Shown here: positions 1 through 64,000 of the stretch, one piece after another
Position numbering within the stretch: the first letter of the stretch is position 1
Layout: every line of letters begins with the position of its first letter
Assembly (NCBI GenBank): GCA_023266575.1
Contig: JAHFPV010000005.1
Location: 1-64,000, forward strand
Origin: Sphingobium sp.
GTDB lineage: Bacteria; Pseudomonadota; Alphaproteobacteria; Sphingomonadales; Sphingomonadaceae
Direction: 5' to 3'
Length of the DNA stretch: 64,000 bases
Notes under the pieces: generated by a model
Told to the model about the DNA's origin: nothing
The model's input: only the letters and a program-made list of their open reading frames with translations
Databases searched by the model: none
Translations under genes and position numbers: made by a program

Positions 1-72
1 GCCGTCGCTAGAAAAATCGTCGTCCTCGCCAATCGCCTCGTTGCCGAAAATCGAACTTGGTCCCCAATCCAT
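1..72 (-). CDS. N-terminal fragment of an unidentified acidic protein (runs off left edge)
   Basis: An ATG at 72 on the minus strand opens a frame that stays open to the window edge (24 codons). It begins MDWGPSSIFGNEAIGEDDD, so the N-terminus is strongly acidic. It lies about 65 bp downstream of purQ on the same strand and may belong to the same transcription unit. No clear Shine-Dalgarno is visible and the family is not recognised. The call rests only on frame and context. Confidence 0.35.
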   Translation of the reverse strand, partial: MDWGPSSIFGNEAIGEDDDFSSDG

Positions 73-92
73 GCTTGACCAACAAGACAGAT

Positions 93-118
93 GCTCGACT
101 TCGCTCGAAACGAACGGA
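93..118. repeat. Half copy of a CTCGACTTCGCTCGA-type palindromic repeat
   Basis: GCTCGACTTCGCTCGAAACG followed by AACGG matches one arm of the element at 54940-55017. It sits in the short gap downstream of purQ. Only one arm is present, so this is a solo or eroded copy of a dispersed intergenic repeat. Confidence 0.55.
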
Positions 119-136
119 GGCTTTGTTAAATCGCAT

Positions 137-811
137 TCAAGCCCGCGCCAGCAGTCCTTCGATCAGCCCGTCGAACAGCCGCTTGCCATCGGTCGCGCCA
201 TGGGCGGCCTCGATCACCCGTTCAGGGTGCGGCATCATGCCCAGCACATTGCCCTTGTCGTTCAAAATGCCCGCAATATTGCGCGCCGAGCCATTGACGT
301 TTTCGGCATAGCGCAGCGCGACCCGGCCTTCGCCTTCCAGCCGGTCGAGCGTCGCATCATCGGCGAAATAATTGCCGTCATGATGCGCGACCGGATAGGA
401 AATCGCCTCGCCCGCAGCATAGCGGCTGGTGAAGGCGCTCTGCGCATTCTCCACCGTCAGCGCGACGTCGCGGCACACGAAATGCCCGCCGGCATTGCGC
501 AGCAGCGCGCCGGGCAGCAGGCCGCTTTCGGTCAGCACCTGAAAACCGTTGCAGATGCCCAGCACATAGACGCCGCGATCCGCCGCCTGCGCCACCGCCT
601 GCATCACCGGGGACCGCGCGGCCATCGCGCCGGAACGCAGATAGTCGCCATAGGAAAAGCCGCCCGGCACGCCGATCAGGTCGATGTCGTCGGGTAGGTC
701 CGTGTCGCGATGCCACACCATGGTCGGCTTCGCGCCCGTCGCGGCCTCGAACGCCACTGCCAGGTCGCGGTCGCAATTGCTGCCGGGAAAGACGATGACG
801 GCGCTCTTCAT
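137..811 (-). CDS. purQ: Phosphoribosylformylglycinamidine synthase subunit PurQ (glutaminase)
   Basis: Glutamine amidotransferase subunit of FGAM synthase, the fourth step of de novo purine synthesis. It supplies ammonia to PurL in a complex with PurS, in the cytosol. The 224-residue length is normal for the stand-alone PurQ of alphaproteobacteria. The class I amidotransferase signature GICNGFQ carries nucleophile Cys87, and the HPE motif near the C-terminus supplies the catalytic His195 and Glu197. The N-terminal [12 protein letters not shown] is typical of PurQ. The gene starts 3 nt after the purS stop, so the two are co-transcribed. PurL is not in the window. Confidence 0.97.
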
Positions 812-814
812 GGC

Positions 815-1048
815 TCAGGCGACCTTTTCGATGCGGTAGTTTTCGATCACCGTATTGGCCAGCAGCTTGCGGCACATGGCGTCGATATCCTCGTCGCTTG
901 TGCCGTCGGCCAGGTCCAGCTCGATGAGCTTGCCCGCGCGCACATCATTGACGCCATCAAAGCCCAGGCCTTCCAGCGCATGGTGGATCGCCCGGCCCTG
1001 CGGATCGAGGACACCGCCCTTGAGGGTGACGAAGATGCGGGCTTTCAT
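815..1048 (-). CDS. purS: Phosphoribosylformylglycinamidine synthase subunit PurS
   Basis: Small structural subunit that bridges PurL and PurQ in the three-part FGAM synthase. The 77-residue protein starts MKARIFVTLKGGVLDPQG, a characteristic PurS N-terminus, and continues with the conserved LGF..V..VR.GK.IEL region. I chose the ATG at 1048: the frame is open further upstream to 1144, but that extension has no homology and the family is always 75-85 residues. It lies immediately upstream of purQ. In many bacteria purC precedes purS; here purC is 1.2 kb upstream, separated by two opposite-strand genes. Confidence 0.95.
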   Translation of the reverse strand: MKARIFVTLKGGVLDPQGRAIHHALEGLGFDGVNDVRAGKLIELDLADGTSDEDIDAMCRKLLANTVIENYRIEKVA

Positions 1049-1214
1049 GAGGGGCGAACTCCTTGACAAGGACAGGACCGAACCATGCGGTTGCGGGGGT
1101 ATCGACTTTGCGGCTCCCCTAGTCCCCACGCGGCGGGGAGGCAAGCCATTATGCTTTTGTTAGTATCTCAGGCGATACTGTCAGGCTGTAGAAATTCGGG
1201 GGAAGCATTGGGGC

Positions 1215-1364
1215 ATGTCCGGGCTGGCGCTGGCGATGTTTGTCGGGCTGTTCGCATGGGGACAGCAGATTGTGGGTTATGACGACCCGCATGGAAAGGT
1301 GCAGCTTGCCCTGCTTGCGACCTTCAGCTTCGGCCTGATGATCGGCTATCGCGCCAATCGTTGA
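1215..1364 (+). CDS. Small two-helix membrane protein (hypothetical, 49 aa)
   Basis: A 49-codon frame from ATG 1215 to TGA 1364. It encodes a hydrophobic N-terminal segment (MSGLALAMFVGLFAWG), a short polar loop (QQIVGYDDPHGKV), a second hydrophobic segment (LALLATFSFGLMIGY) and a basic tail (RANR), which is a plausible helical hairpin with a positive-inside end. It is 46 bp upstream of the TSUP transporter on the same strand and could be co-expressed. No family is recognised. The amphipathic design, rather than homology, is the argument for coding. Confidence 0.5.
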   Translation: MSGLALAMFVGLFAWGQQIVGYDDPHGKVQLALLATFSFGLMIGYRANR

Positions 1365-1410
1365 GCGTTTTTCAATGCCAATCGCCTGTCCCTTGCGCTA
1401 GGCGACCGGT

Positions 1411-2163
1411 ATGACGCCTGATTATGTTTATCTCGCTTGCGCCTTTGTCGCCGTCGCCATTTCGGGCCTTGCCAAGGGCGGCTTTGCGGGGGTGGGCGCG
1501 CTGGCCATGCCGATCATGGCGCTCGGCGTCGATCCGGTGCGCGGCGCGGCGATCCTGCTGCCGATCCTGATCCTGCAAGACGCCGTCAGCGTCTGGGCAT
1601 TCCGCAAAAGCTGGGACGGGCATATCCTGCGGGTGATGCTGCCCGGCATGGCGGTTGGCGTGGCGCTGGGCTATCTGTTCGCCGCGCAGGTTCCTGAAAC
1701 CACGGTGCTGGGCGTTTTGGGCGCAATCTCGATGCTGTTCGGGCTGCAACGGCTGTGGGTCGAGCGGGGCGGGGCGATCGTCCTGCCGTCCACCTCGCCC
1801 GACTGGGTGGGGATGCTGTTCGGCGTTGCCAGCGGCTTTACCAGCCAGATCGCCCATGCCGGCTCACCCCCGTTCCAGATGTGGGTGCTGCCCAAACGAT
1901 TGCCACGCGACAGGCTGGTCGGGACCACGGCGGTCGCCTTTGCCACGATGAACTGGATGAAGGTGCCAGCCTATGCCGCGCTGGGCCAATTCACCCGCGC
2001 CAATCTGATCGCGACCGCCATGCTGGTCCCTGTCGCGGTGGTCGCGACGCTGGCGGGCGTGGCGCTGGTGCGCCGGGTCGACGCCGCGCGCTTCTATACG
2101 CTCATCTATGTGCTGATGGTGCTGCTGGGCATCAAGCTGATCGCCGACGCGCTGATGGCGTAA
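1411..2163 (+). CDS. TSUP (TauE/SafE) family sulfite/anion exporter-like permease
   Basis: Inner-membrane protein of 250 residues with about eight hydrophobic segments, the typical TSUP size. The N-terminal half has the family pattern (SGLAKGGFAGVGALAMPIM, then a helix rich in ILLPILILQD), and a related pattern recurs in the second half (GFTSQIAHAGSPPFQMWVLP). The family exports sulfite, sulfoacetate or other small organic anions. The substrate cannot be read from the sequence. It is divergent from purS and convergent with purC, with no functional link visible. A palindromic repeat follows the stop codon. Confidence 0.85.
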   Translation: MTPDYVYLACAFVAVAISGLAKGGFAGVGALAMPIMALGVDPVRGAAILLPILILQDAVSVWAFRKSWDGHILRVMLPGMAVGVALGYLFAAQVPETTVLGVLGAISMLFGLQRLWVERGGAIVLPSTSPDWVGMLFGVASGFTSQIAHAGSPPFQMWVLPKRLPRDRLVGTTAVAFATMNWMKVPAYAALGQFTRANLIATAMLVPVAVVATLAGVALVRRVDAARFYTLIYVLMVLLGIKLIADALMA

Positions 2164-2171
2164 TCCAAAAC

Positions 2172-2247
2172 CGTCATGCCGGACTTGATCCGGCATCCAG
2201 GGCGGCATTGCACCAACCCTGGATCCTGACTTGCGTCAGGATGACGG
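2172..2247. repeat. Dispersed palindromic repeat (CGTCATGCCGG / CCTGACTTGCGTCAGG type)
   Basis: A 76-bp element bounded by inverted CCGTCAT/ATGACGG. It holds two hairpins: TGCCGG-acttgat-CCGGCA and CCTGAC-ttgc-GTCAGG. It fills the gap between the convergent TSUP gene and purC and could act as a bidirectional transcription stop or mRNA stabiliser. The same style of CGTCAT-bounded element occurs around 46633-46720. Confidence 0.75.
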
Positions 2248-2260
2248 TGGATCGAAGGCC

Positions 2261-3043
2261 TTATTCCTTCTCGCGCTTCTTGCGATGGGTGTCGAGGTCC
2301 AGCACCGTGGTGTCCAGCCCTTCAGGCAGCAGGCCGAGGCGGCGCGCGACTTCCTGATAGGCTTCCACTTCGCCGCCCAGATCGCGGCGGAAGCGGTCCT
2401 TGTCCAGCTTCTCGTTGGTCACCGCGTCCCACAGGCGGCAGCCGTCGGGGCTGATCTCGTCGGCCAGGATGATGCGGCTGTAATCGCCGTCATATAGGCG
2501 CCCGAACTCCAGCTTGAAGTCGATCAGGCGGATGCCGATGCCGGCGAACAGGCCGCACATGAAGTCGTTGATGCGGATCGCCATGTCGGCAATGTCGTGC
2601 ATCTCTTCCTGCGTCGCCCAGCCGAAGCAGGCGATATGCTCTTCGGAGATCAGCGGATCGCCCAGCGCATCATCCTTGTAGCAATATTCGATCAGCGTGC
2701 GGGGCAACTGCGTGCCTTCCTCGATCCCCAGCTTCTTGCTGAGCGATCCGGCGGCGACGTTGCGCACCACGACTTCGATCGGCACGATCTCCACCTGACG
2801 CACCAGCTGCTCGCGCATGTTGAGGCGACGGATGAAATGGGTCGGCACGCCGATCTGTCCGAGCAGCGTGAAGATATGCTCGGAAATCCGGTTGTTCAGC
2901 ACGCCCTTGCCGGAAATCGTGCCCTTCTTCTGCGCGTTGAAGGCGGTTGCGTCATCCTTGAAATATTGGATGATCGTGCCCGGTTCCGGGCCTTCATAAA
3001 GGATCTTTGCCTTGCCTTCGTAAATCTGGCGGCGACGGGCCAT
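2261..3043 (-). CDS. purC: Phosphoribosylaminoimidazole-succinocarboxamide synthase PurC
   Basis: SAICAR synthetase: it condenses CAIR with aspartate using ATP in de novo purine synthesis. The 260-residue length is normal. The start [16 protein letters not shown], the block [21 protein letters not shown] and the block [10 protein letters not shown] are hallmark PurC signatures. The start is the ATG at 3043. The frame stays open to 3223, but that extension is unrelated low-complexity coding from a repeat region and was discarded. purS and purQ follow on the same strand after a 1.2-kb interruption by two oppositely oriented genes. Confidence 0.97.
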
Positions 3044-3210
3044 GCGCGTTCCTGTCTGGTCAAAAATACTGCGCCCCGACAATCGCGAATCGAGAAGGAT
3101 CAGCGGGTGCCGGGGCTGCTTGGGCCTCGCCCATAGAGCAAAGCGTGCAGACGTGCAATTGCACCCTGTTCCCTCTCCCCTTGGGCAGATCGGAGATTGC
3201 GCAGCGCCCG

Positions 3211-3282
3211 CCCCCTCTTCCAACTTCGCCTAACTCGCTGCGCTCGTAAGGCTTCATATCCTTCTCCCCCAAGGGGAGAAGG
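3211..3282. repeat. Dispersed palindromic repeat, CTTCTCCCC...GGGGAGAAGG family (reverse copy)
   Basis: Contains CCTTCTCCCCCAAGGGGAGA-type hairpin sequence next to a conserved flank (CTCTTCCAACTTCGCCTAA). Read in reverse it matches the element at 25861-25929 almost base for base at both ends. The middle (ACGAGCGCAGCGAGT versus GGCGGCGTGCCGCT) differs in sequence but keeps a palindromic character, as expected for a folded mobile repeat. It lies between purC and the aminotransferase gene. Confidence 0.8.
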
Positions 3283-3285
3283 GCT

Positions 3286-4563
3286 TCAACTGATCCCCTT
3301 CATCCTGCGAAATTCGTCGAACAGCCCCAGGAAGCGATCGATATCCGCTTTGCTCAGGAAATAGGGCGTCGCCAGCCGCAGCTTGCTGGGTGCGCCGCCG
3401 CGGATGCGGACCTTGTGGTTGGTCCACAGCCAGTCCTGCAATTCCATCCGCTGCACCGGCGGCACATTGACCGTGGCGATCGCCCCGCGCAGCGCCGGGT
3501 CGGGCGATGTCCAGCTTTGCGCGCCGCGCTTCACCATGGCGTCGTGGATATAGTCCGCCAGCATCCGGTTGCGCGCCTCGATCCGATCCATCCCGATCAT
3601 ATTGGCAAAACCGATCGCGGCATTGAGGCCCATCAGCGTCGGGATGCAGGATGATCCGATCTGCATATAGCGGTCCGCCTTGCGCGTCGGATCGTCATAG
3701 CCGCCGGTCACGACCGTACTCCACACCCGGTCCATCACATCCTCGTCGCGCAGATAGAGGAAGCCGGTCCCCTTGGTCGCGAACAGCCATTTGTGCATCG
3801 ACCCGGTATAGATGTCGCAGCCGATGTCATTGAGGTGGACCTTGATCATGCCGGGGGCATGAGCGCCGTCAAAGGCCGACAGGATGCCCTTTGATCGGGC
3901 AAGCGCGGCAATCTCCTTGGCGGGCAGGACCACGCCGGTGGCCGTGCTGATATGGCTGACGAAGATGATCCGGGTTCTGGGCGTGATCGCATCATTGATG
4001 CGGTTCAAAATGTCCGCCGCGTCCCTGGGCGGCTTGGGCATGGCGAATTTCTTGACGACCACGCCATAGCGGCGCTGGCGCAGCATCCAGGGCATTTCGC
4101 CCGACCCATGTTCCTCGTCCGACATCAGCACTTCGTCGCCGGGCTTCATGTCGAACCCGTTGGCGACATAACTGTTCGCCTCGGTGCAATTGCGCAGGAT
4201 CGCCATCTGATCGACGGTCGCGCCCATGAAATCGGCAAAGGGCTTGCGATAGGCCTCCCACGACCCGTATCCCCAGATCGGATAATCTTCCGATCCCGCC
4301 TGCGTCATCTGCTCGGTCGTCTCGAAACCGTCGAAAATGGCTTTCAGCACGGGGCGGGGGGAGGAGCCAACGGTGCCGACATTCAGGTTCACGACATCGG
4401 CCGGGATCAGGAATTGCTGGCGCAGCGCCGCCCAATAGGCGTCCTCATTCCGGCCATGGAGATCGGCGGCGGGCAGGGGAATGGTGTCCAGCGCCTGCGC
4501 GGCGACCGGCTGGGCCAGCCCCGCTGCCGCCGCGCCGCCAAGGAAGGAACGTCGATCGAACAT
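3286..4563 (-). CDS. Tat-exported PLP-dependent aminotransferase class V (isopenicillin-N epimerase-like)
   Basis: A 425-residue fold-type I PLP enzyme. The N-terminus MFDRRSFLGGAAAAGLAQPVAA is a twin-arginine signal with an alanine-rich h-region, so the folded holoenzyme is predicted to be exported to the periplasm. The core has the class V pattern. The lysine in GSMHKWLFATKGTG is the likely Schiff-base residue, and SDEEHGSGEMPW and FDGAHAPGM are family blocks. I chose ATG 4563 because it places RR at residues 4-5; the upstream extension to 4608 would spoil the signal. Substrate is unknown; cysteine desulfurase- and epimerase-type reactions occur in this superfamily. It stands alone, downstream of the trehalose operon. 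Confidence 0.85.
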   Translation of the reverse strand: MFDRRSFLGGAAAAGLAQPVAAQALDTIPLPAADLHGRNEDAYWAALRQQFLIPADVVNLNVGTVGSSPRPVLKAIFDGFETTEQMTQAGSEDYPIWGYGSWEAYRKPFADFMGATVDQMAILRNCTEANSYVANGFDMKPGDEVLMSDEEHGSGEMPWMLRQRRYGVVVKKFAMPKPPRDAADILNRINDAITPRTRIIFVSHISTATGVVLPAKEIAALARSKGILSAFDGAHAPGMIKVHLNDIGCDIYTGSMHKWLFATKGTGFLYLRDEDVMDRVWSTVVTGGYDDPTRKADRYMQIGSSCIPTLMGLNAAIGFANMIGMDRIEARNRMLADYIHDAMVKRGAQSWTSPDPALRGAIATVNVPPVQRMELQDWLWTNHKVRIRGGAPSKLRLATPYFLSKADIDRFLGLFDEFRRMKGIS

Positions 4564-4637
4564 GAGCGCCTTTCCGGGCCGGTGCGGCCCATCTGCAAGT
4601 CTGCTCAATGTTCAACGATGCGCCAACCAAAATCCGC

Positions 4638-4769
4638 CTACAGCACGTCCCCGAACATCGCCCAGATCAGCGCCAACCAGGCGACCATGCCAACCGCGCC
4701 GATGATGACGCCCGACCGGGCGCGCAGGGTCGCGGCCAGCCCGCGCGGTTCATCATCATCCTCGATCAT
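4638..4769 (-). CDS. Small single-helix membrane protein downstream of otsA (43 aa)
   Basis: A 43-codon frame starts 9 nt after the otsA stop. The product has an acidic head (MIEDDDEPRG), a basic stretch (TLRARSG) and one transmembrane helix (VIIGAVGMVAWLALIWAMFG). The arrangement suggests a small inner-membrane protein as the last gene of the trehalose operon. No homology is recognised and the ribosome-binding site is weak. Coding status is inferred from spacing and composition. Confidence 0.45.
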   Translation of the reverse strand: MIEDDDEPRGLAATLRARSGVIIGAVGMVAWLALIWAMFGDVL

Positions 4770-4778
4770 CTGCTGTTG

Positions 4779-6185
4779 TTAGCCGTCTGCGCCCTCCGGC
4801 TCAACCCGCGCCGTGTCACGCTCCACCGCCATCAACCGGCCAGTGAAGCATTGCCGCCACCAGCTGATATCCTGCTGCTCGACGCTATCCATCATCGCGC
4901 GCCAACGCCGCTGCCGCTCCTCCAGCGGCATGGAGAGCGCGCGCAGGATTGCGTCGGACATTTCTTCCGGGCTGTAGGGGTTGATCAGCAACGCATCTTT
5001 CAGCTGCATTGCGGCCCCGGCAAAGCGCGACAGGATCAGCACGCCCGGATCGTCCGGGTTCTGCGCTGCGACATATTCCTTGGCGACCAGGTTCATCCCG
5101 TCGCGCAGCGGCGTCACCAGCCCGATCCGGGCGCTGCGATAGATGCCCGCGAGCTTATCGCGCGGATAGCCCTGGTTGACGTAACGGATCGGGCTCCAGT
5201 CGACATCGCTATATTGCCCGTTGATCCGGCCCGCCAACGCATCCAGCGTCGCGCGGATCTGCTGGTAACTTTCCACCTCGCCGCGCGATGGCGGCGCAAT
5301 CTGGGTCAGCACCACCTTGCGATGATAGTCGGGATGATCCTTCAGGAAGCGGGCATAGCCGGTGAAGCGCTCCTCCAGCCCCTTGCTATAGTCCAGCCGG
5401 TCGACCCCCACGATCATCGCCCGGTCCTGCAGGGAGCGACGGACCTGTTCGTGCATGTCCTGCGCGGGCTGGCTGACGGCGGCGTCGGCAAATTCCTTCG
5501 CGTTGATGCCGATCGGGCAGGCAACCGCCTGGATCGTCCGGTCGCCCACGGTGACGAAATCGCCATTCACGCTGCCACCCATCTCGCGCTCGACATAGTG
5601 GCGGAAGGATTCCAGCCATTCCTCGGTATGGAAACCCACGACATCATAGGCAAACAGGGTGCTGACCAGCTTGCTATGGTGGGGCAGCGAGACCAGCAGC
5701 CGGGTGGGCGGCCAGGGGATGTGCAGGAAAAAGCCCATCTTGTTGCGATGGCCCCGGTCGCGCAGCATCTGGCCCAGCGGGATCATGTGATAATCATGGA
5801 CCCAGATGACATCTTCCGGCTCGATCAGCGGCGCGGCGGTGTCGGCAAAGCGCTGGTTGACGCGATTATAGCCGCCCTCGAAATCGCGCGCATATTCGGC
5901 CAGATCGATGCGGAAATGGAACAGCGGCCACAGCGTCTTGTTGGCGTATCCGTTATAATATTCGTCGACATCCTGCTCTTCCAGGTCGATCGTCGCCGTC
6001 TTGACGCCGTCATCCTCGGAAAAGCCGATATGGCCGGTGAAATTGTCGGTGACCTCGCCGGACCAGCCGATCCACGTCCCCCGGCTTTCGCGCAAGGCCT
6101 GCGCCAGCGCGACCGCCAGCCCACCCTGATTGCCCGACTTGTTGGGCCGCGACACGCGGTTGGAGATGACTATCAGGCGGCTCAT
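4779..6185 (-). CDS. otsA: Trehalose-6-phosphate synthase OtsA
   Basis: GT20 retaining glycosyltransferase that makes trehalose-6-phosphate from a nucleotide-glucose and glucose-6-phosphate, in the cytosol, for osmotic and desiccation protection. It is 468 residues, the usual length. Visible signatures are the N-terminal ISNRVSRPNKSGNQGGLAVA donor-site loop, IGWSGE, WVHDYHMIPLG, the GVDRLDYSKGLEERF nucleotide-sugar block and RDGMNLVAKEY near the C-terminus. Start ATG 6185 overlaps the stop of the GH15 gene by 4 nt (ATGA), so translation is coupled. Gene order otsB-GH15-otsA puts synthase, phosphatase and a possible trehalose/alpha-glucan hydrolase under one promoter. Confidence 0.96.
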   Translation of the reverse strand: MSRLIVISNRVSRPNKSGNQGGLAVALAQALRESRGTWIGWSGEVTDNFTGHIGFSEDDGVKTATIDLEEQDVDEYYNGYANKTLWPLFHFRIDLAEYARDFEGGYNRVNQRFADTAAPLIEPEDVIWVHDYHMIPLGQMLRDRGHRNKMGFFLHIPWPPTRLLVSLPHHSKLVSTLFAYDVVGFHTEEWLESFRHYVEREMGGSVNGDFVTVGDRTIQAVACPIGINAKEFADAAVSQPAQDMHEQVRRSLQDRAMIVGVDRLDYSKGLEERFTGYARFLKDHPDYHRKVVLTQIAPPSRGEVESYQQIRATLDALAGRINGQYSDVDWSPIRYVNQGYPRDKLAGIYRSARIGLVTPLRDGMNLVAKEYVAAQNPDDPGVLILSRFAGAAMQLKDALLINPYSPEEMSDAILRALSMPLEERQRRWRAMMDSVEQQDISWWRQCFTGRLMAVERDTARVEPEGADG

Positions 6186-8059
6186 CGCATCACGCTCCAC
6201 GGTTTGCTCAACAGGACGGCGCAGTTGATGATGCCGACGAGCGAATAGGTTTGCGGATAATTGCCCCACAATTCGCCGGTCGCCGGATCAATATCCTCCG
6301 ACAATAGACCTGCGGCGGTGCGGCGACTCAACATCTCCTCGAACAGGCTGCGCGCTTCCTCCGTGCGACCCGTGCGATACAATGCCTCGATCAGCCAGAA
6401 GGTGCAGACGTTGAACGCGGTCACCGGTTCGCCGAAATCGTCGGGCGTGCTGTAACGCAGCATGTCGTTGCCGCGCCGCAGGTCCGCCTCCAGCGCCGCC
6501 AGCGTGCCCATGAACATCGGGTCATCCGCCGTCAGGAAGCGCAGATCGAGCAGTTGCAGCAGCGATGCGTCGCGCGAATCATCCTCGAAATTCGCGGAGA
6601 TCGCCTGACTGTCCGCTCGCCACGCGGCCTCGACGATCCGCGCCTTCATCGTATCGGCCCGGTTCTGCCAGTGCGCCGCGCGCAGCGGCAGGTCGAGCGC
6701 CTGCGCCGCATGGGCCAGCCGGTCGCACGCCGCCCAGCACATGACCGCACTATAGCTGTGGACATGCGCGCGGGTCCGCAATTCCCACAGGCCCGCGTCC
6801 GGCTGGTCATAGACGGTCCAGGCCCGCTCGCCCACCGCCTCCAGCGCCTCGAAATCGGCATGGCCCGCCATGCGCAGCAGCCGCTGGTCGATAAAGCCCT
6901 GCACCGACGACAGCACGATCTGGCCATAGGCGTCATGCTGGATCTGGCTATAGGCGGCATTGCCCACCCGGACCGGACCCATGCCGCGATAGCCGGGCAG
7001 CTTGTCGGCCTCCCACTCGGTCAGCGTCGCCTTGCCGCGCACATCATAGAGCGGCTGGATATGCCCGCCCTTCGCGCCATCGACGATGTTGCGCAGATAG
7101 ACGAGATAGCTCTCCAGCACATCGAGAGCGCCCAGCCGGTTGAGCGCCTCGACCGTATAATAAGCGTCGCGCACCCAGCAGTAGCGATAGTCCCAGTTCC
7201 GCCCCGAATCGGCATGTTCGGGGATGCTGGTCGTCAGCGCGGCGACGATCGCGCCAGTCTCTTCATGCTGGCACAGTTTCAGCGTGATGGCCGAACGGAT
7301 GACCGCTTCCTGCCATTCCGCCGGGATCGCAAGACCCCGCACCCACAGCCGCCACTCCTCGATCGTGTCGTCCAGCATCCGCTCGATCGCAGGACGCAGC
7401 GCATCGGAAAAACCCTCGTCCGGCCCCATGAAGAAATGCGCGTCCTGTTCCAGTCGGAACCAGCTTTCCTGCGCGATCAGGCCAATGGGCGCATCGGTCG
7501 ACACGCGCATCGCCATGTAGGACAGCACCATGCGGATATGGTTGGAGCCATAGCTGATCGGCACGCTTTCCGCATTCCACGCTGTCGTCGGGCGCAGCCG
7601 CACCCTGATGCGCGGCGAACCGGCCACCGGGCGCACGATCCGGGCAAAGGCGACCGGCCGATACATACGGCCCTTATGCTTGTGGCGCGGGCAGAAATCG
7701 AAAATCTCGATCGCATTGCCTTGCGCATCGCTCTGCCGCGTGACCAGCACCGGCGTGTTGCGCAAATAATGCTGCTCCACCGCAACGCAATTTTCCAGTT
7801 CGATCGCCCAGAAGCCGCGCGCTGCCTCATCCTCCCATTCCGCATCGTCCAGTAGCGCGGAAAAGACCGGATCGCCATCGACGCGCGGAACGCAGGCCCA
7901 CACCATGCGACCGGCCCGGTCGATCAAGGCCGACGCCTGGCAATTGCCGATCGGCCAAAGGTCCAACGTGCGGGCGTCGCCGCCCGATAGCGGGTGGTGG
8001 ATGCTGTTTATCGGTCTGCCCCTCATGCATATCTGGCTGGTGGAGGGGACGCGGATCAA
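6182..8059 (-). CDS. Glycoside hydrolase family 15 protein (glucoamylase or trehalase type)
   Basis: An (alpha/alpha)6-barrel hydrolase of 625 residues if the TTG at 8059 is used. GH15 hallmarks are SGRNWDYRYCWVRDA (about 286-299), the general acid in GLWELR (Glu426) and the C-terminal block DPATGELWGNYPQTYSLVG. The N-terminal beta-domain is recognisable (LWPIGNCQASALIDRAGRMVW). The TTG start overlaps the otsB stop (TTGA) with AAGGGG upstream; an alternative ATG at 8026 lacks a good SD. No signal peptide, so it is cytosolic. Some bacterial GH15 enzymes cleave trehalose, which would fit an operon with otsA and otsB; alpha-glucan trimming is the alternative. Confidence 0.9.
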   Translation of the reverse strand: MIRVPSTSQICMRGRPINSIHHPLSGGDARTLDLWPIGNCQASALIDRAGRMVWACVPRVDGDPVFSALLDDAEWEDEAARGFWAIELENCVAVEQHYLRNTPVLVTRQSDAQGNAIEIFDFCPRHKHKGRMYRPVAFARIVRPVAGSPRIRVRLRPTTAWNAESVPISYGSNHIRMVLSYMAMRVSTDAPIGLIAQESWFRLEQDAHFFMGPDEGFSDALRPAIERMLDDTIEEWRLWVRGLAIPAEWQEAVIRSAITLKLCQHEETGAIVAALTTSIPEHADSGRNWDYRYCWVRDAYYTVEALNRLGALDVLESYLVYLRNIVDGAKGGHIQPLYDVRGKATLTEWEADKLPGYRGMGPVRVGNAAYSQIQHDAYGQIVLSSVQGFIDQRLLRMAGHADFEALEAVGERAWTVYDQPDAGLWELRTRAHVHSYSAVMCWAACDRLAHAAQALDLPLRAAHWQNRADTMKARIVEAAWRADSQAISANFEDDSRDASLLQLLDLRFLTADDPMFMGTLAALEADLRRGNDMLRYSTPDDFGEPVTAFNVCTFWLIEALYRTGRTEEARSLFEEMLSRRTAAGLLSEDIDPATGELWGNYPQTYSLVGIINCAVLLSKPWSVMR

Positions 8060-8802
8060 CCGAGCCGCGCGACCCCTTCATTCAGATAATGCCTGACGGC
8101 CGCAACCTGTTCCAAACTATATGCCGCGCGTGTCGCCCGCTTCGGCCCGACCAATATGCCAGCCCCGCCCAGATCGGCGGCGGCGGCAAAGCCCTCCTCA
8201 TCGGTCACATCGTCGCCGATAAACACAGGCACGCCACCCGCCATCGGCCCCTGCGCCATCAGCGCATGGACCGCGCTGCCCTTGTCGGCCCCACCGGGCC
8301 GCAACTCGTAGAGCATCTTGCCCTGCTGGAGCGCCAGCCCATCATGATCCGCCCATTGGCGCGCCAACGCATGGGCGGCCTCCTGCCAGACCGGCGCGCC
8401 GCGATAATGCAGTCCGACGCTGATCGACTTGCGCTCGACCAGCACGCCGGGCTTGTCGACGGCAAAGGCATGGAAGGCGGCTTCGGCATCGTCAATCGCA
8501 GCCGGGCGCGGTGGCGCCTCGATCGCGCCGCCCGGCCGCGCAAATTCCAGCCCATGCGTCCCGGCCAGCAGGAAATCGCCAAAGCCCAGCGCGCGCAACG
8601 TTTCAACCGACCGTCCACTGACGATAGCCAGCCGCCCGTCCAGCCGATCCCGCAATGTCAGGAGCAACTGCACCAGCCCATCGTCCACGATCACCCCGTC
8701 CGGGGTGGCGCTAATGGGCGTCAGCGTCCCGTCAAAGTCGAGAAACAGCGCGGCACCGGTCAACAGCGCGGGCGGGGGCGGGGGAAGGGGATGATCGAAC
8801 AC
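8056..8802 (-). CDS. otsB: Trehalose-6-phosphate phosphatase OtsB
   Basis: HAD-superfamily phosphatase that dephosphorylates trehalose-6-phosphate. The 248-residue protein shows HAD motif I DFDGTLTP with nucleophile Asp22 and acid/base Asp24, motif II SGR, Lys174 in ADKGSA (motif III) and the metal-binding motif IV GDDVTDEEGF at 196-205. A proline-rich stretch (HPLPPPPPALL) opens the protein. It is the first gene of a three- or four-gene operon whose later members overlap by 4 nt each. The gene is divergently arranged, with 300 bp and a small ORF, relative to the LysR regulator. Confidence 0.95.
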   Translation of the reverse strand: MFDHPLPPPPPALLTGAALFLDFDGTLTPISATPDGVIVDDGLVQLLLTLRDRLDGRLAIVSGRSVETLRALGFGDFLLAGTHGLEFARPGGAIEAPPRPAAIDDAEAAFHAFAVDKPGVLVERKSISVGLHYRGAPVWQEAAHALARQWADHDGLALQQGKMLYELRPGGADKGSAVHALMAQGPMAGGVPVFIGDDVTDEEGFAAAADLGGAGILVGPKRATRAAYSLEQVAAVRHYLNEGVARLG

Positions 8803-8851
8803 GGGCGCAAAGTGGCGTCTCGCCCGCGATACACAAGCCCCGTTCTCGATT

Positions 8852-9010
8852 TTACGCGCCGCACCGGCCCTCGTCGGACCAGGGGGCCGACCAGTTTATG
8901 CCATGCAGCACGCGGAATGCCTGCATGATCCGCGCTATCAGCCGGTCGATCCCGGCGCTGGTTTCGACATGGTTCTCAGTCCACAACTGGGCGTCATACT
9001 GGTCGCGCAT
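8852..9010 (-). CDS. Conserved hypothetical small protein (52 aa)
   Basis: Frame from ATG 9010 to 8852 encodes MRDQYDAQLWTENHVETSAG then a predicted helix (GIDRLIARIMQAFRVLHGINW) and a short C-terminal tail. It carries no signal peptide and no known motif; the central helix is amphipathic. It could be extended to 9058 but that part looks non-coding. It precedes otsB on the same strand and diverges from the LysR gene. I believe similar short proteins exist in other sphingomonads, but this is from memory. Function unknown. Confidence 0.5.
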   Translation of the reverse strand: MRDQYDAQLWTENHVETSAGIDRLIARIMQAFRVLHGINWSAPWSDEGRCGA

Positions 9011-9127
9011 GGTCGCGATCCTTTCGATTGAAATAGTGCAGCTTTGCGAAACCCGCAATGCGCCGTTTCCGTAGCGATCACCAACAAAAGCATGGACAGT
9101 GATAATAAGCCTGCCTTATGTAAAGCC

Positions 9128-10054
9128 ATGTCCGTCCTGCCCCCGCTCTCCGCCGTCCGCGTGTTCGAGGCTGCCGCCCGGCTCGAAAATTTCACGGCAG
9201 CCGCAAACGAACTGGGCATGACCCAGGCCGCCGTCAGCTATCAGGTCAAATTGCTGGAAGAACGGCTGGGGCTGAGCCTGTTCCAGCGCGCCGGTCGCCG
9301 CGTGCTTTTGACCGACAAGGGGCGGGAAGTCGCGCCGGTCATCATCCGCGCTTTCGATCAGATGCGGCAGGGTTTCGCCGCGCTGGCGCAGGATCATTCG
9401 ACCGTCCTCACCATCAGCTGCACCAACAGCTTCGCCCATCTCTGGCTCGCCCCCCGGATCGGCGCATTCCAGATGCGCCATCCTGGGCTGGCGGTGCGAA
9501 TTCAGGCAGAGGATGCCGTGGTCGATCTCGCCCGCGCCGGGGCTGATCTGGCGATCCGCGGCGGGAAGGGCGACTGGCCAGGGCTGGAGGCACGGCTGCT
9601 GACCCACAATCGCCTCGTGCCGATGTGCAGCCCGGCCTGGCTGGCGCGCAACGGTCCCGTCGCCGATGCGCAGTCGCTCCACGCCCTGCCGCGCCTGTCG
9701 CCCGACGATATGTGGTGGCATGAATGGTTCGCGGCCATGGGGGTGGAGGCTGACCCGGCTGATGGGCCGCCCGGCATCGCGCTCGACAGCCAGGTGATGG
9801 AAGGCCGCGCCGCCATTGGCGGGCAGGGGATCGCCATCCTCAACCTGTTCCTGTGGAAGGCGGAGGTGGAGGCGGGCCTGCTGGTCGAGGCCATGCCCTC
9901 CTATGTCCGCGAATTTGCCAGCTACTGGATCGTCTATCCGCCCCACGCTCGCAACACGCCCAAGGTGAAGGCGTTTCGCGACTGGATCAGTGCTGAATTC
10001 GCCGCCGCCATTGCCGACGACCCGGAGGGACGCTACTTGCCCCGTGACGGATGA
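9128..10054 (+). CDS. LysR-family transcriptional regulator (GcvA-like)
   Basis: A 308-residue LTTR. The N-terminal winged HTH is clear (LSAVRVFEAAARLENFTAAA, then NELGMTQAAVSYQVKLLEER at about 25-45), followed by a periplasmic-binding-type effector domain from about residue 90. The HTH with AAVSYQVKLLE resembles the GcvA/AmpR subgroup. Start ATG 9128 sits directly before the HTH; an upstream ATG at 9044 would add 28 unsupported residues. LTTRs often control the divergent neighbour, which here would be the 52-aa ORF and perhaps otsB, but no direct evidence is visible. Its stop overlaps a palindrome in front of ccdA. Confidence 0.9.
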   Translation: MSVLPPLSAVRVFEAAARLENFTAAANELGMTQAAVSYQVKLLEERLGLSLFQRAGRRVLLTDKGREVAPVIIRAFDQMRQGFAALAQDHSTVLTISCTNSFAHLWLAPRIGAFQMRHPGLAVRIQAEDAVVDLARAGADLAIRGGKGDWPGLEARLLTHNRLVPMCSPAWLARNGPVADAQSLHALPRLSPDDMWWHEWFAAMGVEADPADGPPGIALDSQVMEGRAAIGGQGIAILNLFLWKAEVEAGLLVEAMPSYVREFASYWIVYPPHARNTPKVKAFRDWISAEFAAAIADDPEGRYLPRDG

Positions 10055-10073
10055 TGCGTATGTTCATGCGCAT
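10054..10073. promoter_or_regulatory. Palindromic operator candidate in front of ccdAB
   Basis: The 20-mer ATGCGTATGTTCATGCGCAT is a near-perfect dyad: outer arms ATGCG/CGCAT and inner arms ATG/CAT match, only the pair between them is mismatched, and the centre is TT. It lies between the LysR stop and the ccdA ribosome-binding site. CcdA-CcdB complexes are known to autorepress through palindromic operators, so this is the natural candidate. Confidence 0.5.
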
Positions 10074-10093
10074 AGGATATGCAGGAGTCGGTT

Positions 10094-10336
10094 GTGACCA
10101 AGCATGAACGGATCGGGACGCGAAAGGCAACCAACCTGTCGCTGGACACAGGGCTGGTCGCGGATGCGCGGAATTTGGGGATCAATCTGTCACGGACGTG
10201 CGAAGATGCGCTGCGCAAGGAAATCGCCGCCGAACGCGGACGACGCTGGCAGGAGGAGAATAAGGAGGCGATCGCAGCATGGAACGTCTGGGCCGAGAAT
10301 AACGAGCTGCCGCTCGACAAATATCGGCAGTTCTGA
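10094..10336 (+). CDS. ccdA: Type II antitoxin, CcdA family
   Basis: Antitoxin of 80 residues: an N-terminal ribbon-helix-helix DNA-binding part (KATNLSLDTGLVADARNLGIN, then LSRTCEDALRKEIA) and a C-terminal toxin-binding tail rich in W and charged residues (WQEENKEAIAAWNVWAENNELPLDKYRQF). I chose GTG 10094 because AGGAG at 10083-10087 is ideally spaced 6 nt away; an in-frame ATG at 10079 lacks an SD. The TGA overlaps the ccdB ATG by one base, giving coupled translation and the usual antitoxin-first order. CcdA normally is unstable and represses its own promoter. Confidence 0.92.
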   Translation: MTKHERIGTRKATNLSLDTGLVADARNLGINLSRTCEDALRKEIAAERGRRWQEENKEAIAAWNVWAENNELPLDKYRQF

Positions 10337-10632
10337 TGGCGCGCTTTGGCGTGTACCGGCTGCCGGATCGGGGCCTTGTCCTCGATTGCCAGAGCGATCA
10401 TGTCGATCATCTGGGAACCCGTCTGGTCGTTCCGCTATTGCCGCCCGATGAAATGCCCGCGGCCCTGCCGGCGCTGCACCCCTGCTTCGACATAGAAGGT
10501 GAGCGGCGGATGATGGCTACGCATCTGGCCGGCGCTGTCCATTCGCGCCTGCTGAAACAACCCGTCACGATGCTGCACCACCGTCAGGATGACATTGTGC
10601 GCGCGCTCGACATACTTTTGACCGGCTTCTGA
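10336..10632 (+). CDS. ccdB: Type II toxin, CcdB family
   Basis: Toxin of 98 residues, close to the 101 of F-plasmid CcdB. It aligns along its length: a VYR start, LVLDCQSDHVDHLGTRLVVPL matching the VDVQSDIID..GRRMVIPL region, and RRMMATHLAGAV matching WRMMTTDMASV. CcdB traps the GyrA-DNA cleavage complex. The C-terminus here is DILLTGF, where F-plasmid CcdB ends LMFWGI: the tryptophan needed for gyrase poisoning is replaced by threonine. Target or potency may therefore differ. parC follows 52 bp downstream on the same strand. Confidence 0.9.
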   Translation: MARFGVYRLPDRGLVLDCQSDHVDHLGTRLVVPLLPPDEMPAALPALHPCFDIEGERRMMATHLAGAVHSRLLKQPVTMLHHRQDDIVRALDILLTGF

Positions 10633-10684
10633 TCCTGCGAAATTCCCGTTCCGTTCCTCTCATCTGCCTGCTAGGCCGTCTCCG

Positions 10685-13012
10685 ATGACCGATTTTCGCG
10701 ATCCCTTCGACAGTATCAAGGACCATCCGTTCGACGCTGCGTTGTCGCAACGCTATCTCGTCTATGCGCTGTCCACCATCACGGCGCGGTCGCTGCCGGA
10801 TCTGCGCGACGGGCTGAAACCGGTGCATCGCCGTTTGCTCTGGGCGATGCGACTGCTCAAGATGGAACCGTCCGGCGCGTCGCCTGACGTGCTGGTCGCC
10901 AACCCGGCCCGCAACGGCACCAGTTACAAGAAATGCGCCCGCGTCGTGGGCGATGTCATCGGCAAATATCACCCCCATGGCGACAGCAGCGTCTATGACG
11001 CAATGGTGCGGCTGGCGCAGGATTTCGTCCTGCGCACGCCTTTGGTCGACGGGCAGGGCAATTTCGGCAACATCGACGGCGATAATGCGGCCGCCATGCG
11101 CTACACCGAAGCGCGCCTGACCCAGCCAGCCGCGGATCTGATGGCGGGGCTGGACGAAGGCACGGTCGATTTCCGCCCGACCTATAATGGCGAAGATGAA
11201 GAGCCGGAGATTTTCCCCGGTCTTTTCCCCAACCTTCTCGCCAATGGCGCCAGCGGCATCGCGGTCGGCATGGCGACCAGCATCCCGCCGCACAATGTCA
11301 CCGAAATCCTCGACGCCGCAGCTTTGCTGATCGACGATCCCGATACGACACATGCCGCGCTGATGGCGGTGGTGAAGGGGCCGGACTTCCCGACCGGCGG
11401 CGTGCTGGTGGATAGCCCGGCGATCATCGCCGAAGCCTATGCCACCGGGCGCGGCGCGTTTCGCACCCGTGCGCGCTTTTCGACCGGCAAGGACGACCAG
11501 GGCGTCTGGGAACCGACCGGCATCGAAAAATTGAGCGGCGGCACCTGGCAACTGGTCGTCAGCGAAATCCCCTATCAGGTGCAGAAGGGCAAGCTGATCG
11601 AGCAGATTGCCGCCATCATCAACGACAAGAAGCTGCCGATCCTGGAGGATGTGCGCGACGAAAGCGATGAGACGATCCGCATCGTCATCACGCCCAAGAC
11701 GCGTAATGTCGATCCGCAGGTGCTCAAAGATAGCCTCTACCGCCTGACCGATCTGGAAAACCGCTTCCCGCTCAATCTGAACGTGCTGGACGCCACCCAT
11801 ACGCCGCGCGTGCTGGGGCTGCGCGCCGTGCTGGTCGAATGGCTCAAGCATCAGATCGACGTGCTGGTCCGCCGCGCGCAGCATCGCCTTGCCAAGATTG
11901 CCGACCGGCTCGAACTGCTCGACGGCTATATCATCGCCTATCTCAACCTAGACCGGGTGATCGAGATCATCCGTACAGAGGATGAGCCGAAGCTGGTGAT
12001 GATGGACGAATTTGCCCTGACCGACCGGCAGGCCGAAGCCATCCTCAACATGCGGCTGCGTTCGCTGCGCAAGTTGGAAGAGATGGAGTTGCGCCGCGAA
12101 CATGCCGATCTGGTGGCGGAACGGGACGATCTGCAAAAGCTGGTAGAAAGCCCGCAGCGCCAGCGCGCCAAGCTGAAGCGCGACATCGCCGCGCTGCGCA
12201 AACGCTATGGCCCGGACACTGTCCTTGGCCATCGTCGCACATTGGTCGAGGAAGCCGGACCCGCGCGGGAAATCCCGCTGGAGGCGATGATCGAGCGCGA
12301 ACCGATCACCGTCATCCTGTCCGAACGGGGCTGGATCAGGGCGATGAGCGGTCACCGCGATCTTGCCGCCGCCGATACGCTGAAATTCAAGGAAGGCGAC
12401 GGCCCGCAATTTGCCTTCCACGCCTACACCACCGACAAGCTGCTGCTCGCTACTTCCACTGGCCGCATCTATACGCTGGGGTCGGACAAGCTGCCGGGCG
12501 GACGCGGCTTTGGCGATCCGGTGCGTTCGCTGGTCGATATGGACAATGAAGGCACCATCGTCGCCTTCATGCCCGCGCGCACTGGCACCGACCTGTTGCT
12601 CGCCTCCTCTGACGGACGTGGCTTCATTGCGGCTATGGCGGAGATCATGGCCGAGACCCGTAAAGGGCGGCAGGTCGTCAATATCCGCACCGGCGCGAAG
12701 CTCGCCGTCATTCGCCCGGTCGCGCCAGGGGCAGACAGCGTCGCGGTGATCGGCGAGAATCGCAAGCTGCTGGTATTCGCGCTGGATGAAATGCCCCGCA
12801 TGGCGCGCGGGCAGGGGGTGCAGATGCAGCGCTATCGCGACGGTGGCCTGTCCGACGCCATCGCCTTCCGTCTGTCCGATGGCCTCAGCTGGACCATGGG
12901 TGGTGAAACCGGACGGACCCGCACCGAATCGGACATGACGCCCTGGAAAGTCGCACGCGGGGCAGCCGGGCGGATGCCGCCCACCGGCTTCCCGCGCGAC
13001 AATCGCTTTTAA
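10685..13012 (+). CDS. parC: DNA topoisomerase IV subunit A
   Basis: Breakage-reunion subunit of topoisomerase IV, which decatenates daughter chromosomes with ParE. It is 775 residues, typical for alphaproteobacterial ParC. Catalytic Tyr140 lies in [10 protein letters not shown]; the quinolone-resistance region reads [21 protein letters not shown]; the GSSGI-like [24 protein letters not shown] block is intact. The beta-pinwheel C-terminal domain is short and lacks a clear GyrA box (QxxGGKG), which separates it from GyrA. ParE is not in the window. Its position directly behind a gyrase-poison-type toxin gene is notable. Confidence 0.95.
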
Positions 13013-13080
13013 TGACCATTTTTTACAACGGTTGCTGGATCGTTTCCTGAAAATTTACCGCTTCCCGATATGGCCAACGC

Positions 13081-14835
13081 ATGGAATCCATTTCGGTGCG
13101 CAACTGGCCAGTCGGAAAGACCAGCAAGGACCCTGTCTCAGGGATAGCGGGCGCGCATCCGTCGTACGTGGTAGCACCGACCCAATGGCTGGCTGCCCTG
13201 TCGCAGGCAGCGGCCATTTTATCGCATCATGACAGCATATTGTCGTTGGTCGAAGGCAATGATCGTTTTCTGCAAGCCTTTCGCCAGCATCAGGAAAAAG
13301 ACGGTGCCGTCTCGCACGCTGCGACGACATGGCGCGAACGCATACTGAAGTTCATTCAGTCGAATCAGACCGCCGACAGTTTCGAAATCCGCCGTGATGG
13401 CAAGCTGGGGCCGGAATATTTCATGTGCACCATCGGCCGACTGCCGGCTGATGCGGATCACCCCGAACTCTATCTGTTCACCGCGACCGACCGCACCAGC
13501 GAACGCACGATCGAAAAGAATCTGCGCCGCGAATTGCTCTCGGACGGCCTGACCGCACTGCCGAACCGCACCGGTTTCGGCGAAGAGATTGACGACCGGA
13601 TCAGCAACACGGTCTGGCCCGACAATGCCCAGTTCGGCATCATCGCCATAGACCTCAGCCGGTTCAGCCGGGTCAATGAATCGCTCGGCCCCATGGCGGG
13701 CGACGAATTGCTGATCACGGTTGCCAAGCGGCTCAAATCCAGCCTGCGGCAGGGCGATGTGCTGGCGCGCATCGGCGGCAATGATTTTGCGATATTTGCC
13801 CGTCTCAACAATGGCTTGTCGGACGCATTGCATATCGTTCAGCGTATCAAGGAAGCGCTTAGTTCGCCGATCCGGCTGAGCGATCTGCAAATCCGGGTCG
13901 ACTGCGCGATCGGCTGCGCCCTGTCGACCAGCCTGAGCGATGATCCCGACGATATCGTCCGCAAGGCGCAGGCCGCGGTCAAGATCGCCAAGCGCAGCGG
14001 CAAGGTGGAAATCTACCGCAACGGCGTCCTCAAGGAAGCGCAGCGTCGCTTTTCGATCGAAAGCCGGCTGCGCGACGCACTGGCCCAGGGCGGCCTGTCG
14101 CTCGCCTATCAACCGCTCATCCACCTCCAGACCGGCGAGATTACCGGGTTCGAGGCGCTCGCTCGTTGGGATGACGAGGAACTGGGCAACGTATCCCCGG
14201 TCGAATTTATCGCCGTGGCTGAGGAAAGCGGCCTCATCACTCCGCTTGGCCGCTGGGCCGCCTATGAAGCGGCGCAGGCCTTGTCGCGCTGGGACGCCAA
14301 ATTCGGCCAGCCCATGCCCGTCGGCGTCAACGTCAACCTTTCGCCGATCCAGATGGCGCGCGATGATGTGGCGTCCATGTTCGAGGAAGCGCTGCGCTAT
14401 TCGGGCATCGCCGGGCATCGTCTGACAGCCGAAGTCACCGAAAGCGCGATCATCGCCGATCCCGACAAGGCGCGCAAATTGCTGTTCGCGCTCAAGGATT
14501 TGCATATGTCGATCGCGATGGACGATTTCGGCACCGGCTTCTCCAACCTCGCCAGCCTGCACAGCCTGCCGATCGACATATTGAAGATCGACCGCAGCTT
14601 CGTGTCGTCCATGCTGGGGGATCGCGATAAGACGGTCATCGTCCGCACCATCCTCTCGCTCGCCGAATCGCTCAATCTCAAGGTCACGGCCGAAGGGATA
14701 GAGACACAGGAGCTCGCCCACGCGCTCCAGAAAATGGGGTGCTGGCAGGGGCAGGGCTATCATTTCGCCAGGCCGATGGCGGAAAATGATGCCTTCGACT
14801 ATTGGCGCGCCCGCTGGAATTTCGAAACGGTCTGA
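13081..14835 (+). CDS. GGDEF-EAL domain protein, predicted c-di-GMP phosphodiesterase
   Basis: A 584-residue signalling protein. Residues 1 to about 150 form a PAS-like sensory part without membrane segments. The GGDEF domain is degenerate at the active site: IGGNDF (231-236) replaces GGDEF, so cyclase activity is unlikely. The EAL domain is complete: FEALARW with Glu358, NLSPIQM, TESAI, DDFGTGFSNL (from Asp481), KIDRSFV and AEGIET. It therefore probably hydrolyses c-di-GMP, perhaps with the GGDEF part sensing GTP. The 3' end overlaps the convergent cca gene by 37 bp, so each transcript is antisense to the other's end. Confidence 0.93.
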   Translation: MESISVRNWPVGKTSKDPVSGIAGAHPSYVVAPTQWLAALSQAAAILSHHDSILSLVEGNDRFLQAFRQHQEKDGAVSHAATTWRERILKFIQSNQTADSFEIRRDGKLGPEYFMCTIGRLPADADHPELYLFTATDRTSERTIEKNLRRELLSDGLTALPNRTGFGEEIDDRISNTVWPDNAQFGIIAIDLSRFSRVNESLGPMAGDELLITVAKRLKSSLRQGDVLARIGGNDFAIFARLNNGLSDALHIVQRIKEALSSPIRLSDLQIRVDCAIGCALSTSLSDDPDDIVRKAQAAVKIAKRSGKVEIYRNGVLKEAQRRFSIESRLRDALAQGGLSLAYQPLIHLQTGEITGFEALARWDDEELGNVSPVEFIAVAEESGLITPLGRWAAYEAAQALSRWDAKFGQPMPVGVNVNLSPIQMARDDVASMFEEALRYSGIAGHRLTAEVTESAIIADPDKARKLLFALKDLHMSIAMDDFGTGFSNLASLHSLPIDILKIDRSFVSSMLGDRDKTVIVRTILSLAESLNLKVTAEGIETQELAHALQKMGCWQGQGYHFARPMAENDAFDYWRARWNFETV

Positions 14836-16010
14836 TCGGCGATTGCGCTAACCCGCGCGGCATCCGGGAAGTCCTCGGCCACCCACATATCCTGCACGAT
14901 ATTCAATGCCTTGGCGACATCAGGGCCAGGCGCCAGCCCCCGCGCGATCAGCGCTCCGCCGCTGATCGGCAGCTTGGGCGGCGTCCAGTCATCCAGCGCA
15001 GCCACGCCCGACAGGTCAGCATCACCATCCAGCAGCAACCGGTCGACCGCTCCCTCAACCCCGATATGCCAAGCCAGCGCCCGGATCGGCGCATCGCCCA
15101 GTCCAGCCTCCAGCGCAGTCGTCAACCGCTTGCGCGCCTTGTTCGATAATTTGAGCCGCGCGCCCACCAGATCGGCCCGCGCCGCATCGGGCGGCAACAG
15201 GGCCGCCAGCCGCCGCAGCGCCGACGGCGCGACGCCCGCCGCTTCCTCCCGCGCCATCAACCGCGCCAGCCTGTCGATTCCCGCGCTATCCACTTCGGGC
15301 AGGACCGGCGTCAATATCCCGCCCTCCACCATCAGCCGCAGCGCATGGATCGGTGCCGCCACCCCCAACAATTTCAGCAACTCATCGGCAATCCGCTCCC
15401 GTGACAGCGCCATCAGGCTGTTGGCCGCCGCGACACAGGCGGCATAGGCGACATTGTCCAACTCATCGTCGCCATAGCGCGCCAGAAAGCGGAAATAGCG
15501 CAATATGCGCAGATGATCCTCGGCAATCCGCGCGTCAGCATCGCCGATGAAGCGCAAACGCCGCGCTTCCAGGTCAGCTATTCCGCCGAAAAAGTCGGTA
15601 ATCTCCCCGCTCAGCGGATCGGCATAGAGCGCGTTGATCGTAAAGTCCCGCCGCGCCGCATCCTCGCGCCAGTCGTCGGTATAGGCGATGATCGCGCGCC
15701 GCCCGTCGGTGCTGACGTCGCGACGCAGCGTCGTGATCTCCACAGGCCAGCCCGCAATCACTGCGGTGATCGTGCCATGCTCTATCCCCGTCGGCACCGC
15801 CTTGATTCCCGCAGCCTTCAGCCTGTCGACCACATCATGCGGGTCCAATGTCGTCGCAATGTCCAGGTCGTTGACCGGCAGCCCCAGCAGTCCATCGCGC
15901 ACCGCCCCACCGACGAAGCGCGCCTTGCCGCCCGCCGCATCCAGCGCCACCAGCACATCATCAAGCCCCGGACGATGCCGCCATGGCGCATCGGGCAACA
16001 GCACGCTCAT
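14799..16010 (-). CDS. cca: CCA tRNA nucleotidyltransferase / poly(A) polymerase family
   Basis: Adds or repairs the 3' CCA of tRNAs (403 residues). The nucleotidyltransferase head has FVGGAVRDGLLGLPVNDLDIAT (GGxVRD and the DxD metal site) at about 32-52, RRDFTINAL, and the RRLRFIGDA and LRILRYFRF blocks typical of class II CCA enzymes. Start ATG 16010 overlaps the Nudix stop by 4 nt. It is the last gene of the overlapping DUF1285-Nudix-cca operon. Its 3' end overlaps the convergent EAL gene. All four tRNA genes in the window already encode CCA, so repair is the likely main role. Confidence 0.95.
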   Translation of the reverse strand: MSVLLPDAPWRHRPGLDDVLVALDAAGGKARFVGGAVRDGLLGLPVNDLDIATTLDPHDVVDRLKAAGIKAVPTGIEHGTITAVIAGWPVEITTLRRDVSTDGRRAIIAYTDDWREDAARRDFTINALYADPLSGEITDFFGGIADLEARRLRFIGDADARIAEDHLRILRYFRFLARYGDDELDNVAYAACVAAANSLMALSRERIADELLKLLGVAAPIHALRLMVEGGILTPVLPEVDSAGIDRLARLMAREEAAGVAPSALRRLAALLPPDAARADLVGARLKLSNKARKRLTTALEAGLGDAPIRALAWHIGVEGAVDRLLLDGDADLSGVAALDDWTPPKLPISGGALIARGLAPGPDVAKALNIVQDMWVAEDFPDAARVSAIADQTVSKFQRARQ

Positions 16011-16606
16011 GCCGCGCCCAGCCTGCGCGACAGGTTTGCCAGGATCGCGGCGGTCACGCCCCATATCCGCCGGTCCTGCCACATAATCTCATAATAGTGC
16101 CGCACCACTCCTTCAAATTCGACGGCATGTTGGGTCCGGTTGGCCGGGTCGAGCGCATAGGCGAGCGGCAGTTCGAACCAGTCGGCCACCTCGCTCTCCT
16201 GCGGCCGCAGCGGAAGGTCGGGCGGGATCACCGCCAGCACCGGCACGATGTCGAATCCGGTGAAGGTATGATAACGGTCGGACGTGCCGATCACCTGCGC
16301 CAGATGCGGCGGCAGGCCGATCTCCTCCTCCGCCTCCCGCAGCGCCCCTGCAATCTCGTCAGCGTCGCTCGCATCGACCCGCCCGCCGGGAAAGGCGATC
16401 TGCCCCGCATGTTTACGCAGCCGTTCGGACCGCTGGGTCAGGATCAGCCCCGGTTCTGCCCGGTCGGTGATCGCCACCAGCACGGCGGCAGGGGCCAGTG
16501 CAATATCCCCATCAATGCGCGGATCGCGCGTGTCGGACGGCAGAAATACGCCATCGCGGCTATGCCCTTCGGCCAGCGCGGCGCGCAGCCGCTCCGCCAA
16601 GGTCAT
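16007..16606 (-). CDS. Nudix hydrolase, CoA pyrophosphatase (NudL) type
   Basis: 199 residues. The extended Nudix region LRKHAGQIAFPGGRVD then EIAGALREAEEEIGL contains the CoA-pyrophosphatase signature (LR.H.GQ.aFPGG) and the REAEEE metal-binding glutamates. These enzymes hydrolyse CoA or acyl-CoA to 4'-phosphopantetheine and 3',5'-ADP. I chose ATG 16606, which overlaps the DUF1285 stop by 4 nt; its own stop overlaps cca by 4 nt. In many alphaproteobacteria DUF1285, this Nudix protein and cca are neighbours of the MoxR cluster; here that cluster is 23 kb away. Confidence 0.92.
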   Translation of the reverse strand: MTLAERLRAALAEGHSRDGVFLPSDTRDPRIDGDIALAPAAVLVAITDRAEPGLILTQRSERLRKHAGQIAFPGGRVDASDADEIAGALREAEEEIGLPPHLAQVIGTSDRYHTFTGFDIVPVLAVIPPDLPLRPQESEVADWFELPLAYALDPANRTQHAVEFEGVVRHYYEIMWQDRRIWGVTAAILANLSRRLGAA

Positions 16607-17169
16607 GCCGCGCCGTCCAGGGGAAAGAAGGCGCCATTGCTCCACAGGCCGACCCGCTCGGCCCCTTCATCCAGCGCCAGATTCATCAGCTCATAATAGA
16701 CGCTGCGCACGACCAGCGCCTCCAGCCCGGCGCGGACATGCAGATAGGGGTGCGGCCCGTCCGCCGTCTCGCGGATCAGCAGCGCATTGTCCGGCCCAGC
16801 CGCGATCAGGTCGCCGGTATTCAGCCTAAACGCCAGCGCCCGTTCGCGCCCTTCGCCCTCGCTCTTGAGTTCGACCGCCACGAACGGCGCATCCTCGACC
16901 GCGATGCTCAGCTTCTCGACCGGGGTGACCAGCACATAGCTGCCATCCGGCTCACGCCGCAATATGGTGGAAAACAGACGCACCATCGCCTCGCGCCCGA
17001 TCGGCGATCCCTGATGAAACCATGTGCCGTCGCGCGCGATCCGCATCTCGCTGTCGCCGCAATGGGCCGGGTTCCATTTCTCCACCGGCGGCAGTTTTTT
17101 TTCGGCAAGCAGACGCGCAATGTCGCTCAGCGACAGGTCGGCCAGGTCGGGTAATGGGTCCATCGGCAT
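16603..17169 (-). CDS. DUF1285 domain protein
   Basis: 188 residues matching DUF1285 in pattern: LPPVEKWNPAHCGDSEMRIA near residues 26-45, then DGTWFHQGSPIGREAMVRLF, then PYLHVRAGLEALVVRSVYYEL and the C-terminal LGLWSNGAFFPLG-like ending. No catalytic residues are known for the family; its structures suggest a ligand-binding or adaptor role. It is the first gene of an operon with the Nudix and cca genes, with 4-nt overlaps. Start ATG 17169 or 17163 are both possible. Confidence 0.88.
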   Translation of the reverse strand: MPMDPLPDLADLSLSDIARLLAEKKLPPVEKWNPAHCGDSEMRIARDGTWFHQGSPIGREAMVRLFSTILRREPDGSYVLVTPVEKLSIAVEDAPFVAVELKSEGEGRERALAFRLNTGDLIAAGPDNALLIRETADGPHPYLHVRAGLEALVVRSVYYELMNLALDEGAERVGLWSNGAFFPLDGAA

Positions 17170-17213
17170 GGCCTAGCAGATAGGATCGCTGCGCCCCGAT
17201 GGCAAAGGGGGAA

Positions 17214-17726
17214 TCAGGCGGTGACGCGAATATCGGGACCAAGCATCCCCGTGCCACCCACCGCGCGACCATCGACCGACAGCGCCAGCAAGCGCCTTTG
17301 CTCGACCGGGCCGGGCACGCGCCATCCGCCGGTATCATCGGCGCTAAAGCCCCAGAAACGGCCATAATATTCCGGGTCGCCGATCATCATCAGCGGCGCG
17401 GTCCCCTGCGCCTTTGCAGCCGCGACCACCGCGTCCATCATCGCCCGGCCATGGCCACCGCCCTGATGCGCCGGATCGACCGCCACCGGGCCGACCATGA
17501 TATAGGGCCGCTGCGTTCCGTCATCCTGCGTCAACGCCACCGGCCAGCTTTGCAGCGATCCGATCAACGCGCCGCCATCGTCCACCACCGCAAAGGACAG
17601 CGCAGGAATCCACGCCACCGTCCCGCGAATCAGGTAGGCCGTCCGTCCATGCCGGTCCGTGCCGAACGCATCGTCGAGCAGCCGCTCGATCGCGTCTGGC
17701 CGCTGGCTTTCAAGAGGGACAATCAT
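17214..17726 (-). CDS. GNAT-family N-acetyltransferase
   Basis: About 170 residues. The acetyl-CoA-binding motif A is clear: VGPVAVDPAHQGGGHGRAMM, followed by motif B with PLMMIGDPEYYGRFWGF, typical of the YhbS-like subgroup. N-terminal ALIGSLQSWPVAL supplies the beta-strands of the fold. The substrate is unknown. The start is uncertain: ATG 17726 gives a compact protein, while ATG 17750 adds eight residues; neither has a strong SD. The gene is divergent from folB and 45 bp beyond the DUF1285 start. Confidence 0.85.
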   Translation of the reverse strand: MIVPLESQRPDAIERLLDDAFGTDRHGRTAYLIRGTVAWIPALSFAVVDDGGALIGSLQSWPVALTQDDGTQRPYIMVGPVAVDPAHQGGGHGRAMMDAVVAAAKAQGTAPLMMIGDPEYYGRFWGFSADDTGGWRVPGPVEQRRLLALSVDGRAVGGTGMLGPDIRVTA

Positions 17727-17860
17727 AGACACGTCTTGCCGATCCGCCATCAATGGCGCATGGACCGCGCCGGGAGCGGCGGGCTTTACCGCCCGCATCG
17801 CAAAATGAAAGACTAAACTGGCCCCGCCTGACAGCAGGAAAGGGCCGGATATGGCGGGCC

Positions 17861-18244
17861 ATGCAGACTGGATTTGACGATTTTTTGACGCTGGAGGTCA
17901 ATAACCTCCATGTCGATGTGCTGACCGGCATTTATTCGGAGGAGACCCATCTCCCCCAGCCGCTGCGCATCTCCATCCGCGCGCGGTTGACGATCGCGGA
18001 TCATTATGATCCCGACACGCCGTTGACGCAGTCCAAAAATTATATGGACCTCAAACATGCGGCCTCGACCGCCTTGCCCGATGGCGTCCATTTCACCCTG
18101 ATCGAAGCGGTGGCCGACCATATCATCGACACTATCTTCCTTCAGGGCGACAATGTGACCCATGTCGAAGTGAAGATCGTCAAACTGGCCCTGTCCGAAC
18201 GTGGCGAGGACATCGGCATCACGCTTGGCCGCAGCCGGAAATAA
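17861..18244 (+). CDS. folB: Dihydroneopterin aldolase family protein
   Basis: A 127-residue tunnelling-fold protein of the FolB family: LEVNNLHVDVLTGIYSEE at the start, SKNYMDLKHA in place of the usual VNY segment, then LIEAVADHIIDTIF containing the conserved glutamate, and the C-terminal HVEVKIVKLAL. FolB cleaves dihydroneopterin to 6-hydroxymethyl-dihydropterin in folate synthesis; epimerase or promiscuous activity is possible. I chose ATG 17861; an in-frame extension to 17753 overlaps the GNAT start and looks non-coding. folP and folK are not nearby. Confidence 0.85.
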   Translation: MQTGFDDFLTLEVNNLHVDVLTGIYSEETHLPQPLRISIRARLTIADHYDPDTPLTQSKNYMDLKHAASTALPDGVHFTLIEAVADHIIDTIFLQGDNVTHVEVKIVKLALSERGEDIGITLGRSRK

Positions 18245-18266
18245 CGGCTCCAAATGACGGAATGTG

Positions 18267-18326
18267 CTCCCGCGAAGGCGGGAGTCCAGTTCCGGGGCTT
18301 CAACTAGGCTCCCGCCTTCGCGGGAG
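18267..18326. repeat. Inverted pair of CTCCCGCGAAGGCGGGAG hairpins
   Basis: CTCCCGCGAAGGCGGGAG at 18267-18284 and its mirror CTCCCGCCTTCGCGGGAG at 18309-18326 are each palindromic and also pair with each other. The element separates the convergent folB and oxygenase genes and may terminate transcription both ways. Related copies lie at 46633-46720 and 60337-60402. Confidence 0.8.
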
Positions 18327-18334
18327 CGGGCAAT

Positions 18335-19282
18335 TCACCCCTTCTTGATCAGCCCGATCTCGATCAGCCGCTCGGTCAGATAGTCATGCGCGCTGATTGG
18401 CGGGTCGCGGCGCGGATTGGCGTCGCTCACACATTGCGGCAGCGCGTCGATCATCACGTCGGGGCGCAGGTGCAGGAAGAAGGGCATCGAATAGCGCGAA
18501 TGGCCGCGTCGCTCCGGCGGCGGATTGACCACGCGGTGGCTGGTCGACGGCAGCATATGGTTCGTCAGCCGCTGGAGCATGTCGCCGACATTGATCGCCA
18601 GCGCGCCGGGCGGCGGCACCACCGGCAGCCAGTTGCCGTTGCGGTCTTTGAGTTCCAGCCCGCCTTCCTCGGCCCCCAGCAACAGGGTGATGAGGTTGAT
18701 ATCCTCATGCGCGCCCGCGCGGATGCCCGGCGCTTCCGGCGATACCGGGGGATAATGGAGCAATCGCAGGATCGAATTGCCCCGGTCGATCGGCCCGTCG
18801 AACCAGCGTTCCTCCAGCCCCAGATAGAGCGCGATCGCCGACAGCAATTCCGCGCCGACCCGGTCGAACTCGGCATAGAGTTTGGAAAAGACGGGGTGGA
18901 ATGCGGGCAATTCTTCGGGCCAGACATTGGGCGGCATCGTCTCGGCCAGCGGATCGCCCGGCGGCAGATCGCGCCCGACATGCCAAAATTCCTTCAGATC
19001 ATTTTCGCTCGCGCCCTTGGCGATTTCGGTGCCGAACGCGGTATAGCCGCGCTGTCCGCCATTATATTTGGCATCATAGGCGCGCTTGGTGGCTTCAGGC
19101 AGGGCGAAAAAGTCGCGGGCCAGCGTCCATCCCGCATCAATCAGCGCCGGGTCCATGCCATGATCGCGCACCATCGCGAAGCCGAATCGCTGGAAGGATT
19201 CGCCAAATCCTTGCGCGAAATCCGCCTTGCTCAACTCCGCCATCGACAGGACGGGCACCTGATCCAGCACCGATTGCGACAC
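18335..19282 (-). CDS. Isopenicillin-N-synthase-family 2OG-Fe(II) oxygenase
   Basis: A 315-residue double-stranded beta-helix dioxygenase with the N-terminal DIOX_N domain (VPVLSMAEL, FGFAMVRDHG). The iron triad is visible: HED in GAHEDINLITLLL and the distal histidine in TSHRVVNPPPERR, with RYSMPFF as the 2-oxoglutarate-binding RxS. I chose a GTG start at 19282 because GGAGAA lies 7 nt upstream and the DIOX_N domain would otherwise be truncated; the next ATG is internal to it. Substrate unknown. It is divergent from the EVE gene. Confidence 0.9.
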   Translation of the reverse strand: MSQSVLDQVPVLSMAELSKADFAQGFGESFQRFGFAMVRDHGMDPALIDAGWTLARDFFALPEATKRAYDAKYNGGQRGYTAFGTEIAKGASENDLKEFWHVGRDLPPGDPLAETMPPNVWPEELPAFHPVFSKLYAEFDRVGAELLSAIALYLGLEERWFDGPIDRGNSILRLLHYPPVSPEAPGIRAGAHEDINLITLLLGAEEGGLELKDRNGNWLPVVPPPGALAINVGDMLQRLTNHMLPSTSHRVVNPPPERRGHSRYSMPFFLHLRPDVMIDALPQCVSDANPRRDPPISAHDYLTERLIEIGLIKKG

Positions 19283-19399
19283 TTTATACTTCTCCGAAAA
19301 TATGGGTCCGAAAACTCTGGGGCAGGGGGCGCAACATAAGGAACGCGCACCGATATTCCCATCCTTGATCGCGGCGAAGCGGTGATGCAAGGAGGCAAA

Positions 19400-19807
19400 A
19401 TGAACTATTGGCTGATGAAATCGGAACCCGACGTTTTTTCCTATGACGACCTGGTCGCCAAGGGGAAGGCGGAATGGGACGGCGTGCGCAATCACACCGC
19501 GCAGATCAATATGAAGGCGATGCGCCGGGGCGACCTGGCGCTCTTCTACCACAGCAATATCGGGGTAGAGGCCGTGGGCATCATGGAAATTGTCGAGGAA
19601 GCAGCCCCCGACAGTACGGACGAGAGCGGCAAATGGATCGCTGTCCATGTCCACGCCCGCGAAAAGCTCGCCAAACCGGTCACGCTCAAGACGATGAAGG
19701 CCGATCCGGCGCTGGTTGGCATGGTCATGCTGCGCCAATCACGCCTGTCCGTGTCACCGGTGTCAAAGGCCGAGTTCGATCATATTGTTGCACTATCAAA
19801 GGCTTAA
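19400..19807 (+). CDS. EVE domain protein (thymocyte nuclear protein 1-like)
   Basis: 135 residues: MNYWLMKSEPDVFSYDDL, WDGVRNHTAQINMKAM, GDLALFYHSN and GIMEI are the classic blocks of this PUA-related family. EVE domains bind modified bases in DNA or RNA; some serve in restriction of modified DNA. The start is decided by AAGGAGG at 19389-19395, 4 nt before ATG 19400. It stands alone, divergent from the oxygenase, with no restriction partner nearby. Confidence 0.93.
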   Translation: MNYWLMKSEPDVFSYDDLVAKGKAEWDGVRNHTAQINMKAMRRGDLALFYHSNIGVEAVGIMEIVEEAAPDSTDESGKWIAVHVHAREKLAKPVTLKTMKADPALVGMVMLRQSRLSVSPVSKAEFDHIVALSKA

Positions 19808-19953
19808 GGCGTCAGAATCGTTCCGGTTGCGTTCTGCGCAACTGTTCCGGCGCTTTTTGCGATTGTCGCTTTGCTGCGCTGCGACATAGAAGCGCCTCAA
19901 CAGAATAAGAATATTACAGAGGTGTTTGATCGGCATTCACAAGGAGTTTACCC

Positions 19954-20241
19954 ATGCGAATGCTGTCCAAGTTTGTTGCCGCCAGCGCCCTTGGCGCTTT
20001 TGTTGCCCTCGTTGCCCCTGCCCAGGCTGAAGAAGCCGCCAAGCAGCGCTTCACCCACGAAGGCTATACCTACGTCTATGACGTCAAGGATACCAAGTCC
20101 GGCAAGGTCATTTCTGGCCGTCGTTTCCCCGATGCGGTTGCCTTCAACCTCTCGGTCAAAGACGGCAAGGTTTCGGGCGTTTCCGGCGGCCAGCAGGTCA
20201 CGTTCAAGGTTGACGAAGCGCGCGGCGCTGCCTCGAACTGA
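19954..20241 (+). CDS. Small exported protein (95 aa), unknown function
   Basis: A clear Sec signal peptide (MRMLSKFVAASALGAFVALV, cleavage after APAQA at about 25) precedes a mature domain of 70 residues with alternating strands (FTHEGYTYVYDVKDTKSGKV, then VAFNLSVKDGKVSGVSGGQQ). Pattern suggests a small beta-rich periplasmic protein. AAGGAG lies upstream of ATG 19954. It faces another small exported protein across a shared terminator at 20264-20298. Function not known to me. Confidence 0.85.
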   Translation: MRMLSKFVAASALGAFVALVAPAQAEEAAKQRFTHEGYTYVYDVKDTKSGKVISGRRFPDAVAFNLSVKDGKVSGVSGGQQVTFKVDEARGAASN

Positions 20242-20263
20242 GCGTCACGCCTTTTGAGCCACT

Positions 20264-20298
20264 AAAAAAGGCCGCTTCCGACGCGAAGCGGCCTTTTT
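20264..20298. terminator. Bidirectional intrinsic terminator
   Basis: AAAAAGGCCGCTTC-cgacgc-GAAGCGGCCTTTTT: a perfect 14-bp stem with a 6-nt loop, A-tract on one side and T-tract on the other. It sits between two convergent small genes and should stop both. Confidence 0.93.
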
Positions 20299-20309
20299 GT
20301 TGGGCCGGG

Positions 20310-20612
20310 TTAGCGGCAGCGACGCTTGCTGTCGACTTCCTTGCCGAGCAGACCGCCGCCAACGGCACCCAGGATCGTACCGGTCGTGCGTTCGCCGCGC
20401 GTATCGATCGCCCGGCCCAGCAGCGCGCCACCGGCGGCACCGACGATCAGGCCGGTCGTGCCATTGGACTTGCGGCAATAGGTCCGGCCATCGCGACCGC
20501 GCCATTCCTTGTAACGATAATCCTTGCGCGCCTGTGCGCCATCGGTCGGCACGGCCATGGACAGCGGAACGGCCAGCGAGACGGCGGCCAGGGCGAGTAG
20601 GGCTTTACGCAT
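20310..20612 (-). CDS. Glycine-zipper 2TM domain exported protein
   Basis: 100 residues with a Sec signal peptide (MRKALLALAAVSLAVPLSMA). The mature part has a short basic-aromatic stretch (KDYRYKEWRGRDGRTYCRKS) and two glycine-zipper helices (GLIVGAAGGALLGRAIDT and GTILGAVGGGLLGKEVDS), the Rick_17kDa/glycine-zipper pattern. Such proteins associate with the envelope. Start ATG 20612 has GGAGATA directly upstream. An ATG at 20675 would disrupt the signal peptide. Confidence 0.88.
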   Translation of the reverse strand: MRKALLALAAVSLAVPLSMAVPTDGAQARKDYRYKEWRGRDGRTYCRKSNGTTGLIVGAAGGALLGRAIDTRGERTTGTILGAVGGGLLGKEVDSKRRCR

Positions 20613-20831
20613 GAGTATCTCCTCCATTTGCGTTGATTTGACGCTTGAACCCCTGCACTTTGGCTGAGGTTGCATGAACCTGTCACAACGAGATAAGTCT
20701 TTGTTTATAATCGACTAAATTTTGAGGCGAACGGACGCCCGGCAGGGACGAACGGGTGATGCAAGCCGGAGTGGGGATGTTCATCCTTGCGCAGTCGGGC
20801 TGGAATGCATCCCCTGACAGACGCAGAAAAG

Positions 20832-20840
20832 TTATCCACA
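20832..20840 (+). promoter_or_regulatory. Consensus DnaA box (single)
   Basis: TTATCCACA exactly matches the DnaA-box consensus. It is the only one I see in this gene-free region, so it is more likely a DnaA regulatory or titration site, or chance, than a replication origin. Confidence 0.3.
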
Positions 20841-21234
20841 GCTTTATGACAGTTCTGATACGCGCCACTGCCGATTCCGCTTTGCGCGACTCGCTTTTGG
20901 TGAGAGCATCCCTCTATCGGAACAGTAGGAAACGGAGCGATCCATTTCCAGAAATCCCTGGTAAAACAGGAATTTAATGCTGTTCTGAAGGTTCGCTGGA
21001 AGGCGTCGTTCGCAAGGGCGACATCAACCAACGGATCGGTCCAAAGGAACGCTGCCGGGTACGCGCGAAAGTGAACGTCGGGCATCGGATATTGGAGGAC
21101 CAGAGCCGGATTGGCTGTCCTTGGCCCGATCCGGAGCAGTCCTTGGCAAACAGCCTTTCAGGCGCGCGCCAGGACAACGTCGGGCCGATGATCGCCTCTC
21201 GCCAGAGAAGCGGATCGCATGACCCGACGGCAGT

Positions 21235-21265
21235 GGGGACCGACAGCAATGTCGGCCCCCATTTT
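21235..21265 (+). terminator. Intrinsic terminator with GNRA loop
   Basis: GGGGACCGACA-gcaa-TGTCGGCCCCC forms a ten-pair stem with a single A-C mismatch and a GCAA tetraloop, followed by ATTTT. No protein gene ends here on the plus strand, so it implies an upstream non-coding transcript. Confidence 0.65.
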
Positions 21266-21313
21266 GCGTTTGGGGCTTGGCGCTGAACGCATCGTGGGGG
21301 GAATCGCGCTAAC

Positions 21314-21388
21314 TGGTGCCGGATGCAGGATTTGAACCCGCGACCTTCGGTTTACAAAACCGCTGCACTACCACTGTGCTAATCCGGC
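21314..21388 (-). tRNA. tRNA-Thr (anticodon TGT)
   Basis: Full cloverleaf on the minus strand: acceptor GCCGGAT/ATCCGGC, D-arm GCAC...GTGC, anticodon loop TTTGTAA giving TGT, T-arm GCGGGTTCAAATCCTGC, discriminator A and encoded CCA. Length 75 nt. Confidence 0.97.
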
Positions 21389-21416
21389 GCACCAGTCAGG
21401 CGACACGCCCTTACTA

Positions 21417-22274
21417 TCAGATGACGCCGAACGTCCAGCCCTCCGTTGCAGCAATTTGTCGATCGAGCGGGGCTGGCGTCCACAGCGCATCCTGCCCCGC
21501 TACCGCCCGCATCCACGCCGCCGTCACAATCGCGTCCGCACCATGATCGTCCGGCATTGCGCCCTCATGCCGCTCCGACCCGATTCTCTCCAGCGCATTA
21601 TTGAGCGCCACAGAATCGCGCATCTTGGCGCGTCCCTTCGCCCGTCCGGCCGCTGACGCGGCAAGGCTGGTATAGATTTCCACGATCAGCGACCCGTGCG
21701 CGGGCAAAGGATCGAACGGCCATACCGGCACATCGCCCCGCACCCGGTGCAGCAATCGCATCCCGGCAAAGCTCGCCTTGGCCACCTGCGCCGCGCCGAT
21801 CGCGTCATAGACGGTGGATGGTTTGCCCCCGCCACCCGCCAGATAATGCGCCTCGCACGCGCGATTATGCATATAGTCGGCCTTCACCCCGTCCGCCTTG
21901 CCGAAATAGAAATGCCGCCGGTGCGCCACCTCCAGCAGGCTCGCCGCGCCCAGATCCGCATCCTCGCAAACCGCATCGACATAGGCCCAGAAGTCCGGCC
22001 CATTGTCCGGCACGGCGTCACCCGGCAGATAGCCACCCCGCGCCACAAAGGGCGGCGCAAAGCTGAAATCGAACCCGAACAGGGTAGGGGCCTCGCCCGC
22101 TACTCCCACCAGCCAATCGGCCACGCCCGTCCGCGACCAGACTCCGTCCGGTGCCTCCACCAGCCGCGGCACCGCGCACCCCACCTCGCACAAAGCGACC
22201 GCAATCCCCTTATGCCGCGCGCCCTTCGCCCCGGACCAGTCGATCGCGGCAAAGCGCGTGAAGCCGGGCGTCAC
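21417..22274 (-). CDS. DUF429-like predicted RNase H-fold protein
   Basis: 285 residues. The opening FAAIDWSGAKGARHKGIAVALCEV, the internal FGFDFSFAPPF and the late DDHGADAIVTAAWM carry acidic residues at the places expected for an RNase H-like fold, as in DUF429 proteins; a resolvase or nuclease role is unproven. I chose GTG 22274, whose GTGA overlaps the rarA stop, so it is translationally coupled to rarA. An ATG at 22307 would lie inside rarA. Coupling to RarA hints at a DNA-repair link but is only context. Confidence 0.7.
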   Translation of the reverse strand: MTPGFTRFAAIDWSGAKGARHKGIAVALCEVGCAVPRLVEAPDGVWSRTGVADWLVGVAGEAPTLFGFDFSFAPPFVARGGYLPGDAVPDNGPDFWAYVDAVCEDADLGAASLLEVAHRRHFYFGKADGVKADYMHNRACEAHYLAGGGGKPSTVYDAIGAAQVAKASFAGMRLLHRVRGDVPVWPFDPLPAHGSLIVEIYTSLAASAAGRAKGRAKMRDSVALNNALERIGSERHEGAMPDDHGADAIVTAAWMRAVAGQDALWTPAPLDRQIAATEGWTFGVI

Positions 22275-23593
22275 CCTGCGCCGCGCTCCGCCCGCAACCG
22301 CTGCCAATAGGCGATCCGCTCGGCGATCCGCGCTTCATAGCCCCGGTCGGTCGGCGCATAGAAAGTTTGCGGCGTCATCTCGTCCGGCCAGTAATTTGCG
22401 CCGGAAAAGCCGTCCGCCACGTCATGGTCATATTGATAGCCTTTGCCATAGCCGACATCCTTCATCAGCTTGGTCGGCGCGTTCAGGATGTTTTGCGGCG
22501 GCATCAGCGATCCGGTGTCGCGCGCCGATTTGAACGACGCCTTCATCGCCATATAGGCCGCGTTGGATTTGGGCGCGGTCGCGCAATAGAGGCAGGCCTG
22601 CACGATCGCCACTTCGCCTTCGGGACTGCCCAGAAAGTCGTAAGCCTCCTTGGCCGCCAGACACTGGACCAGCGCCTGCGGATCGGCGAGGCCAATATCC
22701 TCGGCGGCAAAGCGCACCAGCCGCCGCAGCACATAAAGCGGCTGTTCGCCCGCCACCAGCATCCGCGCCATATAATAAAGCGCAGCCTGCGGGTCCGACC
22801 CGCGCAGCGACTTATGCAGCGCGGAAATGAGGTTGTAATGCCCCTCTCGATCCTTGTCATACACCGCGACCCGGCGGTGGAGCAGGGCGGACAGCCCGGC
22901 CGGATCGAGCGGCTCTGCTATGTCGATTGCATAGAGCGTCTCGACCTGATTGAGCAAAAAGCGCCCGTCGCCATCCGCACTCGCCACCAGCGCCTCGCGC
23001 GCGTCTGCATCCAGCGGCAGGGGACGCCCCGTCACGGCCACGGCCCGGTCCAGCAATTGCTCCAGCGCCGCCGCATCCAGCCGCCGCAGGATCAACACCT
23101 GCGCCCGCGACAGCAGGGCCGCGTTCAGCTCGAAACTCGGATTTTCGGTGGTCGCACCCACCAGCGTCACAGTGCCATTTTCAACGAAGGGCAGAAATCC
23201 GTCCTGCTGCGCCCGGTTGAAGCGATGGATTTCGTCCACGAACAACAGGGTCTTGTCGCCGCGACGGCCATGCTCCTTGGCCGCGGAAAAGACTTTCTTC
23301 AGGTCCGCAACGCCGGAAAATACTGCCGAAATCGGCTCAAACCGCATCCCTACCGCATCGGCCAAAAGGCGCGCTGTCGTGGTTTTTCCAGTGCCCGGCG
23401 GTCCCCACAGGATGATGGAGGATAGTCGCCCCGCCGCCACCATCCGCCCGATCGCCCCCTCCGGCCCGGTCAGATGCTCCTGCCCGACCACCTCCGCCAG
23501 CGTGCGCGGACGCAAACGGTCGGCCAGCGGCGCAGTATCGCTGACGGCATCAGCGCCGGTCAGGGCATCATCGGAAGCGAAAAGATCGGCCAT
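22271..23593 (-). CDS. rarA: Replication-associated recombination protein A (RarA/MgsA AAA+ ATPase)
   Basis: 440-residue clamp-loader-like AAA+ ATPase that acts at stalled replication forks. Walker A GPPGTGKT at 64-71, Walker B LLFVDEIHRF, sensor 1 GATTENPSFELN, and the family-specific C-terminal tetramerisation region with PPQNILNAPTKLMK and FSGANYWPDEM. Start ATG 23593 is followed by the usual short linker and SDTAPLADRLRPRTL. The downstream DUF429-like gene overlaps by 4 nt. Confidence 0.96.
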   Translation of the reverse strand: MADLFASDDALTGADAVSDTAPLADRLRPRTLAEVVGQEHLTGPEGAIGRMVAAGRLSSIILWGPPGTGKTTTARLLADAVGMRFEPISAVFSGVADLKKVFSAAKEHGRRGDKTLLFVDEIHRFNRAQQDGFLPFVENGTVTLVGATTENPSFELNAALLSRAQVLILRRLDAAALEQLLDRAVAVTGRPLPLDADAREALVASADGDGRFLLNQVETLYAIDIAEPLDPAGLSALLHRRVAVYDKDREGHYNLISALHKSLRGSDPQAALYYMARMLVAGEQPLYVLRRLVRFAAEDIGLADPQALVQCLAAKEAYDFLGSPEGEVAIVQACLYCATAPKSNAAYMAMKASFKSARDTGSLMPPQNILNAPTKLMKDVGYGKGYQYDHDVADGFSGANYWPDEMTPQTFYAPTDRGYEARIAERIAYWQRLRAERGAG

Positions 23594-23621
23594 GCCTGGT
23601 GATATAGGGATGAATGCGCGC

Positions 23622-24800
23622 TCAGGGAACCGGGCTGGATCGCGGCATCATGCCCTGCTCACGCTGGCGGATGATCCGCAAATAGGTATCGACCAGCGCC
23701 TGATTGACCTGATCCCAACCATTGCGCTCCGCCCGCGTCTGCGCCGCTGCGCCCGCCTGTCCGCGCGCATCGCAGTCCAGGCAATAATCCTGCAAGGCAT
23801 CGGCAAAGGCTCCGATCGCGCCGGGGCGGATCAGCCGCCCGGTCACCCGGTCGCTCAGCAGGCTTTCGCTGCCTGTCGCACGCGCCGCAACAGTCGGCAC
23901 GCCGCACGCCATCGCCTCCAGCGTGACATTGCCGAACGTCTCGGTCACGGACGGGTTGAACAGCATATCCATGCTGGCGACCGCGCGGCCCAGATCATGC
24001 CCCTGCTGGAAACCGGTGAAGATCGCGCCGGGCAGGCGGTTCTGGAACCATTCGCGCGCCGGGCCTTCGCCCACCACCAGCACCTTGTGCGCCACCTGGC
24101 GCGTCGCAAGCTGGTCGATCGTGTCGGAAAATACGTCCAGCCCCTTTTCCATCACCAGCCGACCGATAAAGCCGATGGCGGGCATGTCATCGCTGATGCC
24201 GATGGACCGACGCCAATCGAGATCGCGCCGGCCCGGATTGAAAATCTCCCGGTCTATGCCGCGCGTCCAGATACCGACATCATAGCTCATCCGCTGTTCG
24301 CGCAGCAGTTGCGCCATCGATTCGGACGGGGCGACGATGGCGTCGCAGCGGCGATAGAAGCGGCGCAATATCCCCTCGATCACCGGCTCCAGAAACGCCA
24401 GGCCGTAGTAACGCGGGTAAGTCTCGAACCGCGTATGCACCGATGCGACCGTCGGCAAACCGTTCTGCCGCGCCCAGCTGAGCGCACGATGGCCCAGCGG
24501 ATCGGGGCTGGACAGGTGGATCAGATTGGGCGCGAACGCCTTGAGATCGCGGCGAACCCTGGCCGACATCGCATAGGGAATCCGATATTCCTTGCGGCCG
24601 GGCACCGGCACGGACGGCGTGCTGATCAGGTCGCCTGCGGGCGCGAAGGCCGGCGTATCGGTGGTGGGCGAATAGACCCGCACCGCCGCGCCCTGCCGCA
24701 GCAAATAGCCGACAAAGCGATTGAGCGCCTGATTGGCCCCATCGCGCACATAATTATAATTGCCGCTGAACAGGGCAATGCGAAGGCCGCTAGCATCCAT
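23622..24800 (-). CDS. GT4-family glycosyltransferase
   Basis: 392 residues, GT-B fold. The N-terminal acceptor domain begins IALFSGNYNYVRDGANQALN; the donor domain has IGFIGRLVMEKGLDVF, VVGEGP and the EX7E motif in SVTETFGNVTLEAMACGVP. The pattern resembles glycolipid alpha-glycosyltransferases of the SqdX/MgtA/DgdA kind, which use UDP- or GDP-sugars at the inner membrane, but the acceptor is unknown. Start ATG 24800 is preferred over 24836. It lies just upstream of rarA on the same strand. Confidence 0.88.
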   Translation of the reverse strand: MDASGLRIALFSGNYNYVRDGANQALNRFVGYLLRQGAAVRVYSPTTDTPAFAPAGDLISTPSVPVPGRKEYRIPYAMSARVRRDLKAFAPNLIHLSSPDPLGHRALSWARQNGLPTVASVHTRFETYPRYYGLAFLEPVIEGILRRFYRRCDAIVAPSESMAQLLREQRMSYDVGIWTRGIDREIFNPGRRDLDWRRSIGISDDMPAIGFIGRLVMEKGLDVFSDTIDQLATRQVAHKVLVVGEGPAREWFQNRLPGAIFTGFQQGHDLGRAVASMDMLFNPSVTETFGNVTLEAMACGVPTVAARATGSESLLSDRVTGRLIRPGAIGAFADALQDYCLDCDARGQAGAAAQTRAERNGWDQVNQALVDTYLRIIRQREQGMMPRSSPVP

Positions 24801-24927
24801 CGCAGCCCCCTTAGCCCAAGAAATGTGAAAACCCAAGGGAACCGGGTAAGCCTTTGGGAATTATGCCCTTAGTTAGGATTGGGACACCGGCTGACGCGGT
24901 TGCGCCCAAGGGAGAGAGGATGCCCCG

Positions 24928-25146
24928 ATGCCGCAGACATTCCGTAAAGGTGCGCGAGTCAGATGGAATTGGGGGCAGGGCGTCGGCCGGGGACATATAG
25001 CGGAACGGTTCGACCGTCCCGTTGAGCGCCATATCGAAGGCGTGCCTGTCCGCCGGAACGGATCGCCCGCCAATCCCGCCTATCTGATCCACGCCGACAA
25101 TGGCGGACAGGTGCTCAAACTCAGTTCCGAAATCCACACCGCCTGA
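24928..25146 (+). CDS. DUF2945 (hypervirulence-associated TUDOR-like) protein
   Basis: 72 residues: FRKGARVRWNWGQGVGRGHI then NPAYLIHADNGGQVLKLSSE and HTA match the DUF2945/HVA1 pattern, a small SH3-like barrel. No enzymatic role is known. It precedes the MOSC gene by 58 bp on the same strand. Confidence 0.85.
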   Translation: MPQTFRKGARVRWNWGQGVGRGHIAERFDRPVERHIEGVPVRRNGSPANPAYLIHADNGGQVLKLSSEIHTA

Positions 25147-25204
25147 CGCCACTGGCTTGCAGCCGGCCTCTCGCATCGTCGGCGGAGCCATGGCATGACG
25201 GGGC

Positions 25205-25858
25205 ATGGACACGTCCTTCATGACCATCGACGCGCTGCTTGTCGGCACGCCCGTCCCCTTTCGCGACGGCGACTATAGCGCCATCGCCAAGACGCCTGTC
25301 ACTGGCCCGGTGCAGATCACATGGGACGGCTTCGTGGGCAATCAGGTCGCCGACCCGATCCATCATGGTGGCTGGGACAAGGCGATCCACCTCTACCCGC
25401 AGGATCATTATGGCTGGTGGCGCGACCGCAAACCAGGTCAGCCCTTGCTCGACGCGCCCGGTGCTTTTGGCGAAAACATCGCCTCGCGCGGCATGACCGA
25501 GGATGAGATTTGCCTGGGCGATCGCTTCACCTTGGGCAGCGCGATCGTGGAGGTCAGCCATGGCCGCCAGCCCTGCTGGAAACTCGACCACCGCTTCGCC
25601 GCACGCGACGTCATGGCGACCATCGTGAAAACCGCGCGCAGCGGCCTCTATTTCCGCGTGATCCAGCAGGGGGAAGCGCAGGCTGGCACCGCCATGACCC
25701 TGATCGACCGCCCGCTCCCCGACTGGAGCATCGCCCGCGTCTTTCGCCTGCTGATCGGCGGCGGCCACAAAAGCGACCCGTCCGCCGTCCGCACCCTCGC
25801 CAACACCCCGGTCCTAGCCGAAGCCTGGCGCGACCGCGCCCGCAGGCTCTCGGTATAA
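25205..25858 (+). CDS. MOSC domain protein (YiiM-like)
   Basis: 217 residues. The MOSC domain is visible as DGFVGNQVADPIHHGGWDKA, GAFGENIASRGMTEDEICLG and the conserved cysteine in SHGRQPCWKLDHRF, followed by the C-terminal three-helix domain (LIDRPLPDWSIARVFRLLIG) found in YiiM. YiiM-type proteins bind molybdenum cofactor and reduce N-hydroxylated compounds such as 6-hydroxylaminopurine. Start 25205 or the ATG at 25220 are both possible. A palindromic repeat follows the stop immediately. Confidence 0.92.
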   Translation: MDTSFMTIDALLVGTPVPFRDGDYSAIAKTPVTGPVQITWDGFVGNQVADPIHHGGWDKAIHLYPQDHYGWWRDRKPGQPLLDAPGAFGENIASRGMTEDEICLGDRFTLGSAIVEVSHGRQPCWKLDHRFAARDVMATIVKTARSGLYFRVIQQGEAQAGTAMTLIDRPLPDWSIARVFRLLIGGGHKSDPSAVRTLANTPVLAEAWRDRARRLSV

Positions 25859-25860
25859 AC

Positions 25861-25929
25861 CTTCTCCCCTTGGGGGAGAAGGATACGAAGCCTTGGCGGC
25901 GTGCCGCTTAGGCGAAGTTGGAAGAGGGG
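25861..25929. repeat. Dispersed palindromic repeat, CTTCTCCCCTTGGGGGAGAAGG family
   Basis: Hairpin CTTCTCCCCTTGGGGGAGAA then a second imperfect palindrome (CCTTGGCGGCGTGCCGCTTAGG) and the conserved end GCGAAGTTGGAAGAGGGG. It matches 3211-3282 in reverse. The rest of the gap to rnr (25930-26156) shows no gene. Confidence 0.8.
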
Positions 25930-26156
25930 AAACGGCGCGCCGATCTCCTGTCCTACAAACCCCCATCCTGCTATACCGCCACCCGGCTCTTTCCCGCGTA
26001 AATCCGCACAAGTGCATCTTATATTATTATTACTCACCAAGGACCGAAAATATCGCAATCACCGGGAAATATGCGAAGTTAAGCGTCGCATTTCCAACAT
26101 TCTGCCCCTCTGCCATCCCTCTGGCGTAGCGCTGGCGCGCCCCCTATAGCTGTCCC

Positions 26157-28475
26157 ATGACATCAAACGACAAGAAGGTTTCGCCCCCCAAGCGCCCCGC
26201 CCGCGATAAGGTGCGCCCCGCCGGTTTCCCGACCCGCAACGAAATCATGGATTTCATCACCACGTCCGACCAGCCAGCGGGCAAGCGCGAAATCGCCAAG
26301 GCGTTCGGCCTCAAGGGCCAGGAAAAGATCGCGCTCAAGGCTCTGCTCAAAGACATGGCCGACGAAGGCTTGATCGACCTCGGCCCCGCCCGTGCTTTCC
26401 ACAAGCTGGGCGGCGTACCCAAGGTGACGGTACTGCGCATCATCGATGTCGACGACACTACCCTGATTGCCACCCCCGAACGGTGGGAAGCCGAAGGCCA
26501 GCCCGCGCCCCGCCTGCGCATCGTCGAGCGCGGCAAACGCGGCGCGCTGACCGTTGGCGACCGCATCCTCGCCCGCACCGAGGAAGCCGGGAAGGGCTGG
26601 ATCGCCCATCCGATGAAGAAGCTGCCCAAGGCAACCGAAATGCTGCTCGGCGTCGTCGAGGAAATGGCCGACGGCAAGCTATGGCTCCGCCCGGTCGACA
26701 AACGCATCCGCAAGGACACGCCGATCAGCGATCTTGGCTCGGCCAAAAAGGGCGATCTCGTCCTCGCCGAACCGACCGGTCGCCCGCCGCGCATTTCCGC
26801 CCGCATCACCGACATACTCGGCGACCCCTTCGCCCCGCGCAGCTTCAGCATGATCGCCATCCACAAACATGGCATCCCCCACGTCTTTCCCGACGCAGTG
26901 GAGGAGGAAGCGGTCACGGCTTCGGCTCTCTCGCTCCATGCCGAAAAGCGCGAGGATCTGCGTCATCTGCCGATCGTCGCGATCGACCCGGTGGACGCCC
27001 GCGACCATGACGATGCGGTCTGGGCGACCCCGGACGAGGATGAGGGCAACCCCGGCGGCTTCCGCGCCATCGTCGCCATCGCGGACGTCAGCTATTATGT
27101 CCGCCCCGGCAGTGCGCTGGACCGCGAAGCGCGCAAGCGCGGCAACAGCGTCTATTTTCCCGACCTCGTCGTGCCGATGCTGCCGCACCAGCTTTCCTCC
27201 GACATGTGTTCGCTCCGCGCCGGGCAGGACCGCGCGGCGATGGCCTGCCACCTTGTCATCAACGCCGCTGGCAAGGTGACGTCATGGCGCTTTTCCCGCG
27301 CGATCATCCGCGTCGCCGCCGTGCTTGCCTATGAAGATGCGCAAGCTGCGATCGACGGCAAGGCCGATCACCCGATGCTCGACATTGCGCTGAGGCCGCT
27401 CTGGGCCTGCTGGGCGCTGCTCCATAAGGCGCGGGAAAAGCGTGAACCGCTGGCGCTCGACCTGCCCGAACGGCGCGTGGTGCTGGACGAATGGGGCAAG
27501 ATCGTCAGCGTCGCTGTGCGCGAACGGCTCGACGCCCATATGCTGATCGAAGATTATATGATCGCCGCCAATGTGGCAGCAGCCAAGGCGCTGGAGCAGA
27601 AAAAAGCGCCGGTCATGTACCGCGTCCACGAACCGCCCAGCCGCGACAAGCTGGTCGCGCTCAAGGAGTATCTCGCGACCTTCGACATCGACTTCGCGCT
27701 GGGACAGGTCATTCGCCCCGCGACCTTCAACCATCTGATCAAGCGGGTAGGGGAAGCGGAGGAAAAGCCGCTGATCATGGAGCAAATCCTGCGCAGCCAG
27801 ACCCAGGCCTATTACAGCCCGGTCAATATGGGCCATTTCGGCCTGGCGCTCGGCTCCTACGGCCATTTCACCTCACCCATTCGCCGCTATGCCGATCTGC
27901 TGGTCCATCGCGCGCTGGTCGGCGCCCATGGCCTGGAACTGCCCGCGCCCAAGGGCGGCACCATCCCCGCCAAATCCTCGCTGAGTGTCGAGGATTATGA
28001 GAATATGGGCCGCGTCGGCGAAATGATCAGCCAGTTCGAGCGCCGCGCCATGGAAGCGGAACGCGACACGGTCGACCGCTACGTCGCCGTCTTCCTCGCC
28101 GCCCATGTCGGTGAAATCGTGAAGGCAAGGATCACCGGGGTCCAGAATTTCGGCTTCTTCGCCACCGTCGAGGAATTGGGCGGCGACGGGCTGGTCCCGG
28201 TATCGACCATGGGCCGCGAACGCTTCTTCTATGACGAAGCGGGCCGAGCGCTGGAAGGCGTGGAAAGCGGCGATCGCTATACCGTGGGCCAGCGGCTGGA
28301 ATTGCGACTGGCGGAGGCCGATCCGATCAACGGCGCGCTGCGCTTCGAATTGCCCAACGCGCCACCTTCACGCGGCGGCCCGATCAAACGCGACCGCACC
28401 CGACCGGGCAGTCATCGCGGACGGCCGATCAATGTGCGCCATATGGGTAGCAAGCGGGGCAAGCATAAGCGGTGA
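26157..28475 (+). CDS. rnr: Ribonuclease R
   Basis: A 772-residue processive 3'-5' exoribonuclease that degrades structured RNA and helps in tmRNA-linked decay. Order: N-terminal winged helix (PTRNEIMDFITTSDQPAGKR), cold-shock OB domains, RNB domain with the catalytic aspartates in AIDPVDARDHDDAVWA (about 280-295) and the RNB signature HFTSPIRRYADLLVHRAL, S1 domain (GEIVKARITGVQNFGFFATV), and a short basic tail (GSKRGKHKR). Length and basic tail fit RNase R rather than RNase II. It stands alone, with a palindromic repeat after the stop. Confidence 0.96.
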   Translation: MTSNDKKVSPPKRPARDKVRPAGFPTRNEIMDFITTSDQPAGKREIAKAFGLKGQEKIALKALLKDMADEGLIDLGPARAFHKLGGVPKVTVLRIIDVDDTTLIATPERWEAEGQPAPRLRIVERGKRGALTVGDRILARTEEAGKGWIAHPMKKLPKATEMLLGVVEEMADGKLWLRPVDKRIRKDTPISDLGSAKKGDLVLAEPTGRPPRISARITDILGDPFAPRSFSMIAIHKHGIPHVFPDAVEEEAVTASALSLHAEKREDLRHLPIVAIDPVDARDHDDAVWATPDEDEGNPGGFRAIVAIADVSYYVRPGSALDREARKRGNSVYFPDLVVPMLPHQLSSDMCSLRAGQDRAAMACHLVINAAGKVTSWRFSRAIIRVAAVLAYEDAQAAIDGKADHPMLDIALRPLWACWALLHKAREKREPLALDLPERRVVLDEWGKIVSVAVRERLDAHMLIEDYMIAANVAAAKALEQKKAPVMYRVHEPPSRDKLVALKEYLATFDIDFALGQVIRPATFNHLIKRVGEAEEKPLIMEQILRSQTQAYYSPVNMGHFGLALGSYGHFTSPIRRYADLLVHRALVGAHGLELPAPKGGTIPAKSSLSVEDYENMGRVGEMISQFERRAMEAERDTVDRYVAVFLAAHVGEIVKARITGVQNFGFFATVEELGGDGLVPVSTMGRERFFYDEAGRALEGVESGDRYTVGQRLELRLAEADPINGALRFELPNAPPSRGGPIKRDRTRPGSHRGRPINVRHMGSKRGKHKR

Positions 28476-28515
28476 TTGCGCGGACCCATCCCATGACAGC
28501 TTGCGCACATTTGCT

Positions 28516-28592
28516 CCGTTCGCGCTGAGCTTGTCGAAGGGCTGCCCTTCTTGATCAGAAGGACAAGGCTTCGACAGGCTCAGCCCGAACGG
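28516..28592. repeat. Palindromic repeat, CCGTTCGCGCTGAGC...GCTCAGCCCGAACGG family
   Basis: Long inverted arms with CTGAGCTTGTCGAAGG on one side and CTTCGACAGGCTCAG on the other. This repeat type is common between genes of many proteobacteria. It lies between rnr and the convergent universal stress gene and can act as a bidirectional terminator. Confidence 0.85.
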
Positions 28593-28639
28593 GTGTTAGT
28601 TGGATAGATGAAATCGAAAATTTGATCGGGGTGACAATC

Positions 28640-29095
28640 TCAACTCAACCGGTCGATCGCCTCGGCATCCAGTGCGCCCGGAATGATCATGATCGGGCAG
28701 GGCATACGCCCAGCGTCCGCCCCGGCAAAGTGCGATACCAGCGTACCCGGCGGCCCGCTAGCCGCGGCACCCAGCACCAGCGCGGCGACATCGTCCATCT
28801 CGTCCAGCGTCCGGCGCACTACGGTCACCGCATCGCCCTGCCGCACGGTGATGCTGGGGCGGATGCCGGACTCGTCGGTCAGCGTCCCCGCAGCGCTGGT
28901 CACAAGCGCCTCGGCACGTTGCAGCGCCTCATCCTCCATCGTCGCCTGCACGCCGCCCCACTGGACGAACTCGGCAGGCGGAATCAGCGCCAGGATGCGG
29001 ACCGCGCCGCCCGTCTGGGCTGCCCGGCGCGCAGCAAAACGCAGCGCGGTTTCCGCTTCCGGCGATTCGTCCACGACAACCAGATATGTCCGCAC
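28640..29095 (-). CDS. Universal stress protein family (UspA-like)
   Basis: 151-residue single USP domain: RTYLVVVDESPEAETALRFA at the start and DDVAALVLGAAASGPPGTLV then CPIMIIPGAL at the end, the ATP-binding GxxGx9G(S/T)-like tail being imperfect. I chose GTG 29095 because the domain starts exactly there; the ATG at 29140 would add fifteen residues of no homology. Divergent from the PDH E2 gene. Confidence 0.85.
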   Translation of the reverse strand: MRTYLVVVDESPEAETALRFAARRAAQTGGAVRILALIPPAEFVQWGGVQATMEDEALQRAEALVTSAAGTLTDESGIRPSITVRQGDAVTVVRRTLDEMDDVAALVLGAAASGPPGTLVSHFAGADAGRMPCPIMIIPGALDAEAIDRLS

Positions 29096-29280
29096 TTTCC
29101 ATCGCCCCCGCGTCGCTTTGATGGCCCCGCCGGGGGTCATTACCGATCCAACGAACCAGTGCGGTGAAATGTGGGCCATATTTGCCCCTTCCGCAAGCGC
29201 TCGCTTGACCGATCCGGCGAATGGGTGAAAACGGGCAGCCATTGGCGCGTGCCGTACAGATAAGAAGAGGCCCCGAACGC

Positions 29281-30588
29281 ATGAGCAAGACGATCCAGAT
29301 GCCCGCTTTGTCCCCGACAATGGAGGAAGGGACGCTGGCCAAATGGCTGGTTAAGGAAGGGGACACGGTATCGTCCGGCGATCTGCTGGCGGAAATCGAA
29401 ACCGACAAGGCGACAATGGAATTTGAAGCGGTCGATGAAGGCATCGTCGCCAAGATACTGGTGTCCGAAGGCTCCGAAGGCGTGAAGGTCGGCACCGTCA
29501 TCGCCATCATCGCCGAAGAGGGCGAGGATGTCGCGACCGCCGCTGCCAGTGGCGGCAAGCCCGCACCCAAGCCCGACGCCGTTCCGGCCAAGGCAGAGGC
29601 CGCAGCCCCCGCCGCTGCCGCGCCAAAGGCTGACGCCATTCCTGCTGCGCCAGCCTCCACCGACGACCGCGTCAAGGCCAGCCCGCTCGCCCGCCGTCTG
29701 GCGCAGGCCAAGGGCATCGATCTGGCCGCTGTTTCCGGCACTGGCCCCAACGGCCGCATCGTCAAGGGCGACCTGGACGGCGCAAAGGAAGGCGTTGCTG
29801 CGCCAGCCGCTGCACCCGCACCTGTCGCTGCTCCCGCTGCCAAGGCTCCTACAGCAGCCCCGGCACCCGCCGCCGCCGGCGGCGCGCAGGATTTCGGCAT
29901 CCCGCACGAAGTCGTCAAATTGAGCGGTATGCGCAAGACGATCGCGCGCCGCCTGACCGAATCCAAGCAGCAGGTGCCGCACATCTACCTGACCGTCGAC
30001 ATTCAGCTCGACAAGCTGCTCAAGCTGCGCGGCGAACTGAACGCTGGCCTTGCCAGCCGCAAGGTCAAGCTGTCGGTCAACGACCTGCTGATCAAGGCGC
30101 TGGGCGTCGCGCTGATCCAAGTCCCCGAATGCAACGTCCAGTTCGCCGGCGACCAGATGTTGCAATATAAGCGCGCCGACATCAGCGTTGCCGTGTCGAT
30201 CCCCGGTGGCCTCATCACCCCGATCGTGACCGGCGCGGATGCCAAGGGCGTCGCTGCCATCTCGACCGAGATGAAAGACCTGGCCGATCGTGCCAAGGCG
30301 GGTAAATTGTCGCCCAACGAATATCAGGGCGGCACCGCTTCGCTCTCCAATATGGGCATGTTCGGCATCAAGCAGTTTGAGGCGGTGATCAATCCGCCCC
30401 AGGCCATGATCATGGCGATCGGCGCGGGCGACAAGCGGCCCTATGTCATCGACGACAGCCTCCAGATCGCCACCGTCATGTCGGCGACCGGCAGCTTCGA
30501 CCATCGCGCCATCGACGGCGCTGACGGCGCGCGCCTGATGAAGGCATTCAAGGAACTGATCGAAAACCCGATCGGTATGCTGGCCTGA
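29281..30588 (+). CDS. pdhC: Pyruvate dehydrogenase complex E2, dihydrolipoamide acetyltransferase
   Basis: 435 residues: one lipoyl domain with [11 protein letters not shown] (lipoylated Lys43), an Ala/Pro-rich flexible linker, an E3/E1-binding domain ([20 protein letters not shown], then [15 protein letters not shown]), a second long Ala/Pro linker, and the catalytic domain with [13 protein letters not shown] (HxxxDG). The [16 protein letters not shown] start is diagnostic of PDH E2. Its linker is low-complexity and, unlike the BCKDH E2 in this window, holds no repeat insertion. The next gene overlaps its stop by 1 nt. E1 subunits are not here. Confidence 0.95.
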
Positions 30589-30989
30589 TGCCGCTGATCG
30601 ACGAGCAGCCGCCGGAATATAGTCCGGCGGTGCGCGTCATCGCCATGCCCGCCGATACCAATCCCCACGGGGATATTTTCGGCGGCTGGTTGATGAGCCT
30701 GATGGATTCGGCAGCTGGATCAGTTGCCGCCCGTCATTCAAAAGGCAGGGCGGTGACGATCGCGGTCGAGGGGATGACGTTCCTGCGCCCGGTCATCGTC
30801 GGCGATGAAGTGTCGGTGTTCGCCAGCCTGGCGTCGGTCGGCTCCACGTCGATGAAGATCATGGTCGAAGCCTGGCGGCGCGCCCGTCATGACGACCGTT
30901 CCTATCGCGTGACCCAGGCGACCTTTACCTTCGTGGCGATCGGAGAGGATCGCCAGCCCCGTTCCGTTCCGCCGATTGCGGAAGCCTAA
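30588..30989 (+). CDS. Acyl-CoA thioesterase (hotdog fold, YciA-like)
   Basis: 133 residues. The hotdog signature PADTNPHGDIFGGWLMSLMD contains the catalytic aspartate, followed by GMTFLRPVIVGDEVSVFA. Members hydrolyse short to long acyl-CoAs. The ATG overlaps the E2 stop (TGATG), so it is co-translated with PDH E2, and lpd follows after 22 bp. The position suggests relief of acyl-CoA excess during pyruvate oxidation, which is inference. Confidence 0.9.
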   Translation: MPLIDEQPPEYSPAVRVIAMPADTNPHGDIFGGWLMSLMDSAAGSVAARHSKGRAVTIAVEGMTFLRPVIVGDEVSVFASLASVGSTSMKIMVEAWRRARHDDRSYRVTQATFTFVAIGEDRQPRSVPPIAEA

Positions 30990-31011
30990 TTACCAGAAGC
31001 GAGTGTGACCC

Positions 31012-32427
31012 ATGGCTGATACCTACGATCTTATCGTTCTTGGCTCCGGCCCCGGCGGCTATGTCGCTGCGATCCGCGCTGCGCAGCTTGGCCTGAAAAC
31101 CGCCATTGTCGAGCGCGAAAATCTGGGCGGCATCTGCCTCAACTGGGGCTGCATCCCGACCAAGGCTTTGCTGCGCTCCGCCGAAATTTTCCACTATATG
31201 CAGCACGCCAAGGATTATGGCCTGGCGGCGGACAATATCACCGCCGACATCGAAGCGGTGGTCAAGCGTTCGCGCGGCGTCGCCAAGCAGCTTAATCAGG
31301 GCGTTACCCACCTGATGAAGAAGAACAAGATCAGCGTCCATATGGGCGATGGCAAGCTTACCGGAAAAGGCAAGCTGACTGTCACCAAGGACGGCAAGGT
31401 CGAGGAACTGACGGCCAAGCATATCATCATCGCCACCGGCGCGCGCGCGCGCGACCTGCCGCAGCTCAAGGCCGACGGCAAGCGGGTATGGACCTATCGT
31501 CACGCGATGACGCCGCCCGAAATGCCGACCAAGCTGCTGGTCATCGGCTCCGGCGCGATCGGCATCGAATTTGCCAGCTTCTATAATGACATGGGCGCTG
31601 ACGTGACCGTGGTCGAAATGATGGACCGCATCGTCCCGGTCGAGGATGCAGACGTGTCCGCCTTCCTCGAAAAGGCGGTCAAGAAGCAGGGCATGACCGT
31701 GCTGACCGGCGCGAAGATCGAGAAGATCGCGACCGGCGACAAGGGCGTGACCGCGACCATCAAGGATAAGGCAGGCAAGGCGATCGAGGCTGAATATAGC
31801 CATGTCATCGTCGCCATCGGCATCGTCCCCAATGTCGAAAATCTGGGTCTGGAAGATGTCGGGATCGAACCCGACCAGCGCTACCATATCAAGACCGACG
31901 CCTATGGCCGCACCAATGTCGATGGCATGTGGGCGATCGGCGACGTCACCGCGCCGCCATGGCTGGCGCATAAGGCGAGCCATGAAGGCGTCATCGTCGC
32001 CGAGGCGATCGCGCAGGCGCTGGGCAACACAGATGTCCACCCCCACGCGATGGATGTGCGCAACATTCCCGGCTGCACTTACTGCCACCCGCAAATCGCC
32101 AGCGTTGGCCTGACCGAGGCCAAGGCCAAGGAAGCGGGTTACGAGGTGAAGGTCGGCATGTTCCCCTTCATCGGCAATGGCAAGGCGATCGCGTTGGGCG
32201 AATCCGAAGGCTTCACCAAGACGGTATTCGACGCCAAGACCGGCGAACTGCTGGGCGCACACATGATCGGCGCGGAAGTGACCGAGATGATCCAGGGTTA
32301 TACCATCGGCAAGACGCTGGAGACGACCGAGGCGGAATTGATGCACACGGTATTCCCGCATCCGACCATCTCGGAATCGATGCATGAAAGCGTGCTGGCG
32401 GCCTATGGTCGCGCGCTCCATATCTGA
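31012..32427 (+). CDS. lpdA: Dihydrolipoyl dehydrogenase (E3)
   Basis: 471-residue FAD/NAD disulfide oxidoreductase shared by 2-oxoacid dehydrogenase complexes. FAD site LGSGPGGYVAAIRAAQLG, redox disulfide in GICLNWGCIPTKA, NAD site VIGSGAIGIEFASF, second FAD motif GMWAIGDVT, and the C-terminal catalytic HTVFPHPTISE. It follows the thioesterase and PDH E2, and may also serve the BCKDH at 52-56 kb, which has no E3 gene next to it. The PAP2 gene starts inside its end. Confidence 0.97.
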   Translation: MADTYDLIVLGSGPGGYVAAIRAAQLGLKTAIVERENLGGICLNWGCIPTKALLRSAEIFHYMQHAKDYGLAADNITADIEAVVKRSRGVAKQLNQGVTHLMKKNKISVHMGDGKLTGKGKLTVTKDGKVEELTAKHIIIATGARARDLPQLKADGKRVWTYRHAMTPPEMPTKLLVIGSGAIGIEFASFYNDMGADVTVVEMMDRIVPVEDADVSAFLEKAVKKQGMTVLTGAKIEKIATGDKGVTATIKDKAGKAIEAEYSHVIVAIGIVPNVENLGLEDVGIEPDQRYHIKTDAYGRTNVDGMWAIGDVTAPPWLAHKASHEGVIVAEAIAQALGNTDVHPHAMDVRNIPGCTYCHPQIASVGLTEAKAKEAGYEVKVGMFPFIGNGKAIALGESEGFTKTVFDAKTGELLGAHMIGAEVTEMIQGYTIGKTLETTEAELMHTVFPHPTISESMHESVLAAYGRALHI

Positions 32428-33037
32428 TCGCTGGACAGCAAAGAAAGGCGCGGGGGCTTTGGCTCTCGCGCTTTTTTGCGTCTTGGGCGTTGCGCTGATT
32501 CAGCGGGCCGGTTGGCTCGACGGGCTGAATGGCGGGCTGATGGGCTGGGCCGGGGCAGCGCGCGATAGCGGGCTTGGCCAGCATTTGACGCCACTGATGC
32601 GGCTGGCGACGGCGATCGGCGATACGATCGGCAGGCTTGCGATTTTGGCGCTGGTCCTGCCGGCGCTGCTGTGGCGGCATCGTCGCGCCGACGCGCTCTG
32701 GCTGGCGCTGATGATGGCGGGCGGCACCGCGCTGAACCTGATCCTCAAGCAGATATTCGCCGCGCCGCGCCCGGACCTGCTGCCCCATCTCGACATCGTC
32801 CACAGCTACAGCTTTCCCAGCGGCCATGCGGCGGGCAATATGATGATGTTCGGCGCGCTGGCGATGCTGGCGGGACGGGTCAGTGCCAATTGGGCGGCGT
32901 GCGTGATGATCGCGCTGATCGGGATTAGCCGCGTCTGGCTGGGGGTGCATTGGCCAAGCGACGTGACCGCCGGATGGATCGAAGGGCTGGGCTGGCTCGC
33001 TTTGTGCCGCGTCTGGCTACCAGCGCGGCGAGGGTAG
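32405..33037 (+). CDS. PAP2-family membrane phosphatase
   Basis: 210 residues with about five transmembrane segments. All three phosphatase motifs are present: KQIFAAPRP (KX6RP), PSGHA, and SRVWLGVH (SRX5H). The family dephosphorylates lipid phosphates such as undecaprenyl-PP or phosphatidate. The start at ATG 32405 overlaps lpdA by 23 nt. The 3' end overlaps the convergent DUF2142 gene by 21 bp. Confidence 0.9.
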   Translation: MVARSISDRWTAKKGAGALALALFCVLGVALIQRAGWLDGLNGGLMGWAGAARDSGLGQHLTPLMRLATAIGDTIGRLAILALVLPALLWRHRRADALWLALMMAGGTALNLILKQIFAAPRPDLLPHLDIVHSYSFPSGHAAGNMMMFGALAMLAGRVSANWAACVMIALIGISRVWLGVHWPSDVTAGWIEGLGWLALCRVWLPARRG

Positions 33038-34495
33038 CAGCAACGCCCGCGTCAGGCCGTCATGCGGCGGCATCCCGTCGCTGGTGACAAAGCCATGGAC
33101 CCAGAAACTGTCATAGGCGCTGATCATCGCGATTAGCAGGAGGGCTGCCGCTGAGGTGCCAAGCACTGTCCGCGCGCCGCGCACCGCCCGGTCGGGCGAG
33201 AGCGCCAGCAGCACCAGCGGCAGGACAGGCAGGAAATAGCGCCCCTGCGTCCCCTGGATGAAATCTGCGCCCGGCGGCGTGCCGGTCAGATACATGGCGG
33301 TTTCGATCAGCAGCGCGACCCCGCCCGCGACAGCGAGCCACCAGAGGCGCTGGCCCACGCCAAAGCGCGCCTCCGCTCCGCTCAGCACAGCTGCGCCCAG
33401 CATGACCGCCGCCAGCGGATAAGCGACCAACGGCAGCAGGATGGCGTTCCAGCCAAAGCGCCCGACGATCTGAAGCGCATAGACCGGCGCGCGCTCGATC
33501 ACGCTCGACGTCAGGATGCGGACATAGCCGACCGGATCGTTCAGAATCACCGCCAGTTGGTCGGCCAGCGGCGCGGTCATCACGCTCTCGCCGGTCTTGC
33601 GCGACATGATATGGTAGAGCGCCTGACTGCCGCCTGAAAATTTCATCCAGCCCACGAACACCGCGGCACCCAGCGCCATCGCGCCCAGGATTAGCCACGG
33701 CCGCATATCGCGCCGATGCTGCGGCCAGCGCAGCCCCGCCGCCATCAACGGCAGATAGACGCCCTTGGCCAGCGCCAGCAGTGGTGCTGCCAGAACCAGT
33801 CCCGCCGATGCCTGCCCCATGAAACCGACGCGCAGCGCCAGTGCCAGCCCCAGGAAACCCATGCCGTTGATCACCGCATCGGGCGAGAGCGAGCCGATCT
33901 GATAGGCAAAGGTCGGCAGCAGCGCGACGCCCAGCATTGCGATCCGGCCAAAAGGCAGCAGCCGCAGCGCCGCGATAAGCAGAGCCAGCGCGATCAACGC
34001 ATTGACGATCCGCCCGGCATAGAAACTGCCCAGCCGCGGCAGGCCCAGCGCATCGCCGATCAGCAGGCCCGCCGCGCCCGGCGCATAAAGCGTCGGCGCA
34101 TAGCTCGCGACATTGGGAAATTCGGCGAAGACGGTGCCGGGCCGCGAAGCATCCGCGTTCCAGCTGTGCGCCAGCATTGCGGTCTCGAACCGGCGCAGAG
34201 TGACTGGCACATCGGTCGGGAAATCCACAGCGTGTAGGTCGATCGCTGCGCGGGGAAGTTGCGCGCCGATCGCCTCGCCACGCTGCGTCGCCAGCACGCC
34301 GCCTTCGGACAGCAGCAGCGCCTTCATATAATGCTGGTTTTCGTCCGGCGCCTGAAAAGGCGGCGTCACCAGCGCAAAGAATAGCGTCGCGGCGCAGATC
34401 GCCGCCAGCAGCAGCCGTTCGAGCGCAGACCATGGCGCAGCGAACAGCATGTCGCCCCGCTTCGCCCGCGCGCTCCCAATCCGCTCGTTCCGCAT
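33017..34495 (-). CDS. DUF2142 family polytopic membrane protein
   Basis: 492 residues with about eleven hydrophobic helices. The N-terminal loop ALVTPPFQAPDENQHYMKAL matches the acidic D-E loop of DUF2142/GT-C-like glycosyltransferases (TPPFQVPDEPNHF type), and the loop AEFPNVASYAPTLYAPGAAG is family-typical. A polyprenol-linked sugar transfer role in envelope glycan assembly is likely but unproven. I chose ATG 34495; ATG 34450 is an alternative. Confidence 0.82.
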   Translation of the reverse strand: MRNERIGSARAKRGDMLFAAPWSALERLLLAAICAATLFFALVTPPFQAPDENQHYMKALLLSEGGVLATQRGEAIGAQLPRAAIDLHAVDFPTDVPVTLRRFETAMLAHSWNADASRPGTVFAEFPNVASYAPTLYAPGAAGLLIGDALGLPRLGSFYAGRIVNALIALALLIAALRLLPFGRIAMLGVALLPTFAYQIGSLSPDAVINGMGFLGLALALRVGFMGQASAGLVLAAPLLALAKGVYLPLMAAGLRWPQHRRDMRPWLILGAMALGAAVFVGWMKFSGGSQALYHIMSRKTGESVMTAPLADQLAVILNDPVGYVRILTSSVIERAPVYALQIVGRFGWNAILLPLVAYPLAAVMLGAAVLSGAEARFGVGQRLWWLAVAGGVALLIETAMYLTGTPPGADFIQGTQGRYFLPVLPLVLLALSPDRAVRGARTVLGTSAAALLLIAMISAYDSFWVHGFVTSDGMPPHDGLTRALLLPSPRW

Positions 34496-34588
34496 TACTG
34501 CCCTGCCTTTGGTCAATTTCCGCCGGACCATAGGCCGACAGCCTTAACATTTCGCGCCTGTAAAGAAATTTTGCCCGATCGTGACTGC

Positions 34589-34634
34589 AAAGGAAAAGGC
34601 CCGGCCGCTTGGAAGCGACCGGGCCTTTTCCTTT
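34589..34634. terminator. Very long-stemmed bidirectional terminator after glnA
   Basis: AAAGGAAAAGGCCCGG...CCGGGCCTTTTCCTTT forms an about 20-bp stem with one mismatch near the loop. It lies 19 bp beyond the glnA stop and should end glnBA transcription. Confidence 0.92.
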
Positions 34635-34652
34635 GTACAGAGCTGAAAAAGA

Positions 34653-36065
34653 TCAGCCGCTATAATACATGTCGAATTCGACCGGCGAAGGCGCCATTTC
34701 CCAGCGATACACTTCGGGCCATTTCAGTTCCATATAGGCGTCGATCTGGTCCTTGGTGAACACGCCGCCCTTGAGCAGGAAGTCCTGATCCTTTTCCAGG
34801 CTTTCCAGCGCTTCGCGGAGCGAGCCGCACACGGTCGGCACCTTGGCCAGTTCCACCGGCGGCAGGTCGTACAGATTCTTGTCCATGGCTTCGCCGGGAT
34901 GAATCTTGTTCTCGATCCCGTCGATACCCGCCATCAGCAGCGCTGACGTGGCGAGGTAGGAGTTGGCGAGCGGATCGGGGAAGCGGAATTCGACGCGCTT
35001 CGCCTTGGTGCCGGCACCGTAAGGAATACGGCAGGAAGCCGACCGGTTGCGCGCCGAATAGGCCAGCAGAACGGGGGCTTCAAAGCCCGGCACCAGACGC
35101 TTGTAGCTGTTGGTGGTCGGGTTGGTGAAGGCATTAAGCGCCTTGGCGTGCTTGATCACGCCGCCGATGAAATAGAGGCAGGTGTCGGACAGACCGGCAT
35201 AGCCGTCACCGGCAAAAGTGTTCTGCCCCTTGCTCCAGATCGAGATATGCGTGTGCATACCCGAACCATTGTCCGCCTTGATCGGCTTGGGCATGAAGGT
35301 CGCGGTCTTGCCATAGGCCTGCGCCACCATCTTCACGACATATTTATAGACCTGGATGCGGTCGCAGGTTTCGACCAGCTTGCCGAAGGTCAGGCCCAGT
35401 TCGTGCTGGCTGCCTGCGACTTCATGGTGATGCTTGTCCATGGGCAGGCCCATTTCCATCAGCGTGGTCACCATTTCCGCACGGATGTCGGTGGTCACGT
35501 CGACCGGGCCGACCGGGAAATAGCCGCCCTTGGCGCGCGGGCGGTGGCCCATATTGCCGCCATCATATTTCGTGCCGGTGTTGGTCGGCAGCTCGACATC
35601 GTCCAGCTTGTAGAAGCTGCTGCTGTAGGTGTTGTCGAATTCGACGCTGTCGAACATGAAGAATTCAGGTTCCGGGCCGATATAGACGGTGTCGCCAAGG
35701 CCAGTCGACTGGAGGAACATTTCGGCGCGCTTGGCGGTCGAACGCGGATCGCGCGAATAGAGCGAACCATCTTCGGGTTCCACAATGTCGCACACCAGGA
35801 TCATCATCGGCGTCGCGCTGAACGGGTCGAAGAACACCGCGTCCAGATCGGGCTTCAGAATCATGTCCGATTCGTTGATTTCCTTCCAGCCCTCGATCGA
35901 GGAGCCGTCGAACATCAGGCCGTCGGTCAGTTCATCTTCGCCAATGACGTTCGCGCACATCGTCAGGTGATGCCAGGTGCCCTTGGGATCGGTAAAACGG
36001 ACATCGACCCACTCGATCTCCTTTTCTTCGATCATCTTGAGAATGTCTTTTGGCGTATTGGCCAT
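34653..36065 (-). CDS. glnA: Glutamine synthetase type I (GlnA)
   Basis: 470 residues, GSI-beta length. It makes glutamine from glutamate, ammonia and ATP as a dodecamer. Visible blocks: MFDGSSIEGWKEINESDM, GPEPEFFMFD, NGSGMHTHIS, and NRSASCRIP. The adenylylation site is Tyr399 in NLYDLPP, so activity is expected to be controlled by GlnE. The gene follows glnB with a 97-bp gap carrying a small hairpin at 36124-36147, and ends at a strong terminator. Likely under the sigma-54-type promoter at 36617. Confidence 0.97.
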   Translation of the reverse strand: MANTPKDILKMIEEKEIEWVDVRFTDPKGTWHHLTMCANVIGEDELTDGLMFDGSSIEGWKEINESDMILKPDLDAVFFDPFSATPMMILVCDIVEPEDGSLYSRDPRSTAKRAEMFLQSTGLGDTVYIGPEPEFFMFDSVEFDNTYSSSFYKLDDVELPTNTGTKYDGGNMGHRPRAKGGYFPVGPVDVTTDIRAEMVTTLMEMGLPMDKHHHEVAGSQHELGLTFGKLVETCDRIQVYKYVVKMVAQAYGKTATFMPKPIKADNGSGMHTHISIWSKGQNTFAGDGYAGLSDTCLYFIGGVIKHAKALNAFTNPTTNSYKRLVPGFEAPVLLAYSARNRSASCRIPYGAGTKAKRVEFRFPDPLANSYLATSALLMAGIDGIENKIHPGEAMDKNLYDLPPVELAKVPTVCGSLREALESLEKDQDFLLKGGVFTKDQIDAYMELKWPEVYRWEMAPSPVEFDMYYSG

Positions 36066-36123
36066 GTGCGCTTGCCCTTCTCGTTGTTACCCCCCCGAAG
36101 GGGTAGATGGATGCCCGTTGTTC

Positions 36124-36147
36124 CGTCGCCCCGATGCCGGGGTGACG
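36124..36147. repeat. Small GC-rich hairpin between glnB and glnA
   Basis: CGTCGCCCCGATGCCGGGGTGACG: arms CGTC/GACG and CCCCG/CGGGG. It resembles the outer part of the CGTCAT-bounded repeats and may set the glnB to glnA expression ratio by attenuating or protecting mRNA. Confidence 0.45.
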
Positions 36148-36162
36148 AGAATTTGCGTGAGT

Positions 36163-36632
<470 letters not shown>

Positions 36633-36748
36633 AATGGCGAATCGCTAGAACATGCTTTCGGCGATGCAGCAATCTTTGTCCATATTGCCCGGATTCAGGG
36701 CATTTCTGCGTCAAACTGCCCGTTTTTTAAGCAGGGCATGGCGCGCGC

Positions 36749-37576
36749 TCAGCTATAGGGCGGCGCGTCCAGTCCGGCAGGGCTTTTGGTGAAAATCTCG
36801 CACCCCGTTTCGGTGATGCCGATACTATGTTCGAACTGGGCGGACAGGGTCCGGTCTCGCGTGACCGCGGTCCAGCCATCGTCCATCATCTTGACGCCGG
36901 GCTTGCCGATATTGATCATCGGCTCGATTGTGAAGAACATGCCGGGCTTCAATTCCGGACCCGTGCCGGGACGGCCGATATGCACGACCTCGGGGCTGTC
37001 ATGGAACACCCGACCCAGGCCATGGCCGCAAAAATCGCGCACGACGCCATAGCGGTGCTTTTCGGCGTGCCGCTGGATCACATGGCCGATGTCGCCCAGA
37101 TGGTTGCCCGGTTTCGCCTGCTCGATGCCGAGCATCAGGCACTCATAGGTCACCTCGACCAGCCGCCGCGCCTTGATCGGCGCGTCGCCAGCGATGAACA
37201 TCCGGCTCGTGTCGCCATGCCAGCCATCGACCAGCGGGGTAACGTCGATATTGACGATGTCGCCATCCTTCAGCCGATAGTCGCCGGGGATACCGTGGCA
37301 GATGACATTGTTGATCGACGTGCAGCAGCTATGGGTATAGCCGCGATAGCCCAGGGTCGCAGGCACGCCGCCACCATCCAGCGTCATGCGCCGCACAATG
37401 TCGTCCAACTCGCCCGTCGTCACGCCCGGCACGACATGCGGCACCAGCGCGTCGAGCATCTCCGCCGCCAGCCGACCGGCGCGGCGCATACCTTCAAAAC
37501 CGGCCGCGTCGTATAGTTTGATCGCGGACGAACGGGAAATCGGCGCATCGGCCGTCATCGTCATATATTCGGTCAT
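36749..37576 (-). CDS. map: Methionine aminopeptidase type I
   Basis: 275 residues. Removes initiator methionine from nascent proteins. Metal ligands are visible in order: Asp in VNIDVTP, Asp in HGDTSRMF, His in FCGHGLGRVFHD, Glu in FTIEPMIN and Glu in QFEHSIG. An N-terminal extension of about 20 residues (MTEYMTMTADAPISRSSAIK) precedes the catalytic domain; ATGs at 37564 and 37558 are alternative starts. Divergent from the CinA-type gene. Confidence 0.96.
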   Translation of the reverse strand: MTEYMTMTADAPISRSSAIKLYDAAGFEGMRRAGRLAAEMLDALVPHVVPGVTTGELDDIVRRMTLDGGGVPATLGYRGYTHSCCTSINNVICHGIPGDYRLKDGDIVNIDVTPLVDGWHGDTSRMFIAGDAPIKARRLVEVTYECLMLGIEQAKPGNHLGDIGHVIQRHAEKHRYGVVRDFCGHGLGRVFHDSPEVVHIGRPGTGPELKPGMFFTIEPMINIGKPGVKMMDDGWTAVTRDRTLSAQFEHSIGITETGCEIFTKSPAGLDAPPYS

Positions 37577-37656
37577 GGCATGACTATAGGGGCAGATGCG
37601 CCATAATGCGAGAGGGGCGGCTAGGCAGGGCGGACAGGGCAGGCTATGGACGCGCC

Positions 37657-38418
37657 ATGGCCGATCCCACCCGCATCTGGACCGCAGCGCTGATCGTGAT
37701 CGGCGACGAAATCCTTTCTGGCCGCACCCAGGACAAGAATGTCAGCCAGATTGCGACATGGCTGAACGTTCAGGGCATCCGCCTGCGCGAAGTACGTGTG
37801 GTGGCGGATGACAATGATGCGATCATCGAGTCGGTCAATATCCTGCGCGCGCGCAACGACTATCTGTTCACCACTGGCGGCATCGGCCCGACGCATGACG
37901 ATATCACCGTCGATGCGATCGCGGCGGCACTGGGCGTGGCCGTGGAGGTGCATCCACAGGCGCGGGCGATGCTCGCGGGCTATTATGAAACGCGCGGCGG
38001 CTTGACCGAAGCGCGGCTCCGCATGGCGCGGGTGCCTGCCGGGGCCAGCCTGATCGAAAACCGTATGTCGGGCGCGCCGGGCATCCGCCATGGCAATATC
38101 TTCATCATGGCGGGCGTGCCGCATATCACCGCCGGAATGCTCGATAGCCTGACGGGAACGCTGGAGGGCGGCCTGCCGGTCCTCTCCGCCACCATCGGCT
38201 GCTGGGTCGCGGAAAGCGAGATTGCAGACCTGCTGGGTGCCGCCGAACGCGCGCATGATGGCTGCCAGATCGGCAGCTACCCCTTTTTCCGCGAAGGCCG
38301 CACCGGCGCGAACTTCGTGGTGCGATCGACCGATGCGAGTGCGCTTGAGCAGTGCGTCGCGGCGCTCAGCGCGGCGCTGGAACAGGGCGGATGGCCTGTA
38401 GTGCCGGACGGTATCTAG
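37657..38418 (+). CDS. CinA-like molybdopterin-binding domain protein
   Basis: 253 residues. The MoCF-biosynthesis fold is evident: ALIVIGDEILSGRTQDKN, FTTGGIGPTHDDITVDAIA and NIFIMAGVP. Only the N-terminal CinA/COG1058 domain is present; the C-terminal nicotinamide-nucleotide amidase domain of full CinA is missing. COG1058 proteins are reported to hydrolyse ADP-ribose-type nucleotides, so this may be a stand-alone pyrophosphatase. Start ATG 37657. Confidence 0.9.
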   Translation: MADPTRIWTAALIVIGDEILSGRTQDKNVSQIATWLNVQGIRLREVRVVADDNDAIIESVNILRARNDYLFTTGGIGPTHDDITVDAIAAALGVAVEVHPQARAMLAGYYETRGGLTEARLRMARVPAGASLIENRMSGAPGIRHGNIFIMAGVPHITAGMLDSLTGTLEGGLPVLSATIGCWVAESEIADLLGAAERAHDGCQIGSYPFFREGRTGANFVVRSTDASALEQCVAALSAALEQGGWPVVPDGI

Positions 38419-38421
38419 GGA

Positions 38422-39093
38422 TCAACGTTTCGCCGCGAACCAGATGACATGGCGCGGTCCCTTGCCATTGTCGCGCGCTTTGACCACTACTTCATCGACA
38501 GCAAAAGCAGCATTGTGCAGGCGGCGGGTAAAGGCATCGTCCGATCCCGCCGACCACACCGCCAATATGCCGCCGGGGGTCAGCGCATCGCGTGCCACCG
38601 CCAGGCCCTGCGCGGAATAGAGCCGGTCATTGGCCGCCATGGTCAGCCCGTCGGGACCATTATCGACATCCAGCAGTATCGCGTCATAGCTGCCCTGGCC
38701 CTCGGCAATCGCCGTCGCCACATCGCCCATGACCAGTTCGACGCGGGGATCGTCCAGACATCCGGCCGCCAGCTCGACCATCGGCCCGCGCGCCCATGCG
38801 ATGATCTCCGGCACCAGTTCGACCAGCGTGATTCGCGCATCGGCGGGCAAGATCGCCAGCGCCGCGCGCAGAGTGAAGCCCATGCCATAGCCGCCGATCA
38901 GCAGATGCGGTGCCTTGCGCCCCGCCAGCCGTTCGATCGTCATCACCGCCAGCGCCTTTTCCGACCCGCTCATCCGGCTGCTCATCAATTCGTTGCGATC
39001 CAGCACGATCATAAAATCGCCACCCCGGCGGTAGAGCTTCAATTCCTCCCCGCCCGGAATGGCGGCAGAGCCAAGATATTCGCGCGGGTTCAT
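38422..39093 (-). CDS. Spermidine-synthase-like SAM-dependent methyltransferase
   Basis: 223 residues with a Rossmann core: LLIGGYGMGFTLRAAL (motif I), ITLVELVPEIIAWAR, DDPRVELVMGDVA and YDAILLDVDNGPDGL. This matches the spermidine-synthase-like group that lacks the full aminopropyltransferase active site, so substrate is open. Start ATG 39093; the upstream frame to 39168 was dropped. It converges with the CinA-type gene, with 3 bp between stops. Confidence 0.85.
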   Translation of the reverse strand: MNPREYLGSAAIPGGEELKLYRRGGDFMIVLDRNELMSSRMSGSEKALAVMTIERLAGRKAPHLLIGGYGMGFTLRAALAILPADARITLVELVPEIIAWARGPMVELAAGCLDDPRVELVMGDVATAIAEGQGSYDAILLDVDNGPDGLTMAANDRLYSAQGLAVARDALTPGGILAVWSAGSDDAFTRRLHNAAFAVDEVVVKARDNGKGPRHVIWFAAKR

Positions 39094-39227
39094 GCTGGCG
39101 TCTTTCCTTATGATAGGTCGCTGGCGCGCATGGCAGCTTGGCAAGCACGGCGCAAATGCTACAGGCATGTGCCAGATGCCGTCGCGCGATGGCCAGACAT
39201 ATCGAACGGCAGGCAGTTCCTCTTTTC

Positions 39228-39677
39228 ATGCGCTATTTTCTCGACACCGAATTTAACGGCTTTGGCGGCGCGCTGATCAGCGTCGCGCTGGTGCCGGAAC
39301 ATGGCGACCAGGAATTTTACGTTGCGCTGCCACTGCCCGACGATGTCGAGCCATGGGTGGCGCAGCATGTCGTCCCCTATCTGCGCCATGTGCCGCCGGG
39401 CATATATCTGGAACTCAACCGGGTGGATGCGGCCGATCATGTCGCCGCGTATCTGGAGGGGGATGACGATCCGCTGATCATCGCCGATTGGCCGGAAGAT
39501 CTGGCCCATTTCTGCGCCCTGCTGGTCAAGGGACCGGCGCTGATGGCCGGGGTCGATTTCGGTCTGCGGTTGGAACTGATCAACGCCGCGGGCTTCAGCG
39601 CGGCCGCCAACAGCCGGGTGCCTCACAACGCCTTGCATGACGCGCGGGCGCTGCGAGACTTTTACTTCGCCGATTGA
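39228..39677 (+). CDS. DEDD-superfamily 3'-5' exonuclease-like protein
   Basis: 149 residues. Exo I motif FLDTEFNGFGG (DxE), a central acidic residue in GVDFGL, and Exo III HNALHDARALRDFY point to an RNase T/DnaQ-like fold of the small exoribonuclease group (Rv2179c type). Substrate probably RNA, not known. Its 3' end overlaps the end of the convergent membrane-protein gene by 16 bp. Confidence 0.82.
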   Translation: MRYFLDTEFNGFGGALISVALVPEHGDQEFYVALPLPDDVEPWVAQHVVPYLRHVPPGIYLELNRVDAADHVAAYLEGDDDPLIIADWPEDLAHFCALLVKGPALMAGVDFGLRLELINAAGFSAAANSRVPHNALHDARALRDFYFAD

Positions 39678-41452
39678 GGCACAGCCGCCCGACCGATCCG
39701 CGCCCGTTCCAGCCACCACAGCAGCGCACTGACCAGCAGCCAGCCCAAAGCGAACGGCCAGGACGATCCGGGGCTTGGCTGCCCGGTCGCCGCCCGGTCG
39801 TCCTGTGCTGGCGGGCGCAGCATCAGCATGGCGTCCCGATCCCGCGCTGCGCGCATGACCGGCAGGGCATTGGCGGGCTGGACGTAGAAGGGCGTCGGCT
39901 GGCTGTCTCCGGGTTTGCGCAGCAAATGCCAACCCGCCTTGTCGGGCCAGAAAGCGGCGCAACCGCCCACGGGCAGTAGCTTCGCCATCCTTCCATCCGG
40001 GCGTTCGACCTGTGCCGCAGCGGACAGGCCGCACAGGACCATGCGCCCGCTCGCCCAGCCTGTCGTGGTGATCGGGGTCATGCCGGGCGCGGGGCGCGCG
40101 ACAGTCGCCAGCATCGCACTCCACCAGTCGCCATAGAGGGTCCGATAGCCTGTCAACGTCAGCGCATAGCTGTCGATCCCGGTGAAGAGCGCAACCCGCC
40201 CGGTGCCGACCGCCCGCCAGGCCGCCAGCGTCGCGCCGCCAGCATCGCGGAGTAACGGCACGGCATCGCCGCCCTCTGGTGTCAGGCCAAGGCGGCTGAT
40301 CTCTGGCAGCATCTCGTCGGGCAGGGCGACATCGGCTGGCACATCGTCGCTGCCAATGCCCTGACGGGTGCGGGCGATGGCGGGCGTGGGAGGCTTGGGC
40401 AAAGCGAGCGGTGCCACGCCATCCTTGCCTGCCAAGCCAAAGCCCAGCGCCTGCCACTGGCCGCGCGTTGTCGCATCGATCGGCCCGCTGACGCGCAGGA
40501 TCAGGCCCAGCCCGTCCCGCACCGCGCCCATGACCACGCCGCGCCGCGCCGCCCAGCTTCGATCGTCGATGATGGCGACATCGAATCGCCGCAGCGTCGC
40601 GCCGTCGATCGTGATCGGCGCATCACCCAGCGCGATCCCGCCACCTGCGCTCATCTGCGTCGTGACGGCAAAGCCTGCATCGGTGGCCCAGCGACGCAAA
40701 TATTTGATTTCGGCATTGGGCGCGGCGGAGAGGATCAGCAGGCGCGGGGCGGTGCTGTCGGCGACCAGCACCGGCACGCTGGCCTGTTCGACGGCGCGTC
40801 GCCCATCTCGCACGCGCAGCGCGAACAGCACGGCTCCGGCGGCACGCGTCGTGCCGGTCAGCGTGAAGCGCCCATCGGCATCAGCCTGAACGCTGTCCGT
40901 CGCCTGCCCGGCGGGGTCCAGCAACTCGACGGTGGCGCGGGGCAGGGCGCTTAACTGGCCGCCGATGCTGAAACTGCTTCCCGGCGCAACGATCGCTGGG
41001 GGAGCGACATGGCTGATCCCCGGACGCTGCGGCGGCGGGTCGAAGCGGACGGCAACAGTCTTGGCCGCCTCCATGTCGCGCGGCGGCAGGCCGTTGCCCA
41101 GCACGATAATCTCGCTGGTGCCGGGATGCCGACGCAGCGCGGTCGCAAGGTCCGGCACGCGCTCACCAGCCCCAATGTCCGGGGATTCAGGCAGCAGGAT
41201 GAGCGGGCTGCCCATAGCGGCAAGGCGCTGCGTTCCGTGCGTTGCAATCCGCAGCGTGGCGCGACCCGTCGTCACCGCAGGCGGGAACAGCGTAAGGAAC
41301 AGCAGCACCGCGCAGATTGGCTGGAGCAACAGCAGCGCGATCAGGCGCTTGGGCGATGGCGCAGCGGCGCTGCGATACCACAGGATCAGCCGCGTGCTCG
41401 CCAGCAGCACGGCCACGCCCAACAGGCTAGCGGTGATCCATGCCGCGGTCAT
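39662..41452 (-). CDS. Membrane protein of the MoxR cluster, probable GATase-like domain
   Basis: 596 residues. Two N-terminal helices (AAWITASLLGVAVLLASTRL and LIALLLLQPICAVLLFLTLF), a periplasmic or cytosolic central part with a carboxypeptidase-regulatory-like beta domain (about 175-235), a flavodoxin/GATase1-like segment (RLLILSAAPNAEIKYLRRW to about 340) and a C-terminal anchor helix (WPFALGWLLVSALLWWLERA). No catalytic Cys-His pair is obvious, so it is probably structural. It overlaps the DUF4175 gene by 4 nt and ends the cluster. Confidence 0.7.
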   Translation of the reverse strand: MTAAWITASLLGVAVLLASTRLILWYRSAAAPSPKRLIALLLLQPICAVLLFLTLFPPAVTTGRATLRIATHGTQRLAAMGSPLILLPESPDIGAGERVPDLATALRRHPGTSEIIVLGNGLPPRDMEAAKTVAVRFDPPPQRPGISHVAPPAIVAPGSSFSIGGQLSALPRATVELLDPAGQATDSVQADADGRFTLTGTTRAAGAVLFALRVRDGRRAVEQASVPVLVADSTAPRLLILSAAPNAEIKYLRRWATDAGFAVTTQMSAGGGIALGDAPITIDGATLRRFDVAIIDDRSWAARRGVVMGAVRDGLGLILRVSGPIDATTRGQWQALGFGLAGKDGVAPLALPKPPTPAIARTRQGIGSDDVPADVALPDEMLPEISRLGLTPEGGDAVPLLRDAGGATLAAWRAVGTGRVALFTGIDSYALTLTGYRTLYGDWWSAMLATVARPAPGMTPITTTGWASGRMVLCGLSAAAQVERPDGRMAKLLPVGGCAAFWPDKAGWHLLRKPGDSQPTPFYVQPANALPVMRAARDRDAMLMLRPPAQDDRAATGQPSPGSSWPFALGWLLVSALLWWLERARIGRAAVPQSAK

Positions 41453-43572
41453 GGCGTGCCGCCTCCCATCGCGCCTAGATACCTTGCGCCGCTGGCGTCA
41501 GCGGGTTGGCGGCGGGTCAGATGCGCGGGTGGCCGCGCCATCGCGGTCCACAGCAAGGCGCGCAGCTTGGCGCGACATGCGACGCAGGCCGGGTCGCGCC
41601 GTACCGCGTCGATCGCGCCCGACAGCGCCAGCGGATCGGGCAGATGCGCGGCCTGCCCCCGCGCCCAGCGATCGAGCGCGTCCAGCGCGATCGGCCCCCG
41701 GATCGCACCCGGCCCATCGCCCAAAGCGCGCCAGGCTGCGGCGGCGGGACCATCGCGTCCCTCGACAGGCGCAATTCCCAGCACCCGGCTCGCCAGCCCC
41801 TCCCGCTTGCCGGTCATGCGGCGGCTGGCGTCGATCGGCGGCAGTTCCGGCCCGACCCGCGACAGGAAGATGCGCGTCGCCTGCTGCACCTCCTTGATGA
41901 AGCGCAGTGCGCGATAGGCGTAGGGCAGCGCCAGATCGGGATGCCCCTGTTTCAGTTGCAGTTCGGACTGCCACATTTCATCGACCGCCTTTTTCAGGAT
42001 CGCGCGGGTTTCGGGATCAAGGCTGGAGGCGGGCGAATCGTCATGGGGGTGGCCGAAATCGGCCAGCACATCCTCCGGCGCCCCAAAGCCGGGCGCGGGC
42101 TGGCGCGGCAGCCCGCCATGATCATGGCCGTCATCGTCGCTATGCTGCTCGCCGTCATTGGTGGGCGGTTCGGGCGTGCCTTCCTCCTCGCCGCCCAGAA
42201 ACTGGCTATAGCGGCCGCGCAATATCTGCTCGTCGCCGCCAATGCTGGCGGAACGGGCAAGATAGCGATCGGCGGCAAGGCGGCGCTTCTGCTTGATCAG
42301 CGTTTCAGCGTCGATGATGATCTGGCGCTGGCTGCGGAAATAGGCGGGCAGGGTGGTGTTGACCATGCCCTGGAGGCCGCTGCTTTCGGGCTGTTTGGGC
42401 GATGGCCAGCGCAGGATCAGGCTGGGGCCGCGCACTTCGTTGGCGACGGGCTGGCGCGTGTCCCGCACGATCAGCTGCACCACCATATCCCCGCCCGCGC
42501 CAAAGCCCAGAGCGCTGAAATCCAGCCGGGGGGTAAAACGCCGGTCGCGCGCCGGACCGCTGCCGGACAGAGCGATCTCACGTTCGCTGAAGGTCACATT
42601 CTCCCCTTCGCCGATCGCCAGCGTGACGCGCAGTCGGGCAGTGGCGGCGACGCCATAGTCGTCCGTCGCGGTAAAGACTGGCGACCAGCTACGCTGGCCT
42701 TGCGCCACCATCGTCAGGCTGGCGGCGGGACTGATTGCCCTCACCTGCGGCGGGCTATCGGCAATGGCATCGATCCGGTGGAGTGGCGGCGTCGGGCCAC
42801 GGCCAGAGGCTGGATCGACACGATAGAGAAAGGATGCGTCGAGCAAGCGGCTTGCAATCCAGTTGGCACCATCCCGGCGCAGGGCAAGCCGCGCACCACC
42901 GACCGGCTGGATCGCGGGGACAGTCGCTTGTGGATCAAAACGCAACGTCCATTCGATCCGCGATCCAATCGGCGCGCGGGCGTCCAGCGACGCTGAATCG
43001 CGCGGCGGCAGGCCGGTATAGGCTGGCGGGATGATCCGCAAATTTTGGGCGACCAGACGCGGGATGCCGGGCGTTGCTGGGAGTGCTTCGGTGCTGGGGG
43101 CCAGCGTCGGCGGGCCGTGGCCGGGGCGAGGCCAGAACAGCACCAGTCCGATCACGATCAAGCCTGCGATCCACAGGATCAGGATCAGGCGGCGCGACCA
43201 GTCGGGATTCAGGCTTTGTGGGCTGTCGCCGTCGATCCGGTCGGCCAGACGCGCCTGCTGGAGCCGTTCGAGTGGACCGAGCATGGCCGGGTCAGCGAAC
43301 AACAGGTCAGCGCTGTCCTCCAAATCCGGTCGATTGGCATCCAGCGCGCGGACCAGCCAGCGCTGGTCGTAGCGCTGGGCGCGATGGCGGGCGACCAACA
43401 TGGCGATCGCCGAACCGATCACGACAATCACTACGGCAGCGACCATGTCGGACAAGCGCCAGCCGATTGCGGCGAGCGCCAAAATCAGCGGGATGGCAAG
43501 CGCCAGACTGTCGGCTAACACCCGACGTCTTGCAGGGGCCGTCCAGCGCCTAAGCAAATCCCCCGCGCTCAT
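41449..43572 (-). CDS. DUF4175 family membrane protein of the MoxR cluster
   Basis: 707 residues. Two transmembrane helices near the N-terminus (ALAIPLILALAAIGWRLSDM, VIGSAIAMLVARH) and a third at about 130 (LILILWIAGLIVIGLVLFW), then a large soluble part with beta-sandwich character (IPPAYTGLPPRDSA) and a C-terminal helical part with a His/Asp-rich loop (EQHSDDDGHDHGGLP). The IPPAYT block is typical of DUF4175-like proteins. Overlaps both neighbours by 4 nt. The His/Asp loop may bind metal, which is speculation. Confidence 0.75.
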   Translation of the reverse strand: MSAGDLLRRWTAPARRRVLADSLALAIPLILALAAIGWRLSDMVAAVVIVVIGSAIAMLVARHRAQRYDQRWLVRALDANRPDLEDSADLLFADPAMLGPLERLQQARLADRIDGDSPQSLNPDWSRRLILILWIAGLIVIGLVLFWPRPGHGPPTLAPSTEALPATPGIPRLVAQNLRIIPPAYTGLPPRDSASLDARAPIGSRIEWTLRFDPQATVPAIQPVGGARLALRRDGANWIASRLLDASFLYRVDPASGRGPTPPLHRIDAIADSPPQVRAISPAASLTMVAQGQRSWSPVFTATDDYGVAATARLRVTLAIGEGENVTFSEREIALSGSGPARDRRFTPRLDFSALGFGAGGDMVVQLIVRDTRQPVANEVRGPSLILRWPSPKQPESSGLQGMVNTTLPAYFRSQRQIIIDAETLIKQKRRLAADRYLARSASIGGDEQILRGRYSQFLGGEEEGTPEPPTNDGEQHSDDDGHDHGGLPRQPAPGFGAPEDVLADFGHPHDDSPASSLDPETRAILKKAVDEMWQSELQLKQGHPDLALPYAYRALRFIKEVQQATRIFLSRVGPELPPIDASRRMTGKREGLASRVLGIAPVEGRDGPAAAAWRALGDGPGAIRGPIALDALDRWARGQAAHLPDPLALSGAIDAVRRDPACVACRAKLRALLWTAMARPPAHLTRRQPADASGARYLGAMGGGTP

Positions 43573-44717
43573 GGACTGGTTCCCCGGTTGCGACGGGTCG
43601 CCAGCCAGCGTTCGGCGATGAGCAGCGCCGCGATCAGCATGGCGAGCCACGGGCGCACATCCTGCGGCGGCTGGTCATAAGCGCGCGCGCCAGTGAGCGG
43701 GGCATAATCGGCTGCGGCGACCCGCGCTGGCACTGGCGGGGCGGGTGCCAGCACAGTGCGAAGCTGTGCTGGAAAATCAGCCTCCAGCAGGACTGGCATC
43801 GTGGCCGGTGTCAGGGGGCGGGTGAAACGCAACAGCCGCCCGCGGCCCACCGGCATCGCCTCGACCAACGGCACGCCGAGGGGATCATGCCATAGCAAGG
43901 CGCGCGGCTTGTCCGCAGGGGCCTGCATGTCCGAAGCAAGCAATGCTGTTCCACCTTGCGCAATCCATCGGTTCAGCCTGTCCGGCATCGTACCGCCGCC
44001 CAGCCAGATGAGGAGGTGGCGCTGGTCCGGCAGTGGCGCATCGAGTGAGCCAATGTCGATCGTCGCTGCGCGTCCAGCAGGTTGCCATGCCAGCGCAGCG
44101 GCGCGCGGATAGCGGACGCCGCCACGATGCTGGTCATCGTGCCGGATCGACAGCAACGGCACGATGACAGGCAGGGTGCGTGGCGCGGGCATGACACCCG
44201 GCACGATGCGCCAATCCACCTTGCGAGAGAGGCGCAGGCGGTCGGCATCGGCGCCTTCAATCACTTGCGGCGTGATGATGGTCAGCGGAACCCTTGCCGG
44301 AATGTCCGCGTCGAGCTGGCGGATCAGGCTGGCAACCGGCAGTGTCCCGGTCGGCGATGGCTGGTCGATCGGCGGAAAGCCGGGCGCGAGCCATACGGTT
44401 TGGACGTCGCCAGTCGGCGCGCGCGTTGGATCGACACCGGGGACCATCGCGACGACCGGCGTGCGGTCTCCTGCCCCGAACAGCACCGGATGGGCGAGCC
44501 ACAAGGCCACCAGCGCCAACAACATAAGGCGCAGCAACAGCAGCGCCCATTCGTCGAACCGCAGTCGGGATCGGGGCTTGGGCTTCTGCCGCAGCCAGCG
44601 CAAGGCGGCGAAATCGGTCGGCACCTGTTCGCTGCGCCGGGCGATATGGATGACCAGCGGGATGACGAGCGCCAGCAGCGCCGCCAGTGAGCCGGGCAGC
44701 AACAGGGCTGGCGTCAT
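43569..44717 (-). CDS. BatA N-terminal-domain membrane protein
   Basis: 382 residues. The N-terminus is the BatA/aerotolerance domain: a first helix (LAALLALVIPLVIHIARRSE), a short loop (VPTDFAALRWLRQKPKPRSR) and a second helix (EWALLLLRLMLLALVALWLA). The rest is soluble with a Rossmann/GATase-like look (LLIWLGGGTMPDRLNRWIAQ) and a C-terminal helix. In Bat-type operons such proteins sit in the inner membrane and work with MoxR and VWA partners. Overlaps DUF58 and DUF4175 genes by 4 nt. Confidence 0.8.
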   Translation of the reverse strand: MTPALLLPGSLAALLALVIPLVIHIARRSEQVPTDFAALRWLRQKPKPRSRLRFDEWALLLLRLMLLALVALWLAHPVLFGAGDRTPVVAMVPGVDPTRAPTGDVQTVWLAPGFPPIDQPSPTGTLPVASLIRQLDADIPARVPLTIITPQVIEGADADRLRLSRKVDWRIVPGVMPAPRTLPVIVPLLSIRHDDQHRGGVRYPRAAALAWQPAGRAATIDIGSLDAPLPDQRHLLIWLGGGTMPDRLNRWIAQGGTALLASDMQAPADKPRALLWHDPLGVPLVEAMPVGRGRLLRFTRPLTPATMPVLLEADFPAQLRTVLAPAPPVPARVAAADYAPLTGARAYDQPPQDVRPWLAMLIAALLIAERWLATRRNRGTSP

Positions 44718-45607
44718 GAATATTCCGCCGCTTCATGCGCACCGAACAGGCGGCGCAGGGGCAGGTCGATCGGCTGGTCCAGTATATGAGTGGCATAACG
44801 GATGCCCATAGCATCGAGCCGGTCGTGGAGCGCGTCCCGCGCCGCGCCGAAACGGGCCAGAAATTCGCTGCGCAACGCCGCCCCATCCGCCAGCAACTCC
44901 TCGCCAGTTTCAGGGTCACGGAAGCGGTAGCCGCCATCAAACGGAAAATCGCGCTCGGCGACGGTCAGCATTTCGATCACGAGCGTTTCGCGCCCCGCAG
45001 CGGCCAGCTTTTCCGCCAGATCGACCGCGCCGGGATCGAAACAGTCGCTGAGTAGGATGACGAGATCGCGCGCGCCGATCCGCTCCCACACCGGCCCAAG
45101 CTGATCCTCCCGCGCAAAGCCGCCTACCGCGTCCACCGCGATCAGGTCCAGCAACAGCCGGTCGCGCTGGCGAGCGCCGCTGGCAGGGGGCAGCAGCGTC
45201 AGCCCCTGATCGCTCAGCGCCATCCAACCAAAACGGTCGCCCTGCCGCATCGCCAGATCGGCGATGCAGGCGGCCAGCGCTTTTGCCGCGTCGAAGCGGC
45301 GATAGTCGGGGCGGGCAGCATCGGCCTGCGTCATGGACGCGCTGGCGTCCGTCAATATCCATACCGCGACCGGGCTTTCCCGCTCTGCTTCGCGCACGAA
45401 GAATTTGTCCGACCGGGCGTAGAGCTTCCAGTCGATCTGGCGCAACTCGTCGCCGCGCTCATAGGCGCGATATTGCGCGAATTCGAGACCCGCACCCCGG
45501 CTGTGACTCTGGTGCAGCCCAATGCCGTGCGACCCCACTGCCCGGCGCGTGACGAGGCGCAGGCTTTTCAGCCTGCTGCGCACGTCCGGGGGAATGAGAT
45601 CGACCAC
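44714..45607 (-). CDS. DUF58 domain (VWA-like) protein
   Basis: 297 residues. The DUF58 signature GLEFAQYRAYERGDELRQID followed by WKLYARSDKFFVREAE is complete. The VWA-type MIDAS motif is visible as TDASASM (DxSxS). Partner proteins of MoxR ATPases are usually of this kind. I chose GTG 45607, which is 8 nt after the moxR stop; no ATG fits the domain start. A cytosolic adaptor between MoxR and the membrane proteins is the likely role. Confidence 0.88.
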   Translation of the reverse strand: MVDLIPPDVRSRLKSLRLVTRRAVGSHGIGLHQSHSRGAGLEFAQYRAYERGDELRQIDWKLYARSDKFFVREAERESPVAVWILTDASASMTQADAARPDYRRFDAAKALAACIADLAMRQGDRFGWMALSDQGLTLLPPASGARQRDRLLLDLIAVDAVGGFAREDQLGPVWERIGARDLVILLSDCFDPGAVDLAEKLAAAGRETLVIEMLTVAERDFPFDGGYRFRDPETGEELLADGAALRSEFLARFGAARDALHDRLDAMGIRYATHILDQPIDLPLRRLFGAHEAAEYS

Positions 45608-45615
45608 CCGCAAGC

Positions 45616-46605
45616 TCAGCTGAGCGGGACGGCGCGGAGCAGGGCGGCCACGACGTCGTCGGCGCTGCGTCCTTCCGCCTCCGCCGCAAAGGACAGCAGC
45701 AGGCGGTGCCGCATCACCGGCGCGGCCAGCGCGACGATATCCTCGCGCGTGGCGGCCAGCCGCCCATGCAGCAGCGCGCGCGCCTTGGTCGCCAAGATCA
45801 GCGACTGGCCGGCGCGCGGCCCTGCGCCCCATTTCACATATTTGCGGATATCGTCCGGCGCGCCTTCGCCGGGGCGGCTGGCGCGGACCATGCGGGTCAC
45901 CCAGCGCAGCAGATCATCGCTGAAATGCACCTGCCGCACCCAGGTCTGCAACGCCAGCACCTCCTCGCCATGCATCACGGCAGGGACCGCGTTCGCCTTT
46001 GCTCCCGTCGTCTGGGCGAGGATATCCATCTCCTCCTGCTCGGTCGGATAATCGACGCGGATGTGGAGGAGGAAACGGTCCAATTGCGCTTCGGGCAGTG
46101 GATAGGTGCCGGCCTGTTCCAGCGGATTTTGCGTCGCCAGCACGAAGAAGGGCGCGGGCAGCTGGTGCGTAACACCGGCATAGCTCACTGTCTTTTCCTG
46201 CATCGCCTCCAGCAGTGCCGCCTGCGTCTTGGGCGGGGTGCGGTTGAGTTCGTCGGCCAACAGTAGGTTAGTGAATACCGGTCCTTTCTGGAAACGGAAG
46301 CTACGATGGCCGGTGCCATGATCTTCCTCCAGCAATTCGGTCCCCAAAATGTCGCTGGGCATCAGGTCGGGCGTGAACTGGACGCGGCGAAACTCCAGTT
46401 TGAGCGCTTCACCCAGCGACCGGACGAGCAAGGTCTTGCCCAGCCCCGGCACCCCCTCCAGCAGGCAATGCCCGCCCGCCAGCAGGCCGATCAGCAATTG
46501 TTCGACAACCTCCCCTTGCCCCACGATCGCCTGGCCGATTGCAGACCGCAATTCGGTAAGGCGGGCAAGCTGGCCCTGAATATCGGCTTCGGTGATGCTG
46601 GTCAT
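45616..46605 (-). CDS. moxR: MoxR-family AAA+ ATPase
   Basis: 329 residues. Walker A GVPGLGKT at 51-58, Walker B LLLADELNRTPPKTQAALLE, sensor 1 VLATQNPLEQAGTYPLPEAQ and the arginine-finger region DRFLLHIRVDYP define the MoxR subgroup. MoxR proteins act as chaperones in metal-cofactor insertion or complex maturation. It opens a five-gene run with overlaps or very short gaps; a palindromic repeat at 46633-46720 separates it from the upstream DUF4159-TldE-TldD genes, so expression may differ between the two halves. Confidence 0.94.
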   Translation of the reverse strand: MTSITEADIQGQLARLTELRSAIGQAIVGQGEVVEQLLIGLLAGGHCLLEGVPGLGKTLLVRSLGEALKLEFRRVQFTPDLMPSDILGTELLEEDHGTGHRSFRFQKGPVFTNLLLADELNRTPPKTQAALLEAMQEKTVSYAGVTHQLPAPFFVLATQNPLEQAGTYPLPEAQLDRFLLHIRVDYPTEQEEMDILAQTTGAKANAVPAVMHGEEVLALQTWVRQVHFSDDLLRWVTRMVRASRPGEGAPDDIRKYVKWGAGPRAGQSLILATKARALLHGRLAATREDIVALAAPVMRHRLLLSFAAEAEGRSADDVVAALLRAVPLS

Positions 46606-46632
46606 GACGAGTCCGTTACCTCAATTAATAAC

Positions 46633-46720
46633 GTCATTCCCGCGAAGGCGGGAATCCATCTCCTAACTTTGCGTGCCGGGATGGGGTGGGAGATGGATCC
46701 TCGCCTTCGCGGGGATGACG
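46633..46720. repeat. Long inverted repeat (GTCATTCCCGCGAAGGCGGG family)
   Basis: Outer arms GTCATTCCCGCGAAGGCGGG and the matching CCTCGCCTTCGCGGGGATGAC are each imperfectly palindromic, and ATCCATCTCC pairs with GGAGATGGAT inside. It lies between the DUF4159 stop and the moxR start and may stall or process the transcript. Confidence 0.8.
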
Positions 46721-46732
46721 AATGCCTACAAA

Positions 46733-47428
46733 TCACACCGACAGCGCATACATCACGATATTGACCCCGAATTTGGTATTATCCTCGGCCAGGAACCGTT
46801 TGTTGCGCCAGTCATAGTCCCATTCGCAACCATAATCCTTGTTGCTGTACAGCACGCCCAGCCGCCCTTCGATCTCGATCCCTTTCAGATAGTCATGGAC
46901 CAGATCATCACCCCAGCCGTTCAATTCCAGGCCGGTATTGGGTGGCCCGTCAAATTTGAAGAAAGACCGGTAGAGCGGGTGGGCATTGGGCAGTTGTTTC
47001 AGCGCCCTAGCCCCGAAAATCTTGCCCATCTGCGCCTCAAACGATCGGGCGAACAGGCCGTCAATATCGTGGTTGCAATCATCGACCAGCACGAAGCCGC
47101 CATTGCGGACATAGCGTTCGAAATTGCGCCGTTCGGCGGGCGAAAACTCGACCAGCTTATGCCCCGCGAGATAACAGAAGGGCGCCGTCAGCATTTTGGG
47201 GTCCGACAGGGCAATGACATGCTCCTTCGGGTCCACCCGCAACGTCGTATAGTCGATCAGCGACGTGATCAGGTTGGACGGCATCCGCTGGTCGACATCC
47301 CAGTCGCCCGAATCATAGCGCAGCCGCGTGAACCAGAAATCATAGCCCCCGGCGGCGGCGAGCGGCCGGGCCAGCATTGCGCTGGCCAGACCACCCGCCA
47401 TCAACCGAAGAAAATCGCTCCGCGTCAT
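46733..47428 (-). CDS. DUF4159 exported protein
   Basis: 231 residues. A signal-like N-terminus (MTRSDFLRLMAGGLASAMLA, then RPLAAA) resembles a Tat signal but has only one arginine in the key position. The mature part YDFWFTRLRYDSGDWDVDQR, LSDPKMLTAPFCYLAGH and NGGFVLVDDCNHD matches DUF4159, a GATase-like fold. The domain is usually fused to the BatA-type membrane protein in MoxR clusters of other alphaproteobacteria, but here it is a separate secreted protein next to TldE. Function unknown. Confidence 0.88.
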   Translation of the reverse strand: MTRSDFLRLMAGGLASAMLARPLAAAGGYDFWFTRLRYDSGDWDVDQRMPSNLITSLIDYTTLRVDPKEHVIALSDPKMLTAPFCYLAGHKLVEFSPAERRNFERYVRNGGFVLVDDCNHDIDGLFARSFEAQMGKIFGARALKQLPNAHPLYRSFFKFDGPPNTGLELNGWGDDLVHDYLKGIEIEGRLGVLYSNKDYGCEWDYDWRNKRFLAEDNTKFGVNIVMYALSV

Positions 47429-47444
47429 ATCGCGCGCATTGGCC

Positions 47445-48779
47445 TCACACCGCGTCCGACAGTGACGTGAAGGTGAAGTCGCGCAGTTTCATCGGCGGGA
47501 CGACCATCGGCGCATCCGCTTCGTCGCCCTTTACCCGGACGGGCTTGCCCAGTTCCTCGACATTGTTGAGCATGATGACCGGGGATTCGTTGAAGCGGAA
47601 ATTCTTGATCGGATATTTGATCTGGCCATTTTCGATATAGAAAGTGCCATCACGGGTCAGGCCCGTGAGCAGCACCGTCTGCGGATCGACCATACGGATA
47701 TACCAGGTGCGTGACACCAATATGCCGCGCTCGGTCGTGCGCACCAGATCGGCGGTCGTTTTCGTGCCGCCGGTCATGATCAGATTGCCCGGCTGCGCCA
47801 TGGCGGGCTTGCCCTGCTTTTGCGACCAGTAGCGCGAATATTCCATGTTCACGAGCTTGCCATTTTCGACGATCGGCATTTTCCCGCGCGGCAGGCCTTC
47901 TTCGTCCCACGGATAGACAGCCGCGCCCGGATAGGCCGGATCGGCGAAGAAATTGACCTGCGGCCCGAACACCTGTTCGCCCAGCTTGTTGCCGCCGCCC
48001 TTTTTCGACAGGAAGCTGCGGCCTTCGTCAGCCGATCGCGCGTCGAAATAGAAGAACATGAACTGGATCAGGCCAGCGGCCGCCGCCGGTTCCAGGATGA
48101 CGGTATATTTGCCCGGTTCCAGCGCCTTGGCTTCGGCTGACGCACTCGCCTTGCGCATGGCGATGCGGATATCCTCACCCGCGTTGAAGGTTGCGACGTC
48201 CTGCACATTATGCCCGACCCAGCCGGACCCGCGGCCATCCTCGGTACGGACGGTGCAGGTATAATCGGCGCTGGTGCCGGTCTGGTAACCGTAATTGCCC
48301 TTGCTGTTCATGAAGGCGACGAACCCGGCCTGATCCTCCAGATAGCCCGCCGCGATCAGCTTTTCGGCGCGGCAGGGCGCGATCGAATCGATCGCCACCT
48401 TGGCACGATAGTCTGCGGTGATCCCGGCGGTGGCGGCGCTATATGTGGGCGTCGGCTTGTAGGTCTGTCTCTCGACCGCAGGCATGAATTCCGGGTTTTC
48501 CGGGGCCAGCTTGGCCAGCTCCTCCGCCCGCCGCACCACGCGCTCCAGAGCGGCGTCGTCAAACTGGTTGATGGTCGCGATGCCGACCCGCTTGCCATAG
48601 GCGACCTGCACCGACAGTTCGATATTGTCGGTGATGCCTGCGGTCGACACGTCGTTGCGGGCGAAGCGCACATTGCCACGGATCGAACCGGTCAGCTGCG
48701 CGGTACATTCGTCCGCCTTGGAAAAGCCCACGACCTTGGTCAGGATCGCCTTGGCCTGTGCTTCGGAAAGGATGCTCAT
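47445..48779 (-). CDS. TldE/PmbA-like subunit of a TldD/TldE protease
   Basis: 444 residues of the U62/TldD-PmbA family. It lacks the HExxxH zinc motif, as TldE does, and keeps the family fold (GITDNIELSVQVAYGKRVGI, then VILEPAAAAGLIQFMFFYFD and GLTRDGTFYIENGQIKYPI). No signal peptide, so if it works with the Tat-type TldD upstream it must be cytosolic or hitch-hike through the Tat pore. Start ATG 48779 has AGGGAGA upstream; TldD ends 19 nt before. Confidence 0.92.
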   Translation of the reverse strand: MSILSEAQAKAILTKVVGFSKADECTAQLTGSIRGNVRFARNDVSTAGITDNIELSVQVAYGKRVGIATINQFDDAALERVVRRAEELAKLAPENPEFMPAVERQTYKPTPTYSAATAGITADYRAKVAIDSIAPCRAEKLIAAGYLEDQAGFVAFMNSKGNYGYQTGTSADYTCTVRTEDGRGSGWVGHNVQDVATFNAGEDIRIAMRKASASAEAKALEPGKYTVILEPAAAAGLIQFMFFYFDARSADEGRSFLSKKGGGNKLGEQVFGPQVNFFADPAYPGAAVYPWDEEGLPRGKMPIVENGKLVNMEYSRYWSQKQGKPAMAQPGNLIMTGGTKTTADLVRTTERGILVSRTWYIRMVDPQTVLLTGLTRDGTFYIENGQIKYPIKNFRFNESPVIMLNNVEELGKPVRVKGDEADAPMVVPPMKLRDFTFTSLSDAV

Positions 48780-48798
48780 ATTTTCTCTCCCTGACCGA

Positions 48799-50433
48799 TC
48801 AACCGAGCGAACGGGCGGTGTTGATGACGTTGATGCCGTTGAAGCGCGCGGTGCTGGAGCCATGTGACACGGCCGAAACCTGCGCAGGCTGGCCCTTGCC
48901 GTCGAAGAAGGAACCACCCAGGCGATAGTCGCTGGCGTCGCAGACCCCGGCGCAGGCGTTCCAGAATTCCGGGGTGCGGATCTGGTAGGCCACATCCTCG
49001 ATCTGCTGGGTGATCTTGCCCTGCTTGATCTCGTAGAAAAGCTGTCCGCCAAATTGCGCGTTGTAGCGCTGCTGGTCGATCGAGAAGCTGCCGTCGCCGA
49101 TGATGTAAATGCCATCCTCGACATTGGAGATCATGTCGGCGACGCTTTGCTTGGCCTTGCCGGGTTCCAGTGACACATTGGCCATGCGCTGGAACTGGAC
49201 GTTGGACCAACTGTCGGCATAGCAGCAGCCGTCGCTCTCGCTCTTGCCCTCGATATGCGCCTGATCGCGGATGGCCTGATAGCCGACCAGCTTGCCGTTG
49301 CGAATGAGATCCCATTTCTTGGTCTTGACGCCTTCGTCATCGAAGGCGACCGCGCCCAAGCTGCCGGGCTGGGTCTTGTCCGCGACGATATTCACCTTGT
49401 CGCTGCCATATTGGAAATTGGCCTTCAGCTTGTCCATCGTGGCAAAGCTGGTGCCGGCATAATTGGCTTCATAGCCCAGCACCCGGTCGAGTTCGAGCGG
49501 ATGGCCGACCGATTCGTGGATGGTGAGCCAGGTGTGCGACGGGTCCAGCACCAGATCATATTTGCCCGGCTTGACCGACGGTGCCTTGATCTTCGCGCGC
49601 GCCTGTTTGGCGGCGGCGATGGCGTCCTCCTTCATGTCATAGCTGTTGCCATAGACGGTGACGCCGTTGGGCAGCACGGTCTTGCCCGACGCCGCGCCAT
49701 CCAGATATTCAAAGCCCAGCCCCATCGGCGCGGACAGGCCTTCGCGCACGCGGAACTTGCCGGTCGCCTTGTCGACGGCGGTGACCTCCATCGGCGCCCA
49801 GATGCGGTGGACATCCTGGTCGATATAGCTGCCGTCCGTGCTGGCAAAATATTTCTGCTCGTTGACCAGGAACAGGATCGAGCGGATGAAGTCCGCGCCT
49901 GCATCCATGGCGGCGGCATTGACGCCCATCAGCAGGTCGACCTTGTCCTTGATCGGCACGGTCATGCTGTTCTTGACGATCGGCGTGCGCCAGCTGACCT
50001 CGCCCGCGCCCTTGACCGGGGCGAGCTGCACCGGGGCGGACTGGGTCGGCGCATTGGCCTTGGCAATGGCGACCGCCTGGGTCGCGGCCTTGGCCACGGC
50101 TTCCTTGGTCATCTCGTTGGTGGCGGCAAAGCCCCATGCCCCGCCAGCAATCACGCGGATGCCAACGCCGGTCGATTCGGTGTTGACGATATTTTCCACA
50201 TTGCGTTCGCGGGTGATGACGAACTGGCGCAGGTAGCGGCCGACGCGCACGTCGCAATAGGTTGCGCCTGCGCTCTTGGCCGCGTTCATCGCTGCGTCGG
50301 CCAGCGACTTCTTGACCGCGACGTCGATGACGCTGCTCAGTTCCTCTGCTGCGATGACCTTGCCGAACATCGACGGCAGGATCAGGCCGCCCACGCCCAT
50401 GGTGCCAAAGGCCAGAAAATCTCTTCTGTGCAA
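48799..50433 (-). CDS. TldD-like metalloprotease with twin-arginine signal
   Basis: 544 residues. The zinc motif HESVGH (His306, Glu307, His311) identifies the catalytic TldD-type subunit. A TTG start at 50433 is decided by GGAG placed 7 nt upstream and gives the N-terminus (M)HRRDFLAFGTMGVGGLILPS, a twin-arginine signal; classical E. coli TldD is cytosolic and has none. TldD/TldE heterodimers cleave unfolded peptides through a narrow cleft, for example in microcin B17 maturation. First gene of the eight-gene cluster, behind a palindrome at 50582-50608. Confidence 0.93.
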   Translation of the reverse strand: MHRRDFLAFGTMGVGGLILPSMFGKVIAAEELSSVIDVAVKKSLADAAMNAAKSAGATYCDVRVGRYLRQFVITRERNVENIVNTESTGVGIRVIAGGAWGFAATNEMTKEAVAKAATQAVAIAKANAPTQSAPVQLAPVKGAGEVSWRTPIVKNSMTVPIKDKVDLLMGVNAAAMDAGADFIRSILFLVNEQKYFASTDGSYIDQDVHRIWAPMEVTAVDKATGKFRVREGLSAPMGLGFEYLDGAASGKTVLPNGVTVYGNSYDMKEDAIAAAKQARAKIKAPSVKPGKYDLVLDPSHTWLTIHESVGHPLELDRVLGYEANYAGTSFATMDKLKANFQYGSDKVNIVADKTQPGSLGAVAFDDEGVKTKKWDLIRNGKLVGYQAIRDQAHIEGKSESDGCCYADSWSNVQFQRMANVSLEPGKAKQSVADMISNVEDGIYIIGDGSFSIDQQRYNAQFGGQLFYEIKQGKITQQIEDVAYQIRTPEFWNACAGVCDASDYRLGGSFFDGKGQPAQVSAVSHGSSTARFNGINVINTARSLG

Positions 50434-50581
50434 GGTTCGTCTCCACCTGCAAATGCCCGCGCTGCGCGGGTCGGATTGTGCTTGGGATGCGGCCGGTTGG
50501 CCGTACCGATGGCCGGGATCATCGCGGCAGGGCGGGGCCGGGTCAAACATCTTTTACGACTGCGCAACTTGGGGCCGCGCG

Positions 50582-50608
50582 CTTTCGACATATGACATCT
50601 GTCGAAAG
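50582..50608. promoter_or_regulatory. Inverted repeat upstream of tldD-like gene
   Basis: CTTTCGACA-tatgacatc-TGTCGAAAG: perfect 9-bp arms, 9-nt spacer, about 150 bp upstream of the TTG start. The size fits a dimeric regulator site. The rest of the 285-bp gap (50434-50718) shows no gene. Confidence 0.45.
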
Positions 50609-50718
50609 TCGCTGGCCAGTGCGGAACAGGCCGGATGTTGCGTGGACGCAACAAAATCCGGCGCAGATGGCCGTTCCCCGTGAAGGGGTGGATCAGTTCA
50701 TGATGCTGTGAAGAAAGT

Positions 50719-50795
50719 TGGTCGGGGAAAGAGGATTCGAACCTCCGGCCCCTGCCTCCCGAAGACAGTGCTCTACCAGGCTGAGCTATTCCCCG
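50719..50795 (-). tRNA. tRNA-Pro (anticodon CGG)
   Basis: Minus-strand cloverleaf: acceptor CGGGGAA/TTCCCCG, D-arm GCTC...GAGC, anticodon stem CTGTC/GGCAG with loop TTCGGGA (CGG), T-arm GGAGGTTCGAATCCTCT, discriminator A, encoded CCA. 77 nt. Confidence 0.97.
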
Positions 50796-50897
50796 ACCGA
50801 TGCCGAAGCCGCCGTAAAGCGACCCCGTAAGGCAGGCCGCAGCCTATAGAGACGGCTTTTCGGACTGGCAAGCGGCCAGAGCGGCTTTTTTTGCGTC

Positions 50898-51188
50898 TCA
50901 TAAAAGCCCGGCAGCGCGGAAGCTGAACCGGCTTTCCCCGGCCTCAATCATATGGTCGGCCAGCCGCATGTCGAGCGGGCGGAGCCGCCGGGTGAGGGCG
51001 CGGGTCAGGGCGATGTCGGCTGGGCGGGGTAGGGCCGGGGCGTCGCCGGGCCGTTGCTGGTGGATCGCCAGCCATCGCCCCTCCAGCGCCAGCAACTGGC
51101 CGATGACGGTACGCCAGTCGTGCGCCAATGGCACGCGGTCGCGGGGACGCCAGGTGCGATCGAGGATGAGCAGGTCCAGTCCGGCCAT
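50898..51188 (-). CDS. Degenerate RadC/JAB (MPN) domain protein
   Basis: 96 residues. The C-terminal half aligns with the RadC MPN domain: ADIALTRALTRRLRPLDMRL then ADHMIEAGESRFSFRAAGLL is the typical RadC ending. At the place of the JAMM metal site (HNHPSGD) the protein reads IHQQRPGDAP: one His-Pro step is lost and HxH is gone, so zinc binding is unlikely. It is much shorter than RadC (about 220 aa) and lacks the HhH part. Start ATG 51188 has a weak SD. A stand-alone non-catalytic relic or adaptor. Confidence 0.65.
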   Translation of the reverse strand: MAGLDLLILDRTWRPRDRVPLAHDWRTVIGQLLALEGRWLAIHQQRPGDAPALPRPADIALTRALTRRLRPLDMRLADHMIEAGESRFSFRAAGLL

Positions 51189-51354
51189 GGCAGAAATGTG
51201 ACCCAGCCCGGTTCCGCCTCGCCAGCGCAAGCCGCGCCATTATGGTGAAGGAAGCCCGACAACATGGTCCAGAATGAACAGGAGATTGGCGGGCGGCCAT
51301 GGCTGGGCTAGAGCGGGTAACGATCCATAGCCTTTCAGTTCAGGATGCCCGCCC

Positions 51355-52290
51355 TTGCGCGACACGACGCCCCATTATGAGCAGCAATATCTCGACCTGA
51401 TGCGCCACATCTGGCGGCATGGTGACGAGCGGATCGACCGCACCGGGGTCGGCACCCGGTCGATCCTGGGCGCGACGATGCGTTTTTCGCTGGCCGACGA
51501 CGCGGTGCCGCTGCTGACAACCAAGCGGGTCTATTGGAAGGTCGCGGCGCGGGAGATGCTGTGGTTCCTGTCGGGCGACACCAATATCCGCGAACTGGTC
51601 CGGCAGGGTGTGCATATCTGGACCGACTGGCCGCTCGACGCCTATCGCCGCGCGACCGGCGAGGCGATCGACCGCGATGCGTTCGAGGCGCGAATCATAG
51701 AGGATGAAGGGTTCGCGCTGAAATGGGGCGATCTGGGTCCGGTCTATGGCGCGCAGTGGGTCAACTGGCCGCGTTATGAAGCGGCGGGCGATGGCCTCTA
51801 TCGGCGGGCAGCGCAGGGGCATAACCAGATTGCCGATCTGGTCGCGGCGATCCGGGCGAAGCCGGGGTCGCGGCGATTGCTGTTCACGGGCTGGAATGTG
51901 GCGGAGGTCGCCAATATGGCACTGCCGCCCTGCCATATGACCTATCAGTTTCAGGTATCGAACGGGAAGCTGAACGGCCTGCTGTTCCAGCGCAGTTGCG
52001 ACCTGGGGCTGGGGTTCGCCTTCAACATATTCGGCCTGTCGATGATCACCCGGATGCTGGCGCAGCAATGCGATCTGGAGCCGGGCGAGGTGGTCTGGCA
52101 GGGCGGCGATGTGCATCTTTATCTGAACCACGCCGCGCTGGTGGAGGAGCAGATGGAGAGAATTCCCTGTGGCGCGCCCAGGCTGCGGATCAATCGGCGG
52201 CCTTCGGACATTTTCAGCTACGCCATCGAGGATTTCGAGGTGACCGACTACGCGCCGCAGGCCCATATTTCCGCGCCGGTCGCTGTCTAA
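51355..52290 (+). CDS. thyA: Thymidylate synthase
   Basis: 311 residues. Converts dUMP to dTMP with methylene-THF. YEQQYLDLMRHIWRHGDERIDRTGVGT start, catalytic Cys193 in ALPPCHMTYQF, dUMP-binding RSCDLGLGFAFNI and the C-terminal tail EVTDYAPQAHISAPVAV are canonical, with a normal insert of the longer ThyA type. The initiation codon appears to be TTG 51355 (AGGA 9 nt upstream), as no in-frame ATG precedes the conserved start; ATG 51400 would truncate the domain. Transcribed alone. Confidence 0.94.
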   Translation: MRDTTPHYEQQYLDLMRHIWRHGDERIDRTGVGTRSILGATMRFSLADDAVPLLTTKRVYWKVAAREMLWFLSGDTNIRELVRQGVHIWTDWPLDAYRRATGEAIDRDAFEARIIEDEGFALKWGDLGPVYGAQWVNWPRYEAAGDGLYRRAAQGHNQIADLVAAIRAKPGSRRLLFTGWNVAEVANMALPPCHMTYQFQVSNGKLNGLLFQRSCDLGLGFAFNIFGLSMITRMLAQQCDLEPGEVVWQGGDVHLYLNHAALVEEQMERIPCGAPRLRINRRPSDIFSYAIEDFEVTDYAPQAHISAPVAV

Positions 52291-52361
52291 GGCGACAGTG
52301 AGCCGGACATAGTGAAAAGGAAAAATGGGTAAGGAAGGCTTGCCTTTCGCGGTGACGTAAT

Positions 52362-53706
<1,345 letters not shown>

Positions 53707-53720
53707 TGGCGCGTCATCAT

Positions 53721-53894
53721 CTCCTCTCCCCGGCGGGGAGAGGATACCGCAGCTCAGCAGCTTGCTGCTTAGCGAAGGTTGGAGAGGGGGCTGCGTGGTC
53801 CCGTCTTTCAACCGCTGTTTCCCCTCTCCCAGCTTCGACTAGGCAGCAAGCTGCCAAGTCTGCGCACCCCTCTCCCCGCAGGGGCGAGGGAAGG
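53721..53894. repeat. Two inverted palindromic repeat copies between bkd E1alpha and E1beta
   Basis: A forward copy (CCTCTCCCCGGCGGGGAGAG ... GCGAAGGTTGGAGAGGGGG) and a reverse copy (CCCCTCTCCCAGCTTCGACT ... CCCTCTCCCCGCAGGGGCGAGG) share the architecture of 25861-25929 but a different stem sequence. It splits an otherwise tight operon; bkdA2 starts 8 bp after it. Confidence 0.8.
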
Positions 53895-53902
53895 ATGGTG
53901 CC

Positions 53903-54925
53903 ATGACTGACACGACACAGATGAACATGATCCAGGCGATCAACAGCGCCATGGACGTGATGATGGAGCGCGATCCCACCGTCGTGGTGATGGGCGAGGA
54001 TGTCGGCTTTTTCGGCGGGGTGTTCCGCGCCACTGCCGGACTGCAACAGAAATATGGCAAGAACCGCGTGTTCGATACGCCGATCACCGAATGCGGCATC
54101 ATCGGCGTCGCCGTGGGCATGGGCGCCTATGGCCTGCGGCCGGTGCCGGAAATCCAGTTTGCCGACTATATCTATCCCGCGCTCGACCAGCTCGTGTCGG
54201 AAGCCGCGCGGTTGCGCTATCGCTCGGCGGGCGAGTTCATCGCGCCGATGACGGTGCGGTCGCCCTTTGGCGGCGGCATCTTCGGGGGCCAGACGCACAG
54301 CCAGTCGCCCGAAGGCATCTTCACCCATTGTTCGGGGATCAAGACGGTGATCCCGTCCACCCCCTATGATGCCAAGGGGCTGCTGATCGCCGCGATCGAG
54401 GATAATGATCCGACCATCTTCTTTGAACCCAAGCGCATCTATAACGGCCCGTTCGATGGCGAATATGACACGCCCGCGACCAGTTGGGCCGGCCATGCCG
54501 ACGCGCAGGTGCCAACCGGCTATTATCGCATCCCGCTTGGCAAGGCGCGGATCGCGCGGGCGGGCGGGGCGCTGACGATCCTCTGCTATGGCACGATGGT
54601 CCATGTCGTTGAGCATACGGTTGCGATGCTGGGGTTGGACGCGGAGATTGTCGACCTGCGCAGTCTGGTGCCGCTCGACATCGAAACGATCGAGGCGTCC
54701 GTGAAAAAGACCGGGCGCTGCCTGATCGTGCATGAAGCGACCCGCACCAGCGGTTTTGGCGCGGAATTGCTCGCCCAGGTGCAGGAACGCTGCTTCCATC
54801 ACCTCGAAGCGCCGATCGAGCGGGTGACCGGCTTCGACACGCCTTATCCGCATAGTCTGGAATGGGCCTATTTCCCCGGTCCCGTCCGTATCCGCGAAGC
54901 CATCAACAAGATCATGAAGGATTGA
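53903..54925 (+). CDS. bkdA2: Branched-chain 2-oxoacid dehydrogenase E1 beta subunit
   Basis: 340 residues, transketolase-like pyrimidine-binding domain: MNMIQAINSAMDVMMERDPT, GEDVGFFGGVFRATAGLQ, DTPITECGIIGVAVGMGAYG and the C-terminal GFDTPYPHSLEWAYFPGP. Forms the alpha2beta2 E1 with BkdA1. The ATG at 53903 follows a GAAGGATGG ribosome site contributed by the end of the repeat element. Confidence 0.96.
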   Translation: MTDTTQMNMIQAINSAMDVMMERDPTVVVMGEDVGFFGGVFRATAGLQQKYGKNRVFDTPITECGIIGVAVGMGAYGLRPVPEIQFADYIYPALDQLVSEAARLRYRSAGEFIAPMTVRSPFGGGIFGGQTHSQSPEGIFTHCSGIKTVIPSTPYDAKGLLIAAIEDNDPTIFFEPKRIYNGPFDGEYDTPATSWAGHADAQVPTGYYRIPLGKARIARAGGALTILCYGTMVHVVEHTVAMLGLDAEIVDLRSLVPLDIETIEASVKKTGRCLIVHEATRTSGFGAELLAQVQERCFHHLEAPIERVTGFDTPYPHSLEWAYFPGPVRIREAINKIMKD

Positions 54926-54939
54926 CCTTCAACCACCTT

Positions 54940-55017
54940 CCGTTCGTTTCGAGCGAAGTCGAGAAACGGAAGCGCAGTTTCAAGTCATGTGTCTCGACTT
55001 CGCTCGACACGAACGGA
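54940..55017. repeat. CTCGACTTCGCTCGA-type palindromic repeat between bkd E1beta and E2
   Basis: CCGTTCGTTTCGAGCGAAGT (start) and TCTCGACTTCGCTCGACACG (end) form long inverted arms. The GGAGC at its right edge doubles as the E2 ribosome-binding site. A half copy lies at 93-118. Confidence 0.8.
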
Positions 55018-55025
55018 GCTTTTTT

Positions 55026-56327
55026 ATGGCCCTCTTTACATTCAAGCTGCCCGACATTGGTGAGGGCATAGCACAGGCCGAGATCGTCGGCTGGCACGTC
55101 AAGGTCGGTGACCGGGTCGAAGAGGACCAGCCGATCGCCGACATGATGACCGACAAGGCCACGGTCGAGATGGAAAGCCCTGTCGCAGGCATAGTCGTGC
55201 GACTGGCGGGCGAAGAAGGCGATCAGGTCTCGATCGGCGCGATGCTGGTGGAGATTGAGGTTGAGGGCGAGGACGTCGCTGCGCCCATGCCGCCGGTCGA
55301 GGTGATTGAGGCGGAAACAGCTGGCGCAACCGAAATTGCGGAAGCTGAAAAACCCCTCCCCTTCAGGGGAGGGGTTGGGGTGGGGCCTGTCAACGATAGC
55401 GCTTCACTTGCCGAACCGCCCCACACCCCGACCCCCTCCCCTGAAGGAGAGGAGGAGAAGGCCAACGCCCCCATCCTCGCCTCCCCAGCCGTCCGCGCCC
55501 GCGCGAAGGACTTGGGAATCGATCTGGCGCAAGTGAAGTCCGCAGGCGATCATATCCGCCATGCGGATCTCGACGCCTATCTGCTCTATGGGCAGGGGCA
55601 GGGCTATCGCGCGGCGGGTGCGTCTGCGCGCCGTCCCGACGAGCAGGTCAAGGTCATCGGGATGCGCCGCCGCATCGCGGAGAATATGGCCGCGTCCAAG
55701 CGGCACATTCCCCATTTCACCTATGTCGAGGAAATCGACGTCACCGCATTGGAGGTGCTGCGCGAACAGCTCAACGCCAGCCGGGGCGACAAGCCCAAGC
55801 TCACCATGCTGCCGCTGCTGATCGTCGCGATCTGCAAGACTTTACCCGATTTCCCGATGCTCAACGCCCGCTATGATGATGAGGCGGGGGTGGTGACACG
55901 CCATGGATCGGTGCATCTGGGGTTGGCGACGCAGACCGATGCGGGGCTGATGGTGCCGGTGATCCGCGACGCGCAGGACCGCAATGTCTGGCAATTGGCG
56001 AGCGAAATCCGCCGCCTGGCCGATGCCGCGCGGTCGGGCAAGGCGAAGTCGGAAGAACTGTCCGGCTCCACTTTGACGCTGACGTCATTGGGTCCGCTGG
56101 GCGGCATCGCCACGACCCCGGTCATCAACCGGCCGGAAGTGGCGATCATCGGTCCCAACCGCGTGATCGAACGGCCTGTATTCCGGGGCAAGGAGATCGT
56201 CGCGGCGAAGCTGATGAACCTGTCGATCAGCTGCGATCATCGCGTCGTCGATGGCTGGGACGCGGCGAGCTATGTGCAGGCGATCCGCAAATTGCTCGAA
56301 AGCCCCGCCTTGCTGTTCGTGGATTAA
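55026..56327 (+). CDS. bkdB: Branched-chain 2-oxoacid dehydrogenase E2 (dihydrolipoamide acyltransferase)
   Basis: 433 residues: lipoyl domain (FKLPDIGEGIAQAEIVGWHV, lipoyl Lys44 in MTDKATVEM), linker, E3/E1-binding domain (ILASPAVRARAKDLGIDLAQ, about 147-185), second linker, catalytic domain with SCDHRVVDGWD. The linker at about residues 109-143 reads PLPFRGGVGVG ... PPHTPTPSPEGEEE, which is the translation of an in-frame palindromic repeat (55352-55455), a clear insertion. No E3 gene follows; lpdA at 31 kb may supply it. Confidence 0.95.
   Translation: MALFTFKLPDIGEGIAQAEIVGWHVKVGDRVEEDQPIADMMTDKATVEMESPVAGIVVRLAGEEGDQVSIGAMLVEIEVEGEDVAAPMPPVEVIEAETAGATEIAEAEKPLPFRGGVGVGPVNDSASLAEPPHTPTPSPEGEEEKANAPILASPAVRARAKDLGIDLAQVKSAGDHIRHADLDAYLLYGQGQGYRAAGASARRPDEQVKVIGMRRRIAENMAASKRHIPHFTYVEEIDVTALEVLREQLNASRGDKPKLTMLPLLIVAICKTLPDFPMLNARYDDEAGVVTRHGSVHLGLATQTDAGLMVPVIRDAQDRNVWQLASEIRRLADAARSGKAKSEELSGSTLTLTSLGPLGGIATTPVINRPEVAIIGPNRVIERPVFRGKEIVAAKLMNLSISCDHRVVDGWDAASYVQAIRKLLESPALLFVD
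55352..55455. repeat. Palindromic repeat inserted in-frame within bkdB
   Basis: ACCCCTCCCCTTCAGGGGAG ... GGTTGGGGTGGGG and, inverted, CCCCACACCCCGACCCCCTC ... CCTGAAGGAGAGG. Length and frame keep the reading frame open (35 codons). Confidence 0.85.
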
Positions 56328-56330
56328 AAT

Positions 56331-56810
56331 TCAGCGCATCGTCGCGCGATAGCTGAGCCGTCCGGCATGGCCGGGCGGCACCGCTTGCGGTAGCGACCAG
56401 CGGACATGGGTGATATCGGCGGCCACGGCGCGGCGCGTGCCGCCCAGTGGCGTGGGCAGCCATAGCTGCTCCATCCGGCCCCAATGCGCGCCGCCATCGA
56501 CGGACACCTGCATGGTCGGGTCGGTCGGGTCTATCTGCGCGCCACGCGGCAGCGGGCGCACCACGGCCTGATCGCGCAGCGGCGCGCTGCCGTCATTGCG
56601 CCAATGGACGATGACGATCAGCTGGTCGCCCGGCGCAACCCGGTCGGCGCTGGCTAAGATGCGGCGGGAGCGGCCGTTAACGTCGGTCGTCACCCGCTCG
56701 ACGAACATCTGCGTGTCGAGCCGGACGCCCGGTTGCGCCCATGCCACCTGCGACGCCGCAAGGCCCGTCAGCGCGATCATCCATGACAATGTGGCGGCCT
56801 TCATGCCCAT
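56331..56810 (-). CDS. Secreted hypothetical protein (159 aa), DUF11-like
   Basis: Sec signal peptide (KAATLSWMIALTGLAASQVA, cleavage after WAQ) and a mature beta-sandwich-like domain: LDTQMFVERVTTDVNGRSRR, DQLIVIVHWRNDGSAPLRDQ, VSVDGGAHWGRMEQLWL, ending SYRATMR. Resembles DUF11/CARDB-type surface repeats: adhesion or structural role possible. ATG 56804 is an alternative start. Convergent with bkdB, 3 bp apart. Confidence 0.75.
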   Translation of the reverse strand: MGMKAATLSWMIALTGLAASQVAWAQPGVRLDTQMFVERVTTDVNGRSRRILASADRVAPGDQLIVIVHWRNDGSAPLRDQAVVRPLPRGAQIDPTDPTMQVSVDGGAHWGRMEQLWLPTPLGGTRRAVAADITHVRWSLPQAVPPGHAGRLSYRATMR

Positions 56811-56975
56811 TCCCGTTCTGCGTTCCCATGTCCGTCCCTAGAACGGCTGGGCCAATATTTGGTTAAGCCGCTGTTTTCCTGCGCCCGGTCATGGTCCCGC
56901 CCTGCTTTGCAAATTGACGCCCGGTGGCAGCGGGCGCACATCGGACTGGTCTTTCGACCGGAGAATCAATCCACC

Positions 56976-58130
56976 GTGAAACTGCCCGAACAGCAGGAAA
57001 TCAACCGCAGGCGCGACCGGCTGCTGGCGTCGATCGCGCTGACGGCGGGGATCGGGCTGATGCTGGCGCTGCCCTTTGCGTTGCGCGCGGGGGCGGAGTT
57101 TTTCCTGCCGTTGACCGCCGCGCTGGTGATCGCGATCGCGCTGGTGCCGCTGCTCGAATGGATGGAGCGGCACCGGCTGCCGTCGGGGCTGGCCGCGCTG
57201 CTGGCCGTGATCGGCTTTCTGGTGGTGGCCAATACCGCGCTTGTGCTGATCATCGTGCCGGCCACCGACTGGTTCCGCATCCTGCCGCAACGACTGCCGC
57301 AGATTCAGGCGAACCTGGCCCCGCTCATAGATTTCTATTCCAACCTCCAGCGCTTCGTAGATGAAACGGTGCAGATGCTGGCGACCGGGCCGGTCGCAGC
57401 GGCGCAGACCGCGACGGTTGATACGCCGCGATCCCTGCTCCAATTTGCCGCCATGTCTGCCCCGGCGGCGATCATCCAGATGGTGTTCGCGCTGCTCATC
57501 ATCTACTTCTTCCTGGCGGGCTGGACCCGGCTGCGGCGGCGCACGATCAACAGCCGCGACAGTTTCGACGGCGCGCTGGCGGTGGCGCGGGTGATCCAGA
57601 ATGTGGTCGATGCGACGTCGGCCTATGTCATCACCATTGCCGTCATCAACCTGTGCCTGGGGCTGGCGGTCGCGCTGGCACTGTGGCTGATCGGGATGCC
57701 GTCACCCCTGATGTGGGGTGGCATCGTCGCGCTGCTGAACTTCATACCCTATTTCGGGCCGATGCTGGCTGCGGTGCTGCTGGCGCTGGGCGGGCTGATG
57801 GTGTTTGACGATGTGTGGGTGGCGATGATGCCTGCGGCCTTGCAGGTCGGCTTTCATCTGGTCGAGGCCAATGTGATCACGCCCACGGTGCTGGGGCGGC
57901 GGCTGACGATGAACCCGTTGCTGATTCTCGTGTCGCTCACCTTCTGGGGCTGGGTGTGGGGGACGCCGGGCGCGCTGCTGGGGGTGCCGCTGCTGATCAT
58001 CATCCAGACCGTCGTCTCGGCCGCTGGCACGCCCGATATCGCCGGTTTCCTGTTCGAGCAGGGGACGCTGACGGTCGCGCCGCGCAAAGAAAGTGACGAG
58101 AATGCGAAAACAGCCGATGCGGACGGTTGA
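56976..58130 (+). CDS. AI-2E transporter family (UPF0118) permease
   Basis: 384 residues with seven to eight hydrophobic helices in the PerM/TqsA arrangement: a helix pair at the N-terminus (ASIALTAGIGLMLALPFALR), a long amphipathic middle, and the conserved C-terminal LNFIPYFGPMLAAVLLALGG, ANVITPTVLGRRLTMNPLLI, GVPLLIIIQTV. Substrates range from AI-2 to Na+/H+ exchange. GTG 56976 with GGAGA upstream is chosen; the open frame to 56859 overlaps the divergent gene promoter. Confidence 0.88.
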   Translation: MKLPEQQEINRRRDRLLASIALTAGIGLMLALPFALRAGAEFFLPLTAALVIAIALVPLLEWMERHRLPSGLAALLAVIGFLVVANTALVLIIVPATDWFRILPQRLPQIQANLAPLIDFYSNLQRFVDETVQMLATGPVAAAQTATVDTPRSLLQFAAMSAPAAIIQMVFALLIIYFFLAGWTRLRRRTINSRDSFDGALAVARVIQNVVDATSAYVITIAVINLCLGLAVALALWLIGMPSPLMWGGIVALLNFIPYFGPMLAAVLLALGGLMVFDDVWVAMMPAALQVGFHLVEANVITPTVLGRRLTMNPLLILVSLTFWGWVWGTPGALLGVPLLIIIQTVVSAAGTPDIAGFLFEQGTLTVAPRKESDENAKTADADG

Positions 58131-58172
58131 CAGTCCCGGCGGACGCACATAGACGGCGCTTCCACACCGAAC

Positions 58173-58249
58173 GCGGGTGTAGCTCAGTTGGTTAGAGTGC
58201 CGGCCTGTCACGCCGGAGGTCGCGGGTTCGAGCCCCGTCACTCGCGCCA
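58173..58249 (+). tRNA. tRNA-Asp (anticodon GTC), copy 1
   Basis: GCGGGTG acceptor, D-arm AGCTCAGTTGGTTAGAGT, anticodon loop CTGTCAC (GTC), T-arm GCGGGTTCGAGCCCCGT, discriminator G, encoded CCA. 77 nt; identical to copy 2. Confidence 0.98.
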
Positions 58250-58331
58250 CTTTCCTTGACCGGAAGGTGGGAATAAGGTGGATCAGACAGCATCGTCTGG
58301 GGACTAAAGTCCCGAACGGATGTCACCCTGC

Positions 58332-58408
58332 GCGGGTGTAGCTCAGTTGGTTAGAGTGCCGGCCTGTCACGCCGGAGGTCGCGGGTTCGAGCCCCGTCAC
58401 TCGCGCCA
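58332..58408 (+). tRNA. tRNA-Asp (anticodon GTC), copy 2
   Basis: Identical in all 77 nt to the copy at 58173-58249 and 82 bp downstream of it. Presumably one transcript, processed into two tRNAs. Confidence 0.98.
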
Positions 58409-58489
58409 TTTCCTGCCGATGCAGGGGATGGCGCAATCGCGCAGATGAACGGGCCGACACATGGAGTATCGGCCCGCCTGTCCTTGAAG

Positions 58490-59221
58490 CTACAGATTGT
58501 CGCCCGTGATCGCGGGAGCCAGCGGTTCGTTTGCCAGCCAGCGATAGATGCCGCCTGCGGCCAGCGCGCCGACCATCGGGGCCAGCCAGAACAGCCATAA
58601 TTGCTGCACCGCCAGCCCGCCGACCAACAGCGCCGGACCCGTGCTGCGCGCCGGATTGACCGATGTGTTGGTCACCGGAATGCTGATCAGGTGAATGAGC
58701 GTCAGCGCCAGCCCGATCGCGATCGGCGCAAAGCCTGCGGGCGCGCGGCTGTCGGTCGATCCCAGGATGATGACCAGGAAACCCAGCGTCAGCACCGCCT
58801 CGATCACAAAGCCCGCTTCCATGCTGTAGCCGCCGGGCGACTGCGCGCCATAGCCGTTGACCGCCAGCCCGGTGCCGGTCAGGGCAAAATCCGGCTGGCC
58901 GCTGGCGATGAACAGCAACAGTTGCGCCGCGATGACGGCACCGATCAGTTGCGCGATGATATAGGGGGCGATGTCGCGCACCGGAAAGCGCCCGCCAGCC
59001 CACAGGCCGACGGTAACGGCGGGATTGAGGTGGCAGCCCGAAATATGGCCGATCGAATAGGCCATGGTCAGTACCGTCAGCCCGAACGCCAGGCTGACGC
59101 CCAGCAGGCCGATGCCGACATCAGGGAAGGCCGCCGCCAGCACCGCGCTGCCGCAGCCGCCGAAAACCAGCCAGAATGTGCCGAACGCTTCTGCAAACAG
59201 CCTTTTGCTCATGGGAACCAT
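58490..59221 (-). CDS. aqpZ: Aquaporin Z-type water channel
   Basis: 243 residues with six helices and two NPA boxes (HLNPAVTV and SVNPARST). [20 protein letters not shown] start and the [19 protein letters not shown] end are AqpZ-like. Start ATG 59221 with AGGAGG 8 nt upstream decides between it and ATG 59212. The 270-bp region upstream (59222-59491) is gene-free; nothing else is seen there. Confidence 0.95.
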
Positions 59222-59491
59222 CGCATCGTCCTCCTGTGGGGGTTGGCAAGGGCCACCGACAGGCTGTGTTTCCCCCGGCGCGCGGTGGCCGCCGCCCGGT
59301 GGTTCAGATGTGACGGGCAGGGGGCAGGATCGCGCCATAAGCGCGCCTTCTGTATCGACTGGTGCATGGACATGGCTTTGCCCCCGTTCCGCAGTCAGGA
59401 AGCAGCGCGCGCCTCCGCAACCGGGGACAGGCCGTTACGCTTCCTCAACGGAACAGATACAGGCAGGCGGTGCGCTTGTCACCGCTGTTAA

Positions 59492-59734
59492 TCAGCCGCG
59501 CCGCCAGCGGCCCGTCTCCATCCACGCGAGAAGGCGGCGCAGCGGTAATATCCAGATCCACACGATGCCCAGAACGACATAGAGCGGCGTCTGCGCCCAG
59601 ACCGGCAGCGAGCCGATCAGGCCCGACAGGCTGGCCACCATCACCGCCCACAGCGCGATCAGCCCGACGATCGCCAGCATCCCCGCCGGCTTGCGCCAGC
59701 TTGGCTGATGATAATGGCGCGGGTCGATGCTCAT
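59492..59734 (-). CDS. DUF2842 small membrane protein
   Basis: 80 residues with two transmembrane helices: PAGMLAIVGLIALWAVMVAS and TPLYVVLGIVWIWILPLRRL, typical of DUF2842 in alphaproteobacteria. It starts within the fau stop (ATGA, 4 nt), so it is coupled to it. Function unknown. Confidence 0.9.
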   Translation of the reverse strand: MSIDPRHYHQPSWRKPAGMLAIVGLIALWAVMVASLSGLIGSLPVWAQTPLYVVLGIVWIWILPLRRLLAWMETGRWRRG

Positions 59735-60312
59735 ACCAGTGGCCCTTCGATCAGTTCGACTTCGGTCAGCACCATATGCAGCGGCAAGTCCCACGGATCG
59801 GCAGGCACGGCATCCTGCTCCTGCACCGACCAGGCGATGCCGATGCGCAAAGCGTCGGGGAAGCGGGCAAAGGCGCGGTCATAATAGCCGCCGCCCTGAC
59901 CCAGTCGATTGAGGGCGCGATCGAACCCGACCAGCGGGGCGATGATGACGTCGGGCGTCACCGGACCATTGCCGGGTTCGGGATGGCTGGTGCGGAACGG
60001 GCCGGGCAGCAAGATGTCGTCGGGCTGCCAGCGCAGAAAATCCATGCTGCCCAGCCGATCCAGCACGCGCGGCAGCGCCACGGTCTTGCCCATGGCGCTC
60101 AGCTGATGCGCCAGCCGCTGGGCAGGCGCTTCATCGTCCAGCCCCATATAGAGCGCGACCACCTGTGCATCGGCGATGCGCCGGGCGAGGGGTGAGGGCA
60201 GCACCTTGAACGCCAGCCGGTGCGCCAGCGGATCGAGCGTCGAGACAAAGGCACGGCGGCGGTCGCGCGCGATCTGGCGCAAGCTCGTCTTGTCGATGGT
60301 GTCGCCGTTCAT
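59731..60312 (-). CDS. fau: 5-formyltetrahydrofolate cyclo-ligase
   Basis: 193 residues. Converts 5-formyl-THF to methenyl-THF using ATP. Signatures: a basic N-terminal helix (RQIARDRRRAF), VALYMGLDDEAP, and LNRLGQGGGYYDRAFARFP. Lies just after the 6S RNA, the classic ssrS-fau arrangement, and before DUF2842. Confidence 0.95.
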   Translation of the reverse strand: MNGDTIDKTSLRQIARDRRRAFVSTLDPLAHRLAFKVLPSPLARRIADAQVVALYMGLDDEAPAQRLAHQLSAMGKTVALPRVLDRLGSMDFLRWQPDDILLPGPFRTSHPEPGNGPVTPDVIIAPLVGFDRALNRLGQGGGYYDRAFARFPDALRIGIAWSVQEQDAVPADPWDLPLHMVLTEVELIEGPLV

Positions 60313-60336
60313 TCGTAAATCTGCCTATTCACTATC

Positions 60337-60402
60337 GTGTTCCCGCGCAGGCGGGAACCCAGTCCGGCCCGATGCACTGGGTTCCCGCCTGCGCGGGAAC
60401 AC
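60337..60402. repeat. Perfect inverted repeat with 27-bp arms
   Basis: Arms start GTGTTCCCGCGCAGGCGGGA and end with the exact complement, separated by 12 nt (60364-60375). Each arm is itself palindromic, as at 18267-18326. It lies between the 6S RNA 3' end and fau and may end 6S transcription or process the joint transcript. Confidence 0.88.
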
Positions 60403-60430
60403 GTCTATATTTGGATCGCTTGCCTTGGAA

Positions 60431-60600
60431 GGGTGACGGGACCGCCTTGGCCGTTTGCTGGAAAATCCTCTGACGCCTCAACGTCAGGTGGGGACCATAT
60501 AGATCGGACCGGAGCCCGCCCAGGGACAGCCCCCTAGGATGTGATTATCGCCTCAGGGATGTTCGCTAAAGCTCGTACCAGGCAGTACCCGTCAACCCCA
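60431..60600 (-). ncRNA. ssrS: 6S RNA (SsrS)
   Basis: On the minus strand between zapA and fau. The ends pair (TGACGGGTACTGCC with GGCGGTCCCGTCA). The centre has CCCTGAGGCGATAATC, like the CCCTGAGCCGATA of E. coli 6S, and CGGGCTCCGGTCCG opposite, giving the open promoter-mimic bubble that binds sigma-70 RNA polymerase. Ends are approximate (about 170 nt). The zapA-ssrS-fau order is a well-known linkage. Confidence 0.88.
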
Positions 60601-60602
60601 AT

Positions 60603-60938
60603 CTAGGCGTCCGCGGCGCGGGCGGCAAGCCCGTCGCGCAGCTTTTCTATCCGCGCGGCCAGCGCCTCGATCGCTTGCGCCGCCGGTTCATCCTCTGCCT
60701 CCAGCGCCAGCCTTTGCTGGCGGGCGGCGGTGTCGCGGCGCAAGTCGTTCAATTCGTCGGCCAGGAACAAAGCGGCGAACAGCAGGCTGCGCACCTCCGT
60801 CATGCCCGGCATCCCCTGCTGCGCGGCGCGCGCCTTCTCCTCGATCAGGCTGGCGAGATGGGTCAGATGCGCCTCCTCACCATCGCGGCATCGTATGTCA
60901 TAATGGCGTCCGGCAATGTGCAGCGTGGTTTCAGCCAA
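60603..60938 (-). CDS. zapA: Cell division protein ZapA
   Basis: 111 residues. N-terminal beta domain with LHIAGRHYDIRCRDGEEAHL and a long C-terminal coiled coil (LADELNDLRRDTAARQQRLA). ZapA cross-links FtsZ filaments at the Z ring. The stop lies 2 nt before the 6S RNA start estimate, so the RNA may be cut from the zapA transcript or have a promoter inside the gene. The upstream small ORF overlaps by 8 nt. Confidence 0.93.
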   Translation of the reverse strand: MAETTLHIAGRHYDIRCRDGEEAHLTHLASLIEEKARAAQQGMPGMTEVRSLLFAALFLADELNDLRRDTAARQQRLALEAEDEPAAQAIEALAARIEKLRDGLAARAADA

Positions 60939-61137
60939 TGGTCCGCCCTTTCAGATCGGCGATCAGATCATCGAGCGAACGCAGCGCCGCGCGCGCGCCG
61001 TCCACATCGATATCCTGACCGCTCATGGGGAGTGGGGAGGGGGATGGGGCAGCCGCAAGGCGGGCCACATCCTGTTCGAGCCGACCCACTGCACGTTCCA
61101 GCGTGCCAATTGCCTGCATCATGCGCTCGCTTGCCAT
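60931..61137 (-). CDS. Small coiled-coil protein upstream of zapA
   Basis: 68 residues, helix-rich: MQAIGTLERAVGRLEQDVAR at the start, a flexible Pro/Ser loop and ARAALRSLDDLIADLKGRTI at the end, a heptad-like pattern. It overlaps zapA by 8 nt. The location suggests a ZapA partner, but no family is recognised. Confidence 0.7.
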   Translation of the reverse strand: MASERMMQAIGTLERAVGRLEQDVARLAAAPSPSPLPMSGQDIDVDGARAALRSLDDLIADLKGRTIG

Positions 61138-61315
61138 TCGTCACGCATAGCGAAACTTGGCGCGGCACAAAAGCGATCATTGGACCCACAAGAGGCCGCT
61201 TTCCGGCCCGCCGCGGTTGACGCATGGGGCTTGACGCGACAAAGGAGGCGCGATCTCGACTCGCCCGCACAGCCTGCGGGCAGGTCGTCCTGTTCAGGAA
61301 AGACGCACGCTGCCG

Positions 61316-63283
61316 ATGACCGTTTCCGATAAGTCGCTCGCCAACGCCATCCGGGCGCTCTCCATGGACGCCGTGCAGGCCGCCAATAGCGGCCATCCGG
61401 GGATGCCGATGGGCATGGCAGACGTCGCAACGGTGTTGTTCAGCAATTATCTGAAATTCGATCCGACGCAGCCCAAATGGGCCGACCGTGACCGTTTCGT
61501 CCTATCGGCGGGCCACGGGTCGATGCTGATCTACAGCCTGCTGCACCTGACCGGCTATGCACGTCCGACGATCGAGGACATTGCCAATTTCCGCCAGCTG
61601 CACAGCCCGTGCGCTGGCCATCCTGAAAATTTCGAGCTGGCAGGCGTCGAGGCGACCACCGGCCCGCTGGGTTCGGGTCTTGCCACTGCCGTCGGCATGG
61701 CGATTGCCGAGCGGCATCTGAACGCCCAGTTCGGCGACGATCTGGTCGATCACCGCACCTGGGTGATTGCCGGGGATGGCTGCCTGATGGAAGGCATCAA
61801 CCATGAAGCGATTGGCCTCGCCGGTCACCTGAACCTTGGCCGCCTGATCGTTCTGTGGGACGATAACAAGATCACCATCGACGGCGCTGTCGACCTGTCG
61901 AGCAGCGAAGATGTCCGCGCCCGTTACGCAGCGACCGGCTGGCATGTCGTCTCGTGCGACGGCCATGACGTTGCCGATGTGCGCCGCGCTCTGGCCGAAG
62001 CGGTCGCCGATTCGCGGCCCTCGCTCGTCGCCTGCGCGACCAAGATCGGCTATGGTTCGCCCAACAAGGCAGGCACGTCGGGCGTCCACGGTTCCGCGCT
62101 GGGCGAGGCCGAGGTCGCCGCCGCGCGCGAATTTCTGGGCTGGGACGCGGCACCCTTTGTTATTCCGACGGACATTGCTGCCGCCTGGAAGGCGATTGGC
62201 GCCAAGGGCGGCGATGTTCGCACTGCGTGGGAAGCTCGGCTTGCAAGCCATGAGAAGGGAGCGGAATTTACGCGCCGCATGGCTGGCGATCTGCCCGCCG
62301 ATTTCTCGCTCGAAGCCTATATCGACAGCCTGATCGCCGCGCCGCAGAAAGTCGCGACCCGCAAGGCCAGCGAACTGACGCTAGGCGCGATCAACGACCT
62401 GCTGCCCGAAACGCTGGGCGGTTCGGCGGACCTCACCGGCTCCAACAATACCAAGACCAAGTCTACCGGTCCGCTGACGAAGGATGATTATTCGGGCCGC
62501 TATGTCTATTATGGCATCCGCGAATTCGGCATGGCCTGCGCGATGAACGGCATGGCGCTGCACCGCGGCGTCATCCCCTATGGCGGCACTTTCCTGGTCT
62601 TTTCCGACTATATGCGCGCCGGCATCCGCCTCGCCGCGCTCCAGCAGCAGCGCGTCATCCATGTGCTGACCCATGACAGCATCGGCCTTGGCGAAGATGG
62701 CCCGACCCATCAGCCGATCGAGCATGTCATGTCGATGCGCATGATCCCCAACCTGGACGTCTATCGCCCCGCCGACATTGTCGAGACGGCGGAATGCTGG
62801 GAACTCGCCTTGAAGGATGCGACCGGCCCGTCGGTGCTGGCGCTGACCCGCCAGAACCTGCCGCAGCTGCGCACCGAAAAGGCTGAAAATCTGTCGGCCA
62901 AGGGCGCCTATCGCCTGCGCGCCGCCACCGCCGACCGCAAGGTCGTGCTGATCGCCACTGGTTCCGAAGTCGAAATCGCGGTCGATACCGCCAAGGCGCT
63001 GGAAGAACAGGGCATTGGGGCCGATGTCGTGTCCATGCCAAGCTGGGCGCATTTCGAGGCGCAGCCGCAGTCCTACAAGGACGATCTGCTGCCGCACCAT
63101 GTGCTGCGCGTATCGATCGAGGCGGGGACGACCTTTGGCTGGGAACGCCATACCGGCATCGCGGGCCTGCGCTTTGGCATCGACAGCTTCGGCGCGTCGG
63201 CCCCGGCGGAAGCGCTTTACGACCATTTCGGCCTGACCGCCGCAAAGATTGCGCCGCAGATCGTGGCCGCTCTCAACAACTGA
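61316..63283 (+). CDS. tkt: Transketolase
   Basis: 655 residues. TPP-dependent transfer of two-carbon units in the pentose-phosphate and Calvin-type cycles. [20 protein letters not shown] start, TPP motif [15 protein letters not shown]...DDNKITIDG, and the [19 protein letters not shown] and [17 protein letters not shown] active-site blocks. It is directly followed by gap (29 bp), linking pentose-phosphate and lower glycolysis. Confidence 0.97.
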
Positions 63284-63312
63284 CCGAACAACAACTTCAG
63301 GAGGCTAGTGCA

Positions 63313-64000
63313 GTGGCAACGAAGGTAGCAATTAACGGTTTCGGACGTATCGGTCGCCTGGTGGCGCGCGCCATCCTTTCGCGCACTGACCATGACCTGG
63401 AACTGGTCAGCATCAACGATCTGGGCGACGTCAAGTCCAACGCCCTGCTGTTCAAGCGCGATTCGGTGCATGGCAACTGGAAGGGCGACGTCAGCGTCGA
63501 TGGCGATTTTCTGGTCGTCGATGGCAAGAAGATCAAGGTGACCGCGGAGCGCGACCCCGCCAACCTGCCGCACGCAGCGCTGGGCGTCGAAATCGCGCTG
63601 GAATGCACCGGCATCTTCACCGCCAAGGACAAGGCAAGCGCGCATCTGACCGCTGGTGCGAAGCGCGTCATCATTTCCGCGCCCGGCACCAATGTCGATC
63701 GCACCGTTGTGTTCGGCGTCAACCATGACGCGCTGACCGCCGATGATATCGTCATTTCCAACGCCAGCTGCACCACCAACTGCCTGGCCCCGCTCGCCAA
63801 GGTGCTGAACGACGCCATCGGCATCGAAAGCGGCTTCATGACGACGATCCACAGCTACACCAACGACCAGAACACGCTGGACCAGCTGCACAGCGACATG
63901 CGCCGCGCCCGCGCCGCTGCCCTCTCGCAGATCCCGACCTCTACCGGCGCTGCCCGCGCGGTGGGTGAGGTTCTGCCTGAACTCAAGGGCAAGCTGGACG
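63313..64000 (+). CDS. gap: Glyceraldehyde-3-phosphate dehydrogenase (5' part, runs off right edge)
   Basis: 229 codons visible of about 335. NAD-binding start [18 protein letters not shown] and the catalytic [16 protein letters not shown] are present, followed by [19 protein letters not shown]. The GTG start at 63313 has AGGAGG (63298-63303) 9 nt upstream. Position after tkt suggests a tkt-gap operon. Truncation is by the window, not biological. Confidence 0.96.

Follow-up and report, generated by a model that had tools for sequence, protein, structure and literature searches.

The DNA considered here, which I will call the window, is a stretch of 64,000 nucleotides from Sphingobium sp. On its minus strand lie eight closely spaced genes (39662-50433), encoding TldD, TldE, DUF4159, MoxR, DUF58, BatA-type and DUF4175-like proteins and one further membrane protein. 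The features are given in Table 1. The first-pass annotation had described such a minus-strand series of eight, and a re-reading of the frames found the genes and their coordinates correct.

Table 1. Features of the cluster in the window. Positions count from the first nucleotide of the window.
Feature	Position	Strand	Basis and remarks
TldD-type metallopeptidase, 544 aa	48799..50433	-	Translation, Pfam; TTG start, leader MHRRDFLAFG, HExxGH motif
TldE/PmbA-type partner, 444 aa	47445..48779	-	Pfam; without RR leader, without HExxxH
Free DUF4159 protein, 231 aa	46733..47428	-	Pfam PF13709 188 bits; single-arginine Tat-like leader MTRSDFLRL
Inverted-repeat (REP-like) element, DUF4159-MoxR gap	46633..46720	.	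Two opposed 22-nt arms
MoxR-type AAA+ ATPase, 329 aa	45616..46605	-	AAA_3 210.6 bits, AAA_lid_2 54.4 bits
DUF58 protein, VWA-like, DxSxS motif	44714..~45607	-	Pfam; start GTG 45607 or TTG 45613
BatA N-terminal (two_anch) membrane protein, 382 aa	43569..44717	-	PF07584 43.7 bits; TIGR02226 71.6 bits
DUF4175-like membrane protein	41449..43572	-	N-terminal hydrophobic segments and large soluble part; sub-threshold PF13779
Last membrane protein of the cluster, 596 aa	39662..41452	-	Two N-terminal hydrophobic segments; relatives at the same place

The cluster was compared with 80 loci, the best 80 of 243 relatives, drawn from Alphaproteobacteria, Lysobacterales, Massilia and Bacteroidota. In every locus the detected components share one strand, and all eight are found in 62, with 10 of the other 18 ending too soon. 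The gene order of the cluster is kept in 78 loci, the two exceptions (L077 and L083) deviating only through a better-scoring copy of TldE upstream. A relative of the last gene occupies the same place in 63 of the 80 loci, and the 22-nt arm of the REP-like element recurs in 10 of the 80 searched. The neighborhood comparison proposed in the first-pass annotation thus shows TldD/TldE kept beside MoxR as a conserved unit, and TldD with an RR leader recurring with DUF4159 and MoxR across lineages. The eight families are together but reordered in three genomes (G365, G407 and G423), and parts of the cluster are dispersed in four (G364, G410, G418 and G422). As judged by these comparisons, the eight genes belong together.

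Co-occurrence was assessed in an unpicked sample of 148 Bacteroidota genomes (the phylum of G276); a separate set of 28 TldD-negative genomes was picked by me from listings. DUF4175 of the cluster type (E 1e-40) is present in 13 of the 14 genomes of the sample with a Tat-TldD and in none of the 134 without (Fisher 9e-18, with genomes treated as independent and their relatedness ignored). In 4 of the 13, DUF4175 is not near TldD, lying on another contig or about 120 kb away. One genome, G289, has a divergent Tat-TldD/TldE pair without cluster-type DUF4175 and with a single match to DUF4159, which would mean that the membrane module is not strictly required for export.

TldD and TldE of the window both contain PmbA_TldD domains 1-3 above the Pfam cut-offs, and they divide the hallmarks of the TldD/PmbA metallopeptidase family (which I take to be COG0312) as E. 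coli TldD/TldE (PmbA) do: two subunits, one with HExxxH, downstream E and D and a distal, C-terminal Cys, the other, TldE, with no HExxxH (0 of 78 distinct sequences). The nearest solved structure to the window's TldD is E. coli TldD (5nj5; E 9.7e-17), with the metal site aligning as HESVGHPLELD against HEAVGHGLEGD. Unlike E. coli TldD, however, the protein carries a Tat leader and is remote in sequence (64 bits to 5nj5), and MoxR, DUF4159 and membrane proteins are its constant partners. The scores of TldD fall far under the cut-offs of both NCBIfam TldD equivalogs (E. coli or archaeal type; 79.8 against 513 and 114 against 635 bits), placing it in a separate subfamily. HExxGH and two C-terminal Cys are present in TldD of all 80 related loci, in line with the metal ligands described for the E. 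coli protein (PMC5810440), and by sequence the cluster TldD retains the residues of the metal site.

A twin-arginine leader had been suggested for the TTG-started TldD, and this is borne out. RRx[FIL] appears within the first 12 residues in all 80 loci, the codon two before RR is invariably a possible start (36 TTG, 25 ATG and 19 GTG), and in 37 loci the open frame has no alternative start upstream. Conservation of the protein sets in at about the TTG codon, which in the window is preceded by GGAG 7 nt upstream. The position of the start codon in all loci, together with the onset of conservation, leads me to reject the possibility that the TTG start is wrong. The leader is thus conserved as predicted, with RK replacing RR in one TldD copy each of G365 and G423. 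A TatC gene was found for each of the 28 genome handles examined (G190 and G273 being apparently the same genome), so that at the level of sequence TldD has both a twin-arginine motif and a host with TatC. The genome of the window has a second copy of TldD, in which no such RR leader was seen, and also encodes PmbA. The TldD/TldE enzyme would appear to be exported folded across the inner membrane.

TldE had been described as lacking a signal, and RR is found within the first 15 residues of none of the 78 distinct sequences. Since no TldE carries the leader, the simplest reading is that it would cross together with TldD. The median N-terminal hydrophobicity of TldE is 1.12, as compared to 1.69 for TldD, but the ranges overlap, and a Sec leader on TldE is therefore possible.

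A finding that goes beyond the first reading concerns DUF4159, whose conservation equals that of TldD. From L005, each has a median identity of 67% to Bacteroidota orthologues; TldE and MoxR reach 55% and the remaining components 20-29% (medians taken from reference L005 over groups that I chose, with matches above a length limit, leaving 6 Bacteroidota rows for BatA and 12 for the last gene). Putative Tat-type or degenerate Tat-like leaders occur on DUF4159 in many lineages. Where the gene is unlinked, the protein has its own RR leader (3 of 3 genomes); in proteobacterial operons the leader has a single arginine (52 of 55); in Bacteroidota operons it is absent (20 of 20), as it is in Massilia (where L070, given as 'R..F other' by the regular expression on account of a match upstream of the start, was counted as leaderless). 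DUF4159 could therefore be cytoplasmic in the operons of Bacteroidota and Massilia.

DUF4159 is a free protein in the window. Outside long fused frames, it lies on the same strand as TldD and within about 1.7 kb of it in all TldD-positive genomes of two samples (4 of 4 and 6 of 6, together 8 distinct genomes). The rule that DUF4159 occurs free only alongside TldD holds cleanly in the first sample but not fully in the second, where G141 and G126 lack Tat-TldD and yet have DUF4159 frames that are short or broken. In 25 genomes, none of which has Tat-TldD, DUF4159 resides instead in a frame of 918-1222 aa, and in all five such cousin loci scanned by Pfam, BatA and DUF4159 are fused in one protein. 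The profiles of the cluster missed both BatA and DUF4159 at these five loci, where Pfam detects them, and a plain phmmer search with the window proteins gave no matches in six short fused loci; in longer stretches, the profiles found MoxR (359-423 bits) and DUF58 (104-119 bits) at all five.

The MoxR of the cluster, of the AAA_3 type, adjoins a DUF58 protein with DxSxS, the arrangement that defines MoxR-VWA/DUF58 systems. D and the final S of this motif are kept in 73 of 73 sequences, and the middle position is S in 69 and T in 4. Of the membrane proteins, the BatA-type has two N-terminal hydrophobic segments and resembles BatA only in this anchor. (Alignments were made on subsets: A1 with 17 rows, A2 with 28, A3 with 18, A4 with 25 and A5 with 22.) The DUF4175 label given earlier is tentative: 5 of 22 family members match PF13779 at E 0.001 or better (the best at 1.7e-11), but the window protein scores 19.5 bits, below the Pfam cut-off of 27.3. 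The label 'GATase-like' for the last gene finds no support, there being no GATase Pfam domain among 18 family members at E 0.01, though a distant resemblance of fold is conceivable.

Some relatives of parts of the cluster have been described. The fused cousin loci are presumably of the kind of the Rhizobium leguminosarum operon RL3499-RL3502, which the cluster resembles in having MoxR, DUF58 and a BatA/DUF4159 component, and from which it differs in that its DUF4159 is not fused. The Bat operon has a DUF58 member and a BatA with a double anchor, and I know of no TldD/TldE or DUF4159 component in it. The aerotolerance (Bat) operon of Bacteroides and Leptospira too brings MoxR and Bat proteins into one cluster (PMC3557215). 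A further parallel is an uncharacterized operon of Stenotrophomonas maltophilia (NIPOLPBK_01784-01792), mentioned in 2020. It encodes two TldD, a MoxR-like ATPase and a putative protease besides a membrane protein and three hypothetical proteins, and some of its genes were expressed at a lower level in the biofilms of all seven isolates (PMC7688217). A Tat leader and broader conservation go unmentioned in the portion of that paper seen, which says of TldD proteins that they inhibit DNA gyrase (PMC7688217). Likened by described content, not sequence, it is very likely the same system. Apart from it, no further description of the system appeared among the literature matches listed: no text was found naming TldD, TldE and MoxR together, DUF4159 was not found, and the sole co-mention found of TldD and twin-arginine was in a hot-spring survey.

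The distribution of the cluster extends to Lysobacterales and Bacteroidota, ranging from Sphingobium to Flavobacteria; within the family to which the window belongs it is patchy (6 of 149 genomes). Horizontal transfer is suggested as a possibility. Taxonomic orders are largely followed in the TldD tree, which has 7 changes where at least 6 are required; three are needed for Sphingomonadales and two each for Lysobacterales, Cytophagales and Caulobacterales. Simple insertion at tRNA-Pro is unsupported, the flanks being about 224 kb apart in a genome of the same genus (G261), and no tRNA was found in short loci matching the flanks. A search of the flanking open frames (80 aa or longer) in 30 of the 80 loci found no conserved gene for a substrate; in many loci the sequence stops shortly beyond the last gene. 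Six flank families are each common to 3 or more of these loci. One is an ABC-type ATPase found at varying positions (5 loci), one consists of extra copies of TldD (4 loci), three occur in three Sphingobium loci, and the last is a long frame in L032, L079 and L084.

What might the eight genes do together? The reading to which I give about an even chance is that they form one envelope system, combining a peptidase, a membrane platform and a MoxR/DUF58 helper. Before export, in the cytoplasm, TldD would bind its metal and associate with TldE; the leader of TldD would then take the two, already folded and possibly accompanied by DUF4159, across the inner membrane via Tat. In the periplasm the pair would trim unfolded or modified peptides from the N-terminus, as E. 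coli TldD/TldE do in the cytoplasm. That DUF4159 may bridge peptidase and membrane is suggested by its conservation, equal to that of TldD here, and by its fusion to BatA in the cousin operons. Together, the last membrane protein and those of BatA and DUF4175-like type would build a platform in the inner membrane, its periplasmic domains being where the peptidase acts, with MoxR and DUF58 spending ATP from the cytoplasmic side on its assembly or remodeling. The role is likely envelope upkeep or the processing of envelope peptides. Counting against one system are the BatA-DUF4159 fusion loci with MoxR and DUF58 in genomes without Tat-TldD.

These same loci bear on a different role for MoxR and DUF58, as cytoplasmic helpers that load metal or fold TldD before Tat, the membrane proteins holding the export-competent complex. 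MoxR/VWA pairs have been described as aiding the maturation of dedicated complexes (PMC3893208), a postulated function of MoxR is the placing of metal in the MIDAS domains of Bat proteins (PMC3557215), and Tat cargo is folded (PMC6085387); the retention of DxSxS (middle S or T) in all DUF58 sequences is also in keeping with such a role. Yet none of the 25 long-frame genomes has a Tat-TldD to be helped, and MoxR and DUF58 adjoin the long DUF4159 frame in all five of the loci read (one of which, L130, comes from G131, with Tat-TldD elsewhere), and E. coli TldD freed of metal is reported to regain activity on addition of metal (PMC5810440). I consider the helper role unlikely. It is similarly doubtful that the operon merely co-regulates two modules, an exported peptidase and an envelope module of the MoxR/Bat type, which would meet the same stress with no physical contact. 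The dispersal of the parts in four genomes would fit, as would the envelope phenotypes of the RL3499-RL3502 operon by itself in Rhizobium (as cited in PMC5118466 and PMC3893208), but co-occurrence that is nearly strict even when the genes are dispersed is tighter than shared regulation needs, and a DUF4159 that is fused to BatA yet matches the conservation of TldD suggests a physical bridge.

Suppose, on the other hand, that the RR leader goes unused and TldD/TldE act in the cytoplasm like their ordinary counterparts. The lack of an RR leader on TldE and of a leader on DUF4159 of Bacteroidota operons agrees with this, and no localization data for the cluster proteins were found in the literature; but RR stands beside the start codon in every locus, the same genome has another TldD with no such leader and a PmbA, and unlinked DUF4159 bears its own RR leader, all of which makes a cytoplasmic enzyme quite improbable. 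As for an accident of gene order in Sphingobium, the rarity of the cluster within its own family might have hinted at one, but order, co-presence and reordered clusters are conserved out to Bacteroidota, and accidental adjacency is rejected as next to inconceivable.

Returning to the one-system reading, I offer a more specific and quite speculative version: TldD, TldE and DUF4159 would pass the inner membrane by Tat as one folded complex on the leader of TldD alone, with DUF4159 then docking the peptidase, in the periplasm, on a BatA/DUF4175 platform driven by cytoplasmic MoxR-DUF58, an ATP-coupled peptide trimmer whose substrate is shared by Proteobacteria and Bacteroidota. If so, the passage of the DUF4159 leader from RR when unlinked to a single arginine or none in operons may reflect decay once the protein is made beside TldD/TldE.

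TldD/TldE are widespread and their general role is poorly understood; MoxR/DUF58/Bat modules are likewise widespread and have, to my knowledge, no agreed client. The conserved operon gives each a candidate partner. It also places a TldD/TldE enzyme, by prediction, in the periplasm, and because the leader of DUF4159 appears to change with gene linkage, it may provide a natural test case for multi-protein hitch-hiking through Tat.

The first-pass annotation had placed eight minus-strand genes at 39662-50433, and a reading of the sequence bears out both their place and their strand. TldD and TldE of the window each carry three PmbA/TldD domains, according to Pfam, which also supports DUF4159, MoxR (AAA_3), DUF58 and the BatA anchor. 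For DUF4175 the support is slight in the window protein and moderate across the family. The name GATase-like, given to the last gene, finds no Pfam support. Elsewhere in the genome there are a second TldD and one PmbA; a Tat leader was looked for on this other TldD, and none was found.

When the species-genome collection was searched with TldD, 243 relatives were obtained, of which I retained the best 80, and all counts over 80 loci therefore describe close relatives. In every one of these loci the detected components lie on one strand; eight components are present in 62, seven in 6 and six in 2, and two to five in 10 loci whose sequence ends early. Neighboring genes are often closely spaced, as shown in the table. 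The adjacency of TldD/E and MoxR, earlier proposed to be more than accidental, is that of a kept unit, and it is close to certain that the eight genes belong together. Three genomes (G365, G407 and G423) have all eight families together in a changed order. Several operons contain two or three copies of Tat-TldD (the cluster-type TldD with a twin-arginine leader) and sometimes two of TldE.

Features of the window and of related loci (L handles), with the closeness of neighboring genes in the best 80 of 243 TldD relatives (overlaps included)
Feature	Position	Loci with gap <=60 bases	Remark
REP-like inverted repeat	46633-46720		DUF4159-MoxR gap
tRNA-Pro(CGG)	50719-50795		directly upstream of TldD
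two tRNA-Asp(GTC) genes	58173-58249 and 58332-58408		spacing 82 bases
multi-copy Tat-TldD operon	L038 12987-14639		
multi-copy Tat-TldD operon	L070 12988-16067		
multi-copy Tat-TldD operon	L124 2661-10543		
multi-copy Tat-TldD operon	L121 4709-12439		
TldD-TldE		73/80	
TldE-DUF4159		42/77	
DUF4159-MoxR		48/75	
MoxR-DUF58		53/74	
DUF58-BatA		65/68	
BatA-DUF4175		67/67	
DUF4175-last gene		63/63	

An arm of the inverted repeat is found again, with at most 2 mismatches, in 10 of the 80 loci (best 80 of 243); several of these recurrences, in loci of other Sphingobium and of Lysobacter, occupy roughly the same gap, a hint that the operon has received such an insertion more than once. In G261, a genome of the same genus, about 224 kb separate the flank that carries the tRNA and thyA from the one that carries the exonuclease, and a search of that genome for Tat-TldD found none.

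The distribution of the genes was examined in three wider samples. Among 120 genomes of Pseudomonadota, Tat-TldD (E-value 1e-60) occurs in 4 and DUF4159 in 29. The 4 are exactly those with DUF4159 outside a long reading frame, on the same strand as Tat-TldD and no more than about 1.7 kb away; in the other 25, DUF4159 lies inside a frame of 918-1222 amino acids. The window's own family (149 genomes, G000 and G024 being common to both samples) has Tat-TldD in 6, all with DUF4159 outside a long frame close by, and eight more genomes have DUF4159 without Tat-TldD (six long frames, two short or broken). Both forms of DUF4159 are present in one genome, G131. Among 148 Bacteroidota, the phylum of Galbibacter (L066, G276), 14 have Tat-TldD: in 7 DUF4159 is its neighbor, no more than 2.5 kb off and on one strand with it, in 3 it is divergent within 8 kb, and in 3 more it is found as the cluster type on another contig, scoring 393-424 bits on the cluster profile, as against 57 and 60 bits for two generic ones.

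The cluster-type DUF4175 (E-value 1e-40) occurs in that phylum in 13 of the 14 Tat-TldD-positive genomes versus none of the 134 negative ones. In a picked set of genomes, scores above 300 bits were found in 21 of 22 TldD-positive and 0 of 28 TldD-negative genomes, the best negative score being 97 bits. DUF4175 and TldD are on separate contigs in G364, G418 and G422 (contig ends were checked for some only) and about 120 kb apart in G410. The last of the 14 Tat-TldD-positive Bacteroidota, G289, carries at 7826-10736 of locus L126 a Tat-TldD that is divergent (645 bits) together with a TldE lacking RR, with no cluster-type DUF4175, and therefore exported-type TldD/E occurs outside this operon; its sole DUF4159 match is located elsewhere and looks generic.

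The twin-arginine leader claimed for TldD is real. Among the best 80 of 243 relatives, RRx[FIL] occurs within the first 12 residues in 80/80 and a start codon stands two codons ahead of RR in 80/80, with no alternative start upstream in frame in 37. One TldD copy each in G365 and G423, from the wider samples, has RK in place of RR. TatC was found under all 28 genome handles examined, two of which (G190 and G273) look like one genome. Export of TldD is very likely, and TldE probably crosses with it. HExxGH and two C-terminal cysteines are kept in TldD at all 80 loci (best 80 of 243), and HExxxH was sought in 78 TldE proteins and found in none. In E. coli, PMC5810440 describes a metal bound in TldD by two histidines and Cys454, and unfolded peptides that are thought to pass a narrow pore and be trimmed from the N-terminus.

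DUF58 keeps DxSxS in 73/73 proteins, the middle position being S or T. N-terminal hydrophobic segments are present in the BatA-type, DUF4175-like and last proteins, whose charged loops suggest their orientation; such segments were sought in MoxR and DUF58, and none were found. A platform role for these membrane proteins and an ATPase role for MoxR with DUF58 are tentative, if informed, proposals.

An RNA-seq study of Stenotrophomonas (PMC7688217) names an operon, itself uncharacterised, that encodes MoxR and a pair of TldD proteins; all seven isolates show lower expression of some of its genes in biofilm. This is very likely the same system, and the matches listed contain no other published mention. 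A Rhizobium MoxR operon, RL3499-RL3502, has been linked to cell shape and envelope integrity (as cited in PMC5118466 and PMC3893208).

The least expected result concerns DUF4159, both its leader classes and its conservation, which equals that of TldD. Compared with their Bacteroidota orthologues, and measured from locus L005, TldD and DUF4159 each have a median identity of 67%, TldE and MoxR one of 55%, and DUF58, BatA, DUF4175 and the last gene one of 20-29%. Of 55 operons from Alphaproteobacteria and Lysobacterales, 52 have a DUF4159 whose leader is Tat-like with one arginine, and in 3 the leader has RR. A leader was sought in 20 Bacteroidota operons and in the three reordered Bacteroidota clusters, and none was found; there DUF4159 may be cytoplasmic. 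Unlinked DUF4159 in three Bacteroidota genomes has a classical RR leader in each of these few cases, and the N-termini of two generic Bacteroidota DUF4159 proteins resemble a Sec leader. Remote relatives of the window module, the alphaproteobacterial MoxR-DUF58 loci L127-L131, with which I presume RL3499-RL3502 belongs, have BatA and DUF4159 as one protein in 5/5 loci scanned, adding support for a link between the two. This is a real, widely spread and uncharacterised operon, and the results on DUF4159 fit, without proving, a DUF4159 that would be an exported partner, able to ride with TldD/E and to dock on the BatA platform.
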